A stretch of 64,000 bases of DNA from Heliocidaris erythrogramma (lineage: Eukaryota; Echinodermata; Echinoidea; Camarodonta; Echinometridae). The DNA lies in the NCBI GenBank assembly GCA_025617745.1, contig CM046870.1, positions 22,611,501-22,675,500 on the forward strand, read 5' to 3'. Positions 1 to 64,000 of the stretch are shown here, one piece after another; positions within the stretch are counted from its first letter, which is position 1; the number at the start of each line of letters is the position of its first letter. Made by a program: the position numbers and the translations under genes. Under the pieces are notes generated by a model that was given only the letters and a program-made list of their open reading frames with translations, had not been told where the DNA came from and did not search any database.

Positions 1-712
1 GGCCACATTTCTCGATGGATTTCTTTCAAATTTTGTACGGATATGTATCTTGGTACAATCTACACATCTTTACTTTTTGGTGATGCTGCCCTCATTGTTG
101 CGTCCTTTATAGGGTCATTTGTCCATTTCTTTCGCTCTTCTGCATTTCTTGACAGATTTCTTTCAAATTTTGTATGGAGATCTTGGTCAAATCTACACAT
201 CTTTAGTGTTTTGCTGATGCTGCCCCCTGTGTTCCGCTTTTTATAGGGTCAAATGTCATATTTTGGTTGCTGTCTTGCATGCACTCAGGAGGTCACATTT
301 GTCGACTGATTTCTTTCAGATTTTGTATGGTGGTCCATCAAAGATTACTCTAGACCTCTACAGTTTTTGGTGATGCTGCCCCCAGTGTTCAGTCTTTTAT
401 AGGGTCAAAGGTTATATTTTAGTGGATATCTTGTGTGCGCTCTGCAGGTCACATTTCTTGACAGATTTCTTTCGAATTTTCTATAGAGATGCCTTATACT
501 CTATTGTACACACGTTGTTTTGGTGATGCTGCTCCTAGTTGTTGACAATATTCTGGGCCACTGTTGGCAATCTCTACACCATCCTTTTGCTTGAGGGAGG
601 GGAGGTTCTTTGTCCCTCCTTCGAACAAAAGGATGACTAAAAAAATCGCTGCCAGTGCCTGGGGATACATTCGCATTGCGTGGCAATGGACATTTCTAGT
701 TTTAAAGTGCTA
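1..712 (+). mobile_element. Tandem-repeat modular element, right part (cut by window start)
   Basis: Units of about 165 bases contain GATTTCTTTCAAATTTTGTA, GGTGATGCTGCCCCC and TATAGGGTCAAA. It ends in a unique block (TTCTTTGTCCCTCCTTCGAA, then TGGCAATGGACATTTCTAGT) that recurs at 11765-11832. This is the 3' part of the same family as 10438-11832. Confidence 0.8.
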
Positions 713-1599
713 TTCTACGGTCACAAGCCTACATGTAGGTTACAGACTACACAATATTAATATTTCATGCTTACTTCTTGGGCAATAATTAAACTTGTTG
801 ATTCAAAATCTTGCCCAAGGTTTGCCTGACTTATCAGAAATTACACTGTACTGTACATGTGTCAGAACAGTTTTGCATTTGGACTTTAATATGAATTGTT
901 TTTGGTAATGCAGTTTTATTAAGGCCCTCAAAACTTGTTGGATTTTCTCTGATTTTAGGTGTTAATCAAGAAGACACTGAAAATTTTTGTGAAGTTGAGA
1001 AGTTAAAAAAAAAAATCAAATTAGAGTTGGCAATCAGTAAAGTGATTGTCATCATTGCCTTGCCCTGGTTGATGAATTGTTGCCTACTTCCCTGTTGTGT
1101 TATTCAGACTATTTTCATGACCTTGTTTTTTTACTGTTAAATATGCTCTCTGAAGTGTTTTTTCAGGTACATTGTACAGTGTGTGTGCAAACTGTACAGT
1201 ATTCATATTCATAGATTATTGCATTGCTTATCATGAACTTTTATTTCCCTGCAGTGGTTGTGAAAAGACCTGTTCACAAAGTTATTCAAATTGATGGATG
1301 TTTCTTTCCTGCATGGGACCTAGTAACAAGGTATTTCCATTAACCTATTATTAATGAATGAACTACAATACTTAGAATCCAGTTCGCATGTACATAATAC
1401 AGTGTACACTACTTGGTCATTGTTACATGTCTATCTGACAAGACTCTGTCAAGCTTTCGGGTTGTCAAGAGCAACCTTTGTTTTAAAAATATGCATAAAA
1501 GTTGAATATGTGAATAGGTATATTGACCATCACATGTATTGTAGCTTACTAACAACTGATTTTAGAATGATTTGTTATACTGTACCTGTAGGAATGATT

Positions 1600-1981
1600 T
1601 TAAAGGGATTCGGTAACTTTGTGGAGGCTTGATTTAATAAATTGTTGAATTTTTATATCTGTTTTGTATAATGATGTTCAGAAGGAGAAATAAATAGCCA
1701 GGCATAGAAAGGTTTTAAAATATATAATGCTATTATGACTGAATACTCCCATTTACGAAAGCGTATGGCCATACGCTAACACTGAGTCAATGGGGGATAA
1801 TGATTCTGGCATTTCCGGTCACTTGCATATGTTTTATACTTTTGTGAAGGATACAATAATTTTGAAGTGCTTTTTTCCCCCCATGGCTTCATTTTTACAC
1901 CATATTTCACACACTAATAGCATGTAAGGCCAGGCAGCTCAGATTTTATCAAGCCTCTACAAAGTTACCAAATCACTTTAA
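1600..1981. mobile_element. TTAA MITE (family D), copy 1
   Basis: Ends are TTAAAGGGATTCGGTAACTT and, inverted, TTAAAGTGATTTGGTAACTT. The ~30-base inverted repeat includes AGGCTTGAT. A second copy is at 13556-13930. Confidence 0.75.
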
Positions 1982-4034
1982 GATGAATTTGTTGAATGTT
2001 CAGCCCATTATTTCTGGTTCTTTGAACTTTGTACAAAATGTGACTTTGTAACCAAATGATAGTTGCACTGTATGCAGGGCTCCACACTAATTTTTCTTTT
2101 TCATTCACAGGGGTTCCGCTTTGACAAATTTTAGGGTCTAAATGCTTGGGCCCTGTGTAGTGTTTACATTTAAATTTTTTTAATGTAATAGTCTGGATTT
2201 AGTATTTGGGGGCCCACCATGTGTACTGGGTGCCTGATAATGTCTAATCAAGGCGATTGTGCTGCTCTGTCAATCCATGGTTGATCTTCGAATTATTCAT
2301 GAAAATTTTTCTTAGAAAATTCACGAAAGATTTCAAAGTTAAAAATAAACAACAAATGATATTGACGGGTGGGTAATGGCGGTTCTTTTCATCAGAGGAC
2401 TATTCTTCGCGTTTCGAGGAATGACAGATCGAGCAAGAGCAGCAAAGAAATGAGCTACATGTAGCATGAGCTAGCATGCTGCAATGATTATAATTAACAT
2501 CAGGCTCCGCAGTGTGTTAGACTATTAATAAAAATATAATCTAAACATAGAGCACTCCATACTTCTCTTTTTTATATCCTGTTCAGTTATGCAATCTTTG
2601 TATGATATGATGTTCAGACTACAAGGGAATGCTGATACTTTTCGTTTTTCGTTTGAAATGATGCTCAAACATGCGTTTCGGAGTGTGAGGTTTCGTTATA
2701 TGATGTTCAGACTATAAAAATTTAATTACTCATTGTATGTACATGTGTAGCTACTGTATTTTAGGGTTTTTCGTATGTAACTATACAATGTTCAACTACA
2801 TGTACATGTAGATAGTCTGAACGGGGGGCGGGGGGTTATTTGATGATATCATGATAAAGTTATAATCGAAGCATATATGATATGGGAGCAACATTGTCTC
2901 AATATCTTGTTTTGGGGTGTATACTGTCTGTTGGATCATCATCATTGATCGGTATAAATGCCACAGCGGAAATGACCGATGGGACACAGTTCCTTCTCTT
3001 CCTTCCTTTCTGCTACGTTGGTGCTACCAGGGCATACATGTAGCTCCCTCTATTGTGTATCTTGATAAACCTCCCTTGTCTGAAAGTTTTTCTTGCAAGG
3101 ATGTCTCTATTTGCCCTGTCACTTCCTTTTCATTTCATGAGAATTCAAGGAATTAAAGGTAATCTTGGTGAAATGCGAGAAATATAATTGTAATATATTC
3201 TAATAGATTTTAAGCTGAATGATCATGAAAACTTTCACTTTTCAATGTGTTTTGTCGTTTGCCAATTAAACTGTTTGAATGATCTTGTTTTAAATTTGCT
3301 GTTGTCAAATTTATGGCAGTAGAACAAGAGAAATAGACATTAGAATGGTCGCATGAAATAGAGATCTTGTTTGGGGGATTATTTTATGTCTTACAGATGT
3401 TTATTACCCCGGCCGCTTTCACACAGGTAAAATTCTGTAAAGCTAATTAGTTTAAAGAGCTTTAAACTAATTTAGCTTTACATACGATGTCATTCAGACA
3501 CAAAAAATTTTGGTGCGATCATTTGAGATTCACTACTGATTAAATGCGCAGTAGGGCCATTGCCCATGATAATAGCAGGTCATGTCAATCAAAGTGCGCG
3601 TCTGGTCTTAGCTCCGCCCAGTTAGAGACTTATATCCGTTTATACACAAAATTTCTTGCCTCTTCCATACTAACTTCGTATCTGTAGGCTGCTCTGACCC
3701 GTCTCTAGATCGCGAGTTCGTATCTGTACGAACATTGTATAGATTGATGTTCACATTTGCTCTAGGGCTGAAGCTTTCCATACGATGAATTTTACCCTTG
3801 TGTGAAAAGGCTGTTAGTTGGACTTTGTCCCCTTTAAGTAACCAGGACCAATAGAGGTTTGTGGGTTTAGACTATTAAAGCAAACAGGGCAGCCAATTAT
3901 CTGTGACATTCTCTTATGCTTGAACCACTTTAATAACTAGATGCAAAGGGATATGAACATACATGTACATGTAGTTGTATCGAAAGCCCACTGATACAAG
4001 TTTATGCAGTAGTAGCCATACCTACCATGTACAT

Positions 4035-4434
4035 ATAAAGAGAAGGTTGAGGTCTGTTTAGGTGAAAAAATAATTTGTGAGATTTCTTATCCCTTTTATG
4101 TCAGTTTGGAAGAGGATCAGTAGAAATGTCCCCTGAAAATGATTGCACTTCAAACACTCTAATATTTGAAATATTACAAGAAACGACTGAAGTGTTGGGG
4201 TCGAACTTTCTTGCCTAGCTTGTGTGTAGTCCCTCATACCCATTTCTGTGTGCAGTGTATATATGTGCTTTTCAGCGAGATTGGGTCAATTTCTTATCAT
4301 TTTGATGATTCCAAAATTTCAAACTATACACCAGTTCTTTTATAGACATGATCAACCTTTCCCAATGGCTTTGAGACTTTTCTTTCACAATGAAATCTTG
4401 ACCAGAACTCGACTTTATCTTTAAACAAAGGAAT
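4035..4434. mobile_element. MITE family A, copy 1
   Basis: Ends AAAGAGAAGGTTGAGG and GACCAGAACTCGACTTT form the family's inverted termini. The interior has CAGTTTGGAAGA and CCCATTTCTGTGTGCAGTG. Relatives lie at 9720, 12678, 32266 and 37609. Confidence 0.7.
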
Positions 4435-4566
4435 TTTGATTGAATATTCTACATGTTTAATTGACAAATCTGTATGCAGTTAGGATTAGGGTTACTTTAT
4501 AGGGGTACAGAGGAGGCTCAAATTAATCATAATGAAAGCTTAGGTGCTTGTGTAAAAGATGAAATT

Positions 4567-4982
4567 TTAACCCTTTTGAGACAGTTGACCACTTTTTGTG
4601 GTATGGCTCATTCAACTTTTGATTTAGAGCTTTAAAAAATATACTAGATGCATGAGTAGAAAGAGCAAATATTTCTGCACGCACTATGTCCATTTTTGTT
4701 GCATGACCATATTGTGTAATTGATGCCAGGAATTTTAAAAACAAGAATAAGCTTTAAAATCCTTAAATTGGCAACACATTGAGAGGTTCAAAATCGTTGT
4801 TTTTTCTCAAAATTGGCAATTTAAAAAAAATTGACAAAATTCCCAACCATGTCTTTTTCAAAGACATTACACCTTTATATTAGAACCATGTAGCACTAAA
4901 AGAAAAATAATATTGTTGCCAATTTGAAGAACAAAATGTGATCAATTTAGCCCTGAAATAATTCCTCTCCTGAAAGGGTTAA
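4567..4982. mobile_element. TTAA MITE (family B), copy 1
   Basis: TTAACCCTTTTGAGACA at the left and TGAAAGGGTTAA at the right. The interior has TTGGCAACACATTGAGAGG and AATTGGCAATTT. Confidence 0.75.
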
Positions 4983-5376
4983 TAAGGGCTTTGGGGTGAA
5001 AAGATGCCATGTCTAAAGGTTTTCTACTGCCAAGTTGGTCCCATGTCTAAGGCTCGTAGCTGGAAGAAGTCACCTATCTTTAATAGTAGTGCATCCCTTC
5101 ATTCCCATACATGTCAGTACCCTCTCCCTCCATGCAGAGCTCAGCAGTCAGCACTGACTGGGAGTGAAGTGATGGTCTTAAATCCAAAGTGACTCTTAAT
5201 TTAAGTTGTTACTCCTGTAAGGGATTTATAGAAAGACACATTTTTAGGACAATAATTTTGAAATGACTGCCCCCCTGAGGGCCCTGACATGAAAATCAAA
5301 TGTTCAACCCAGCATATTTGTATCATCAGTATTCTGTGAACTAATCACTTTTTTCTTTATTCAATTTCTTTTGCAG

Positions 5377-5680
5377 ATACCATTGCCTGAATGCGGTGAA
5401 CAGCCTATCCCCATCATTCCAGGGAGAGCTAACCAGAGGGAGACCCAGAAGGCAGCTGAGAGAGGGATCTAGACCAGGGACCCCTCTGACAAGATGCCAC
5501 CACCACCACCGCCGCCCCCACCGGGGCCTCCTCCCCCACCCACCTTGAGCCAAGCTAACACAGTCCCGCCCAAGCTTAACAAGAATGAGCAGAAAGGCAG
5601 AGGGGCGCTGCTTGGGGACATTCACAAAGGAATGAAACTCAAAAAGACAGTCACAGTGGACAAGAGCAAGCCCGTTCTAG
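5377..5680 (+). CDS. WIPF: WIPF coding exon 1: 5' UTR end, polyproline start and WH2 domain
   Basis: A pyrimidine-rich tract ending in TTTTGCAG gives an acceptor before 5377. The first 117 bases of the exon are 5' UTR and contain an in-frame TAG 27 bases before the ATG, so ATG 5494 (context GACAAGATGC) is the start. The 62 codons begin with a run of prolines, then SQANTVPPKLNKNEQ, then GRGALLGDIHKGMKLKKTVT, which is the WH2 actin-binding helix plus LKKT motif (residues about 36-53). The donor is CTAG|GTAAAT, phase 1. At least one more upstream non-coding exon must exist; I could not locate it, and it may lie before the window. Confidence 0.95.
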
Positions 5681-8600
5681 GTAAATGTTTCCTGACTACT
5701 GAATTATCTCATTCCAATATAGGCGTAATACTGGAGCCACTGGAGCAATGGGTGAACTCAATGTCACCCACTTTCAAATTTCTTTTCTGCAGTGTTGAGC
5801 AGTTGGTGTTGAGTAATGGTCATGCAGTTGCATCGTGAGAAAAAAAGTGCATAGAATTTTATTGGTGAAGGTTCATTATCTAGTAAGTAAGAATAACTAG
5901 CCAGCATATTTTGGGGCAGGATAATTGACAATGAATTTTCCTATGAAATATAGGAAATCATCCACCTAATATCTGTTCCCTTCGTTTTCTTTCATCTTGG
6001 AAGGTGCATCAAAACCAGGTGGAGGAGGAGGCGGAGGAGGAGGGGGAGGAGGTGGAGGTTATGGAGGAGGAGGAGGAGGAGGAGGAGGGGGCGGAGGAGG
6101 GGGCGGAGGAGGAGGATTTGGAGGAGGAGGAGGAGGAGGGGGTCTTGGAGGGCTCTTTGCAGGAGGAATGCCCAAATTGAAGCCATCAGGAATGAGAGGT
6201 GGCGGCGGCAGTTCAGGTGAGATTCCATTAAATGGTCATCAGACAGTTGCTCCGGTGACATCTGCCCTGGCGACATGTTTCCTGGGCCTTATTCTGTCAA
6301 ATGTGAAGGGTTAGGGCTTAGGGTGCAGTCAGGTTTGAGGTTAGGGGTTATTTATTTTCAGGGTTGAAGAGAGACATTTCTTGGAAATTAACAGGCCTGC
6401 TCAGAGCAATTGTCACCAAAGCAGATAGTTTAACAATATCTGAGAATGATGCATGTATCGTCATATTGTAAGAAGGAAGGATATACTCTAGAGGGCAGAA
6501 AAGGGAAACAATGAAAATGACCCAGACGATGCATTTAGCTTGAATACATGATACCCCAACAAAGTGGCACTAACTGAACTAAGCTCAACTACGGTGACTC
6601 TTTCAGAGAGATCCCATATAAAGTACAAGCTTATGAGAAAAAGCATGATTGAAGTAATGTTAATACCTGAAATTAGAAATCGAAATGCAAGAAATGATGT
6701 TCAGAATTTTCATGTATTCTTATGTGCACACTGTGCCAATTATGTGATCAGAGAGGAAGCAGGGAGGGACACACATAGATATACATTATGAGGGACACAT
6801 TATGGATATTATGGATATACATTATGTTATAATCATATTTGTATGTAATTCCCCACTACATAAAAGTGGAGTAGATTTCAGTCGGGAAGTTCGTTTAAAG
6901 AAATGCATGTTGGACACAAACAGTGTAGCCTACACAGGAATCTGGGAGCACACTATTTATATTTAGCATCCTAACTTTATCCCTACACAATATATCATAA
7001 AGGTACTGTTAATGTTATGATCTGGAAAATCAAAATGGAAGGTAATACTCATTGCTGTTAAAAATCGAAAGGGTCAAGATATAGAATTCCGTAACTTTTT
7101 AATTTTTAGATACACCTATTCTTATACAACACTCTAAAAGTTTGCTTTGGCCCAAAGCATCCGGAATACCTACATTGTTCAGAACTCATTGAGTTAATGA
7201 CAAATTTTATAATAATAACTTAGTCTTTAATAGTCACCATCACCACTAAATATCCTGTCTTACAATGGATTTGATAACTTATAAATATCTCATTAATGTA
7301 ATTGTCTTCTATTATATTTCCATGGTTGGAAATTTTCATAAGGGAAATAAAGTTCCCACTTAATTTTTTCAATACATGTGTATAGAGAATTGAAGCTGTG
7401 TAATTGTAACAATGCAGTTATGGTTGTAATGTGAATATTCATGTATTAGTGCTTCTGATTTGTCATGAAAAATTGATTAAATTTCAGTTAAAAAGCGAAA
7501 TACTGTAAAACTAGAATTTTCGCGTTTCATGCCGCGAAATAATAATATCATACATGTAATTAAAACAATATAAAATTATTGTAATTCGCCAAAGTTTCTT
7601 GCTGCAAAATCGGCTGTCATTAACATTTTGCGAAAGGTTTATGTCGCGAAAGTTTTGTGGATTTACAGTGGACTGGAAAATGTTTTTTATAATGACTATG
7701 TCTTTCAAAGTTATATTTTTACAATTTTAAGCTTGCTCATTTTTAGTTTGTGTCCTCCGCTCAATATCCATATTTCCATTCATATTCCAAATCTTCCATT
7801 ACTAGTATTCCTTGAAACCAGTGTTTTTATTAAGGCTTGTTCAAATACTTCCTCAGTTTTTGACCGAAAGTCATGAAATTTGGTACACACATTGGTCTAA
7901 CTGGGAAGATGTGTACAACATATTTTTTGGATGTGTAGGAAGCTGCGTTGCCATGGAAATGGCATATCTATGGCAGTAAATCAGGGAAAAATCTTGCGGA
8001 TCGAACTACTTCCTCAGTTTTCGACCAAAAGTCAAGAAATTTGGTACACACATTGGTCTTGGTGGGAAGATGTGCAAGACATATTTTTTGGATGTGTCGA
8101 AAGCTGCGTTGCCATGGAAATGGCATATCTATGGCAGTACAGTAAATCAGGGAAAAATCTTGTGGATCGAACTACTTCCTCAGTTTTCGACCAATTAATC
8201 ATCATCTTCAGTGATATTTCTAGTTTAGATCCATAGTTGACTGCTCAAAATGAATGCCCCAAACAGCCACATTTCTTTGATATTTTGTTAATGAAATTAT
8301 CAAGTAACTAGCACTTGAGAATGCTGACTCCACAGTCTATAGATATATTTGATTGCACTGGAGCATGTTTAGAGGTTGATAATACTGAGAATGCTATTTC
8401 TCTCTTTGCTTTCTCTAGCACAATCAAGCACACCCTCATTACATGCACCCTCGTCAAACCATGTCAATCACAGCAGCAAGGGTCCATCAACGTCACCTCA
8501 ACCTCCCAGAAAGAAATTTGGTAATGGTGGAAGCAAGCCCAGCGGCGGACCTCCCACTTCACGACCATTACCCCCTTCTGGAGGGGGCTCGCGGCCGCTG

Positions 8601-11600
8601 CCCAGCCATCCCCCACAGAACACTCACAACCCAGTGTCAGCCAGAATTAGTAATAGAAGCAGCAGTAATGGCCATGGGGCAGACCGGGCACCTCCCCCTC
8701 CACCTCCTAGTAGTAACAGACCCAGACCCTCATCAACAAGTTTACCCCCTCCTCCCCCATCATCAATACCATCCTCAAAACACTCAAACAATTTTCCACC
8801 ACCCCCTCCCACATCATCTATACCCCCAAGGAAGGGGGGAGCACCCCCGCCCCCAAGGAGAGATCCCCCCAAAGGGTCGATGGCCCCGCCCCCACCCCCT
8901 CAAGGGAGGCATGATAATAAACTACCCAATGGTCCCAGTACAGGTCCACCACCTCCACCGCCTACGAGGCAGCCCCCTGGTGGCAGGCCGCCCCCGCCCC
9001 CGCGAGACGGCCCCAGGCCGGGAACTGCACCACCACCACCTCCGCCTTCTAGAAATCCAGGCCGGCCGCCATCAACAGCTTCGAATTCAAATAGGCTGCC
9101 ACCGCCGCCGCCTAACAGAACGTCAACTGGTCCATCAAGTGCCCCTGCTCCTCCGCCTCCATCCAGGGACAAAGGAAGACCGCCATCAATAGTGGGGCCA
9201 CCCCCACCACCACCACCCTCAAGATCACCAAGAAGTCCCCCTGCCAGGGATTCAGGAATTATGAATGGAACTGGTAAGTACTATGCATGAATTTCTAATC
9301 TTCCCGCAAATATGTTTTGTTATAATGCCACAGTAGAGAAACTGACGGCAAAGGTAATGGCATGTTATTCAAAGATTAGTTTTGGTTTGACGTAAGGACC
9401 TGAAAAGTATGCAGTTTACAAGTACCTTGAGGTTTACACGGATACTCAACCGCGAGAGGGCACCGTGATTGTTACCTGATCATGCCGTTGCCTCGTGGGG
9501 CGCAAACTTCGGACAGACGAGTCGATGTGCAACATGCACGCTCCGCTTGAGCTCGAGCTCTCGTGCGAGATTCGGTCGGCTGCGTGCAGTCCGAAATGTA
9601 ATCCCAGTAGTCCGACGGACGCGTTTGACGCACAAACTTTGCGTACGAGTGAATGGGGCTTACGCAGTCCTGACTTGCCCCACGACCGCCTGGTGGCGTA
9701 TCATGGTCCATATTCTACATGTACTGATGTTTAAACTTTTGGAATCTTCCAAATGATAAGAAATTGACTACACACAAATGTTCGGCCCAAACATTTTAGC
9801 TCTATCTTGTCTTATTTTGAATGTGAGAGCATTTGAAGAGCAATCCTTTTCAGGGGACATATCTATAGATGATAATCTTTCAAACTAACATGAAAAGAAT
9901 GAGAAAGCTTGCAAATTATTTTTTACCTTTCCTAGAACTCAAGCTTCCCTTTAAAGTACCAATCACCTACATGTAAAAAATAATTTGTGTACAGTTAGAA
10001 TGTTTAAAAATCAACCTCAGAACACGTTACCTGACCTTCTGTGGGTTAACGGTTATTGAGTATGAAGAAAGTGAAGGAAAGCATAAAACCCCCTCGCGCG
10101 GAAACAAACTTGGATTTGGATATGGTGCGGGCCCTTATTCTCTGTGAACATGGACATGTGCGTCCTCTAGTCTCCTCCCAAGTCGCTGTATTGTTAATTG
10201 GGAGTGTATTTCAACCTGCAATATCTCTTTATAGAATCAACATTTGAAGCTCATATTTCAACTGTAGTATAGTGACATGGAATTTCTAACATACAGAGCA
10301 AAATACTTTTTGGTGATTGGTACACTCTGTTTGTAAAATGATACTTGTGTTAATGCCCGTCGACTTGTAAATCTCAATCGATGATGCACATGTATGTAAA
10401 ATTGAATCTATGTGTTGATATGTGTTTAAATCATTTTTTATGCCTCCGCCCACCGAAGGTGGGTGCCGGAGGCATTACTTCTTATTGACCCAATGTCAAA
10501 TTGTAATACTTTTTTTTTTGTCCCATGGCCATTAATTGTATCCCCCGGCAGAATGCCAGAGGATACTTTGGATTCAGCAGCATTTTGCTGCCGCCACCGC
10601 CGCCGCCGCCGCCGCTGCCACCGCCACCGCCGCCGCTGCCTCACATTGTTGTGTGCACTTTAGCGATGACATTTCTCAACTGATTTCTTTCAAACTTTGT
10701 ATGGAGGTGTATCTTGGTAAAATCTAGACACCTATAATTTCTGGTGATGCTGCCCCCAGTGTTCCGTCGTTTATAGGGTAAAAGGCCATATTTTTTGGGA
10801 TAGATTGTGTGCGCTCTAGCGGTCACATTTCTCAACGGAATTTGTTCAAATTTTGCATGAAGGTGTCTGTTGGTATAATCTAGAAACCTATAGATTTTGG
10901 TTATGCTGCCTCCAGTGTTCCGCCTTTTATAGGGTCAAAGGTCATATTTTGATAGATGTCTTGTGTGCACTCTTGTGTGCGCTCTGGCGGTCACATTTCT
11001 CAACGGATTGCGTTCAAATTTTGCATGAAGGTGTCTCTTGGTGTAATCTAAAAACCTATAGTTTTTGGTGATGCTACCACCAGTGTCCCGTCTTTTATAG
11101 GGTCTAAGGTCATACTTTGGAGGATGGGGTGAGTGCACTCTGCAGGCCACATTTCGTAATGGATTTCTTTCAAATTTTGTATGGAGATGTAACTTGGTAT
11201 AATCTAAACATCTTTACTTTTTGGTGATGATGCCCTCATTTTCCGTCCTTTATAGGGTCAAAGGTCATATGTCTTTTGTGCGCTCTAACTTCCACATTTC
11301 TGGATGGATTTCTTTCAAATTTTATTTGGAGGTGTGTCTTAGTGAAATCTACCCATATTTAGTGTTTGCAGATACTGCCCCCAGTGTTCCGCTTTTTATA
11401 GGGTCAAATGTCATTATTTGGTTGCATGCATTCTGGAGGACACATTTGTTGACCGATTTCTTTCAGATTTTGTATGGAGATCCATCATAGATTACTCTAG
11501 ACCTCTACAGTTTTTGGTGATGCTGCCCCAGTGTTCCGTCTTTCATAGGGTCAAAGGTCATATTTTAGTGGATATCTTGTGTGCGCTCTGAGGTCACATT

Positions 11601-14600
11601 TCTTGACAGATATCTTTAGAATTTTCTATAGAGATGCATTATACTCTAATCTACATGTACACACATTGTTTTGGTGATGCTGCTCCTCGTGTTGACAATA
11701 GTCCAGGCCACTGGCTGCAATCTCTATGCCATCCTTTTGTTTGAGTGAGGGGAGGGGGGGAGGTTCTTTGTCCTTCCTTCGAATCGATGCCAGGGGATAC
11801 ACTAGCATTGCGCGGCAATGGACATTTCTAGTTAATGTTACATTTCCTTGTTAACAGACACAGGTTTTCACCCCGCAAGTGATAATGTGAATTTGAAATA
11901 TTTCATGTTATGGATTGATTTAAGTGCAATCAATAAGCGACTTGGGGAATTGTATGAGTTATTTGAAACGAAAAACCTAATATATGATGTGAAATACTAG
12001 GTAAAGAATAGCTGTTTTACCTTATTTGTTTTCGGAAAATAGCGTTAAACACGGACATAATATACTAAAATACTAAAGCTTTTCGACATGCACTCATCAG
12101 AGTAAATTCGCATGAATGAGCAGAACGCCAGAAAACGAAACAATATAATAGAGCCGAAAGAACAGTGGACGCTAAATGGCGCGATGGGATTGGCTGTCAC
12201 GCTAAACAAGGTTAGGCATGTAACAGCCGTTCGGTCGAACAAATGCTAAAATAACGCAAGTGTTCTTACGAACTCCTTCTGACGGCACAGAATGGGGTCA
12301 GTAACCCGAATATATGATGCCTCGAGCATGCGCAGTGATTCAAGTTTCAATCACCTGATTCAAGTTTCAATTTATGTTGTCTATTATATTGTTTCGTTTT
12401 CTGGCGTTCTGCTCATTCATGCGAATTTACTCTGATGAGTGCATATCGAAAAGCTTTAGTATTTTAGTATATTATGTCCGTGTTTAACGCTATTTTCCGA
12501 TTTTGCAGTACCAAGCACTTATTTACTTATTTGTTTTGTAAAATAATAATAATAATAATCACACCAGAACCTGACATGGTGATATTCTTCACAAAGTATG
12601 TCAACAACTACATGTATTTATATGCACATGTACGTGCATATGTGTCTGAACAGTAATATGGATCTGTCACAGTAGACTTAAAGAGAAGGTTGAGTTCTGT
12701 TTAGGTGAAAAATAATTTGCAAGCTTTCTCAATCTTTTTACGTCAGTTTGGAAGAACATCATGATAGAAATGTTCCCTGAAAAGGATTGCTCTTCGAATG
12801 CCCTCGTAAGAAATAGCTGAAGTGTTCGGGCCAAACATTCATGTCACATGTATATGCAGTCCCATATACCCATTTCTGTGTGCAGTGCATGTGCTTTTCA
12901 GGGAGACGGGATCAATTTCTTCTCATTTTGATGATTTCATAACCTCACAGTATACACCAATTATTATGTAGACATGATCCACCTTTCCCAATTGCTTTGA
13001 GACAGTTTCTTTCACAATGTAGTCACCTGACCAGAACTCAACTTTATCTTTAAATATTAAGGTACTGCATTTGACATATTATAACAAAACAAAACAAAAC
13101 AAAAAACAGGAACAACAGCACCAAACGACGTGTATACATGATTCTAGAGATTCAACCTTGAAATTGAGACTAGATTTCCTTGTTTCATATGTGTATACAT
13201 GTATTTCCTTTACGATCCATCAAAAAATTGACATGTATACTGGTAATGGTAATGCTATTCATGCTTTTACATGCCAGAAATAACTTGTCTTAGACGGCTG
13301 TGATACATGCACTTGTGGAGGAAGGTAAACTATACATGAAGAGTTTCATTGCAAAAAGCGTTACATGTACATGTACATGTATCTCCATTTTAGATGTTCT
13401 GAGAAAAACAGCTTTGATTTGCCATGAGTTGTAAATATACAAGGACAAGAAGTCATGAAATACATATGAAATGATCACTTCACTTGTTTTAAAACACGAT
13501 GCTTTGAAAAGAAAACTGTTTTTTACCAAAACGCATCATATCCACAATTAGAGAGATTTGGTAACTTTATGGAGGCTTGATTTAATAAATTGTTGAATTT
13601 TGATATCTGTCTTGTATAATGATGTTCAGAGGGATAAATAAATAGCCAGGCATAGAAAGGTTTTCAAATTTAAGATATGACTGAATACTCCCATTTACGA
13701 AAGCGTATGGCCATTCACTTTAGTCTAACACTGAGTCTATGGGGGAAAATGAGTCTGGCATTTCCGGTCACTTGCATATGTTTACTTTTGTGAAGCACAT
13801 GATGATTTTGAAGTGCTTTTTTTTTTCCTGGGCTTCATTTTGACACCATATTACTTTAATACAATGATAGCATGTAAGGCCAGGCAGCTCAGATTTGATC
13901 AAGCCTCTACAAATGACCAAATCACTTTAAATAATAAGCTGTTCATTTAACTACTGTATAAAATCATTTGAATTTATATTTAACTTTATTTCTGACAATG
14001 TAAAATAGGAATCTGTGTGGAGAGCATCCAGTCATTTAGGGCGTGATTTGGAGCCAAATTGTTTGATTGAATCCATAATTCTACTGAATCTTACTGCACG
14101 TATCTATTGATTTAGTTGCGCGCATCAGTTACGTTATGAATTTGCAATGGTTATAACACGTTTTGCTCTGAAAACGGAGTGCCATTTGATGCACTTTGCC
14201 CCCAAATAGTGTTTTTGACCTAAAATATATCTAGATTCATTTAAAGCATTTTACTGAAAACTGATTATGGATCCAGATAAAGCTATCTTTCTCTCTTCTT
14301 TTGATACTTAAGTTTAAAATGTTTGGATTTGGCGTTAATCCTTTCAGGACAGGAATTATTTCAGGGCAAAATTGATCACATGTTGTTCTTCAAATTGGCA
14401 ACAATAATATTTTTCTTTCAGTGCTACAATACATGGTTCTGTTAAGAATTTTGTCAAAGTTGAAAAAAATTGCCAATTTCGATAAAAAACAATGATTTTG
14501 AACCTCTTGATGTGTTGCCAATTTAAGGATTTTAAAACTTATTCTCCTTTTTAAAATTCCCTGCATCAAATGCAACATGGTCATGCAACCAAAATGGACA

Positions 14601-17600
14601 TAGTGTGTGTAGAAATTTTTGCTCTTTCTACTCATGCATCTGGTATATTTTTTAGAGTTCTGAATCAAAGGTTATTGAGCCAAACCACAAAATGTGGTCA
14701 GTTATCTCCAAAGGGTTAAGTGCAATTTGGCAAGAAACTCTTCACGTGTCTTCGCAAAATATAAAGAAATTATGATAAAGACGGACGCAGATATACATGT
14801 ACATGTACATGTTTCTGCATGGGACTATAAGTTCTCCTGATTGACCAAATTCTCAAATATTCCAGAGCTTTTTACTCAGCTTTTTTTTCCCTTTCTTTTT
14901 TTTTTTGGCATTGGATTTATTGTTTATTTCTTGTCATGAATCCAATGTGGATTTCATTGGATTCTTGTGATAAATTTGTTTCCTTAAATACTTGAGAATA
15001 CAAAACTAGCTTAAAAGGCCTAACTTGTCATTCACGAACTGGGAGAAGGCTCCTTCCTTGGCAAAAATTACACAGAAAAAAACAAAAAACAAACACAACA
15101 CTCATATTTCTTTGATGATTTTTTTTGTTCAAAGCTTCATTTAAATCTTCATTGAGCAGGAATCGAGTGTAAATATAGAAATTTGTGAGATATGTTTACA
15201 GCTTTATGAATGTGTGACAGCTGTTCATCAATGTATTCAGGGTTCTGTTAACATAATTATGAAGTCAAGTCCCCTGTACACTGTAGTTTTATGGTGGATA
15301 CACAGTATAGTTGAGAATGTTGGATTCCCCACCCCCTCCAATCTACATACACTTTACTTATCATTTGCCCTGTTCAGTTATTTCGCCAATTTGCCTGTGT
15401 GTAAGATGGTTCGTCTGTACATGAAATGTACATGTAAATTATGTGTAGCTCCCTGAACGATGCAAATATGCATATATATGTGGGATCTATTTATCTGGCA
15501 AACATCAGGTTATATTCTTCAAAACGACATATGTTTGAAGTAATAAGAAACAAATGTAGGTGAACTTTTGAAGTCACCACTTGGGTAATCACTGCTACAC
15601 TTGGGTGAGTACCTACATGTAGCCCTAAATGCAGAAATGAGAAAGATTGAGAAAACTTACAGGGAATATTATTTTCAAAGCCTGGCTATATAATTGGGCA
15701 TGCACTAATCTACTGTTATTTTTGATTCCGTAAAAATTTTGTGCAAAATGTATACTTTATACACATGTACATGTAAGACCTACCAAGATCTGAGAGATGA
15801 CAGTTCAGTGCACAATAGGAGTCCCTTGATAGGAGCAAGGAGTTAATATATAACTTCTTGATAGGAGCAAGAGCTAGCTCTTGACATGTCCCCCCCCCCC
15901 CCCCAAAAAAAAGCGTTTCATCCAGCAGCGCTCTAACATATCGTTACTGTTTTCTCGAAGTGACGGTTGAGCGTGCAACTATAAGAAAGTTAGTTTTGAG
16001 TAAATCACTTTCAAAGGTTTAAGCATAATCTCATCCTCTTAATAGTGTATGAAGGTTGAATAAATTTTATATCGTTGGGTAGACCACATTTCAATGTTTA
16101 GTTCTATGTTTAATTATTTGCAAATTTTTTTATATTTTTGGGGAAAATGAGCTGTAAACATACCGTCATTTTGTGAAAACACAAAATTCAAGGACGCGCT
16201 TATGATTTGTTTTCACAAAGCGACGGCTCTCAGCCGCGCATGTAAAACAAACGGGACGGCTGTAAGCCGTCACTTTGTGAAAACAGAAAATCCTTTTACT
16301 AGGTATTTTCTTGTTGACGTTATCGCCACAGTTACATAATTAGACATTATTATGATCTGAAACTTTGTGAGGTTCAAGATGTTAATAGTGATGATGTCCA
16401 AAAATGAAAAAAACTCAAATTTGGAAAAATATGCGATTTTCCTCACTCCCGTCACTTCGTGAAAACAGTAACCATATGTTCTGGCGACAATTTCTCAGGG
16501 CTTTATTTCGTTGAAGATTAAAGGGTTAGGATTTGTGTTGCTAACTTGCCATTGGGGTTTAGGTTAGGGTTAGAGTTAGGGTTAGGCTAAAGGTTTAGTG
16601 TTCAGACCATGGTTAATGTTAAGAATTTGGTTAGAGTATAAAATTACTGTGGAGCAATTGTCGCCAGACGATATGTCGTACAACTCATCCTGCAGACCAC
16701 TGTGTGTGTTTCCAGTGCAGTACAGAGTGATAGGCAGGAGTTGATTTGATTTACCTTTCATAATTGTGAAACACCAGAGCAGCGCTATTTCATATTGCTT
16801 CCTTATTTGTTTGATATATGTTCCAAGCACCATGTACACCACATTCAGGAAAATGTATGTAGTTTAACTGCATGGATGAGGCTTCATGTTTCTCAACTCC
16901 ACTTTTCTTGTCATGTTTCTGGAAAGCATAGAGTTTTCCGCCTTCCTATAACTCTTCCTGTATCAGTCCACAGCCGAACTTTTACTCACTATACATACTG
17001 TATACTGCGATTCATGTGTGGATTTGTAGTTGTGTTTATAGCATTTATTCAGTGAATTGAAACAGTGACTAATACAACTTTTCAAATTTTGTCATTTTTT
17101 ACACCCTCCCCCTCCCCCTTGTCTAGATATTATCCCAAGTTAGGAATCCTTAAAAAAAAATCTAAATGTAGGGGCCTTCCTGTACTTACTGTGCAAGTGT
17201 AGTGACATTACAGCTTGTATATAAACTACTGGATAAAAATGATTATCTTGTTAACCAACACAAAGTGAGTAGACAAAGGTTATATGAAAGAATAGTTTAT
17301 ATTTTCTCCTTACAAATAAAGTCTTCAGCTATTTTCTGAGCAAGAACAAACATTTTATAAAAATATAGCAACAGTACTGCAAAAGTTAAATGTATGCCAC
17401 TTATCAGGAGCACAACTGTTGATTTTTTTTGTAAGAATGCTTACAAATATTAAAGGCTGGATACTAACTATACAGTTTGGCTGCAAATGGGCTCCATATT
17501 ATAACTCTGCCAACTGTGGAACCCCCTCTAGCCCCCCCCCCCCCCCCTGCCCTCCCCCACATACAGTGGGCCCATGCATGCAGACCCTAAATATTTCATT

Positions 17601-19115
17601 CTAGATGCCTGTTGTTAGTTTGGAGCCGTGCTCACAGCGAATGAATTTGTGGAATACTTGAAGATGCACTGTGCACTTTGGAACTGTTTACGTTCGCTTT
17701 AATCATGGTTGGCCAGTGGCTTCACAAACGACATCTTTGCTCTGATAACAGTTGCACAACTGACAAGATAGTGCGTGTGTGTGTGTGTTGAGAAGCCATT
17801 AAAACCAGTTATTAAACCTAGTATATGTAGGTTTGTAAAATGCTACCTTTGTTTACCGTAGTGTAATGTGGATTGATAAAGTCATGTGGTCTTAGTATAT
17901 GATCAGGGGAGCGTTTCATCAAGCATTTTGTCAGTGATTTTTACCTACAAATTTGCTCTCAGCCAATCAGATGCAAGGATTTCAGTAGCTTTAACAGTTG
18001 TCGGTAAAAATCACTGACAAAACACTTGATGAAATGCTCCCCAGGAGGCCTGTATTTCCATTGGCCTACATCATACATACACATTACATGTACATTCATA
18101 TTTCCTTTGAAAGAATTCAGACTGTAGATTTTTTCACTGTTTAGCCTACATGTTTATAGATGTCTACAGTTACATGTATTACTTCTTAAATCTATTGCAT
18201 CAATCCCAATTCAATTTCAAGTGGAAGTTTTTTTTTGGTCATTTTGATGTATTGCTGTTTGAAACAGGTCTTACTTCTTTGTAGTCCCAGCGATTTTGGC
18301 TTAGGATCAGTTTATTTTACTGGCAAGATTCTGTTAAATTTTGGCTTGCATACAGGCCTTCATACAGGCCTTCATACAGGTATCCCTACAAAAGTACAAT
18401 AAAAGAATTACCAAACAAGCTTTGTCAGTTCCTCTTTGAAATTGCTTTAACATTTGCAAGTGCTGTAGACCTTTAGTAATCACATTATACACAATGTATT
18501 GCACATTAAATGTCGACTATGGTGAGCTGAAGATACAATCTCTGCATGTACATTGTAAGTAAATCACATGGGTACATCTTGCATCTGAGGCAGACGGGAT
18601 GGAAAATACCCAACTAAGCTTGGCAGACTAGAGAAGACATGCTAAGCGCAGATGTGATCTTTGTTGCCGCTAGCAACGACAAGCAAAGGGAGGCTTTGTG
18701 AGGAAATGACAAGAGGAGTGGTGTCTGAGCAGCCCTCTATTTTGGGAGAGATTTCACCGAGGTCCGGGAACTCTGCCCCCTTCCTATTGAGGAGGCAGCC
18801 AAGGAGGAAAGAATTAATAAGGGTTTGCAAACCTTTTGGTTGTTAGCAGACACAGAGAGGAAGGAGAGAGGGAGAGAGAGGGAAAGAGACAGAGAGCGGA
18901 AGCGAAAGAGAGAGAGAGAGAGAGAGATGGAGAGATGGTGAAAAGGAGAAAGAGTAAAAAAAAAAAAAACAAACCCTGGAAAGACGGAAATCGTGACAAT
19001 AAGAGACTGAGTAATAAAGAAAGATACAATGTACATGTAAACTGTAAACAGACACAAACAAATGGATAGAGGGAAAGACAAATAGGGAAAGGAGCAACAT
19101 ACAGAAGTGACAGAG

Positions 19116-19166
<51 letters not shown>

Positions 19167-22100
19167 AGGGGGTGGGGAGGGAGGGGGGTAGGAAGGATAT
19201 AGGGGAAGGAAGAGGTACAGTGTACATGTACAGAGACTGACGGGCTGAAGAAAAAGCATTATTTATAAACAAGTAGAAAGAGAGACAGACAGAGATACGT
19301 TGGAGGAAGAAATGAAGAGAAAGAGAGTGCAGAGGCAGTTTGGAACATTAAATTGAGAGAGCTCTGTAAAGAGAGGGAGAGAGGAAAGTGAAAGGATACA
19401 TGAAGTTTACATGTATGGAAGAAGAGTTTTCAACCATTGACATAGACTACAGAAATTAATAGGCATTTTAATGTGAAACCAGCAATAAAAACTTAAATGA
19501 TAGCTTTGTGGAAATTCCTTCCTTCATTGAGCTTGAAAGACGAGAGAAATATTTACACTATTACCAAGTGTCCCATGCTAAAGTCATTAATGTTACTTGT
19601 GATCTTTATTTAAATGTTGCAACTTTACCATCCAGTTTGTGGGCACTCATCGTCTAAAGTCAAAAAGTAACACAGAGTACATATACTTGTACTACTTATT
19701 GTCTGTTTAGAGCCAGAAGGACATTAACTCATAGACATGTCCTTTAAAGGGATACTCAGTAGCAGATTGTGGATGTTTTTATGCCGCGAGAGGGCACCGT
19801 GATCGTTACCTGATTATGTCGTTGCCGCGCAACATGCATGTTCCGCCTGAGCTAGAGTTTTCGCACGAGATTCGGTCGGCTTTGTGTAGTCCAACGGACG
19901 CGTTTGACACATAAACTTTGTGTACGAGTGAATGGGGATTACGTAATCTTCCCCACGGCCGCCGGGTGGCGTATCCCTTTAAGACAGAGTTAATACCCTT
20001 CTGGCTATCAACAGACGATATATTTTTTAAAAAGTGTGTCTCACAGCACTCTTTGGGTGCAATATTTGAGTGTTTGCCTGTAATGCAGAGTTCCCTCCAT
20101 AATTCATACACATTCTTTATTGCTTTTTCTCTGAATCTGTATTATGAATTGCTTTCCTGCTCAGCGGAGTAAGCCAACTTCTGGGGTCTATTTTTAGACT
20201 GCAAGATGCATCTTCCAGTGTGTTTGAGGTATTATGTCTTACGTGTATTCTTGATAGTCAGAAGCGTGTTTTGGAGATGAGAGTGGAACGTTATTGCCAT
20301 TACTGTCTTCACTAATTGCATGTGCAGAGATATCTAATCCAGATATTATGAAATTACATTATAACTGCTCAAATGCAGTGGATTTAATGAATTTGAAATT
20401 AGCCAGATCTGTTTTTCAGGGCTTTTTGAGCAGCACTCTGTAAACTTATAAGTACTTGCATGAAGTCTGGTTGTACTTTGAAAGCACGGATCCCTGTAAC
20501 TGTGTAAGACTATTAAGTTGCAATGTGGAGTGTGATTTTATACTTGTGACTAGGCAATGGGCATTGAATTCTGCGTTGGCATTTGTTTATTTTGAAATGT
20601 ATTAATTCATTCATGTATTCATTTGTTTATTTATTTATGTTTCTTTATTCATCATAAAAAACTAGCAATTAAAAAAAGTAATTCAAATCTAATCATCAAT
20701 ATTATGATTGAAATACACAGTGTCACATTAGCAAAAAAATAAATTTGAATCACTAATTGAAAATAAAACCCCAAAACAATCATGATTTAAATCTCGCTTT
20801 GACTTTTTTGCCAGCCATGCTTATGCATGGCTGGCAAAACACCTGGATATTTTATAGCAAATGCAAATTTAGGAATGAGCTATCAAAAATGAGTGTTTCA
20901 CATAATGAGATAGGAAAAGAGAAAGGAAAATATTTGGAGTCTATCATGATTTTTCTTCATTTATTTTTTTTCCAGTTATCAATATACAGGGGAAACTCGA
21001 CATAATGAGGTCGGCTATAACAAGAACATTGTCATGGTCTCAAATTTACTTGCGTGTAATTCTATGGTGGCCGGAACCTTTATAGGGAGTATAACAAGCT
21101 AAATCTCGTGCCTCTAAAACAAAGAAAAAGATTGGTAATCATTCCCGTTATAACGAGCAAGCAAATTCACACTGGACCTCAAATGGACAAAAATCATTCA
21201 GCTGACGAATCTGCACACACATAAGCATATAGTAGAGATCGCGATGCGAAGCGGGGTGCGTCTGTTTATTTGTATCACACACACAGCGCAGGCAGGGTCT
21301 TTTAATTCGTTTCACACACACAGCACAGGCAGCGTTTTTTAATTTGTATCACAGCGCAGGCAGTATCTTTTTATCCGTATCACAGCGCAGAAAGCGTCTT
21401 TTTATTCATATCATAGCGCAGGGAGACCGGCCCCCCGAAGTGTGAATGAGAGGGTTTTTTTTGTCTTGTCTTGCACTGCACAAAAACGCCTCACAGTGGC
21501 TATCGACGTGCAGACCATCATGCAATCGCTATAGCGCTAATTTAAAGTTTATACTTTTTTTTCATACCATGAGTATGCTTTGCTGACAGTACAGGCGCAG
21601 TCCCAATATTCAATGCGGAAGTGTGATGGACTCAACTCTTAGTCGGGAACTTATCATCAGAAAATAATGCTTTTAACTCAATTTCCGACATGATCCGATA
21701 GTTTATTAGCTAATTCGAAAATTAATGTACCGTATTATTAATGCCTTCATAGCTTTTCAAATGAGTTCATGAGCAGAGGCAGAATAATATGTACATTCAT
21801 TATTAGTGTACATGTAGAATCTATATGTGCATTTTTATGTATGTTCTGATATGACAATATAACGGCTATAGCGAGGAAAATCCTTTGGTCCTGACGGCCT
21901 CGTTATATCAAGTTTCCCCTGTACCTTGTACATGTATACCTTTCCTTGTAAATGTATTGACAAAAAGGTCAGCAAACCGGGTATCGAAAAGAGATATTCT
22001 ATCTGGAAAACTGATCAGGGCCCCGTTAAATGAAACTTTATTATCAGTAACAACTGCCACATTTCTATTACAAAGTTTGCACTCAGCTAATCAGATGCCA

Positions 22101-25100
22101 GTATTTCAGTAGCTTATAACTGTTATTTTAACTTGTCATAGATATCAAATCTACATGTATTAAAACCAATAAAGAGAGTAAATAGTTTTAATACACATGC
22201 ATACCCATACCGGTATCTGAATCCATTAATTAACCATTACACATCGGCATAAATACTTTTTATCTAGCAAAGAATGATCTGCATGTGTAAACAGAAAGCT
22301 GTAAAATAGTGAATAACATGTGCATGTACGTGTGAAATTTGCATTGAATGGAAGCCTTACATATTGCAAAGAATAGAAAACTTCAATTGAAGTAGACTTG
22401 ACCTTGAATGATTGCCCAGGCATCCTCGAGTCAGAGAGACAATGTCATTGCTAAATTCTGATCCAAGATTGAACAGCTTTTCATTCCTTGCTACAACACA
22501 CATGTATGAAACAACTGTAGAATTAGTCTGCAAGTACAGACTCTGATTGAACACTTAATCAAGTACATTGAGTATTGAGTCAAGCCTTAGACCCAGCTTT
22601 ACTATCTTTGTATGCATATTGCCACCCCCAAGATTACCTACACATGTATGTTTGACTCCTGAGTATTTACTCTTTCTTCGATATCTACATGTACATTCAT
22701 ACACTTCTGACACTGACACTTCAGTTCCTGTGATGTTCTGCTCTCACAGCTCCAATATAACATTTGATCAGTGTGTCTTGAGTCTAGCCTAAACCAGGCT
22801 TACAATAGATGTCCAGAGAGCAGCTGCACTACTACATGTACATGTACACATATACATGTAGTCTACAGAGTGGATAGTTCAGACCCTGTGTTTATGTGTC
22901 ATGACAGACAGGGGTTTGTGCTTGCAAACTACTATAGCATATTCAGGAAGAGCTTTTCAAAGACAACTCTCGAGCAAAAAGCAACAACAACAAAATAAAA
23001 AAAAAAAAAAAACAAGAAACCAGTTAATCATGTTGCAAAGTTAGTTTGATCTTTGAATGATGTGATATATTTTTTTTTAAATATAGAATGGAAATTCTAT
23101 AGCTCTCAAGATTGGTTACTTAAGTTCTTGTTATTTGGCAGGAATTCAAATTTATAATGAAATGTGTTTCCTGATTGACATTAAATGAATTGAATAAATT
23201 CATCATTTTTATTACATTGACAATCTGACCCACATGATGGCCATTTGCCAAGGTATAACATTTTTAATGATTATGATTACTATATTTGTTTATTTGTCCC
23301 CTAACAAATTCTTGTTTTATAGATCTATTTTAGTCAGAGTGGCAAACCCTAGAGATTACCAGTAAATACTTTCAGGCCTACATGTATATCTTGTCTGTCA
23401 AAAGAAAAGATTATTGTGTAATGAATCCTGTATGTAAAAACTGCTCAAGGGGGCAGATTGGTTTTAATGTAGATTTCAGTGAGAAATTCTGTTTAAGAGA
23501 AACGAAAAAAGTGATCTGTATTGTAGACACATGGTCTTTCTATGCAGGTGGACCCTGGAACAGGTTCACTGTGTTTGATATTTAAAGAGGAGATGAAGCT
23601 GATACATGTACATACATACAATTATGTTGTGCTTGTTCTTGCACTAGCATCGTAGTGAAGTGTTCTGACCTTTCCAAATAACTGTAATGATTGTAACTCT
23701 AGAGGGGGTAATTCACTTAATACTGTGGACTAAGGTTGCAAACATTTGCAACATCAGATTTTGTTGTTATTGAATGCAAATACTCATTAGAAGCCATAAA
23801 CTTTTTGCACTCAAACCTGGATAGAGAACCTGCTCATGGGAGATGATAAGAAGTACAGTGTAGTTATTTGCACAAGTCACTCTAGTCAATCATGTAGCTT
23901 TTATTGAGAAATACTGTTCAAGGGTAGGCTTTATCCAGTCATAGAGGCATGTTTCTAAAAATCGACATTTTTCTTTTTTCTTTTTAAGGTTGGGGTTATA
24001 TACTATTTGTATCTGTATGCAAATAGTATGCAAATTAGCTGCCTTAGCTATATTTTAATACATTTTTTTTTTAGAAATATGCCTCTATGACTGGTTAAAT
24101 AATGCCTACCTTGTTCAAGGGACACAAAAAATGTGGCCTTTATACATGTAGGCTTGTGATATTTCTTGGTGATTGCTGTCCAGAGCAGGTTTGACTGCAT
24201 TATTTTCACAAGTCGAGAGTGGTAATCCCTGAAAATACTCCTCATTTACATTCCTGTGTTGGTAGATTATTATAATAAATATTTTTAAGTATAATTGGCA
24301 TTTTACACAATATCAGTGTGTTTGTGATGCTGAGAGATGTAAAGAAGAGTAAAATTACTGTTTTTGTTCATAAGAGCCTCCCGTTTTAAAGATTTTTCTT
24401 TGGGAAAAAAGTGTGATTTCTCTTTTGCAATGCTCTGAAATAATGATTGAAATTAAAAAACCATACGTGAAGCCTAAAGATGTGGGGTTATTCCAGGCAT
24501 GATAAAGTTTCCGTTCACAATTAGTTTTTAAGGTAAATCACTATCATATTTCATGAAATAACAAATTCATAAATTATGATTGCCTCAAAGAGGCCATTGA
24601 AATTTTCAGTTACATGTACTTCTAAATGTAAAAGTAAGATCCTACAGTACTCTATTTTAATATTGTAAAGGCTCTATCATATTCTCCATGTATATCTCCT
24701 AAGAACAACCATGCCTAGATGTGTTTGTAAATTTGGAAACACATCACGTCACTGTTTAAGGAATTGTTTCAGTGCTTTCCAACATACTGTATCTACAGTA
24801 AGCTTCACCTAGCATTGTTTCTGATGCCTAATGAATTTTTCCCTCGTAGGCCCTCAGTGAAAAAAGTTGACCTTGGTTACTTGTGAGTAGGTTGTACTAA
24901 TCACCAATCCTTTATTTGGCATGTACATCTGCGCTAGCTAAACCAACTATTACAATCTAACTATGTCCCAAATCCATAAAGCGTTTTAACCTGAATAGAG
25001 ACACTTGTTGTGTGACACCGTTAACACCATTTAATTAACAGCTGTCAGCTATGAAAGGTGATGTCAGCTGGCACAAGTCTCTGTCCATTGCTGCGTAGGT

Positions 25101-28100
25101 CGCAAACCGTTGAGTCGCCCCAGCTACACGTCATGCTGTCCCCCTTGCACTTCCTGTGAGGTCAGTGAGTGTAGGTTGATTGGATGTGTAAGGTCTCGGA
25201 AGCACTTGCTATTCGTACACTAAAGACCAACGTTGCAGACGTAGCTTGTTCTTGTGCACGCTGCTTACGCAAGGTTCTTTCACGTCGAAGACAATCCTAG
25301 AAATCGTACTAATTTTGCCTTTTCTACTTGGATTTAAACAGAGGAGGAGGACTGCTCACTTGTACAGGACAAAGTGATTTAGTCGTTTAATTATTTTATC
25401 GAGAGCTCGAAGGAAAGGGGAAAGCCATGACGAGTGGGAATCGACGCTGGGGGTTCAATGGGTATAATGGGTATAATGTGTATGGTGCAGGCCAAGCTAC
25501 TAATAGTACAGGTAGGTCTTTTCCGTATTGGAGGAATGATTTCTGTTTTAAGCCAGGCTTTCAAACTAACTTTGTGGACCCTACATTCCTCTCTTTTTAA
25601 AGCAGTAAAACATCTGTGTCAAAGCATACACAAAAAACGTTGGCTTCATAATTTTGCCTGCAGAGATTGCTCATTTTTGCTTCATAAAGTTAGGAGCCTA
25701 CATGTATGTAGTACATGTATGAAGTATGAAATGAATGGAAGGTTTTGTCCATAAGAAATGGATTGGAAACTCTTGCAATATCCTTGGTTGAAAGAAAATG
25801 GCATATTTCCTATTGACTCTGTTTCGAAATTTTGAAATGATTAATAGCCACACTTGGTGTCTTTTTAAAAAAAAAACTTCACAAATTTGCGCTTTGATTG
25901 TAACAATACTGATGCATTGCGTACTATTCTTAATGCATCGCAATCTTGTATCTTCGAGCTTGTTGGATTTTACCAGGGAGCTGTGATAGCTCCTTGATTT
26001 TACTGCAGTTGATACATTGTTTACAGATACACATGTATGTGTTTACCTTTATGACAGGGTGATAGAGATTCAAAGTTACAATTACTTGCTGCTTTTGCAA
26101 GTATAAAGTTAGTCAACATCAACTATTTGCAGAGATACACAGTACATGTACCTGTAGAAGATTGTGAACTTTCAACTTTATAATGTTGTAACATTATATT
26201 GGTCTCATGACGGTTTTATTTCTTGAGAATAAAGATTATATTGGTCTCTACAGTCTACACTCTGTTTAAAGGGCAATACAACCGTGGTAATAAGATGATT
26301 TGTGTGAAAGAAAAATAAAAACAGGATGGTGAAAGTTTGAAAGAAATCGGAAAAGGAATAAAAAAAGTTATGGATGTTTGAAAAATGAGATCACTACATC
26401 TATGCGAATTTCAAATTGGCAATTTGGTGAGTCGATTGTGACATACTTGTGGACAACTCTCCCGTTTGTCGTACACATAAATATCATTAATTTGCAGTTT
26501 TTCTCCGAAGTGCCTTTACCCTCGGGGTAAATATATTGGAGATAGCATATTGTTATAGATCTTCAGGAAATAAAAAGATTCTACCGAGTAATACATTTTG
26601 AAAAAAATAACATTTTAGCCATTTTGTGTGTTCGAGTGAATGGGGGAGTTGTCCACAGCTACATCACAGTCACATTACCTATTCAGCCAATTAGAAATTC
26701 CCATATGTGTAGTGATTACAACTTTCAAAAATGCATAACTTTCTTATTGCTTGTCCGATTTCATTCAAACTTTCACCAATCTGCTTCTTTGATTTTTGCT
26801 CTTTATTTCAGAGCAAATTATTAAGGTAGGATTTCCCTTTAAATATATTTTCAGAACATTTGAAGCTTGTGTCTGAGCTGAGCAGTGAATACTAATGCAA
26901 TGGCTCAATCAGATCAGTGTTTACAATTCATGATTTTCATGAATAGGGATTTCCCCTAAAATAGTTTTACTACGTGCTACAAGTTTTATGCCTGTATAAA
27001 AGGTAAGGAACAAAAACGTTTCTAAAACAGAAATATCATATTGAGTAAGTTCTTCCGAGTATTTTGTGGCTTACCAAAGTGAAACTTAATCTTGATCATA
27101 AGTTAGTTAGAGAGAAACAAAATTACTGAAGTCTTACAGAAAGTGAAAGTTTGACAAAGTCTAAATCTACTTCTTCTTCTTCTTCTTTTTTTTTTTTTTT
27201 TTTTTTTTTGGGGGGGGGGGGTGTTTTTGTGCACTTTTGCTCTAAAATCTTACCATGAAAGTCTTATTTGAATATTTTGCGTGCTTTCTGTTTCATAATT
27301 GGTTATAAAAAGATGTTAAATATAAGTATTGCAGCATTTGACTGAGACATGTCAAGATATACAAGGACTCAAAGATATTTTTCTTTGTTCAAAGCTATTC
27401 TTCAAGTGGTTCCACTTATCCGTTATTTGTGTCATCCATGTCAAAAGTACATACATACCAGTTGATATTGATAATGTTCTATTGAAAATGGTGATAAAAA
27501 CCATACCATATTTTGTTTGAATAGATTTATTGAATTCAAACTTTAGTGTAGTCAAGAAGGTTTCAGATAGATACATTGACAACAAACTGCTTGCCTTCAT
27601 ACTCAGTCAAAGTTTATAGAACTTTATATGTGATCATTATTGTTTGTTTCAGGTATATTTTATAACCTCAAGCTATCAAAGCTACATGTACATGTATATG
27701 TTACCAGAATTGGTAGGTAACAGAAGACTTTAAACCACAGCTGCTTTATCTCTTTGCTGTTTTATAGTGCCTCAAGGAAACACTTATTACGTAAATGAAC
27801 ATGAACAATTGAACAAATTCATGAGTCATTCTTTCCAGATCAGTTTCGTAACTCTTGGTCACACAAGTTAGCTCAATCTAGCGGGATCCTATGCAACCCC
27901 CTTTTTGTTCAACTGCCAGAATATGTGTAATGTATGTATAAATACATGTACACATGAATAAATATTTCTATTGTATCTTTCTTGCTCGCAAGTCACATGC
28001 TTGCTTTCTTTCTTTTCCCCCCTAAAGAATGGCAGGTGCTATATGGGTATCGATGATGTAGAAACTCAAACTGCAACATGTAATCATGACTTTGCATTTT

Positions 28101-31100
28101 GCATCAGAGATATTTCCTTGGTAATAAAGTAAAAGTCTGCCAAGAATATATTTCTGGAAAGAGGAAATCATGCAATCAAGTCCTCTTTCTTCTTATAACC
28201 TAAACTGTAGAGAAATTTCCCCATGGATCGTAGATGAAATTAAAGCAGTACACTTATTTTGAAGTGATGTAAATGACTGAAACTTTAGTAGAACATATAT
28301 AGTGTAAAGGTGTAATGCAATAATGCACTCATAATTTGGCCTCGTAGGAAGAACTCTTACTCTATGCATGTAGAGTTGTGTATTGTTTCCATGAAATACT
28401 ATTGTAGAAAGAAAAACAAATGAAGCTACAAAATCTGTGTACATGTATATACATCTTTAAATGAAGCTGTGTGGTACCTGCATAGATCAATAATGCAATG
28501 CACGGTTGTACAAACTGTTTCTCAGGGTCGGCTCTATTGTGTAGAAATATTGATATCTACTGCGTAAAGTTACAATTAATCTTAATGAAGGTACATGTAT
28601 ATTGCAAATACATCTGACGTACATGTGATAAGACTATATCCTATGACTATGTTTAATCTTTCTTCACACAAAGATCAACCAAGAAGGGAGTTGGTTTTTT
28701 TGGTGGGGGGGGGGGGGGGAGGGTTACCCCTCCCCTCTTCTCTAGCAATGCCTCTGACTCGGTATGTTAATGTCTCATTCTCATATGGTTCTCACATGGT
28801 TTTTCTTCATAATTTCTCTCTCCTTTCCAGCAAAAAAGGATTTTGAGTGTCTGTTCAGGTTTAATTTTTGTTTTCTCTCTCCTTTCTACCAGATGATTTT
28901 GAGAGTCGGTTCAAGTTTAACTCATCCTCACGCTTCCCTACGCCTCCAACTTACAAGAAGTCACCGAAGACGTATCCAAGCAAACAAACAAATAGACAAA
29001 GTGAGTATTACAATCCACACAGGGTGTAGAGACTTAAGGCCTATATTCTCAGAAGCTGCCCAAGTTAAACCTAGCGTAACTTGGATCATTGATTTATGGA
29101 AGGCAAAATATCACCCCTACATGTTTGTTCTGCAAATTAATGTAATTACGGTACTTAGTTTAGCGAAACGGAGTGGCATGAAAAGATGCGTCCAGAAAGC
29201 AAATGGCAAAATTGTTGGTTATAGTGGTGAATTTAAAGTTGTAGTTTAACATATACATGTGCTTACAGTTTTGCTTATTAAAGCTAGGGTTTTTTTTTAA
29301 CCCACCCTATGGCTCAAAGATATGTTTTTACCTTTATACTGCAATGAAATTATGATTTTCAACAATTTGCATTTTGCATTCTGGATGCATCTTATCATCT
29401 TACCTAAGCAACAAAATAAAGAAAATTGATTTGGTCATGAAATGAACATTAACAAAAAAAAAATGATTTTATGCAGTTTTTGTATGACATCTATAATACA
29501 GAATGATCATGGTGATTTGTACATTTGGCATTGCATAAATCCGCAAACTAATTCTATGCATGGAGGTGGGGTTTGACCTTGCCCAAAGTTAGGGAGCTTT
29601 CGAGAATATGGGCCTGGACCCGCAGCTATGCGGAGCCCTAGAAAGATGGTGCCAGGGCTCCGCATGTTTCTGGACTGCAATGATGTAACTGAAGGATGAG
29701 TGTTTGATTTAATATGGAATAAGTTTATGGGAGCCCACTCCTTTCAAACCTTTAGGGATGGGGTGGTAATGTCATAGAACATGAGTCACATACAGAAAAC
29801 AGCAATTTGGCAAGTATTGGCCAACTAACTGAGCTTACAGCTACATCATACATTTATAGAGGAAAAGAAACAATGCAGAGTGTTCAGTAATTCCATACAT
29901 TAAAACCCAGAAACAGGTTTTGTATTTACTGGGGGCATTTTTTGGCAAAAGACTCAAAATTTTCTCAGGGCTATTTGATTAAAATCTGTGTTAATATGGA
30001 TATAGTGTTTAAGAGATTTTGTACATTGTAAGCCAGTGACACACATTCTCTTTATGGGGGCAATTTCAAGAATTAGGGGGCAATAACATTTAATTTTTCA
30101 AGGGCTATGGTGAAACCAAGCTAAACTTGCTTTAATACAGTGTTTATGCATGACATGCTGTCAAATGAATTTCACAATACAGTGACACATTTTTGGATAA
30201 TTTAAAGGCCAAAATATCTCCGAGTCCCCATCCATTTATCTGCACCGTTTGTATTCAAAATGAACTCTAGGTAGGGTAAGAAAGGCAGTTTAAATGTATA
30301 GTAACAAGAACAGTAAGAACCTCGTTCATCAAAATAGTAGATTTTTCTCTTTAGTTCGACCACATTTCATTTTCCATTTTTATGATGTAGGGCAATCCCC
30401 CTTTGTTACATAGAGTCATGTGAAGATAATATGAAGACTCAAGACCAAGCACCCATCATAAAAATGTCACAACACTTGAACAGTCGTCAAAACTACAGAA
30501 AAATATCAGTTATAGAAGCACGCTTTTGTAGATACAAGTCATTTAAAAGTATTGCATCATTGTGGGCAAACTCAAATCATGTTCATGACAAATTATTTGA
30601 AATGTCATGTGTTCAATGAAAACCAACTTTCTTGGAGGAATATGCATCTGGTTAAAGATCATAATCTGTTTTGTAGTCCACCAGACTCTATTTGTTCATG
30701 TACTCTATACTGCAATTGAGTTAGCTAGACACAATACTGCTGTCACTTCCTCATTCCCTAGTCATCATTATTTTCATTTCTATGTTATGGTATTACCATA
30801 ACAAAGAAATGAAAATAACGATTCACAAATGTGTCATGTCATCAACTGAGAGCCTCAAAGGTGTTCTATAAAAGCTTTGCATAGATTTTCGTTTCATCTG
30901 ATGCTCGATTAACTTTGTTTTTATTTCAGACATTAGCTCATTAAGAAGTGACATTGCATATTTTGTTGCTGTTGTTTATTGTTACCAGTTCTCTAACATT
31001 ATCTGTCCCTTTTTTGATGAAGTTCCATAACCACATAAGTTTGCCTTTGTAATAAAACTAAATGTAATTCCATTATTAAAGTGTTAGCAGAATAGAATTT

Positions 31101-34100
31101 CTATTCTCAAAATCAGGATCCGGTTTAAAAAATATAACTTGAAAATTGTTCTGCCGCCTACAAGGATGTGTAATTTTGAATGTCATAGAATTAGAAACCT
31201 ATTTGAAATAGGACTACAAGAGTTGGGATAACACAAAATCTGTGGTACACATCCCCACCTTTCCCCTCATACATTTTGCATTTAACAATCTACGTCATAC
31301 ATATTGGCAGATTGGTATTTAATGTATTTACCCCGGTAGTTAACGTACATGTATCTCTGAACCTTTGTGTGTTTGGTACCCCCTTAGACAACGCTTTCTA
31401 GTAAAGCCTGTATTTCCTGTTAGTACCGATTGTGTCCAATATGTTATTGTAAAAAGGTCACCCAATGATGTGTGTCTGCTTGTTTTTTTTTTCTTCTTTC
31501 TTCTTGTTAGAATTCTTTTCTTATGTTTTTTAAACTTTTCCTTGTTCCTCCTTCATTTCTTTGATAATTTTTTGTGTTTTACTAATTCTCACTTCCTCCT
31601 TTGCTATGTTGTTCATGTCTTCACTATTCCAGTACAACAATTTCATCGTTGTAAAAGGAGTTAACAAATGCACACAATGTGCTACAAATATTCCATCGGA
31701 CACAACAAAATGGGACCAGTAGTACAATGTACCTTTACTACAGTAATCACTAGTTTGTTAATTTATAAAAATTCTAACTTTTAAACATAGTTGTAGGCAG
31801 GCTGATTATCCTAAATTGTTCACGTATTATGCACAATTACATTAGTCACCATCATTATTTCAGGAATTAACTGGTTGGCTTTTAGTTATTTTTAGATCTA
31901 TAAGTGTACAAAAAAAAGAAATAGATGAACGTGGAGCTGAGCATCAATTTCATACTTAAAGCACTGGTACAATATACTGATTCTATTTTTATTTACACAT
32001 ATACATGTATGTAGTTTTCAGCTTTGAGTCCCATAGACAGTACAATTAAGAGATTGATGAGAGCTCATCATATTGAACATTGGTTGTTTTTATAAAAGGA
32101 TTATTTTGGACTTATTTTATCACAGTTTTGTGTGATAATGAATTGATGAAACCATAGAGTAAACTATCTGTCAAGTTTTTAAATATTTAATGATAAATTT
32201 CACCATCATTTAAGTCCTTTTATTTTCTTTAATGGGTATTACTTTTGGTGGACCAAAACATTTTCTTAAAGGTGAAGTTGAGTTCTGGTCATACGATTAC
32301 ATTGTGAAGGTAACTGTCTCAAAGCAATTGGGAAAGGTTGAGCATCATCAAAATGATAAGAAATTTACACAATCTTGCTGCAGAACACATGCACTACACA
32401 CAGAAATGGATGTATGGGACTGTACACACATATGGCATGAATGTTCGGCCCGAACACATCAGCTTTTTCTGGTCATATTTCGAATATGGGGCACTCAAAG
32501 AGCAATCCTTTTCAGGGGAAATTTCTACGATGATGTTCTTCCAATCTGGCATAAAAGGAATGAGAAAGCTCACAAATTATTATTTTGACTATCCCAGAAC
32601 TCAACCTTCCCTTAGATTGACCTCAGGGCTTCTTTCTTTTTTTTCTCTCTCTTTTATATTTTTTTCTGAGATTCCTTTGGGAATTCCTAAAGCTAAATTG
32701 CTTTTTGCTGCTTCTGTGTAATTTTGATTTGCATTCCCTGGTCTATGTAAGTACACACATTCATTCAGGCTTGTCAGCAGCAAATTTGTTTACCCATGGT
32801 CCAAATTGATTGACATGATCTTGCATGTAATGTAGCCAGTGTTATGCTCACCAATGCAGCATTGTTGTGCACTGGCGGGGAACCAGGCATTCGCTTGGCT
32901 CAGTGTAACACAATTTGAAAAGATTGATTGAATTGCTTACATTTGTGTAACGGTTTGAGATCTGGGATACTTTTACCACAGTTTCACTCCTCCTGTTTAC
33001 GATAACGTCAGTTTGGAGCCGGAAGGGCATTAACCCTGTACAAATGATGGGATTTAATGCACTTTTGGCTCCAAAGATACGTTAAATAAAAAAGTGTGAA
33101 GTAGTGGTCAGTCATGCCTTGAATTTTCAACATGTATACAGGTATGGCTCAGGCGTCATGGTAGAAATACGGTATGACTAGAGATGTGAGTTATACCAAC
33201 AAAACTTTCTTAAATCGCAAAAAAGAGATCCCTGCAGAAAATCATATGCATGATTTTTCACTCTGTATAATTTATGTTTTCAATTTGTATAATATATTTA
33301 AATTGTTGAATGATGCTTCACCTCACAGTTATACCAATGATACTTTTCAATTTCAGTTCCATGCAGAACTTCCAACTGCATGAATATTTCATTTGTTTAA
33401 ATTGTTGATATATATTTTATAGAGAAATTTTTAAAATTGCACTTCATAGTTACACCAATAGGTTCAAAAAAACTTGGACAACTGCATAAAAGATCCAAGC
33501 AGAATATCAGTTTCATGAATATTCAATTTGTATGATTTTTCACTATATTTTTTTCAGTTTTTGATATCATACTGGAAATTTTATTGCCATTTCACTGTCT
33601 GATGTCCCTATGCTATGCAAATATATTATGCAGCTCTTTCTTGCACTCTCTTTGCACCCTGCCCCCCCCTTGCTATCAGACTCCGCTATGTACTTTACAT
33701 CTGAGCAAGTGAACGCACATTCCAACGGTGAGTGCGGAGGCGACAGATTTTGGCATGTGCATCAACTTTTTTTGGAGGTCCCTGTGTGCAAGCTCCTCGT
33801 ATTAGTTTACAGTTAAGCCTCTTTCAGGCGTGATGAATTAAACCTCCTTTAAAGAAATGCTGTGACAAAACTTTGTGTGTATTAAAATAAAATGGCATGA
33901 GACAATATTGGGGGGCGGTCCGGGGGTTGAAAGCCAAAGCTGCAGGCAACAATGGCTTGTATGCGTATTCACAGATCTGTGAGTCAAGGAATATGAAGAT
34001 GTGAACTGCAGTAGTGGCGGATCCAGGATTTTGTGAGGGAGGGGGCCCCAATAAAAAAAAATGTTCATCAGCGGCCCCCCTGGATCTGCCCCTGAACTGC

Positions 34101-36656
34101 TGTTAAACCAGACAATCTCTTGTGTATAGAACTTGCACAAATTTTGCGAGTGGTTGCGATTTGCGAAACTTCATGCCTCAAAATATTACAAAAAGATAGA
34201 ATCACAACAACTAAACTTTCTTTTTTCCCAAGGAAATGGTGGTCATTAACAGTTCGCAAATGTTTCTGCTTTTTAGTTATCTCATGTCATCTTGCTACTG
34301 GTACTTGACAGCATTTTTTAAAAAGTGGTTTTATAACTTTATGTCGGAATGAGCCTTTAACGTCAGATTTTTCTTGCATGATGGAAGACACTTTGCACTT
34401 TGATCAAGTTTCCCTTTTTCCATTTCCCTCTATTTTCTATCACCTGTAAGTGGTATGGGTAATACTTCTAAGAATGGAACAGGTTGTCAATAGGTGTGCA
34501 TGCTTTTGCAATAGGATTCTTTTATTCTTTTATTTCTCATTAGCATCCTTAGTCCCACATGCAGAAGATTTAGGAAATACATTTGAAATGTATGAAATGG
34601 CATGCTTTTGCAACAGGGGATATGGACTTTCTGTGAATGCTGTTACATAATTTATCTAGGAGAATATCACAAGAAGTGCAAAATATATTGACATTTCTTT
34701 CCATTATCTCTCTTTATTATGGCATGCTTTTTTGGTGCTCTTTCCTCTTTTCATGATCTATAAAATGAATTCATTAGAAATAGAAAAGTGGTAAAAGAGG
34801 GAAAACTCACATGGAATTGAAAAGTTATAAAACATGGAAATTTAGAAACTATTTCACATGATACTGCACATTTTATATCTGACACTATAAATCTAGATTC
34901 TTGACCTGAGAGTACACTGTATACACTGTATACTCTGCATCAAACTCTCAGTATCATTTCCATGTCAACTACCTCCCCACAGAAAATAACTCATTCTATA
35001 TATCGGATTTATCAAAGCATGAATCGCATCATGCCAAAGAAAGATTGAGAAATATACCTGAGCTGAATGCCATTTTGCATGTTTTAAGGCATTGTGCATG
35101 TTGAGCATCATCAAGATTGCAGTTATAAGTTTTGAAGCTTGCATTTTAGAAACATTCTTGACACTGCACATTTGTAGGGAATTTCCTTCAAAGAATAAAG
35201 GATTTGAATACAGTTTTGTGTAAGATTTTGAACATGGGTTGGAAATTTTTTTTTTAGAAAAATGAAAGAACTTTCTTTACATTATTTTTCTAACTTGTAG
35301 TCTGAATATTTGTTTTTAAGGATCTAATGTCTTTGAATAATTGCTTCTGGGTGTCATCAAATGGTTTTCTGAAGTGCTGAAAATGGAAATAATTCTCTAC
35401 TTTTAAAACTGTCCATTAATTTTTTTCATGGTTTTGTGGTTAATTTGTTTTGCTTTGCTTTTGGGAGTTTTAAAATTTGAAAGTACATTATTATCTAATT
35501 TATTTAGTTTCGGAATGATTGCAAAGTAATATTATTTATTTTTTAGCGTTTGCGATTGTGGTGCATTCAAATTATTTTCCACAATTGATCAGAGGTTCTT
35601 TCCATTCTTGTGTTTTACTCTGATGAGTGTCTGTATGTCTGTATTTAAAGGCAAAGTCCACCCTAACAAAAAGTGGATTTGAATAAATAGAGAAAAATCC
35701 AACAAGTATAACACTGAAAATTTCATCAAAATAGGACGTAGAATAAGAAAGTTATGGTATTTTAAAGTTTCGCTTAATTTTGCAAAACAGTTGTATGCAC
35801 ATCCTGCTCAGTATGCAAATGAGGGAACCAGTGACGTCACCCACTCACTATTTCTTTTGTATTTTATTACATGAAATACGAAATATTTTAATTTTTCCTT
35901 GTTATAATGTGAAAGAAGGTTTGATTCCTCGCTGAACATGTGTAATTGCCATTGTTGCAACCTATACACAATTCAATGAGAGCTTTCCGAATTGTGAAAT
36001 CTGCAGAAATTAAAATATTCTATATTTCACATAATAAAATACAAAAGAAATAGTGAGTGGGTGACGTCACTGGTTCACTCATTTCCATACTGAGCAGGAT
36101 GTGCATATAACTGTTTGCGAAATTAAGCGAAACTTTAAAATACCATAACTTTCTTATTTTACATCCTATTTTGATGAAATGTTCAGTGTTATGCTAGTTG
36201 GATTTTTCTCTATTTATTCAAATCAACTTTTTGTTAGGGTGGACTTGGCCTTTAAAGCCTATTTTTTTAATTTTACTGATCACCTCTTTATTGATCAGGG
36301 TCCTGTTTCATAAGACTTGTTATCAATAACAGGTTGCACTGTTATAAGCTACTGAAATCCTTGCATCTGATTGGCTGAGAGCACATTTGTCATAGAAATA
36401 TGCCAGTTGTTATTGATAACAAGTTTTATGAAACGGGGGCCCTGAAGCTGGAAATACTAGGATCATGTGAAAACACTTGTTCTGGAACTTTCTTTGTGAA
36501 GCAGAGACAGTTGTTCACCAGTCTGATTAGATATGAAACTTAACTTTGATTCCACTTCATTTTTTGGACTAATTTTTTTCATTTTTTGTCTTCTTCTCTC
36601 TCTTTCTGTTTCCAGGTACAAAGAGAGGACAGCCCCCTGCACCACCCAGACAATAA
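5494..36656 (+). CDS. WIPF: WIP/verprolin-family protein (WAS/WASL-interacting protein), full-length five-exon model
   Basis: The join of 5494-5680, 6004-6216, 8419-9273, 28893-29000 and 36616-36656 is 1404 bases, or 467 codons plus TAA, close to the ~500 residues of vertebrate WIPF1. All borders are GT/AG and all introns are phase 1. The order is an N-terminal polyproline stretch, a WH2 motif with LKKT at residues 49-52, a glycine-rich linker ending in GGLFAGGMPKLK, a ~285-residue proline-rich region, and a WASP-binding tail with ESRFKF and TYPSK. Known family members bind actin through WH2, profilin and SH3 proteins through the prolines, and the WH1 domain of WASP/N-WASP through the tail; they act in cortical actin assembly. 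The vertebrate paralogue (WIPF1, 2 or 3) cannot be assigned, and an invertebrate is likely to have one pro-orthologue. Introns are about 0.3, 2.2, 19.6 and 7.6 kb. Confidence 0.95.
6004..6216 (+). CDS. WIPF: WIPF coding exon 2: glycine-rich linker
   Basis: Acceptor TTGGAAG|GTGC and donor TTCAG|GTGAGA, 213 bases, phase 1 on both sides. It encodes ASKP, about 40 residues of almost pure glycine broken by one Tyr and two Phe, then GLGGLFAGGMPKLKPSGMRGG. Vertebrate WIPF1 has the same Gly/Phe linker followed by the conserved GGLF-GMPKL block directly after WH2. The glycines are coded mostly by GGA and GGG, so the exon is itself a trinucleotide-rich tract likely to vary in length. The antisense leucine-rich frame is a shadow of this exon. 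Confidence 0.93.
6236..6429. mobile_element. Possible inverted-repeat element with TTAGGG-like interior
   Basis: CAGTTGCTCCGGTGACA and CAATTGTCACCAAAGC lie around AGGGTTAGGGCTTAGGG. It begins 20 bases after the WIPF exon 2 donor. The similarity to 16475-16675 is partial. Confidence 0.35.
7847..8192 (+). repeat. Tandem ~163-base repeat, two units plus a start
   Basis: ACTTCCTCAGTTTTTGACCG starts units at 7847, 8008 and about 8173. Units hold AAATTTGGTACACACATTGG and GCGTTGCCATGGAAATGGCA. It is in WIPF intron 2; frames through it are not coding. Confidence 0.75.
8419..9273 (+). CDS. WIPF: WIPF coding exon 3: large proline-rich region
   Basis: Acceptor TTTCTCTAG|CACA and donor AACTG|GTAAGT, 855 bases, phase 1 on both sides, 285 residues. 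It starts AQSSTPSLHAPSSNHVNHSS and continues as blocks of 4-8 prolines spaced by Ser, Arg, Gly and Asn. Examples are PPRKKFG, SRPLPPSGG, APPPPPPSSNRP, APPPPRRDPP and PPPPPPPSRSPRSPP, ending in RDSGIMNGTG. In WIP proteins such blocks bind profilin and the SH3 domains of adaptors such as Nck and cortactin; individual sites here are inferred. GC content is far above the surrounding intron. The long reading frames in the other frames here are shadows. Confidence 0.95.
9436..9705. mobile_element. MITE family C, copy 1
   Basis: ACGGATACTCAACCGCGAGA, then GGGCACCGTGA at the left, and GGCGTATCATGG at the right. It is CpG-rich and shares GACGCGTTTGACGCA and GTACGAGTGAATGGGG with 19744-19982. Confidence 0.65.
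9720..9958. mobile_element. MITE family A, truncated copy
   Basis: It carries GATAAGAAATTG, AATGTTCGGCCCAAACATTT and the right end AGAACTCAAGCTTCCCTTTA. The left third is missing, next to the family C element at 9436-9705. Confidence 0.6.
10438..11832 (+). mobile_element. Tandem-repeat modular element, complete copy
   Basis: It starts with a hairpin-forming ATGCCTCCGCCCACCG / GGTGCCGGAGGCAT end, then a (CCGCCG)n-like tract at 10588-10640. Six to seven ~165-base units follow, each with TTCAAATTTTG, GTGATGCTGCC and TATAGGGTCAAAGGTCA. It ends in the TGGACATTTCTAGTTA terminus shared with the copy at 1-712. No coding capacity is seen. Confidence 0.8.
12031..12498. mobile_element. Foldback element with ~115-base arms
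   Basis: The left arm (AAATAGCGTTAAACACGGAC, then CATAATATACTAAAATACT) is the near-perfect inverse of the right arm ending GTGTTTAACGCTATTTTCCG. Arms are 12036-12151 and 12381-12496, with a 230-base loop. Confidence 0.72.
12678..13053. mobile_element. MITE family A, copy 2 (TTAA flanked)
   Basis: TTAA on both sides. Ends are AAGAGAAGGTTGAGTTCTG and, inverted, AAGATAAAGTTGAGTTCTGG. Same orientation as 4035-4434. Confidence 0.78.
13556..13930. mobile_element. TTAA MITE (family D), copy 2
   Basis: It shares TTTGGTAACTTTATGGAGGC, ATTTACGAAAGCGTATGGCC and AGGCCAGGCAGCTCAGAT with the copy at 1600-1981. The right end is TTAA; the left TTAA is lost. Confidence 0.75.
14335..14719. mobile_element. 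TTAA MITE (family B), copy 2
   Basis: Inverse orientation to copy 1: TTAATCCTTTCAGGACAGG at the left, CCAAAGGGTTAA at the right, shared CCTCTTGATGTGTTGCCAAT. Confidence 0.75.
15943..16473. mobile_element. Inverted-repeat element with GTCACTTTGTGAAAACA repeats
   Basis: GTTACTGTTTTCTCGAAGTG and CACTTCGTGAAAACAGTAAC are the ends. The interior repeats TTTGTGAAAACA and CGACGGCT near 16170-16290. Confidence 0.65.
16475..16675. mobile_element. Short inverted-repeat element with TTAGGG-like interior
   Basis: TGTTCTGGCGACAATT and AATTGTCGCCAGACGATA are inverted ends. The centre has several TTAGGGTTAGAGTTAGGG-type words. A similar, less clear relative is at 6236-6429. Confidence 0.55.
17905..18043. 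mobile_element. Short inverted-repeat element (family E)
   Basis: GGGGAGCGTTTCATCAAG and CTTGATGAAATGCTCCCC are inverted ends. The centre has GCTCTCAGCCAATCAGATGC and TTTCAGTAGCTT. Confidence 0.7.
18663..18677 (+). promoter_or_regulatory. X-box-like (RFX) motif in WIPF intron 3
   Basis: GTTGCCGCTAGCAAC is a near-palindrome that fits the GTNRCC-N(0-3)-RGYAAC form of RFX sites. It lies in about 200 bases of non-repetitive, GC-richer sequence (18600-18850). A match by chance is possible. Confidence 0.3.
18850..19200 (+). repeat. (GA)n microsatellite region
   Basis: Several GA runs; the longest is at about 19119-19160. The Ser/Leu-rich frames on the - strand are its shadows. Confidence 0.9.
19698..20022. 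mobile_element. Small hairpin element (family F) split by a family C MITE
   Basis: Outer inverted ends TGTCTGTTTAGAGCCAGAAG and CTTCTGGCTATCAACAGACG. The inner insert is at 19744-19982. Undisrupted relatives are at 48328-48411 and 33005-33082. Confidence 0.65.
19744..19982. mobile_element. TTAA MITE (family C), nested copy
   Basis: TTAAAGGGATACTCAG at the left and GTATCCCTTTAA at the right, with TTAA on both sides. The interior has GCGAGAGGGCACCGTGAT. Confidence 0.72.
20985..21923. mobile_element. Non-autonomous mariner/Tc1-type element
   Basis: TACAGGGGAAACTCGACATA and, inverted, TACAGGGGAAACTTGATATA, flanked by TA. No transposase frame. The interior holds an imperfect ~50-base repeat (ATCACAGCGCAGGCAG) at 21262-21420. 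A related fragment is at about 44870-44990. Confidence 0.75.
22013..22140. mobile_element. Family E element, diverged
   Basis: It has CAGGGCCCCGTTAAATGAAA at the left and the family centre CACTCAGCTAATCAGATGCC and TTTCAGTAGCTTATAAC. The right end has decayed. Confidence 0.5.
25080..25426 (+). promoter_or_regulatory. Putative internal WIPF promoter and 5' UTR
   Basis: This ~350-base stretch lies between AT-rich intron sequence and the ATG at 25427. It has several CpGs, an ETS-like CACTTCCTG near 25148 and no repeat relatives elsewhere in the window. No clear TATA box is seen and the transcription start is unknown. The role is inferred from the downstream ATG exon. Confidence 0.35.
25427..25511 (+). 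CDS. Candidate alternative first coding exon of WIPF (short isoform)
   Basis: An ATG (context AAAGCCATGA) opens 28 codons reading MTSGNRRWGFNG, then repeated Gly-Tyr-Asn, then GAGQATNST, followed by donor ACAG|GTAGGT in phase 1. Joined to the WIPF exons at 28893 and 36616 it gives 234 bases: 77 codons plus stop. That product has the WASP-binding tail but no WH2, glycine or proline regions. About 350 bases upstream are non-repetitive and richer in CpG than the flanks, as expected for an internal promoter and 5' UTR. The N-terminal peptide matches nothing I recognise. The alternative is a chance ATG plus donor, because no transcript is available. The evidence is positional: phase match, good donor and upstream composition. 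Confidence 0.55.
26266..26842. mobile_element. TTAA MITE, foldback type
   Basis: TTAAAGGGCAATACAACC and, inverted, TTAAAGGGAAATCCTACC, with TTAA on both sides. Inner parts are also inverted (GGTGAAAGTTTGAAAGAAAT against ATTTCATTCAAACTTTCACC). Confidence 0.75.
27173..27222 (+). repeat. TTC repeat followed by poly-T and poly-G
   Basis: (TTC)n, then about 24 T, then 10 G. Comparable G or C homopolymers occur at 15891, 17528, 28704, 54758 and 60244. Confidence 0.85.
28893..29000 (+). CDS. WIPF: WIPF coding exon 4: WASP-binding core
   Basis: Acceptor CTTTCTACCAG|ATGA and donor GACAAA|GTGAGT, 108 bases, phase 1 on both sides. It encodes DDFESRFKFNSSSRFP, then TPPTYKKSPKTYPSKQTNRQ. Vertebrate WIP has DEWESRFYF, then a proline/tyrosine stretch, then KSYPSK. 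This is the part known to wrap around the WH1 domain of WASP/N-WASP. The two conserved blocks (ESRF-x-F and YPSK) are intact and the spacing is similar. A decayed partial copy of this acceptor and exon start lies 59 bases upstream. Confidence 0.95.
32266..32614. mobile_element. MITE family A, copy in inverse orientation
   Basis: Starts TTAAAGGTGAAGTTGAGTTC, contains CAATTGGGAAAGGTTGA and GAATGTTCGGCCCGAACA, and ends CCCAGAACTCAACCTTCCC. It lies in the last WIPF intron; the two overlapping reading frames here are not genes. Confidence 0.75.
35645..36255. mobile_element. Large palindromic TTAA element
   Basis: TTAAAGGCAAAGTCCACCCT at the left has its inverse AGGGTGGACTTGGCCTTTAA at the right. 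Both ~300-base halves are near-perfect inverted repeats, sharing GTGACGTCACCCACTCACTA in both orientations. It lies in the last WIPF intron 360 bases before the final exon. Confidence 0.82.
36296..36445. mobile_element. Family E element
   Basis: CAGGGTCCTGTTTCATAAGA and GTTTTATGAAACGGGGGCCC with centre CTGATTGGCTGAGAGCA. It sits 170 bases before the final WIPF exon. Confidence 0.7.
36616..36656 (+). CDS. WIPF: WIPF coding exon 5: C-terminal end and stop
   Basis: Acceptor CTGTTTCCAG|GTAC. The split codon A|GT gives Ser, then TKRGQPPAPPRQ and TAA at 36654-36656. Vertebrate WIP ends in a similar basic-proline tail (RRERGAPPLPP). The phase matches exon 4. The 3' UTR begins at 36657. Confidence 0.93.
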
Positions 36657-37412
36657 AAGCTTCACTATTTTTTTTTCAGTAGCTTAGGGAGAATGATGCA
36701 CTTGCTCTCCACTGACAGAAAGGACCAGCAGCTGCTATACCCTACCATCCTAACAATGCAGTACCGCCTAAGCTGGTAGGACAAAATACAAGCAAGAAGG
36801 GACTGCTCAGCTCCAGGCGACATTCTGGAATACTGTTTACCCATTGGATGAACTTTTGCAAGACAGCAAAAGCCGCGGAGGGGGCGAGAAAACTATGCTA
36901 CCTATAAAGACAGACCATATAAATCTGTGTCAGTGGTATCAGAGAGAGAGAGAAGCGCAGTATATTTTGGCAAGCGAAACCGGTGTTGTGGAGTCTTTGG
37001 TCTATTTGCTTCAGAGCTTTATCAATCCAGAGAGATTTTATACTGCTGGTCATATTTTTGCACTTTCTTTACATACTCAGAAGTTTTTCTTTATTTATAT
37101 TGCAATATTTGCAGATCAAGGAGAGAGTTGAGATGAATATGTTGCAGGATTTCTGCTTAATCGGATGTAGCTGACTCCTGCAGAGATAGCCTACAATGTT
37201 ATACATCTATGCATGTACCCCAGGCCCACAAAATAGTAAATTCCAGTATCCAACAAAGCTACAGGAAATCATTGAAACTGGTTGTAATCAATATTCTTCT
37301 GAGAAAGCATACTTTGGCATTTTATAGCAAAATATTGCTGGATGAGAATTTCACCTCAGAGTGTGTATTTCAAGTATTATCGTCGCGGATATTGATTTGG
37401 TATAAAATAAAA
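36657..37412 (+). other. WIPF: WIPF 3' UTR, proximal part, with candidate poly(A) signal
   Basis: The sequence after the stop is free of recognised repeats. An AATAAA at 37407-37412, about 750 bases after the stop, is the first clear polyadenylation hexamer. Further AATAAA occur at 41293 and 44599, so longer 3' UTRs reaching into the AT-rich unique sequence at 41.2-44.6 kb are possible. The true end is not decided by sequence alone. Confidence 0.35.
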
Positions 37413-37608
37413 AATCATGCATTATTTTGGATAATAGCTAACCAGAGAAAAATCAATGACATTGGAGAAATGAAGGATGGCAGGATACAGACAAGTAAAA
37501 AAAAAAACATAGTAAAGCAATACAACTAGTAAAATATCCTAGAGCAGTAACTGGAAGCCTTGTGTAAACATAGAGGAAAACTTATCTTTCTTATATACAC
37601 TATCAACC

Positions 37609-38214
37609 TTAAAGGGAAGTGTGAGTTCTGGTCATGCGATTACATTGTGAAAGAAACTGTCTCATTTTGGCAAAGGTTGATCATGTCCACATAAGAATTG
37701 TTCTATACTGTGAGGTTTTGGAATCATCAAAATGATAAGAAATATACCCAATCTCGCTGAAAGACAAACGTACTACTCACAGAAATGGGTATATGGGACT
37801 GCACAGACAAGTGGCATGAATGTTCAGCCTGAACATTTCAGCTATTTCTCGTCGTGTTTTGAACGTTAGGGCATTTGAAGAGCTGTCATTTTCAGGCAAT
37901 ATTTCTCGTATGATGTTCTTCCAAAACGACAAAGGCCCAAATTCACAAAGGGGGTTTAAACCTAAACCATGGTTTAAACCTCCGTAAGCGTACTGAAATA
38001 CATTGTAGGTGTAAATAAGCGCACATTGCCCATGTGCGCGCTCAAAGAAAATATATGATTGGATCGGATTCCGTGCGCACGTACGCTTAAAAACCCCAGG
38101 TGGGGGTTTAAACCATGGTTTAAACCAAACCTCCTTTGTGAATTTGGGCCAAAAAGACTGAGAAAGCTCACAAAATCATTTTTCACCTCTCCCAGAACTC
38201 AACCATCTCTTTAA
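37609..38214. mobile_element. MITE family A with nested element
   Basis: TTAA on both sides. The ends are AAGGGAAGTGTGAGTTCTGG and CCCAGAACTCAACCATC. The body is split by the palindromic element at 37934-38150. Confidence 0.75.
37934..38150. mobile_element. Palindromic element nested in family A
   Basis: Inverted ends are GGCCCAAATTCACAAAGG and GGCCCAAATTCACAAAGG on the opposite strand, followed by GTTTAAACC...CCATGGTTTAAACC repeats. It interrupts a sequence that is continuous in the 32266 copy. Confidence 0.72.
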
Positions 38215-39319
38215 ACCTCTGTCTCTTGAGTACAAATTTACAGATCATGAGGAGGTCTTCATTTCCCTTTTTCACAAAAACAGATCAGAGCATCTTTAAT
38301 ATTAGCAGCTCTTTTCTTAATTTGTCTTCCAGATGAAATCAAAGAAATTTTGGAGATGTTCGTTTGCCAATTGAAAGAGTTTGGTATGTACATACATGTA
38401 CCTATTACCAGGCCTGCTATTACCAACTATTAAAAAATGTTTTCAGTTCAAGGTTCTCTATGTAGAAGGAAAAAATATTTTACTCTATGTCACAAACATG
38501 TAATAATTTGAAAGAAAGAAAAAAAGAGTCAGTCTCAGAAATGAAAGATGTCCAGTGCTGTTTATTATACTTGACAACTGACAATGGGATGAGTGGTCAG
38601 TGTAAAACGTGAGATATAATTCCAGCAAAGTTTGTATGACTGAGCCAGAAAACTCAATACATCCATCATTGTGATATTTTGAAATTTCTTTTTCACACAA
38701 GTCTGAAATGATAAATGCTGCTTTAAGATGCCTTATAAGGTTCTTTGATGAAGTTGTCTACTTGTATCAGGTTTATCAAAATCATTTGTACGTCATGTTT
38801 TGTAATCAAGCTTCCTTTGATAGATTTATGGCAATATTTCACATCTCAAACTTTTCTGTGTCTAAACATATCTATTATTGTATCATGATTTCAGTGGTTT
38901 CTAGCTTTGCAGATGGCATTAACATATCGTCTTTTAAGAGCCAGAGGGACGTTAAGAGTATATGAGTTACTATCGACCTTTAGCACCCACGGATTAGGCA
39001 TACTGTAGTCATTGTGATCACTGAACTCACTGCTCTGTAAACCATCTTGCAGCATAGACTCTCTGCTGTATGCAAAATCTTTCCACAGTAAAGTATCGTT
39101 TTCAATACGTAATCTTAACGGCTTATGTCTAAAGATAGCACACACAAAATTTCATCCCCTGAGATCCCTTCCATTTGCTGTTTCATCATGTCAAAATTTA
39201 CTGGCGGTTCAGGCACTATAAAAGGGTTAAAACGCTTCTGGCTTTCAGCTAATGATAGGCTGCAGCTGAAAGTATTGTACAGTATGTAACTTCTTGCTAT
39301 GACCATTGCAGGAGGGTGC

Positions 39320-39468
39320 TACAGTTCACTTTGCATAAGTCGAATCTATTAGGACCACAAATTATAGTTTGACCTATGCAAAATTTGACATAGGAAATTT
39401 AAGTAACACAAGTTTTGCATAGTTTGGGTTCGAGTTATGCGACATTGAGTTATGCAAGGTTAACTGTA
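39320..39468. mobile_element. TA-flanked MITE
   Basis: TACAGTTCACTTTGCATAAG and, inverted, TACAGTTAACCTTGCATAAC, 149 bases in all. Mariner-like target and size. Confidence 0.65.
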
Positions 39469-42349
39469 TTTTCAAATTTAGGTTTACCCCTCTGATTACA
39501 AACCCAAGTATCAAGGTTCTGAGCTGAAATTGAGAATAGATAATCTGATTGGCACTAATAAAATCATACTTGGGTCTAGGTTTACGTGGGTGGACTTAGT
39601 CCATAACTGGATTCATTTTGTTTACTCATTTTGTCACAGAATAACAGTACGGTAAGTTAGCAGTAATACACTGTGTGCTCATGAATAGTTGACTAACTTT
39701 AATCAGTTTTAACTTGGACCACTATTACAAGGCACTGTCACCTGTGCTCTGTAATCTCATTCTGACAGCCCTGAAAGTCCAATCCCGGTTTTGTTGCAAC
39801 ACTTAATGCCACGTCAATTTTTTTGTTGTTGTCAGAGTCGGTCAAAGCAGATGAAAACGTGTTTGTCTGTGACACATTTCGGCACATTTTGTGTTACTTT
39901 GGACATGTCTTTACATGTATTTGCTGCAATGATTGTTTGTCAAGTGATTGGTAATATAGTATGCAAACCATTGAAAACATTCCTGATTGTCAGAATGCAA
40001 GTGATTAATAAAAATTTGTAGAGGCTCTGCGGTGCTAGTTAGACCGAAGCCATTTTGTGTTTTAGAAAATGGCTGTGTACCTGTGTAGCAGTCAGAACAA
40101 GAGGGTTCAACGCCAAATTTCAAAGTACTGCAATCAATGACAATTCTTTGTGTGGTAGGGCCTTGGTTTCTAGACCTTGGCATGCGGTCTAAAGAATCCA
40201 AAATTGCAGTGATCAATGTTGGATAGTTAATGGTCATATGTATTACCAAAGCAAGTCTAAATTGGTAGGTGCTGTGCCCCCCAAATATTTTTAACCAATG
40301 CAAATACATGAGAGAGTACTTCCATACACCTTTAAAAAATCATGTAGAATTTATTCCTTTAGCGTATTGAATCCTAAAGAAGAGCAGTTACCGGTACTTT
40401 TAAAATAGGTCACATGAATCCAAATAAGTCTGATGGAAATGAGGTTTGTAAAACTCTTGCTGAGTTTTGTGAATGTTCAAAAAAGAAATACTTAAAGGAG
40501 ACTTTTAAAGAAGGGGAATGGAGCACATTTTGTGACCTCCAGTTACCTATTGACCTTTGATACTAGCAAAGGTTTCCTTAGGCAAACCTTAGGCCCCTGT
40601 TGCATGAAAAAGTGTCCCGCAATCACTCTTAGACAAACGTACTAGTCGTTTCTCGCTAAACTGACCAAAGCCAGGTTCCAAGATTAGATTTCCATTTGTT
40701 GATGTTAACCCTTTCAGGACAGGAATTATTGAAGGGCTAAATTGATCACATTTTGTTCTTCAAGTTGGCAACAGTATTATTTTTCTTTCAAGGAATCTTG
40801 CAGATACAAAAGTAATTTTTTCCTCTATTGAGTCAAATAAGCTTCACGCAAGTGCAGTGATCTACAGGAAGTGTTGTCCTAAGTTCACTTTGAAATTGTT
40901 GTGAATCTCATCAGAAAGTGATTCAAGAGTATGTTAATCTGAAGTGAGCTTGGGAACCCCAAGTTACATGTACACCAAATATAAACCTGACCCAAAATGG
41001 TGGTGGCTGTTCCTGGGACACTTTAGATCTTGGCATTAGAGAAAATGTTTAAAGACCACTTTGTTCTGAAGTGATCTTTGGGACACCGATCTCTGTTTAC
41101 ACCAAATTCAAAGCAATCCAAAAGTGGTTTTGGCCTGTTCCCTGGGCGCTTTTGATATTGGTGTTTCAGGGGTGCTATTTATAAGCTATGTAAAGAGATG
41201 CATTATACTTTATATTTTATAGCTACAAGCTCTTCGTAACATTACTAAAGGAAAAAAATAGTGGTGTTGGAAAGTGTTAGGGATGTATGAACAATAAAAA
41301 AAAAGAAGAATGAAAACCAGGGCTTTCCATCAAATTCTTGATATTACCTGTGTTGTGTATTTTGAAACTTTTCTTCGACTCAGTGAATTTGTATGACATT
41401 ATATATATGACGTGTAGATAAGAAGATAATTCATACTTGTGTGAAGAATTCTCTCCGACAAGTCAAAGAATATGTTGAACTTGTTTATGATATACTACAG
41501 CATCATTTTGAAGTATGTGACAAAAAGATGATTGAATTTTTTTATGATTGTATTTTTTCTATGAAATGTCTAGTATATTAACATACCCTTTTGTGGAAGG
41601 AATGTCACATGCTGTACAATGTTTGTAATCCTTTAATACATACACCATACATGTAATGTAATTATCATACTTTTTTCCATCTGTGTATTAATTTTGTTTC
41701 ACTCTATTCCCCATTCTCTGTTTCTAACATAGTTTGTTATCCAGAAATCATAGATTATTGTAAGAGTATATATTTTCCAAATGCAGTACAAGGACAGATA
41801 GTGTTAAAGGTTGTTAAACCTTGTGAATTATTTAACTTTATATGTATATAGTTATGCGAACTTCTGTGTCCTCTGTCTTTATGTTTGCTTATGATTTCTA
41901 TTGTACCTGAAAGAAAAAAAAATTACCAATCCTACTTTGATGAGGGATGAGTAATTTAGGGGACATGAATTGCACCTTAAGAGTGATTTTCTTTAGATCA
42001 GATCATTATTATAACGGTAAAATGTACCCTCAGTATTAGAAATAATGAGTATCTTACATTTATATAGCGCATAACGTGAACAATGTACTTTCATGCGCTT
42101 TTGAAAGGTTATTATTACCCCTTGGTCTCTAGTAGGCAGGTACGAGAGTGATGGAATGTAAATTACAAGAATGAAGGTGACATTGGCTACAATTTTTGTG
42201 ATATTTTCTACATGGAATGAAGATAAAAATACGTGTGGTTACTTTTCCTCCTTAACGGATATAAATTCTCGCAATTTGTGTAATAAGAAGAATTATTATA
42301 CTGTATAAAAGCCAGTTTAGGCATAGACAAGAATATGAATGCTCTGTCT

Positions 42350-42581
42350 ATATTAAAGCTAGTTCGTAATAGTACATGGTACAAATGATTGTGAATGACC
42401 CCAATTCGTACGCACATGCGCATTTGATTTGGTGGAAGCACTGCTTGTTTAACAAGTAAAGCCATACTGGTGTGCGCATTGTGATGCATACACTATGAAA
42501 GCATATAAAGGTCAATTGCACTCGGTACAAATGACCTGTATCTGCACATGCGCAAACTGTAATTACGAACTGGCTTTATTG
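42350..42581. mobile_element. Inverted-repeat element with AAAGCTAGTTCGTAAT ends
   Basis: AAAGCTAGTTCGTAAT at the left, ATTACGAACTGGCTTT at the right, with CGCACATGCGCA-type sequence inside. A fragment related to its interior is at about 58940-59030. Confidence 0.6.
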
Positions 42582-42956
42582 AAAATATGGCTACAGCTTT
42601 GAAGAGTTTGCATCAAATGTATTATTTCAAGAATCAGTTAAAGACTAGAGGCCCCTAAAGAATGTTTGGCATATATTTCAAAACTTATTCCATGTGTTCC
42701 ATTTACACAGTTGATGGTATAATTTGACATAGCGATGCTCTCTTGAAGCTATACAACACCACGTACAAGTTTCCAGTGCTAGTTAGATTTGCTGTCGGAT
42801 GAAAAATGGAAACTTGCTTTTATATGAATGCAATTTGTATCTTTAGTCGAAGAATGAGAAAAAACTTGGAAAATGAGCCGAGGGTGAAAGGAGATTTATC
42901 ACAAGTCAGTTACATGTAATACGGAATGAGGTCTTAGTGTAAGGAATTCTTTGTTT

Positions 42957-43308
42957 GAATAATAATAATAAGAACATTTGTATTGCACCGGTATCCATCG
43001 TGAGAGATGCTTATGGCGCAGATATTATTATTATCCCCGGTCATTGGATTCTGGCACGCCCGCACGCAGTGTATGCACATTCTCCACTCCCTGGGGAGCA
43101 TTCCAGCCAGGCGTCTGTTAAGCGCACACATGCTAAGCAAAGGACATTACCTTTCGCCATCCTACCGGGTACCCATTTAACACCTGGGTGGAGAGTGGCA
43201 AATGTAGATTAACGTCTTGCCAAAGGACGCTAGTGCTGCGGTGGGATTCGAACTCCGGACCTCGTGGTTCACAGTCCGGGGACTTATCCACTGATCCACA
43301 ACACCTCC
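42957..43308 (-). mobile_element. tRNA-derived SINE, copy 1
   Basis: On the - strand a tRNA-like head carries an A-box-like TGGATCAGTGGATAAG (about 43298-43283) and a B box GTTCGAATCC (43253-43244). The body follows, then an ATT-rich tail (43-kb side, about 42970-42957). Body sequences (TGGCAAATGTAGATTAA read on +) recur at 51540. Confidence 0.8.
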
Positions 43309-43700
43309 ATGAAGCTCAAGCTCAAGCTTCGTGGACAGAGTTTGATTGTTCAAACTGTTTTCATAAGATGTGATTTCTTGTGAAAGAATTTTCCCTTTTC
43401 ATGTTACATGTAACTACATTACAAAGCATCACCCTGGGTCCACAGCCCCATATATGCATTTTAGTGTTTGTTCTTTTCAAGCCACATACAGCAAGAATGC
43501 CTTTCAAGTGACCAGTGTGTCTCTCAAAAATAATTTCACCCCAAGTACTCGACGATACTTTGATAACTATGGGAGCTTTATGTGTATGGACACTATGGAT
43601 AGCCTCATGTCAGTAAAATATTGCTGCAGTTCAAACATTTTTAGAAGTCGTGTCTTTGAAGTTGCTGAAAGAAATCCTTGTTTTACCTGTGAGACCTTAA

Positions 43701-43840
43701 AGATGTTAAGTTGTCCTATAAGATGTTAAGTTGTCCTTTAAGATGTTAAGTTGTCCTTTAAGATGTAAAGTTGTCCTTTAAGATGTTAAGTTGTCCTTTA
43801 AGATGTTAAGTTGTCCTTTAAGATGTTAAGTTGTCCTTTG
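43701..43840 (+). repeat. Seven 20-base direct repeats
   Basis: AGATGTTAAGTTGTCCTTTA is repeated seven times head to tail with three single-base differences. No spacers. Confidence 0.9.
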
Positions 43841-45124
43841 TCTTCAGTTCTACTTGTCAATATGCAAATACTGTTATGGATTTTGCATTCAAGGATTATT
43901 CATATATTATTTTTTTTGTCTCGGACAAAAACAAAGGCACATAGCTACGTCAGGTCCTTAACCATTATAAATTGTGGACTAGTATTTTTTCCTTCATATT
44001 TTCACTCTTTTTCTGTATCGGATACTTTCTAAGCCCTTGGAAGAAAACTTGTGTTCTACTAATTTTTCAGAATGTAGAGGCACAGAAATGGCCAGTGCTA
44101 ATTTTGCTTGTCCATTTTGCATCTTATTTGTATGTAGCTGTTGTGTATATGCCTTTGTATATTTTATTGTTCAAGTATTGTCATTTTTCTTGTAAAAATC
44201 ATTCTTTGTGAATGAGTTGCAATACCGAGAAATCTATGAGAGAGAAATTTTGTACCAAAAAATGATTTAAAGAAATTTAGAATCTTTTGTAAATTGTTGT
44301 GTATCAAATCCTTACGGTTTATTTAACCACAGTTTTGTAAAGAATTTACTAACCATAGATACATCCTTGTATTATGATTTGCTCTGTAAGAAAGATTTAA
44401 TGACAAAGTTATCTATTTAAATTCTCTCATTTTTCTTGCATATGTATAATTGAATTTCTATCATGTATGTATTAAAAGAACATGTGCAGGAATTGTTTTT
44501 ATATCAATTTCCTTTGCTTCATTTAGAAAAGGTGTACATTATAAATATATATATAAAATTTTCTTCATCTAGTCGTTTCGTTTGGGGTATAAAAGAGAAA
44601 TAAAAATGGTTATGATTCTTGAAAACACTGTATTGTGCAAGAGCGGTGGATTTATTACTGTATGATCTTCTCTGTGTTTTATTTCTCTTTCTTCTTCTGT
44701 TCTCCTTGTGGGTAAAAAAGTAAATGAAAAAAAGAAGAAAAAGCGTCAAATATAGGGAGGGAAAGAGAAACAAAATATATTTCTGAATCGCCTTCTTTAA
44801 TTCTCTTTTCTCTGTCTATTCCTCTGCATTTTATCTCACTCTACTGTGCAACCTCATGATAAAGAACAGTTATAACAAGATAATTTGCTGGTCTCACTCC
44901 TTTGTGCATGAATGATTATTTTTTAGCCCTGATAATTATAACAAGGTCATTTCTGTGGTCCCATGGAGTTTGTTATAACAAGGTTCCATTGTATATCTCC
45001 CTCTTGACTTAAGAAAACCCACAAAACAATGGGGAAAAAAAGAAGGAAGAAAATTCAATAATAGCAGGTAAGATGGAGGTAAGGAAGGAAGATGCATGAG
45101 CATACATCTGACAGGCTTCTATAA

Positions 45125-45660
45125 AGTTAGGTATAGAGAGGGAGGGTATAGGGAGGGAATGAGGGAAAGAAGAGGGAAAGAAAGAAGAGAGAAAGAAAGA
45201 GAAAGAAAGGAGAGAGAGGGAGAGAAGAGAGAAAGAAAGGAGAGAAAGAGAGGGAGAGGGAAAGAAGAGAAAAAAAGGAGAGGAGAGGTGAGAGGGAGGA
45301 GTGACAGGGAGGAGAGGGAGGAGAGAGAAGGAAGGGAGAGAGAAGGAAGGGAGAAGGAAGGAAGGGAGGGAGGGAGGGAGGAAGGAAGGGAGGGAGGGAG
45401 GAAGGGAGGGAGGAAGGGAGGGAGGGAGGGAGGAAGGGAGGGAGGAAGGGAGGGAGGAAGGGAGGGAGGGAGGGAGGAAGGAAGGGAGGGAGGGAGGAAG
45501 GAAGGGAGGGAGGGAGGGAGGAAGGGAGGGAGGGAGGAGGAGGGAGGGAGGGAGGGAGGAAGGGAGGGAGGGAGGGAGGGAGGGAGGGAGGGAATGAAAG
45601 GAGAGGTATGGATGCCACAGAATGAAAGTGAGAGGGAGGAGAGAGAAGGGAGAGAAAGAG
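45125..45660 (+). repeat. Long purine-only tract (GGGA/GGAA)n
   Basis: About 500 bases of almost uninterrupted A and G on the + strand, mostly GGAAGGGAGGGA. The long frames on both strands (Arg/Glu/Gly or Ser/Leu/Pro) are low-complexity artefacts. Confidence 0.9.
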
Positions 45661-45934
45661 ATATCGTATGGTACACATATGCCATAAAAAGAGGTTTAAA
45701 AAAGAATTCTCATAGTATCAAATATTTTTATGAATTTAATCAGATATAAATATAATGGACAGAAAAGGTTCACGTTTGGCAGTCACAAGCAATATAAATA
45801 GATAAAATGCTTAGTATTTAAAACCTACCGACAGTACAAGTAGTAAGAAACAGTTCCATCAATTTTAATGAAAAGAGAGGATAGAGAGAAGCAACTTAAA
45901 ACTAGATGAATATTCGACCGCGCGCGGTCGGAAT

Positions 45935-47550
45935 TTATGCCTCCGCCATCACCAGATCGGAAATGTATGGCATACATGTACACTCTAAAAAGGATTGGTC
46001 CAACAAAATTACAAATCATTTCACTTAAAATGCACAGGAGACAAAAATTTATTTCATTTCATTTTCAAACGAGGCTAAAAACCAGTAATGTCATGTAATT
46101 TCATGTAAATTGACCTCTGTGGCCTCTGACCTTTGACCTACTTACACCAAAATCTAATCAGTTCATCTTTCTATGGGGATACATACTGGTACCAAGTTTG
46201 AAGTTCTCACCTCAAACAGTTCTTGAGATATCGCGGTAACGGTGCTAAAATCCAAGAATTTCATGTAATTTCATGTAAATTGACCTCTGTGGCCTCTGAC
46301 CTTTGACCTACTTACCCCAAAATCTAATCAGCTCATCTTCGTATGGGGATACATACTGGTACCAAGTTTGAAGTTCTCACCTCAAACAGTTCTTGAGATA
46401 TCGCGGTAACGGTGCTAAAAACCAAGAATTTCATGTAATTTCATGTAAATTGACCTCTGTGGCCTCTGACCTTTGACCTACTTACACCAAAATCTAATCA
46501 GTTCATCTTTCTATGGGGATACATACTGGTACCAAGTTTGAAGTTCTCACCTCAAACAGTTCTTGAGATATCGCGGTAACGGTGCTAAAAACCAAGAATT
46601 TCATGTAATTTCATGTAAATTGACCTCTGTGACCTCTGACCTTTGACCTACTTACCCCAAAATCTAATCAGCTCATCTTCGTATGGGGATACGTACTAGT
46701 ACCAAGTTTGAAGTTCTTAACTCAAACAGTTCTTGAGATATCGCGGTAGCGGTGCTAAAAACCAAGAATTTCATGTAATTTCATGTAAATTGACCTCTGT
46801 GACCTCTGACCTTTGACCTACTTACCCCAAAATCTAATCAGTTCATCTTCGTATGGGGATACATACTAGTACCAAGTTTGAAGTTCTTACCTCAAACATT
46901 TCTTGAGATATCGCGGTAACGGTGCTAAAAACCAAGAATTTCATGTAATTTCATGTAAATTGACCTCTGTGACCTCTGACCTTTGACCTACTTACCCCAA
47001 AATCTAATCAGTTCATCTTCGTATGGGGGTACATAGTAGTACCAAGTTTGAAGTTCTTACCTCAAACAGTTCTTGAGATATCGCGGTAACGGTGCTAAAA
47101 ACCAAGAATTTCATGTAATTTCATGTAAATTGACCTCTGTGACCTCTGACCTTTGACCTACTTACCCCAAAATCTAATCAGTTCATCTTCGTATGGGGAT
47201 ACATACTAGTACCAAGTTTGAAGTTCTTACCTCAAACAGTTCTTGAGATATCGCGGTAACGGTGCTAAAAACCAAGAATTTCATGTAATTTCATGTAAAT
47301 TGACCTCTGTGACCTCTGACCTTTGACCTACTTACCCCAAAATCTAATCAGTTCATCTTTGTATGGGGATACATACTAGTACCAAGTTTGAGGTTCCTAC
47401 CTCAAATGATTCTTCAGATATTGCGGTAACGAGAAGTGGGACGGACGGACGGACGGACGGACACACGGACGGACGGACGGACGGACGGACGGACGGACAA
47501 CCCGAAAACATAATGCCTCCGGCACCCACCTTCGGTGGGCGGAGGCATAA
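45935..47550 (+). mobile_element. Modular element with eight 170-base tandem units and GCCTCCG ends
   Basis: The left end is TTATGCCTCCGCCATCACC. The right end is a hairpin ATGCCTCCGGCACCC / GGTGGGCGGAGGCAT. Between them eight units of exactly 170 bases start at 46091, 46261, 46431, 46601, 46771, 46941, 47111 and 47281. A (GGAC)n microsatellite follows at about 47440-47500. Units differ by only a few bases, so the array is young or homogenised. Confidence 0.85.
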
Positions 47551-47985
47551 AAAGTTCCATCAAAATCGGTTACAAAATGAAAAAGTTATGAAAGTTTGAA
47601 AGGCTCAATTTACTTTCTATAGCGATCCTCAAATTGGCAATGTTGCTTCAAAGTGACCGGTTTAGTAGTACAACTCTCCATATGTTTTGTACACAAAATT
47701 TCATATTTTCCCCAATACCTCCCATTAGCGTGTCTCCTTCTTAGCTCAAGATATATCATGGGAAAATGTATTTGACACAACAATGTTGAGTTCATACAAA
47801 GACAAGCAGCATCTTTAGAAATAATGGAGATATGAAATTTTGTGTACAAAACATATTGAGAGTTGTACTACTAAACCTGCCATTTTGAAGCAACATTGCC
47901 AATTTGAGGATCGCCATAGAAAGTAAATTGCGACTTTTCAAACTTTCATAACTTTTTCATTTCGTAACCGATTTTGACATTTTCA
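47550..47985. mobile_element. Foldback element next to the 170-base array
   Basis: CAAAATCGGTTACAAAATGA, then AAAAGTTATGAAAGTTTGAA at the left, has its inverse TTCAAACTTTCATAACTTTT at the right. Arms are about 150 bases and include TTGTGTACAAAACATAT. It abuts the hairpin end of 45935-47550. Confidence 0.7.
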
Positions 47986-48327
47986 AGGTGATGAATTTAT
48001 ATGATTTGTTTTTGTACAAACCAATAGAACAAACAGAATTGAAAAACAAAACAAAACAATATCACTGATACTTATCCTCAAAATTTTCACATGTAGCAGA
48101 AAAATTAACACACAACAATGAGACAACATAAAATCCTTTTTTTTTCTCCAGTATATATGCAAAAGCTTCTTGTGATGTTTGGTGAAAATGAATACATTAC
48201 ACAAAATTTTCCATAAATATTTTACATATCTACAAGACTGTTTAATAATATATAGCATTATAATGCAATTAATCCCATTACAAGAATGTTGAAAGGAACA
48301 TGCAAAAAGTAAAAATCATTTGACAAC

Positions 48328-48411
48328 ACATCGTCTGTTGATAGCCAGAGGGCCTTAACTTTGTGTTTAAGTATATGAGTTCACGCTTTTCTGGCTCCAA
48401 ACAGACGATAT
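48328..48411. mobile_element. Small hairpin element (family F), short copy
   Basis: CATCGTCTGTTGATAGCCAG and CTGGCTCCAAACAGACGATA are inverted ends around about 45 bases. Other family traces are at 33005-33082 and 38929-39250. Confidence 0.6.
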
Positions 48412-48550
48412 GCTTCTTATAATGTCCATTATAAATCAATGGAATGTTAATAGACGGAACTGGACAACTCTTTTCCTCTTTGTAGTACTTAGTTATTAAC
48501 CCACTTAGTCATAATGGAATTACTGGTATGTCTCTCTGTACATACATGCG

Positions 48551-49954
48551 TGTAGTGCTTGTCAAAAAGTCTTGGTACACCCTGGATTATGAGATTTTGA
48601 GAGTTGTACTTCAATTTGTATTTCCCAAGTAATGAGCTTCTTTGGGCTCTTAAAAGCAAAGTTACATTTGGATACAATATAAAGGTGACGTGTATAAAAT
48701 GTTTGGACACTCACAAATGTATTTTTATTTCGTTTTTCTAATTTCAACACTCAAACTGGCAAAAATCAGCCTAATAATAATGTAGTTTAAGATAATTTTT
48801 TTTCAAAATTGATAGAAAAATGAAGCATACATTTTTATTTAGAATGTATCTTGAAATATCCATCCAGTATTCTTGCAGGAATGGTCCAAAGATGCAGCTT
48901 TGCCATCCCTTTTTCAACCCGTCCCACTGAAACTAAACTTACAAAGGCTTTGATTTCATGTTCTACTGTATCACATTAGTTTGTAACCACCGATACTGCA
49001 TATTATGTAACTTTAATGTATTTGCATTTGGGCAGTTGAGAGGTTCCATGATCAGAGACAGGCTAGGTTGCATTGTTATTTTGACAGACTGTTGAAGCAT
49101 CCATGCTGGCCTGGCCAAGAATATCATCAACCTTCTATACAGCACCAACTTAATCACCATCAAACCAGTTCTATTTACTTTACACATTTCTGTCATCCAT
49201 GCTTGACAGTGGAGACAAGGCAAGCAGGAGATATTTGTTGACTGTCCCTGTGGTAACGATACACATGTGATTTCGACGGGAAACTTGCAAACTTGACTTC
49301 CTCAGTGAAAGATACCAGTGTTTTCTTCTTTCGGAAGTGCATAAACTTTAAAGGGAAAACTCTTACATTGTATTTAGTCACTCTATTAAGGAGTGACTCC
49401 TTAAGACATGTACACGTAAACTATACAAATAACTATCTGTTATTGAAAGAAAATATAAGAATAAGATAAGGGGAATGGCAATTGTTTAGCACGTTTTGTC
49501 TCTGGATGTTAACCCCCCAAAAATTGTGTTTGACGAGATGAATAGGAAGGCATAAACAATATCCCTAAATTTTTTTTTGCTAGAATACTGAATGGATATG
49601 TGAAATAATGATTCTTCTGAAATTCACTGCAGGAACATATTGCACTTGCAAGTCAGTTACCAAATTGTGGCTACTTTGGACCTATTTAATGCATTACTTT
49701 GTTTTTTCTCTTAATTTTGAAGTACATTATTAAAAGTTGCATGTGTTGTTATGCCATTGTGGTCATCCAACCAAACACATATAAACATATATGACCTGAA
49801 AGTATCAAAATATACAATACAGTATTCATATGTGTAACCAAACTCGTAGCACATATGTCAGTGCACAGACAAGCTCATTACTTGGGAAATACACAATGAA
49901 GTGAAAACTCATCTCAAAATCCAGGGTGTAACAAAACTTTTGACCAGCACTGTA
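48551..49954 (-). mobile_element. Tc1/mariner-type transposon, decayed
   Basis: Inverted ends of roughly 85 bases: the right end, read inward, is TACAGTGCTGGTCAAAAG, and the left is TAGTGCTTGTCAAAAAG. CAGTGCTGGTCAAAAG is typical of Tc1-like termini, and the 1.4 kb length fits an autonomous Tc1 element. On the - strand around 49290-49193 the peptide HVYRYHRDSQQISP, then CLVSTVKHG, resembles the Tc1 transposase segment before the second catalytic Asp. Stops and frame changes follow, so the transposase is a pseudogene. It lies about 220 bases beyond the LRRC46 stop. Confidence 0.65.
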
Positions 49955-50017
49955 CATTAATATAAAATTAAGAAATGTTGAGAATTGTAAATGACAACCA
50001 TTTTCACTGGAAGAAAC

Positions 50018-50023
50018 TTTAAT
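50018..50023 (-). terminator. LRRC46: Candidate LRRC46 poly(A) signal ATTAAA
   Basis: On the - strand ATTAAA lies about 150 bases after the TAG and before the Tc1-like element that begins at 49954. No AATAAA is present between the stop and that element. Confidence 0.3.
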
Positions 50024-50173
50024 TTGAAAATTGCAAAAATGCAGTAGCTGTAATTCAACAATTTTGCAGCACTAAACTTTCACAACCACTAGCAAAATCT
50101 GTGAACATTATATGTGCAAAAAAACTTTCTGATTTTTACAGAATACAAGCTATACAAGATATCAAGACTGTCC

Positions 50174-50382
50174 CTATCTTGATGCAGGGGAGGGTGTAAA
50201 ATGGCGTTGTTTATCTCCTGGTGATCGAGGTGATACCAGACTTGGCCTCGCTGTGGCCATGGCCTGCTGTGATTGGCTGCGGACCTCCTCGATCTGGTGC
50301 ATGTGAAGGTCGTGCTGATTGGAATACTGGGACGCCCTATCTCGCGACTGGTGGATAAAGTCTGCGCTCAGGCGGAATACAT
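50174..50382 (-). CDS. LRRC46: LRRC46 last coding exon: C-terminal tail
   Basis: Acceptor TTTTGTTACAG|ATGT. The split codon G|AT makes Asp, then VFRLSADFIHQSRDRASQYS continues to RPSLVSPRSPGDK and FTPSPASR, with TAG at 50174-50176. Gln/Arg/His-rich helical sequence is followed by a Ser-Pro tail. This tail is poorly conserved in the family, so its assignment rests on splice phase, acceptor quality and general similarity. Confidence 0.85.
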
Positions 50383-53300
50383 CTGTAACAAAATAAAAAG
50401 TATTAATAGAGTGAAATACATGAAAATATAATAATAATATTTGTAATTTGAACAATACGATTTTAATTGTATAGACTCAATAATTGGTCAAAAAAAAGGG
50501 AAAAACTCAAGCAAATTCAAACCAGCTCAATATGTTATCCATCTTGTATTACGTAGTATCAAGGTTTTACCACATATACATGTACTCCAGAGACAACTGC
50601 TTTGTAATACTTACAGGTAGTACAAATTTTAACTTCTACCTTGGATCCAACATTATGCCTAATCCTAACCTACAACTGGCTTAGGTTTACTATGGTAGGG
50701 TATTCTGCAGTTGTACCCTAAAACCTATCACAACCCAAACCCCAACACTATGTCCAAAGCTGCAACTTTCAAAGCTTAGTGCAAATGTTGCATCGCTGCA
50801 ACATACTACCATGATTTGGCTGTTTAATAAGGCAGTTACACGTCGATGGCGTGATAAAACCTTGTATCTCAAATTTTGGTGAAAATTACTTTTCTGTGTT
50901 AATCTTCAGATAATCAGTCAAGTGATGTCCTGTCCAAAACCCAGCTCCCTTACTCCATAAATGAAGCCACTGTGGCATGTCAAGGGGAAGACAATCCCAT
51001 TGCTTAGTGTTATGGCAGCCATGTTTTTTTTCACTCTACTGAACATTTAACCTTTTTGGATACATGTACAAGGTTTTGTCGCCCCACCATAATTATACCA
51101 AACATTTTTCATTTTATTGAATCAATGATATTTCAGAGTCCCCATCTTTGCAGACATATTAATGAAAGAGCTGATGGCTGGACTGGAATGCCAAGTTTAT
51201 CCCTAAGTTTTGCCCTTACATCAACATTCACACAAATTGCATGCAGCTAATGCAACAAATCAGATAGAATACTCTAAAACCTACAAGCAGTGAAACTCGC
51301 ATACGCTACTGCACAGTTGAGGCATCAGTGACAGATATATTGCTCTCTGTTCACAGGAGCTTTATAATAATAATAATAGTGGGTTCTTGTATAGCGCACA
51401 TCTCTATCAGACTTGACACTCCTGGCGCTCCACAGTTATTACCCTGGCTTTAGCATGGCTGCACTTACAGCGCTCTAAAATTTGAAGGAATTAATTCCTG
51501 CCAGGTACCCATTTACCTCACCTGGGTCGAGTGTGGCAAATGTAGATTAAATGTCTTGCAAAAAGACACTAGTTCTGGGCCAGGGATTCGAACCCTGTAC
51601 CTTGTGGTTCACAGTCCGGGGACTTATCTACTACACCACAACACCACAACACCTCTACACATGTCTTTACACATGTCTACAGAAAAAAAACTGAAGAGAT
51701 TTTGTCAGTGATGATAATCGTCAGTCTGTATCTGTATCTGTTGAATACTGCAAGCAAACTCCACTAACGGGATATACTGTTGCAGGCGCGTTTGCGGCTA
51801 GTGGAGTAGACTTAATACGTGTAATGGGCCCCGCGAATGAAAAAAGTTAAGTCCATGCTATTCAATTTAGACTTAAGGCTATCAACTGTGGTGGTTTGAC
51901 GTATATCTGGGGGCAGTAAGTTCCACTCAGTCATGGTTCTTGGTAGGAATGAGTACTTGTAACAATCCTTTTTGACAGTGGGATGAGTAAAAGAGATTTC
52001 ACATGACTTTCGGGTGCGGATTTTGTTGTCAGCTTGGTAAAGTTGACGTACATCTGTGTTTATGGCTACCATGTGGTGTATGGACTTGAACAATAGGGAA
52101 AGTCTGGATATGGTCCGACGGTTTTCCTGTGGTTCCCAGCCCAGTTTAGTTATCATGGTAGAGACGCTGCTAGTCCTTCTTGGATCTTTGCAAACAAATC
52201 TGGCTGCTCCACGCTGTACTGCTTCCAACCTGTTTTTATGGTCCTTTTTGTATGGGTCCCACACTGAGGCGCAGTATTCCAATTTTGGGCGCACCAAAGC
52301 TTTGTATGCCGTTTCCTTCACTTTCTGGGGACAGCTGTACAGGTTTCTACGTAGGAGCCCAAGTACCTTGTTTGCTTTGGTTGCAGTACTTATTATTTAC
52401 ATGATCTGCCCAATTCAATTTATTATTGAGTTCAACGCCAAGATAGGTGTGATTGGTAACAGATTTTAAACGATTCCCATTCATATTGTAATAAGTGTGG
52501 AGGGGCTTCCGTTTGTGAGTGATGTGCATCACGTGGCATTTATCTATATTAAACTTCATCTGCCATTTAGATTCCCAACTGCATAGTGTATCGATATCAT
52601 TTTGCAGTACTGTTCTGTCATCTTCAGCTTTGATTTCACAGTAAAGAATGCAATCATCGGCAAAAAGACGCACCTGAGATTTGATTCCCTGGGGGAGGTC
52701 ACTGACATATAGAGTAAACAGTAGGGGGCCCAGGACGGTGCCCTGAGGAACCCCAGATTGTACCCGAACTGATGATGAAGAAACTCCGTCCAATACCACA
52801 GATTGAATCCTTGTGGTAAGGAAATTTGTGAACCAGCTAAACAGGGCGCCTGTGATGCCTGACTGGTGTAGTTTCAGAAGAAGGCGTTTATGTGGGACTG
52901 TATCGAAGGCTTTGCTAGAGTCAGTTATGATTACATCTGCTTGTCCCTGGCGATCAAGAATTTTTGCTAAGTCATTTATTGTCAGCGCTAGTTGTGTTTC
53001 GCATGACCGTCCTTTACGGAAACCATGTTGTTCATCATTGATGATGTTATACTTCTCAAAATGACCCATGACATTTGTGTGGATAATGTGCTCCAAAAGC
53101 TTGCAAGGGATAGATGTCAGTGATACAGGCCTGTAGTTACTTGGCTCTGCTCGGTTTCCCTTTTTAAATATTGGTGAAACATTAGCTTTTAACCAGTCTT
53201 TGGGTAACTCCCCTGTGTCTATGGACTTCTGGAAGATTGGTTGGAGAAGAGGGGCTATGTTTTCAGCGCACTCCTTCAACACAGAGGGTAAAATTCCATC

Positions 53301-56300
53301 CGGACCCGGTGCTTTGTGAGATTTCAGTTCTTGGAGTAATTTGATGATACCCTGTGTTGATATTTTGATGGGGGGCATAGGGGGAGGTGCAGGTCATCTG
53401 TATGTAGGTAAGGTTTGACAATCTTCTTGAGTGAACACAGACTTGAATTGGCTGTTGAGTGCATTGGCTTTATCTAAGGGGGATACTGCTATGCCAGATG
53501 CAGTCTTGAGAGAGGCAATCCCAGCAGAACTCTGTCTCAGGCTTTTCATAAATTCCAAAAAGGCTTTGTGTTGTTAGATGACAAGTTTTCCCCCACCTTG
53601 CAAAGATGTTCACTACGTGCTTTTCTCAGGCTTCGGTCCAATGACCTACGCAGTGTGTGAAAATTTAACCAGTCAGTTTCAGATTTAGTGTGTTGTGCCT
53701 TGTCATAAGCTTTCCTTTTACGAGCACTCAGTTTCATACCTTTCTGATATATTCATTATTTTTACCAGAGCTCCTTGGGGATTTTCCAGGGTTCTTTTTG
53801 AGCTTTCAAGTTGTAAGGTGCTTAGCTATGTAGTATGTACCCTTTCTCTCTGAGGTATGAATATATGCTTGTGAAACATCTAATATGGCAATTACAATCG
53901 AGTCCATTTGAACTCACCATCTATCTGAACATCAGCTTGACCATTGCTCAGATCATCATTGTGTTCTTCTTCTTCTTCCTCCTCCTCCTCATCACTGGAC
54001 ACTGGATGACCAGCAGCTCTCTTTTCATCTTTTGTCAGCATCTCGTTATCCAGCTGCTTCAGATTTGGGAGGGCTGCAAGAAGTCGCATCCTGAAATTTC
54101 CACCAAAGAAAGGAGCAACAGACCAAGGAAATATCACAGAGCTAGCTTGTTGATGCATTCAGATTTTGAAAGCATAAATTCTAAAGGAAAAGTTGCTTTT
54201 GATAACCCCAAGGCTTGCATGATTTAGACATGCAAGGTGAAATCTATCTATACACATTATATTATTGCTGATGTTTTAATATGACCAAATCGCTAAAAAG
54301 CAATTATGTGCTTGTTAAGCAACGCAACCAGAGTATCTACATGTATGTCCATAAGTCCTCTCTGAGGGACCTGATAGGCCTAATTGTAATGCAACTAAAC
54401 ATAGAATTCAAATGGGATATGCTTAATATGACCCATTCATTATCCCTCAAAACGAAAAAGTGACCCATACGGTGGTCACAATCCTCAGGTTGAGAACCAC
54501 TGGCCAAGGCAACTGACACATTTCTTTTATTGCTCATAGCCCATTCAGACAAGGGAAATATTCCATAAAGTAACATTGTATAAAGAAACAAATTTGGGGG
54601 AGATGCGTGCAGTTGTCCACTTCACATTAAATTTAGGTCCTGCTTGTCACTTTCTAGTTGATCACTCAAGTTAAGCCTACCCAGTCGTACAGTTATATGA
54701 TGACTTATAATACAGCTGAATGGCTTTCGCAGGAAAGGTATAGTTTCTTCATCTGAAATGGGGGGGGGGGGGGGTGTTCAATGTATCAACTCACCTGTAA
54801 TCTGGTAGATCTGTGCAAGGATTCCCTCTCAAGTCCAGAAACACTAATGATTTTGGTAGCTCTTCTGACGATACATACAGGAAAAGCAAGTCAAAATGTA
54901 GAAATTACTGTGTGATCTCATCCATATCTAAATCATACTACTACTACTACTGATAATGGTGGCTTCTTATATAGCGCTCATCTCTGTCACGTTGTGACGC
55001 TCCTGGCGCCCAACATCATTACCCCGGTCATAGTTGAGCGGCCGAATACTTAGCGCTCTGGCATATCGGGTACCCATTTAGACCTATACTTGTTCTGTCA
55101 ATGGCACAAAGTCACTTTAATGTAGCAAGGTGCACTTGCTCACAATAACTGGACAGAAAGCAAAGCGTGTAAATATCATATTATCTTCATCATTTCCTAT
55201 CAATCACATTGACTGTCTGCATGAAATCAGGGCCCCATTTCATAAAACTTGTCATCAATAACAAGTTACAACAAGATGAATGCGACTGCGTCTCCTATAT
55301 GCCTCCGCCTAAATTCAGTTGATGGCTCAAACTGTTCCTGAAATATTGTGATAACCAGAATAAAAAAAGCCTCTAATTACATGTTAATTGACCTCTTGGA
55401 CATTTGACCTTACACCTTAAAACCCAAAAGTCTGATCACTTTGTCATCTCCTAGTCATGAATACAAAATAGTTGAGTATGGTGATAATATAGGTAAAAAA
55501 ACATCAATTTCACATACACCTGTATAATGACCTCTATGACCCGTCACCTTTGACCTACATGAACAAAAGTCTAATCAGTTCGTCTCACTATGGTGATGCA
55601 TACTAGTTCCAAGTTTGAAGTTAATGGATCAAATGGTTCTTGAGTTATTGTGAGAACGAGGCTAACACCTGCCATTTCAGAAATTGGCCTCTGTGACCTT
55701 TGACCTACGTACCCCAACATCTAATCAGATTGTCTTCCTATGGTGATACATATTAGCACCAGCTTTGAAGTCCACACCTCATGTGGTTCTTGAGTTATCG
55801 CGAGAACGAGAGAGCGGGACGGACGGACAACCCGAAAACATAATGCCTCTGGCACCACCTTTGGTGGGCAGAGGCATAATAATTGTTATAAGCTACTGAA
55901 ATCCTTGAATCCAATTGGCTGAGAGCAAATTTGTCATAGAAATGGGGCAGTTGTTATTGATCACAAGTTTTATGAAACAGGGCCCAGGTTCAGATTGCTC
56001 CAAACACAGGTCTGCATCTATTCTACACAATCCACGGCCACTGCACAAAATGCTACATGTTCAACACTGGCCAAAGTTAACCCTTTTGGGACAGAATTGG
56101 TTTACTGGATAAATTGATCATCTTTTTACCCTCCAATTTGAAAAGATTGGTATTTTCCCCAATTTTAGGTTTACATTTTCTGAGTAAATAAGTCATCTGT
56201 TTGAACATAATATACTTGGAGAAAACTATATCAAAAAGTTACAAAGTCCTCAATTTGGATGGAAAAATAGTGATTTAGAACTTTTCAACATGTAACCAAT

Positions 56301-59300
56301 AAGGATTTTCATTTTTAAAAACATCCACAAAAAATGGACATATTGTGAGCAGAAAATGTGCTATTTCTGCTCAAGAACCTGCACTATTATTTTAAGGGCT
56401 TTGAATCACATGTTATCCAGCTAAACAAAAATGATGGCATAAAGAGTCTAACACTCTTCAATTGCACCTGATTCCCATACACGAACAATGAGGTTTGGCA
56501 CCCACTTCTAATAGTATTTTTAAAATGAACATTAAGTGGATTCTCTAAATCCCTGTAATCCTAAGAGTGTGTGGCTTTCCCATAGAATAAAGAAATTGTA
56601 TTTTAATAGATCATAATGCTATCCTACTTCCTCCTTATTATAGAGTCATATTTCCTTCTCATAACATGACAAAATCAGAATAAAACTGTGATATTGAAGT
56701 GTTCTGTTAGCGTAAAGAAATAGTCCAAAGACTTTGAACATGAATGCTGCAATTGTAGTATTCTCAACAAATTTTAAAATTCTTGAGGGCTACTCTTAAG
56801 AAAACAAGCAAACTTGATTTATAATTCACTTCAATAGCCTATTAAATATGTTTACTTTGTGTAGAAAAAAAGACAATATACATGTATTACTTATCCAAAT
56901 TCTAGTTTTTGAATACTTTTTATGCTTTTCAAGTGTAAAATTAGATTGTGATTAACCCTTTCGAGACATTTGACCACATTTTGTGGTTTGGCTCAATAAC
57001 TTTTGATTTAGATCTCTAAAAAACATACCAGATGCATGAGTAGAAAAAGCAAAAATTTCTGCACATACTGTGTCCATTTGTGTTGCATGACCATTCTGCA
57101 TTTAATGCCAGTAATTTTAAGAATGAAATTAAGCTTAAAAATCCTCAAATTGGCAACACATTGAGAGGTTCAAAATCATTGTTTTTTAATCAAAATTGGC
57201 AATTTTTCAAATTTTGACAAGCTTGCAAAACATGTAAATTGTTTTTAAAGACATTACACCTTATTAAACCATGTAGCATTAAAAAGAAAAATGCTATTGT
57301 TGAGAATTTGAAGAACAAATAATTCCTGTCCTGAAAGGGTTGATACAAAAGCTATTGCAAACAAAGGAAGAGGTATGAAAACAGTTATTTAAAAAAAAAA
57401 TTTCAGCATACCATGGTACATTTACTTTTCCTTTTAAAAAGGGGTGCCACTATTAAGAAAGGCTTTCATAGTTTCATTATGAACAGTATATGAAGATTCA
57501 ACAGTATAATTCTCTGGCAGATTAGGGGTGAGGGCATAATTGGCCTGTGCCTCTAATTAAATCCCTGATGATATATCTTCAGTTTACAAGAGATACATGT
57601 AAATGTGCCCTTCTAATAGTGTTCTTGTGCCCCACTTTTACCCATCCCCAGTACAGAATGTGTACACTCATGATACGTACCTTCTGATATCTCTGTAATC
57701 TTGTTTTGGGAGAGGTCCAACAGCTTCAGGGTATCAAGTATCCTCAAGTTCTCCATCTTCTGGATCTTATTCCCTGCCAGGGTGAGGAACTGAAGAGATG
57801 TCAGACACTCCAAGTTCTCAATCTTCTCAATTGCATTCTGAAAGAGAACAACAGTTTTTTGAGAAAATACAGTTCATTTGTTTTCAGTAACAAAAGTACA
57901 GCCAAATTTGGAAAGGAAGGGTATGCCAATAATGCCATGAGTGACAAAGACAACCCTCCATGGAATTCTCAAAGAGAACAGCAGTTTGGAGAAGGTGCAG
58001 GTCATTGTGGAGAAGTATCAGGCTTGGGTAAGGAGCAGTATACCATGAGTGGCAAAATCAGCTTTCAAACTAAGGCATTCTGGAAAAGAAATGGCCATTT
58101 ATGTTGAAAATTCAGTTTTGAGAAGGGACTCCTGGGAGGGTATAGCATATACATATGTGACAAAGTCAACTCTCATTCTGAGAGAGACACTAGTTTAATA
58201 TGGAGAAGATTTTTTTGTGGGAAGGGAGTGGTATGCCGTGAATGGCAAAATCACATCTTGGGCCCTACTTCATAAAACTTGTTATAACATCTGCTGCAGA
58301 ACTATGGCAAATTTGCTCACTGCCAATCAAAAGCAACGATTTCAGTAGCTTATATCAATTATTGTAACTTGTTATTGATAAAAGGGCCTTGATGAGATGC
58401 ACTGTTCCACAGTGATTGTCTAGACAGATAGCAAAAGGCTTCGAGATTATTTTTATGTCCTACTTACATGTACTGCTGCTGAATGCATGCGATAGTCATA
58501 TAACACAGTTACATGTAACACATTTAAATAAATAATAATAATAACAAGTCTTGTTTAACCAGGGTAGCCTCATCAATATCATATACTGTTCTCCCCGAGG
58601 GCCCTGCAATTGTTTAAGGTCTTGCCTACATAGCAGGAGTGAGACATAATGTTGTAGGAACCACTTCTTTTGACAGAGGCAGTAGTGTAATGTGACAAAT
58701 GTGTGTATTAATGCTGTAAATGATGGTTTTTAGCTCTTTCAATTCACAATGCATATTGTGCAAATTTACCAATTCTGATTCACGCGAAATGTAAATGTAC
58801 CAAATCTCTGACGTGTTCAATTTCATCAAAGATACATATATACGGAAGGGTTAGAACTTGGGATGCGCGACTGGGTTGGAGATTAGGGTTGGGCAAAGTG
58901 TTGGGTTCCGTGTTAGAAATAAGCTAGAACTTTCTTAAGCAGTAATCACCCCAATTTGTACGCGACCACGTATTTGTTTTGGTGGATGCCCTACTTGTTT
59001 ACCATGTAAAATCAAACTGGTGCGTACAAGATGACAGCGTATATAGGTACCTGCTGAAGATAGAGGTTTGTGACAGGTCCCAGCATCTCAAGGTTATCAA
59101 TTTCAGTGATGCTCTCCCTGTCCAGGCGTACATGAGTCAATTTCATCAAGCCTGCAACACTGAGGAAAAAGTTTTGTTCAAAGATTAAAAATTCATAGAT
59201 TCATAAAAACACAGATGTGAAAAGACTTGCAAATTCCCTGAAATGAACATGTTTTTCTCTTTCAGTCTTCTTTTCAATTCTTCAACTTTCTTCTTCTCCT

Positions 59301-59772
59301 CCTCCTCTACCCTGACCATTCACTTTCCTTTTACTACTACAGTGAAACCTGCTTTAGCGACCACCTGTATAGAAAGACCACCTGTCTATAAAGACCATCA
59401 TTTTCGTTTCCCTTGAAAAGTGTTTCCCATTGAAACGTGTATTAAAGGAACCCCTGTACATAAAGACCACCTGCTCATAAAGACCGCTTTTCTTGTCTCC
59501 CTTGAGTGGTCTTTATAGACAGGTTTCACTGTACTTGTACTTCTCTTGCTCCTACTTCTTCTGCTTCCCCCCTCTTCCTGAAATGATCTTTTATTTCATA
59601 TCTTTTACCCCCCTCCTTCTCCTCTTCCTCCTTTCCCTTTTCCACCTTCTTCTTCCTCCTTCTCATGCAGATGGTGAAAAAAACTATGAGTGCCCTTTAG
59701 TACTACTTACAGCTCATCTCCAGACCCTTGTGCTGTTGACTCAGGTAAATTTCTCTTTGAGATCATGGACAT
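50174..59772 (-). CDS. LRRC46: LRRC46 (leucine-rich repeat containing 46), six coding exons
   Basis: Read on the - strand, exons 59711-59772 (coding part), 59051-59159, 57681-57837, 54795-54864, 53918-54090 and 50174-50382 join to 780 bases, or 259 codons plus TAG. Every junction is GT/AG and the phases agree. The protein starts MSMISKRNL. It has about five leucine-rich repeats of the SDS22-like type (VRLDRESITEIDNLE, IEKIENLECLTSLQFLTLAG, IQKMENL, LLDLSQNKI, LVFLDLRGNP), an LRR cap (LPNLKQLD), an acidic run of Glu, and a basic/Ser-Pro tail. It aligns without gaps in the LRR region to vertebrate LRRC46, including KRNL, VRLDRE and the SDEE acidic segment. LRRC46 is associated with cilia and sperm flagella in vertebrates; the role here is inferred. 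It is shorter than the ~320-residue human protein, mainly in the C-terminal tail. Confidence 0.93.
51367..51652 (-). mobile_element. tRNA-derived SINE, copy 2
   Basis: Same family as 42957-43308. The B box GTTCGAATCC is at 51593-51584, the body shares TGGCAAATGTAGATTAA, and the tail is (ATT)n near 51367. It lies in the LRRC46 last intron beside the LINE. Confidence 0.8.
51790..53760 (-). mobile_element. 5'-truncated non-LTR retrotransposon (LINE, CR1/jockey-like), broken
   Basis: On the - strand a reverse transcriptase domain is readable at 53378-52347. Motifs in order are HKAPGPDGI, NYRPVSLTSIPCKLLE, HGFRKGRSCETQ, SKAFDTVPH, SGVPQGTVLGPLL and the catalytic FADD. The conserved C-terminal block (ETAYKALVRPKLEYCASVWDPY) follows at 52321-51812 in another frame. 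A shift near 52390 separates ANKVLGLLRRNLYSCP from the RT frame. A further upstream fragment (53737-53546, then a shifted frame to 53390) holds the linker before RT. The apurinic endonuclease is missing, so this is a dead 5'-truncated copy. It lies in the LRRC46 last intron in the same orientation as the gene. Confidence 0.9.
52347..53378 (-). pseudogene. LINE reverse transcriptase fragment
   Basis: This is an open frame of 343 codons with RT blocks 0-7 and intact FADD. The region upstream of its first Met is out of frame, and the C-terminus runs out of frame into a short false tail before the stop. The element therefore encodes no complete protein. Confidence 0.88.
53918..54090 (-). CDS. LRRC46: LRRC46 exon: LRR cap and acidic region
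   Basis: Acceptor AAATTTCAG|GATG and donor GATAGATG|GTGAGT, 173 bases. It encodes MRLLAALPNLKQLDNEML, then TKDEKRAAGHPVSSD, then nine Glu in a row, then HNDDLSNGQADVQID. LPNLKQLD is an LRR cap, and the Ser-Asp-Glu cluster matches the acidic stretch of vertebrate LRRC46. The Glu run is a GAG/GAA microsatellite in coding sequence. Confidence 0.92.
54795..54864 (-). CDS. LRRC46: LRRC46 exon: last leucine-rich repeat
   Basis: Acceptor GTATCGTCAG|AAGA and donor TTACAG|GTGAGT, 70 bases, phase 1 to phase 2. It encodes EELPKSLVFLDLRGNPCTDL, then PDYR, matching the vertebrate segment FPQSLLILNLSGN-C-T-GYR. It is too short to stand out as a reading frame on its own; continuity of phase and homology support it. 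Confidence 0.9.
54945..55085 (-). mobile_element. SINE fragment (tail half only)
   Basis: It has the TATAGCGCTCATCTCTGTCA / CTCCTGGCGC body and the GGTACCCATTTA block of the two fuller copies but no tRNA-like head. A 5'-truncated copy. Confidence 0.65.
55228..55986. mobile_element. Family E element split by a modular element
   Basis: The left part, CAGGGCCCCATTTCATAAAA, ends near 55290. The right part resumes at 55885 with GTTATAAGCTACTGAAATCC and ends GTTTTATGAAACAGGGCCC. The insert is 55297-55880. Confidence 0.7.
55297..55880 (+). mobile_element. GCCTCCG-ended modular element, older diverged copy
   Basis: Left end ATGCCTCCGCCTAAATTC. Diverged units carry TGACCTTTGACCTA and TTGAAGTT, then GGGACGGACGGACAACCC, then the right end GGTGGGCAGAGGCATAAT. 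It is the same module order as 45935-47550 with few units. It interrupts the element at 55228-55986. Confidence 0.75.
56952..57343. mobile_element. TTAA MITE (family B), copy 3
   Basis: TTAACCCTTTCGAGACA at the left, CCTGAAAGGGTTGA at the right, with GGCAACACATTGAGAGGTTC inside. Partial relatives are at 40704-40800 and from 56078. Confidence 0.7.
57681..57837 (-). CDS. LRRC46: LRRC46 exon: central leucine-rich repeats
   Basis: Acceptor TTCTCTTTCAG|AATG and donor GAAG|GTACGT, 157 bases. The 52 codons run from NAIEKIENLECLTSL to LLDLSQNKITEISE and hold two complete 22-residue SDS22-type repeats and the start of another. Phase 0 in, phase 1 out. Confidence 0.93.
58260..58391. mobile_element. 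Family E element
   Basis: GGGCCCTACTTCATAAAACT at the left, AACTTGTTATTGATAAAAGG at the right, with centre TTTCAGTAGCTTATA. Intronic in LRRC46. Confidence 0.6.
59051..59159 (-). CDS. LRRC46: LRRC46 exon: first leucine-rich repeat
   Basis: Acceptor TTTTTCCTCAG|TGTT and donor CAGCAG|GTACCT, 109 bases. It encodes VAGLMKLTHVRLDRES, then ITEIDNLEMLGPVTNLYLQQ. VRLDRE followed by I-x-x-I-x-NLE is the hallmark first repeat of LRRC46. Phase 2 in, phase 0 out. Confidence 0.92.
59338..59533. mobile_element. TA-flanked MITE
   Basis: TACAGTGAAACCTGCTTTAG and, inverted, TACAGTGAAACCTGTCTATA, with internal repeats of ATAAAGACCACCTG. Intronic in LRRC46. Confidence 0.75.
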
Positions 59773-59798
59773 ACTAATATGGGCTGGCGGACGTCGAA
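59711..59798 (-). CDS. LRRC46: LRRC46 exon with the start codon
   Basis: Acceptor TTCATTGCAG|TTCG (exon from 59798 downwards) and donor GAGCT|GTAAGT ending at 59711. ATG at 59772 gives MSMISKRNLPESTAQGSGDE with two bases left over, completed by T of the next exon to Leu. SKRNL matches the N-terminal KRNL of vertebrate LRRC46. The acceptor leaves 26 bases before the ATG. That piece can be read in frame as RRPPAHIS, so a start in a further upstream exon is not excluded. Confidence 0.85.
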
Positions 59799-60367
59799 CT
59801 GCAATGAACAAGTAAAATAATGTGCAAGTGTTTTGAGTTGATTTATAGCCCAAGAGTATTGAGTATAGCATATGAAAGAAAATGTTGCATAATTGTCAAA
59901 AACAGACAGCAAAATTGCTCTCAGGAAGATTTAATTTTCTCAAATTTGCTACATTACCAGATTCAGGGACTCTTAAACTCTTTAATGATGCTACAAATTG
60001 GGATTTTAGAGTTGAAAGTGAAATTTGAATAATTACTTTCCTCTAATGTATGAATGATCTAGACTGGACCAATCACTGCTAATACACACAGAAGCTATTA
60101 AAGAATATTCACAAGCTGATCTTCAGATAAGCTTGTAAATACATGCATAAGCACACCAAGTATTAGCGGTCGTATTGATCAGTAAGCGACTAATGCCAAA
60201 AATACTACATATTTGCTATCACATGTACTAAATGTATTTTTTTGGGGGGGGGGGGGGGGTGAGCGGGAAATTAGAAATATTTTAAGTACTTCCTTTCAAA
60301 TTCAGCTCTTAATAATCTCACTCTTACCTTAAATGGATGTTAGGAAGAACTTCTGATATTTACAACA

Positions 60368-61740
60368 AAATCATGTCCGAAACCGAGTAAATTCCCCATG
60401 ATTTTTTTAGCCATCGCATGTTATGTTCATTCCGCCAATGTTTTAGACTAAATTTGGCCAATAAAATTTTTGTCCACAAAGAAAATCGGTATCGCGTGTG
60501 CACATCAATCTCTACTATCATGCACACAGAAAATCAGGACTTTTACATGTGCGTGATACGGACTGGATTTATTTTCTGAGATTCAGCGCTTGCGACGATA
60601 AAGAAATTTATGTAGAAGACTTCGATACACCGTTTTGACAGGACTGACACTAGAGAGTAATTTGTCTTGACACTAGTCAGTCTTTGCCTGACCCTGGCAG
60701 CTTGATTCGGCATCTAGTTTTGTTCTCAAGATGTTTGGGGCAAAAGATTTTGCATTGTTTAATGCTTCCACAAAATTGCATATTTCTGTTTAGCACCATC
60801 GTTAGTATTTATCTATTCTAAACAACTATAATTCTAGGTTAACGCACTAAAACAACTACAACAACGCCGCCATAGCCATGCTGCACACAACTAGTGAAAT
60901 ACTCCTCTGGGAGGAAATGCAAACTTAAAAAACACTTATATGGCAGTATATACGCGTGCGAGGTATTAGCACAATTAAATTTAGCATGCTGCGTCGGAAC
61001 CGCTCAGCATTGCACTGTTGGCTGCCTTGTACTCTGATCATCCACAGCACACATTCCGTGCCGATCTGGCCGTCTTTGTAATGCTAATCGCACAGCCACA
61101 GCAAAAGCTACACACAGGCTTGGATACACATGAACGGCAAGTAAATCCACATTGACGTCGCCATAAATTGTAATTTTTTCTTGTTTCTCATGATCAGGGA
61201 TGAACCGATCGTTGAAGTGGTCGGATGGGCAGGAAAACTCGAAGCGACTTTACTATACTTCGTGTGTAGAATCTAGGCAGTCATACACCTCAACTTTTTC
61301 AAACACCACTGCACAAAAGTCACCAACATTCACTAAAAATCTGCATTTAATTTACAAAAACCGACCCCAACATATCCATGAAATACAATAAATTCAACTC
61401 ACCAATGTTGGAAAAGATAATTCCAAAAATGAAATCCGTAATTTACTGTCGATTTTGGCGAAACGGGGTATCGGAGTCATTGTTTACATTTCCTGATCGC
61501 CGTAAGCGCTGACATCTCCCCAAAAGAATTTTGTTGTTAAAAATTTGGTCCCTATAGCGTACACGGAAAAGTCGTGATTTTCTGTGTGCGCGATTGTAGA
61601 TATCAATGTTCACACGAGATACCAAGTTTCTTTGTGAACAAAATTTTATTGGCCGATTTTAGTCTCAAACATCGGCGGAATGAAAACACGCGATCGCGAA
61701 AAAAATCGGCGGGGATTTCTTCGGTTTTGGACATGATTTT
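60368..61740. repeat. Pair of ~180-base inverted arms around unique sequence
   Basis: AAAATCATGTCCGAAACCGA, ATTCCGCCAATGTTT, TGGCCAATAAAATTTTTGTC and CACACAGAAAATCAGGACTT at 60368-60560 match, inverted, 61740-61555 at an estimated 80%. Between the arms is about 1 kb of unique sequence, including the candidate LRRC46 non-coding exon. This may be a DNA transposon or a promoter-flanking duplication. Confidence 0.65.
61387..61480 (-). other. LRRC46: Candidate 5' non-coding exon of LRRC46
   Basis: On the - strand a CpG-containing segment ends in a strong donor, ACATTG|GTGAGT, with the GT just below 61410. The upstream sequence has short ATG frames that are out of phase with the coding exon at 59798, so if used it would be 5' UTR. 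It sits between the inverted arms at 60368-60560 and 61555-61740. No transcript supports it. Confidence 0.3.
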
Positions 61741-61941
61741 GACTTTGGATTTTGCCACTCATCCAATGTACTAGGTTATGATTGTAACCTCGTACTCCTC
61801 TTTTATCAGTTTCACCTAACTCGCGCTCTTGAACCTCGCCATGAAGTAAATTATTTACTCCAGCGGGGTGAACAGGTCTAGATGATAAAACAATGATTTA
61901 TTTATCAAACTTAATGATAAAAAAGGCATTAGCGATAATGT

Positions 61942-62781
61942 GTCTCGCCCACATGCGATAACTAGAAATATCGTGATCTCTGTTGACATGCAACAGGTCC
62001 CCCAAGTGCGTAAAGTGAGTGATGGTTGCAAAGTTATCTGTCATAAGAGAGTCTTGCAGGTAAACTTTAACGTTTGACCTCAAATGACCTTTGACCTTAT
62101 CATGTGACCTCCAACGGTACCATAACATGCAGGTCCCCTTATTGCATCTACAACCCAAGTTTGGTTGAAAAGTGAGTGACGGTTGCAAAGTTATCTGTCA
62201 TAAGAGAGTCTTGCAGGTAAACTTTAAAGGGAGCGACAAGTCACAATCTATGGGCGCTTTTACAGTTGGCTGCTCCTTTCTCTGGATCAAAGTTCAAAGC
62301 GACTTCAATTTATCGTGCGCAGCTAATAAAAGTTCGCACAATTTGAGTAAACAAGATCGCGCGTTCTTTATTCCATTATTTGAATCTCATTGGTCGTTTG
62401 CGTATGGAGGGATTCGAGTTAACGATCGCGCGAGGAATCCGGCAATAACATTCCTTCGGTAGCGCACGATTGGACCGGATTGTATCCGAATTTCCCCGAG
62501 TCAGGCCAACTGGTCAGGCCCATGGATTACGACTTGCCACTCCCTTTAACGTTTGACCTGAAATGACCTTTGACCTTATCATGTGACCTCCAACGGCGCC
62601 ATAACATGCAGGTCCCCTCAGTGCATCTACAACCCAAGTTTGGTTGAAAAGTGAGTGACGGTTGCAAAGTTATCTGTCATAAGAGAGTCTTTAACGTTTG
62701 TGACGGACGGACGGACGGACGGACGACGGACGGACGTCATTTGGATCCCTTAGTCTCGCCTTCACCTCCGGTGGGCGAGAC
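61942..62781 (+). mobile_element. GTCTCGCC-ended modular element with tandem units
   Basis: Inverted ends are GTCTCGCCCAC and GTGGGCGAGAC. Internal units repeat GTGAGTGATGGTTGCAAAGT, then TATCTGTCATAAGAGAGTC and AATGACCTTTGACCTTATCA. A (GGAC)n tract lies near 62702-62735. The architecture matches the GCCTCCG elements but the terminal sequence differs. A TTAA MITE is nested at 62224-62549. Confidence 0.75.
62224..62549. mobile_element. TTAA MITE nested in the GTCTCGCC element
   Basis: It is flanked by TTAA on both sides, with inverted ends AGGGAGCGACAAGTC and AGGGAGTGGCAAGTC. The neighbouring unit shows the uninterrupted site (GTAAACTTTAACGTTTGACC in composite form), which proves insertion at a single TTAA. 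TTAA target and short ends fit a piggyBac-type non-autonomous element. Confidence 0.75.
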
Positions 62782-63118
62782 AAAAAGACAAATCTTTTCA
62801 CCTAATAAAAGTGAAGTCGTCTCTACTCTCGGTGGTATGGTGGCCGTTATAGGAAAATCAGACGGGGAAAAATACTGCTGGCCCTTTGCCCTTATGAGGC
62901 GCCGTTTGTGAAGTTATATCCTACATCATAAAATTCTCATGCAAAGATATGCCAGGAATGTCTCACGTGACACAAAATACTTTCACCATGAAGAAAAAAT
63001 GGATATCGTGTGACGTCAGACCTCTGTATATTTTTCGATATAAAAATATTATGACTTTTTTGTTTTGCTGGATATTTCGAAGCTATCTATATCGCGACAT
63101 TTGTCGCGACATATCGAC

Positions 63119-63221
63119 ATTTAAAATGGCGTCTGCGTGCGACGGCGCGCGATACAACCACAATTGAAACTATACGTCGCCGACAGCGCACGCGCCGTCG
63201 CACGCAGCCGCCATTTTAAAT
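63119..63221. repeat. 103-base CpG-rich palindrome
   Basis: ATTTAAAATGGCGTCTGCGT at the left and, inverted, ATTTAAAATGGCGGCTGCGT at the right; 30 of 31 arm bases match. TTAA lies at both tips, so it could be a tiny MITE. The GCCGCCATTTT core also resembles YY1 sites. Confidence 0.6.
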
Positions 63222-63240
63222 CTGCATGACAAGAGGAGGC

Positions 63241-63258
63241 ATGGATACACAAACACTG
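63241..63258 (+). CDS. Candidate first coding exon of an unidentified gene
   Basis: ATGG in the context GAGGCATGG opens six codons (MDTQTL) followed by CTG|GTGAGT, a strong donor in phase 0. Upstream lies a CpG-rich inverted repeat with GCCGCCATTTT on one side and AAAATGGCGTC on the other, as in many YY1-type promoters. No homology can be judged from six codons, and later exons would lie outside or deep in the unannotated end of the window. Confidence 0.25.
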
Positions 63259-64000
63259 GTGAGTTCTCTGAAATTTCTTATGCTCTTTTTTTGTATTTTT
63301 TTGTAAAAATAAGTACAATCATAAACAATTATAGAATGGGTTTCAGAATCCCTGCAATCTCATTGGTCAAGAGCTGTGCCTTGAATTTTACTGGCCTGCA
63401 CGTTCGATATCAATAATTATTACGATCACTGACGATAGCCACTGTAAACATGCTATCGATATTTATTTTAGCGAGTGCGAGAGTCTGAGCTGAGAGCCGC
63501 GATATACGACTTTTTAATGACGGAGAATTGCAAGATTTGAGACAAAATTCAGATGTTAATGATAGTTGACTTCGGATTCTGATGGTAAGCCCAATAAAAT
63601 CCGATTATAGCTCTACCTGTTTAAAAACAAGCAAACTGAAAAGGCGATTAAATGAAAATTAGTGCAGTGTGAAACTGAAACTTCAGTACCGTACGCTGCA
63701 CTGCACTGCACTGCAATCTGCAGTGATTCACTACAGTCTAGCGCAGCATACACTGGCCTGTCTGGGCTGGCCTGGATTATGGGCTGACCAGACTTAAAAT
63801 TTGTTGATGCAAAACTAGAAGTTCTCTTTGCATTAATTCTTTAAATTACTTGCTTAGTTTAATGTAAATAGACTAGATTATATCTAACTTGGGCTTGTTG
63901 TTGACATGAGTGACAGATTCTAAAATAAAAAAGTTGACAATGACAGTCATGACAGTAATTAGCTTAGCCTAACAAAAGTTAGGCATGCTAGGCTTAGGGT

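Follow-up and report, generated by a model that had tools for sequence, protein, structure and literature searches.

The window, i.e. the whole stretch of 64,000 nucleotides of Heliocidaris erythrogramma DNA analysed here, carries on its plus strand a gene of the WIP family (WIPF), which codes for 467 amino acids once five coding exons are joined and whose product shows the domain order WH2, Gly-rich region, Pro-rich region and WASP-binding tail. The leader and the WH2 domain are encoded by the first of these exons (5377..5680, ATG at 5494), followed by the Gly-rich exon (6004..6216), the Pro-rich exon (8419..9273), the exon with the WASP-binding tail (28893..29000, acceptor CTACCAG/AT) and the last coding exon (36616..36656), which contributes STKRGQPPAPPRQ and the stop codon. 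The N-terminal WH2 domain matches PF02205 with an E-value of 7.7e-12 (44.8 bits, cut-off 23.1), as is characteristic of WIP/verprolin proteins, and, like WIP (WIPF1), WICH (WIPF2) and CR16 (WIPF3), the protein has its WH2 domain first and its WASP-binding tail last. All introns in the coding region are in phase 1 (coding bases per exon: 187, 213, 855 and 108). On a metazoan splice matrix the donors of the WIPF exons score 1.4, 7.8, 6.7 and 4.1 bits and the acceptors 4.2 (5377), 2.8 (6004), 7.2 (8419), 8.6 (28893) and 11.1 bits (36616). Intron 3, which separates the Pro-rich exon from the tail exon, is 19.6 kb long. In proteins of the WIP family actin and profilin are handled by the WH2 domain and the prolines, and WASP is held by the tail. 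Elsewhere in the window there is a reverse transcriptase open reading frame on the minus strand (52347-53393, RVT_1 E 5.5e-36), probably from a retroelement, and an array in which a 170-base unit occurs eight times (96% matches, 46074-47431).

The WIPF tail aligns with human WIP chains of solved structure (9s9x_B, E 2e-4; 2ifs_A, E 0.013), which identifies it as a WIP-type C-terminal tail, and in the best match 16 of 37 paired residues, counted by eye, are identical to the human tail. Each of the four WASP-binding segments of the WIP tail that are named in a review (PMC7407642) has a counterpart, namely DDFES, FKFNSSS, RFPTPPT and KTYPSK, the last one retaining the lysine that closes KSYPSK. 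The tail start DDFE is common to CR16, WICH and the WIPF of the window; in contrast, the polyproline core, LPPPEP in WIP, WICH and CR16, is altered to FPTPPT. The complete WASP-binding tail claimed in the initial annotation is borne out by the alignment and by all four segments, with an altered polyproline core.

Upstream of the tail exon, the plus strand contains a tandem copy of its acceptor and first codons (28813..28864). Aligned with 28872-28920, this copy is identical in 42 of 49 columns with one gap of three bases (alignment score 54), whereas the best score in a comparison set of 297 pairs of neighbouring blocks at fixed offsets in the intron is 45, the top two of these pairs being tandem repeats at about 21.3 kb. 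The duplicated acceptor at 28831 reaches 8.4 bits, close to the 8.6 bits of 28893, and of the 1172 AGs counted in intron 3 it is among the two best. As 28831 is out of frame, splicing to it gives a predicted WIPF of 498 amino acids with a scrambled tail. Acceptor 28831 could compete with 28893 for any splice to the tail exon, and the duplication (28813-28920) is a possible switch to a tail-less WIPF. The duplicated tail-exon acceptor is described here for the WIPF of the window and may set it apart from WIP, WICH and CR16.

Deep in intron 3 lies a candidate first coding exon (25427..25511, plus strand). As had been noted initially, it opens with an ATG at 25427 and, after 28 codons plus one base, ends in a strong phase-1 donor (CAG/GTAGGT at 25511, 7.0 bits); the exon coordinates confirm that phase 1 is the phase that fits the WIPF exon at 28893, and the join of 25427-25511, 28893-29000 and 36616-36656 indeed yields 77 residues, MTSGNRRWGFNGYNGYNVYGAGQATNST followed by DDFESRFKFN...PPAPPRQ. 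Such a phase match is roughly a one-in-three event. Including 25511 itself, 2 of the 1202 GTs of intron 3 score at least as high as this donor, and among the donors of the assembled WIPF a single one, that of 7.8 bits, is stronger. An in-frame stop at 25388-25390 bounds the frame upstream; therefore, the ATG frame is part of a first exon unless its exon is entered from a nearby acceptor. Of the marks of an alternative-promoter isoform, the candidate exon shows a fitting reading frame and a plausible donor, and its predicted product, which contains the tail and lacks the WH2 and proline exons, has the single interaction region of a microProtein.

Pfam returned nothing above the curated cut-off for the 77-residue product, the one weak match being ECM10 (E 0.076), and Rfam found no structured RNA at the gathering threshold in 24000-30000. 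Searches with the 77-residue protein gave 137 pattern stretches in prokaryotic contigs and 18 in viral contigs, none of which was confirmed, a result that has no bearing on conservation in animals. By eye, another frame of 25427-25445 reads DEWES, the residues with which the tail of human WIP begins. A relic of a second WASP-binding exon was considered for this stretch; it is absent from the best 14 of 170 matches to the human tail and shows no further likeness, and we attribute the resemblance to chance.

The candidate exon had been chosen by a reader who surveyed the whole window, and its rarity has to be read against that background. In a strict test (at least 28 codons and a phase-1 donor as strong), 25427-25511 is the single ATG exon found in intron 3; 200 dinucleotide shuffles of the intron gave a mean of 0.08 such exons, with at least one in 6% of the shuffles. 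A looser test (at least 15 codons, donor up to 2 bits weaker) again gives one exon, with 0.865 expected. When the strict test is extended to all phases on both strands of the whole window, it is passed twice on the plus strand, by 25427-25511 and by 33610-33727, and by nothing on the minus strand; lowering the cut-off by 1 bit results in nine passes (five plus, four minus), including one over the Pro-rich exon. The second strict pass, 33610-33727 (plus strand), which served as chance control, is a 39-codon ATG frame of the last WIPF intron that has a phase-1 donor of 7.1 bits and lies in CpG-poor surroundings (3 CpG in 33227-33727). Because of this second pass and the nine passes at the lower cut-off the excess over chance is slight, and the candidate frame is only modestly rarer than chance.

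The exon is embedded in a GC/CpG-rich patch (24901..25600) with up to 20 CpG per 400 bases. GC content is 0.47 and the CpG observed/expected ratio 0.79 in 25000-25499, as compared to 0.29-0.39 and 0.00-0.35 in 22000-24749 and to 0.30-0.36 and 0.18-0.70 in 25500-28749. The window has 12 CpG peaks, nine of which overlap self-repeats of the window, and the peak at the candidate exon is one of the three that do not. When 25000-25800 was compared with the rest of the window the best other match had an E-value of only 0.52, and none of the inverted-repeat pairs listed for 24500-29500 closely brackets the patch. The other two peaks without a self-repeat, 3351-3850 and 15851-16600, show inverted repeats by eye and are perhaps small DNA transposons, implying that insertions may cause CpG peaks of this kind here; the 24901-25600 patch, too, may be of repeat or transposon origin. 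No match to a TATA or Inr consensus was found in 24900-25520, which says little in the case of a TATA-less promoter. An ETS-type 10-mer is present at 25148 and occurs twice in the whole window. Two ATGs, at 25133 and 25184, precede the candidate exon and start frames of 8 and 38 codons, respectively, and the start context of ATG 25427, GCCATGA, looks favourable. What the DNA presents is just a GC/CpG-rich patch, and the internal promoter is a proposal; promoter, enhancer and old insertion are all compatible with the patch, and we do not rank these.

The probabilities that we attach to the readings of the exon are matters of judgement, not of computation. We consider the chances to be even that 25427-25511 is an accidental 28-codon frame with a good donor within a GC/CpG-rich element of the WIPF intron and that no stable tail-only protein is made. 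The patch would then be either a regulatory element of the long intron or an old insertion into it, and the WIPF gene around it would work as usual, with the exon presumably unused. The outcome of the looser test, the control frame with an equal donor in a CpG-poor place, the frequency of CpG peaks in the window, the missing TATA and Inr matches together with the upstream ATGs, and the product without a Pfam match above the cut-off are all consistent with an accidental frame. Conversely, the strict test was passed in just 6% of the shuffles, the CpG peak is among the few without a self-repeat, the ATG context is favourable, the donor ranks among the two best of the intron, and the missing TATA and Inr matches carry little weight if the promoter is TATA-less.

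More doubtful, yet deserving serious consideration, is transcription from an internal promoter at about 25.0-25.4 kb, with a first exon spliced to the tail exons, which would result in a 77-residue protein that binds WASP only. Bringing no actin itself, such a short form would both stabilise WASP and act as a competitor of full-length WIPF. This would agree with the unique combination of frame and top donor in intron 3, with its scarcity among the shuffles, with the local GC/CpG-rich patch, with the ETS-type 10-mer and with the similarity of the tail to solved WIP tails. According to PMC3362030, which cites Massaad et al. 2011, a peptide derived from the WIP tail restored the WASP level and improved actin reorganisation in patient lymphocytes; PMC3397550 cites this peptide as well and states that WASP is degraded if WIP or WIP binding is missing. 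As far as these sources describe it, the peptide is the WASP-binding tail alone, just like the predicted 77-residue product, although it is a man-made treatment and not a natural transcript as proposed here. By analogy, a tail-only WIP is expected to bind and stabilise WASP and also to compete with full-length WIPF. Similarly, microProteins as presented in PMC7534434 are small single-domain proteins that interfere with a larger parent protein, as the short form would do, although that work concerns cereals and the case here is a predicted sequence. On the other hand, similar chance frames exist elsewhere in the window, neither TATA nor Inr is matched and two ATGs lie upstream, CpG peaks in the window often overlap repeats, and the polyproline core of the tail is altered. 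We recognised no description of a tail-only WIP transcript in the literature searched, which was judged by titles and the beginnings of abstracts and is thus weak evidence of absence.

Donor 25511 may also serve exons that are entered from upstream. The best such rival is an internal exon at 25368..25511 (plus strand), whose acceptor (3.8 bits) is the best among the 15 AGs listed at 25250-25427. Included in the WIPF mRNA it would introduce a stop and lead to a tail-less WIPF of 425 amino acids or to an unstable mRNA; entry at 25342 would give a predicted product of 431 amino acids, also without tail. We regard occasional use of an internal exon as unlikely: its acceptor ranks between those at 6004 and 5377, which the gene does use in our assembly, and its donor is strong, but the acceptor is far weaker than those at 8419, 28893 and 36616. 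The tail-less design as such is known from human and mouse cells, where, according to PMC3397550 citing Koduru et al. 2007, mini-WIP is a natural short WIP of 403 amino acids without the WASP-binding region. In its design mini-WIP is the opposite of the 77-residue product and resembles instead the predicted tail-less products of exon 25368-25511 and of splicing to 28831. As this internal exon shares the 25511-28893 junction with the short form and has the opposite product, the junction alone would be no proof of a short form.

The internal exon 25368-25511 and acceptor 28831 together provide two predicted routes to a WIPF that lacks a functional tail, next to one predicted route to a tail-only product. 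It is conceivable, if unlikely, that the WIPF locus uses an internal promoter to make a tail-only guardian of WASP, in balance with a tail-less WIPF made via donor 25511 or acceptor 28831. Finally, in-frame cassette exons from 25404 or 25413, whose lengths of 108 and 99 bases preserve the frame and which would extend full-length WIPF by 36 or 33 residues immediately ahead of the tail (to 503 and 500 amino acids, respectively), are highly improbable with their very poor acceptors (-4.1 and -2.7 bits).

If the accidental-frame reading is right and the short form is absent, the locus calls for caution, since an equally good frame and donor arise in about 6% of the shuffles of a 19.6-kb intron. 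Should the short form exist, the WASP-restoring peptide would have a natural counterpart, and the case would show a way in which an animal can uncouple the stability of WASP from the delivery of actin. Were the tail-only product indeed balanced against a tail-less WIPF, a single gene would set the amount of WASP that is held with actin versus without it.
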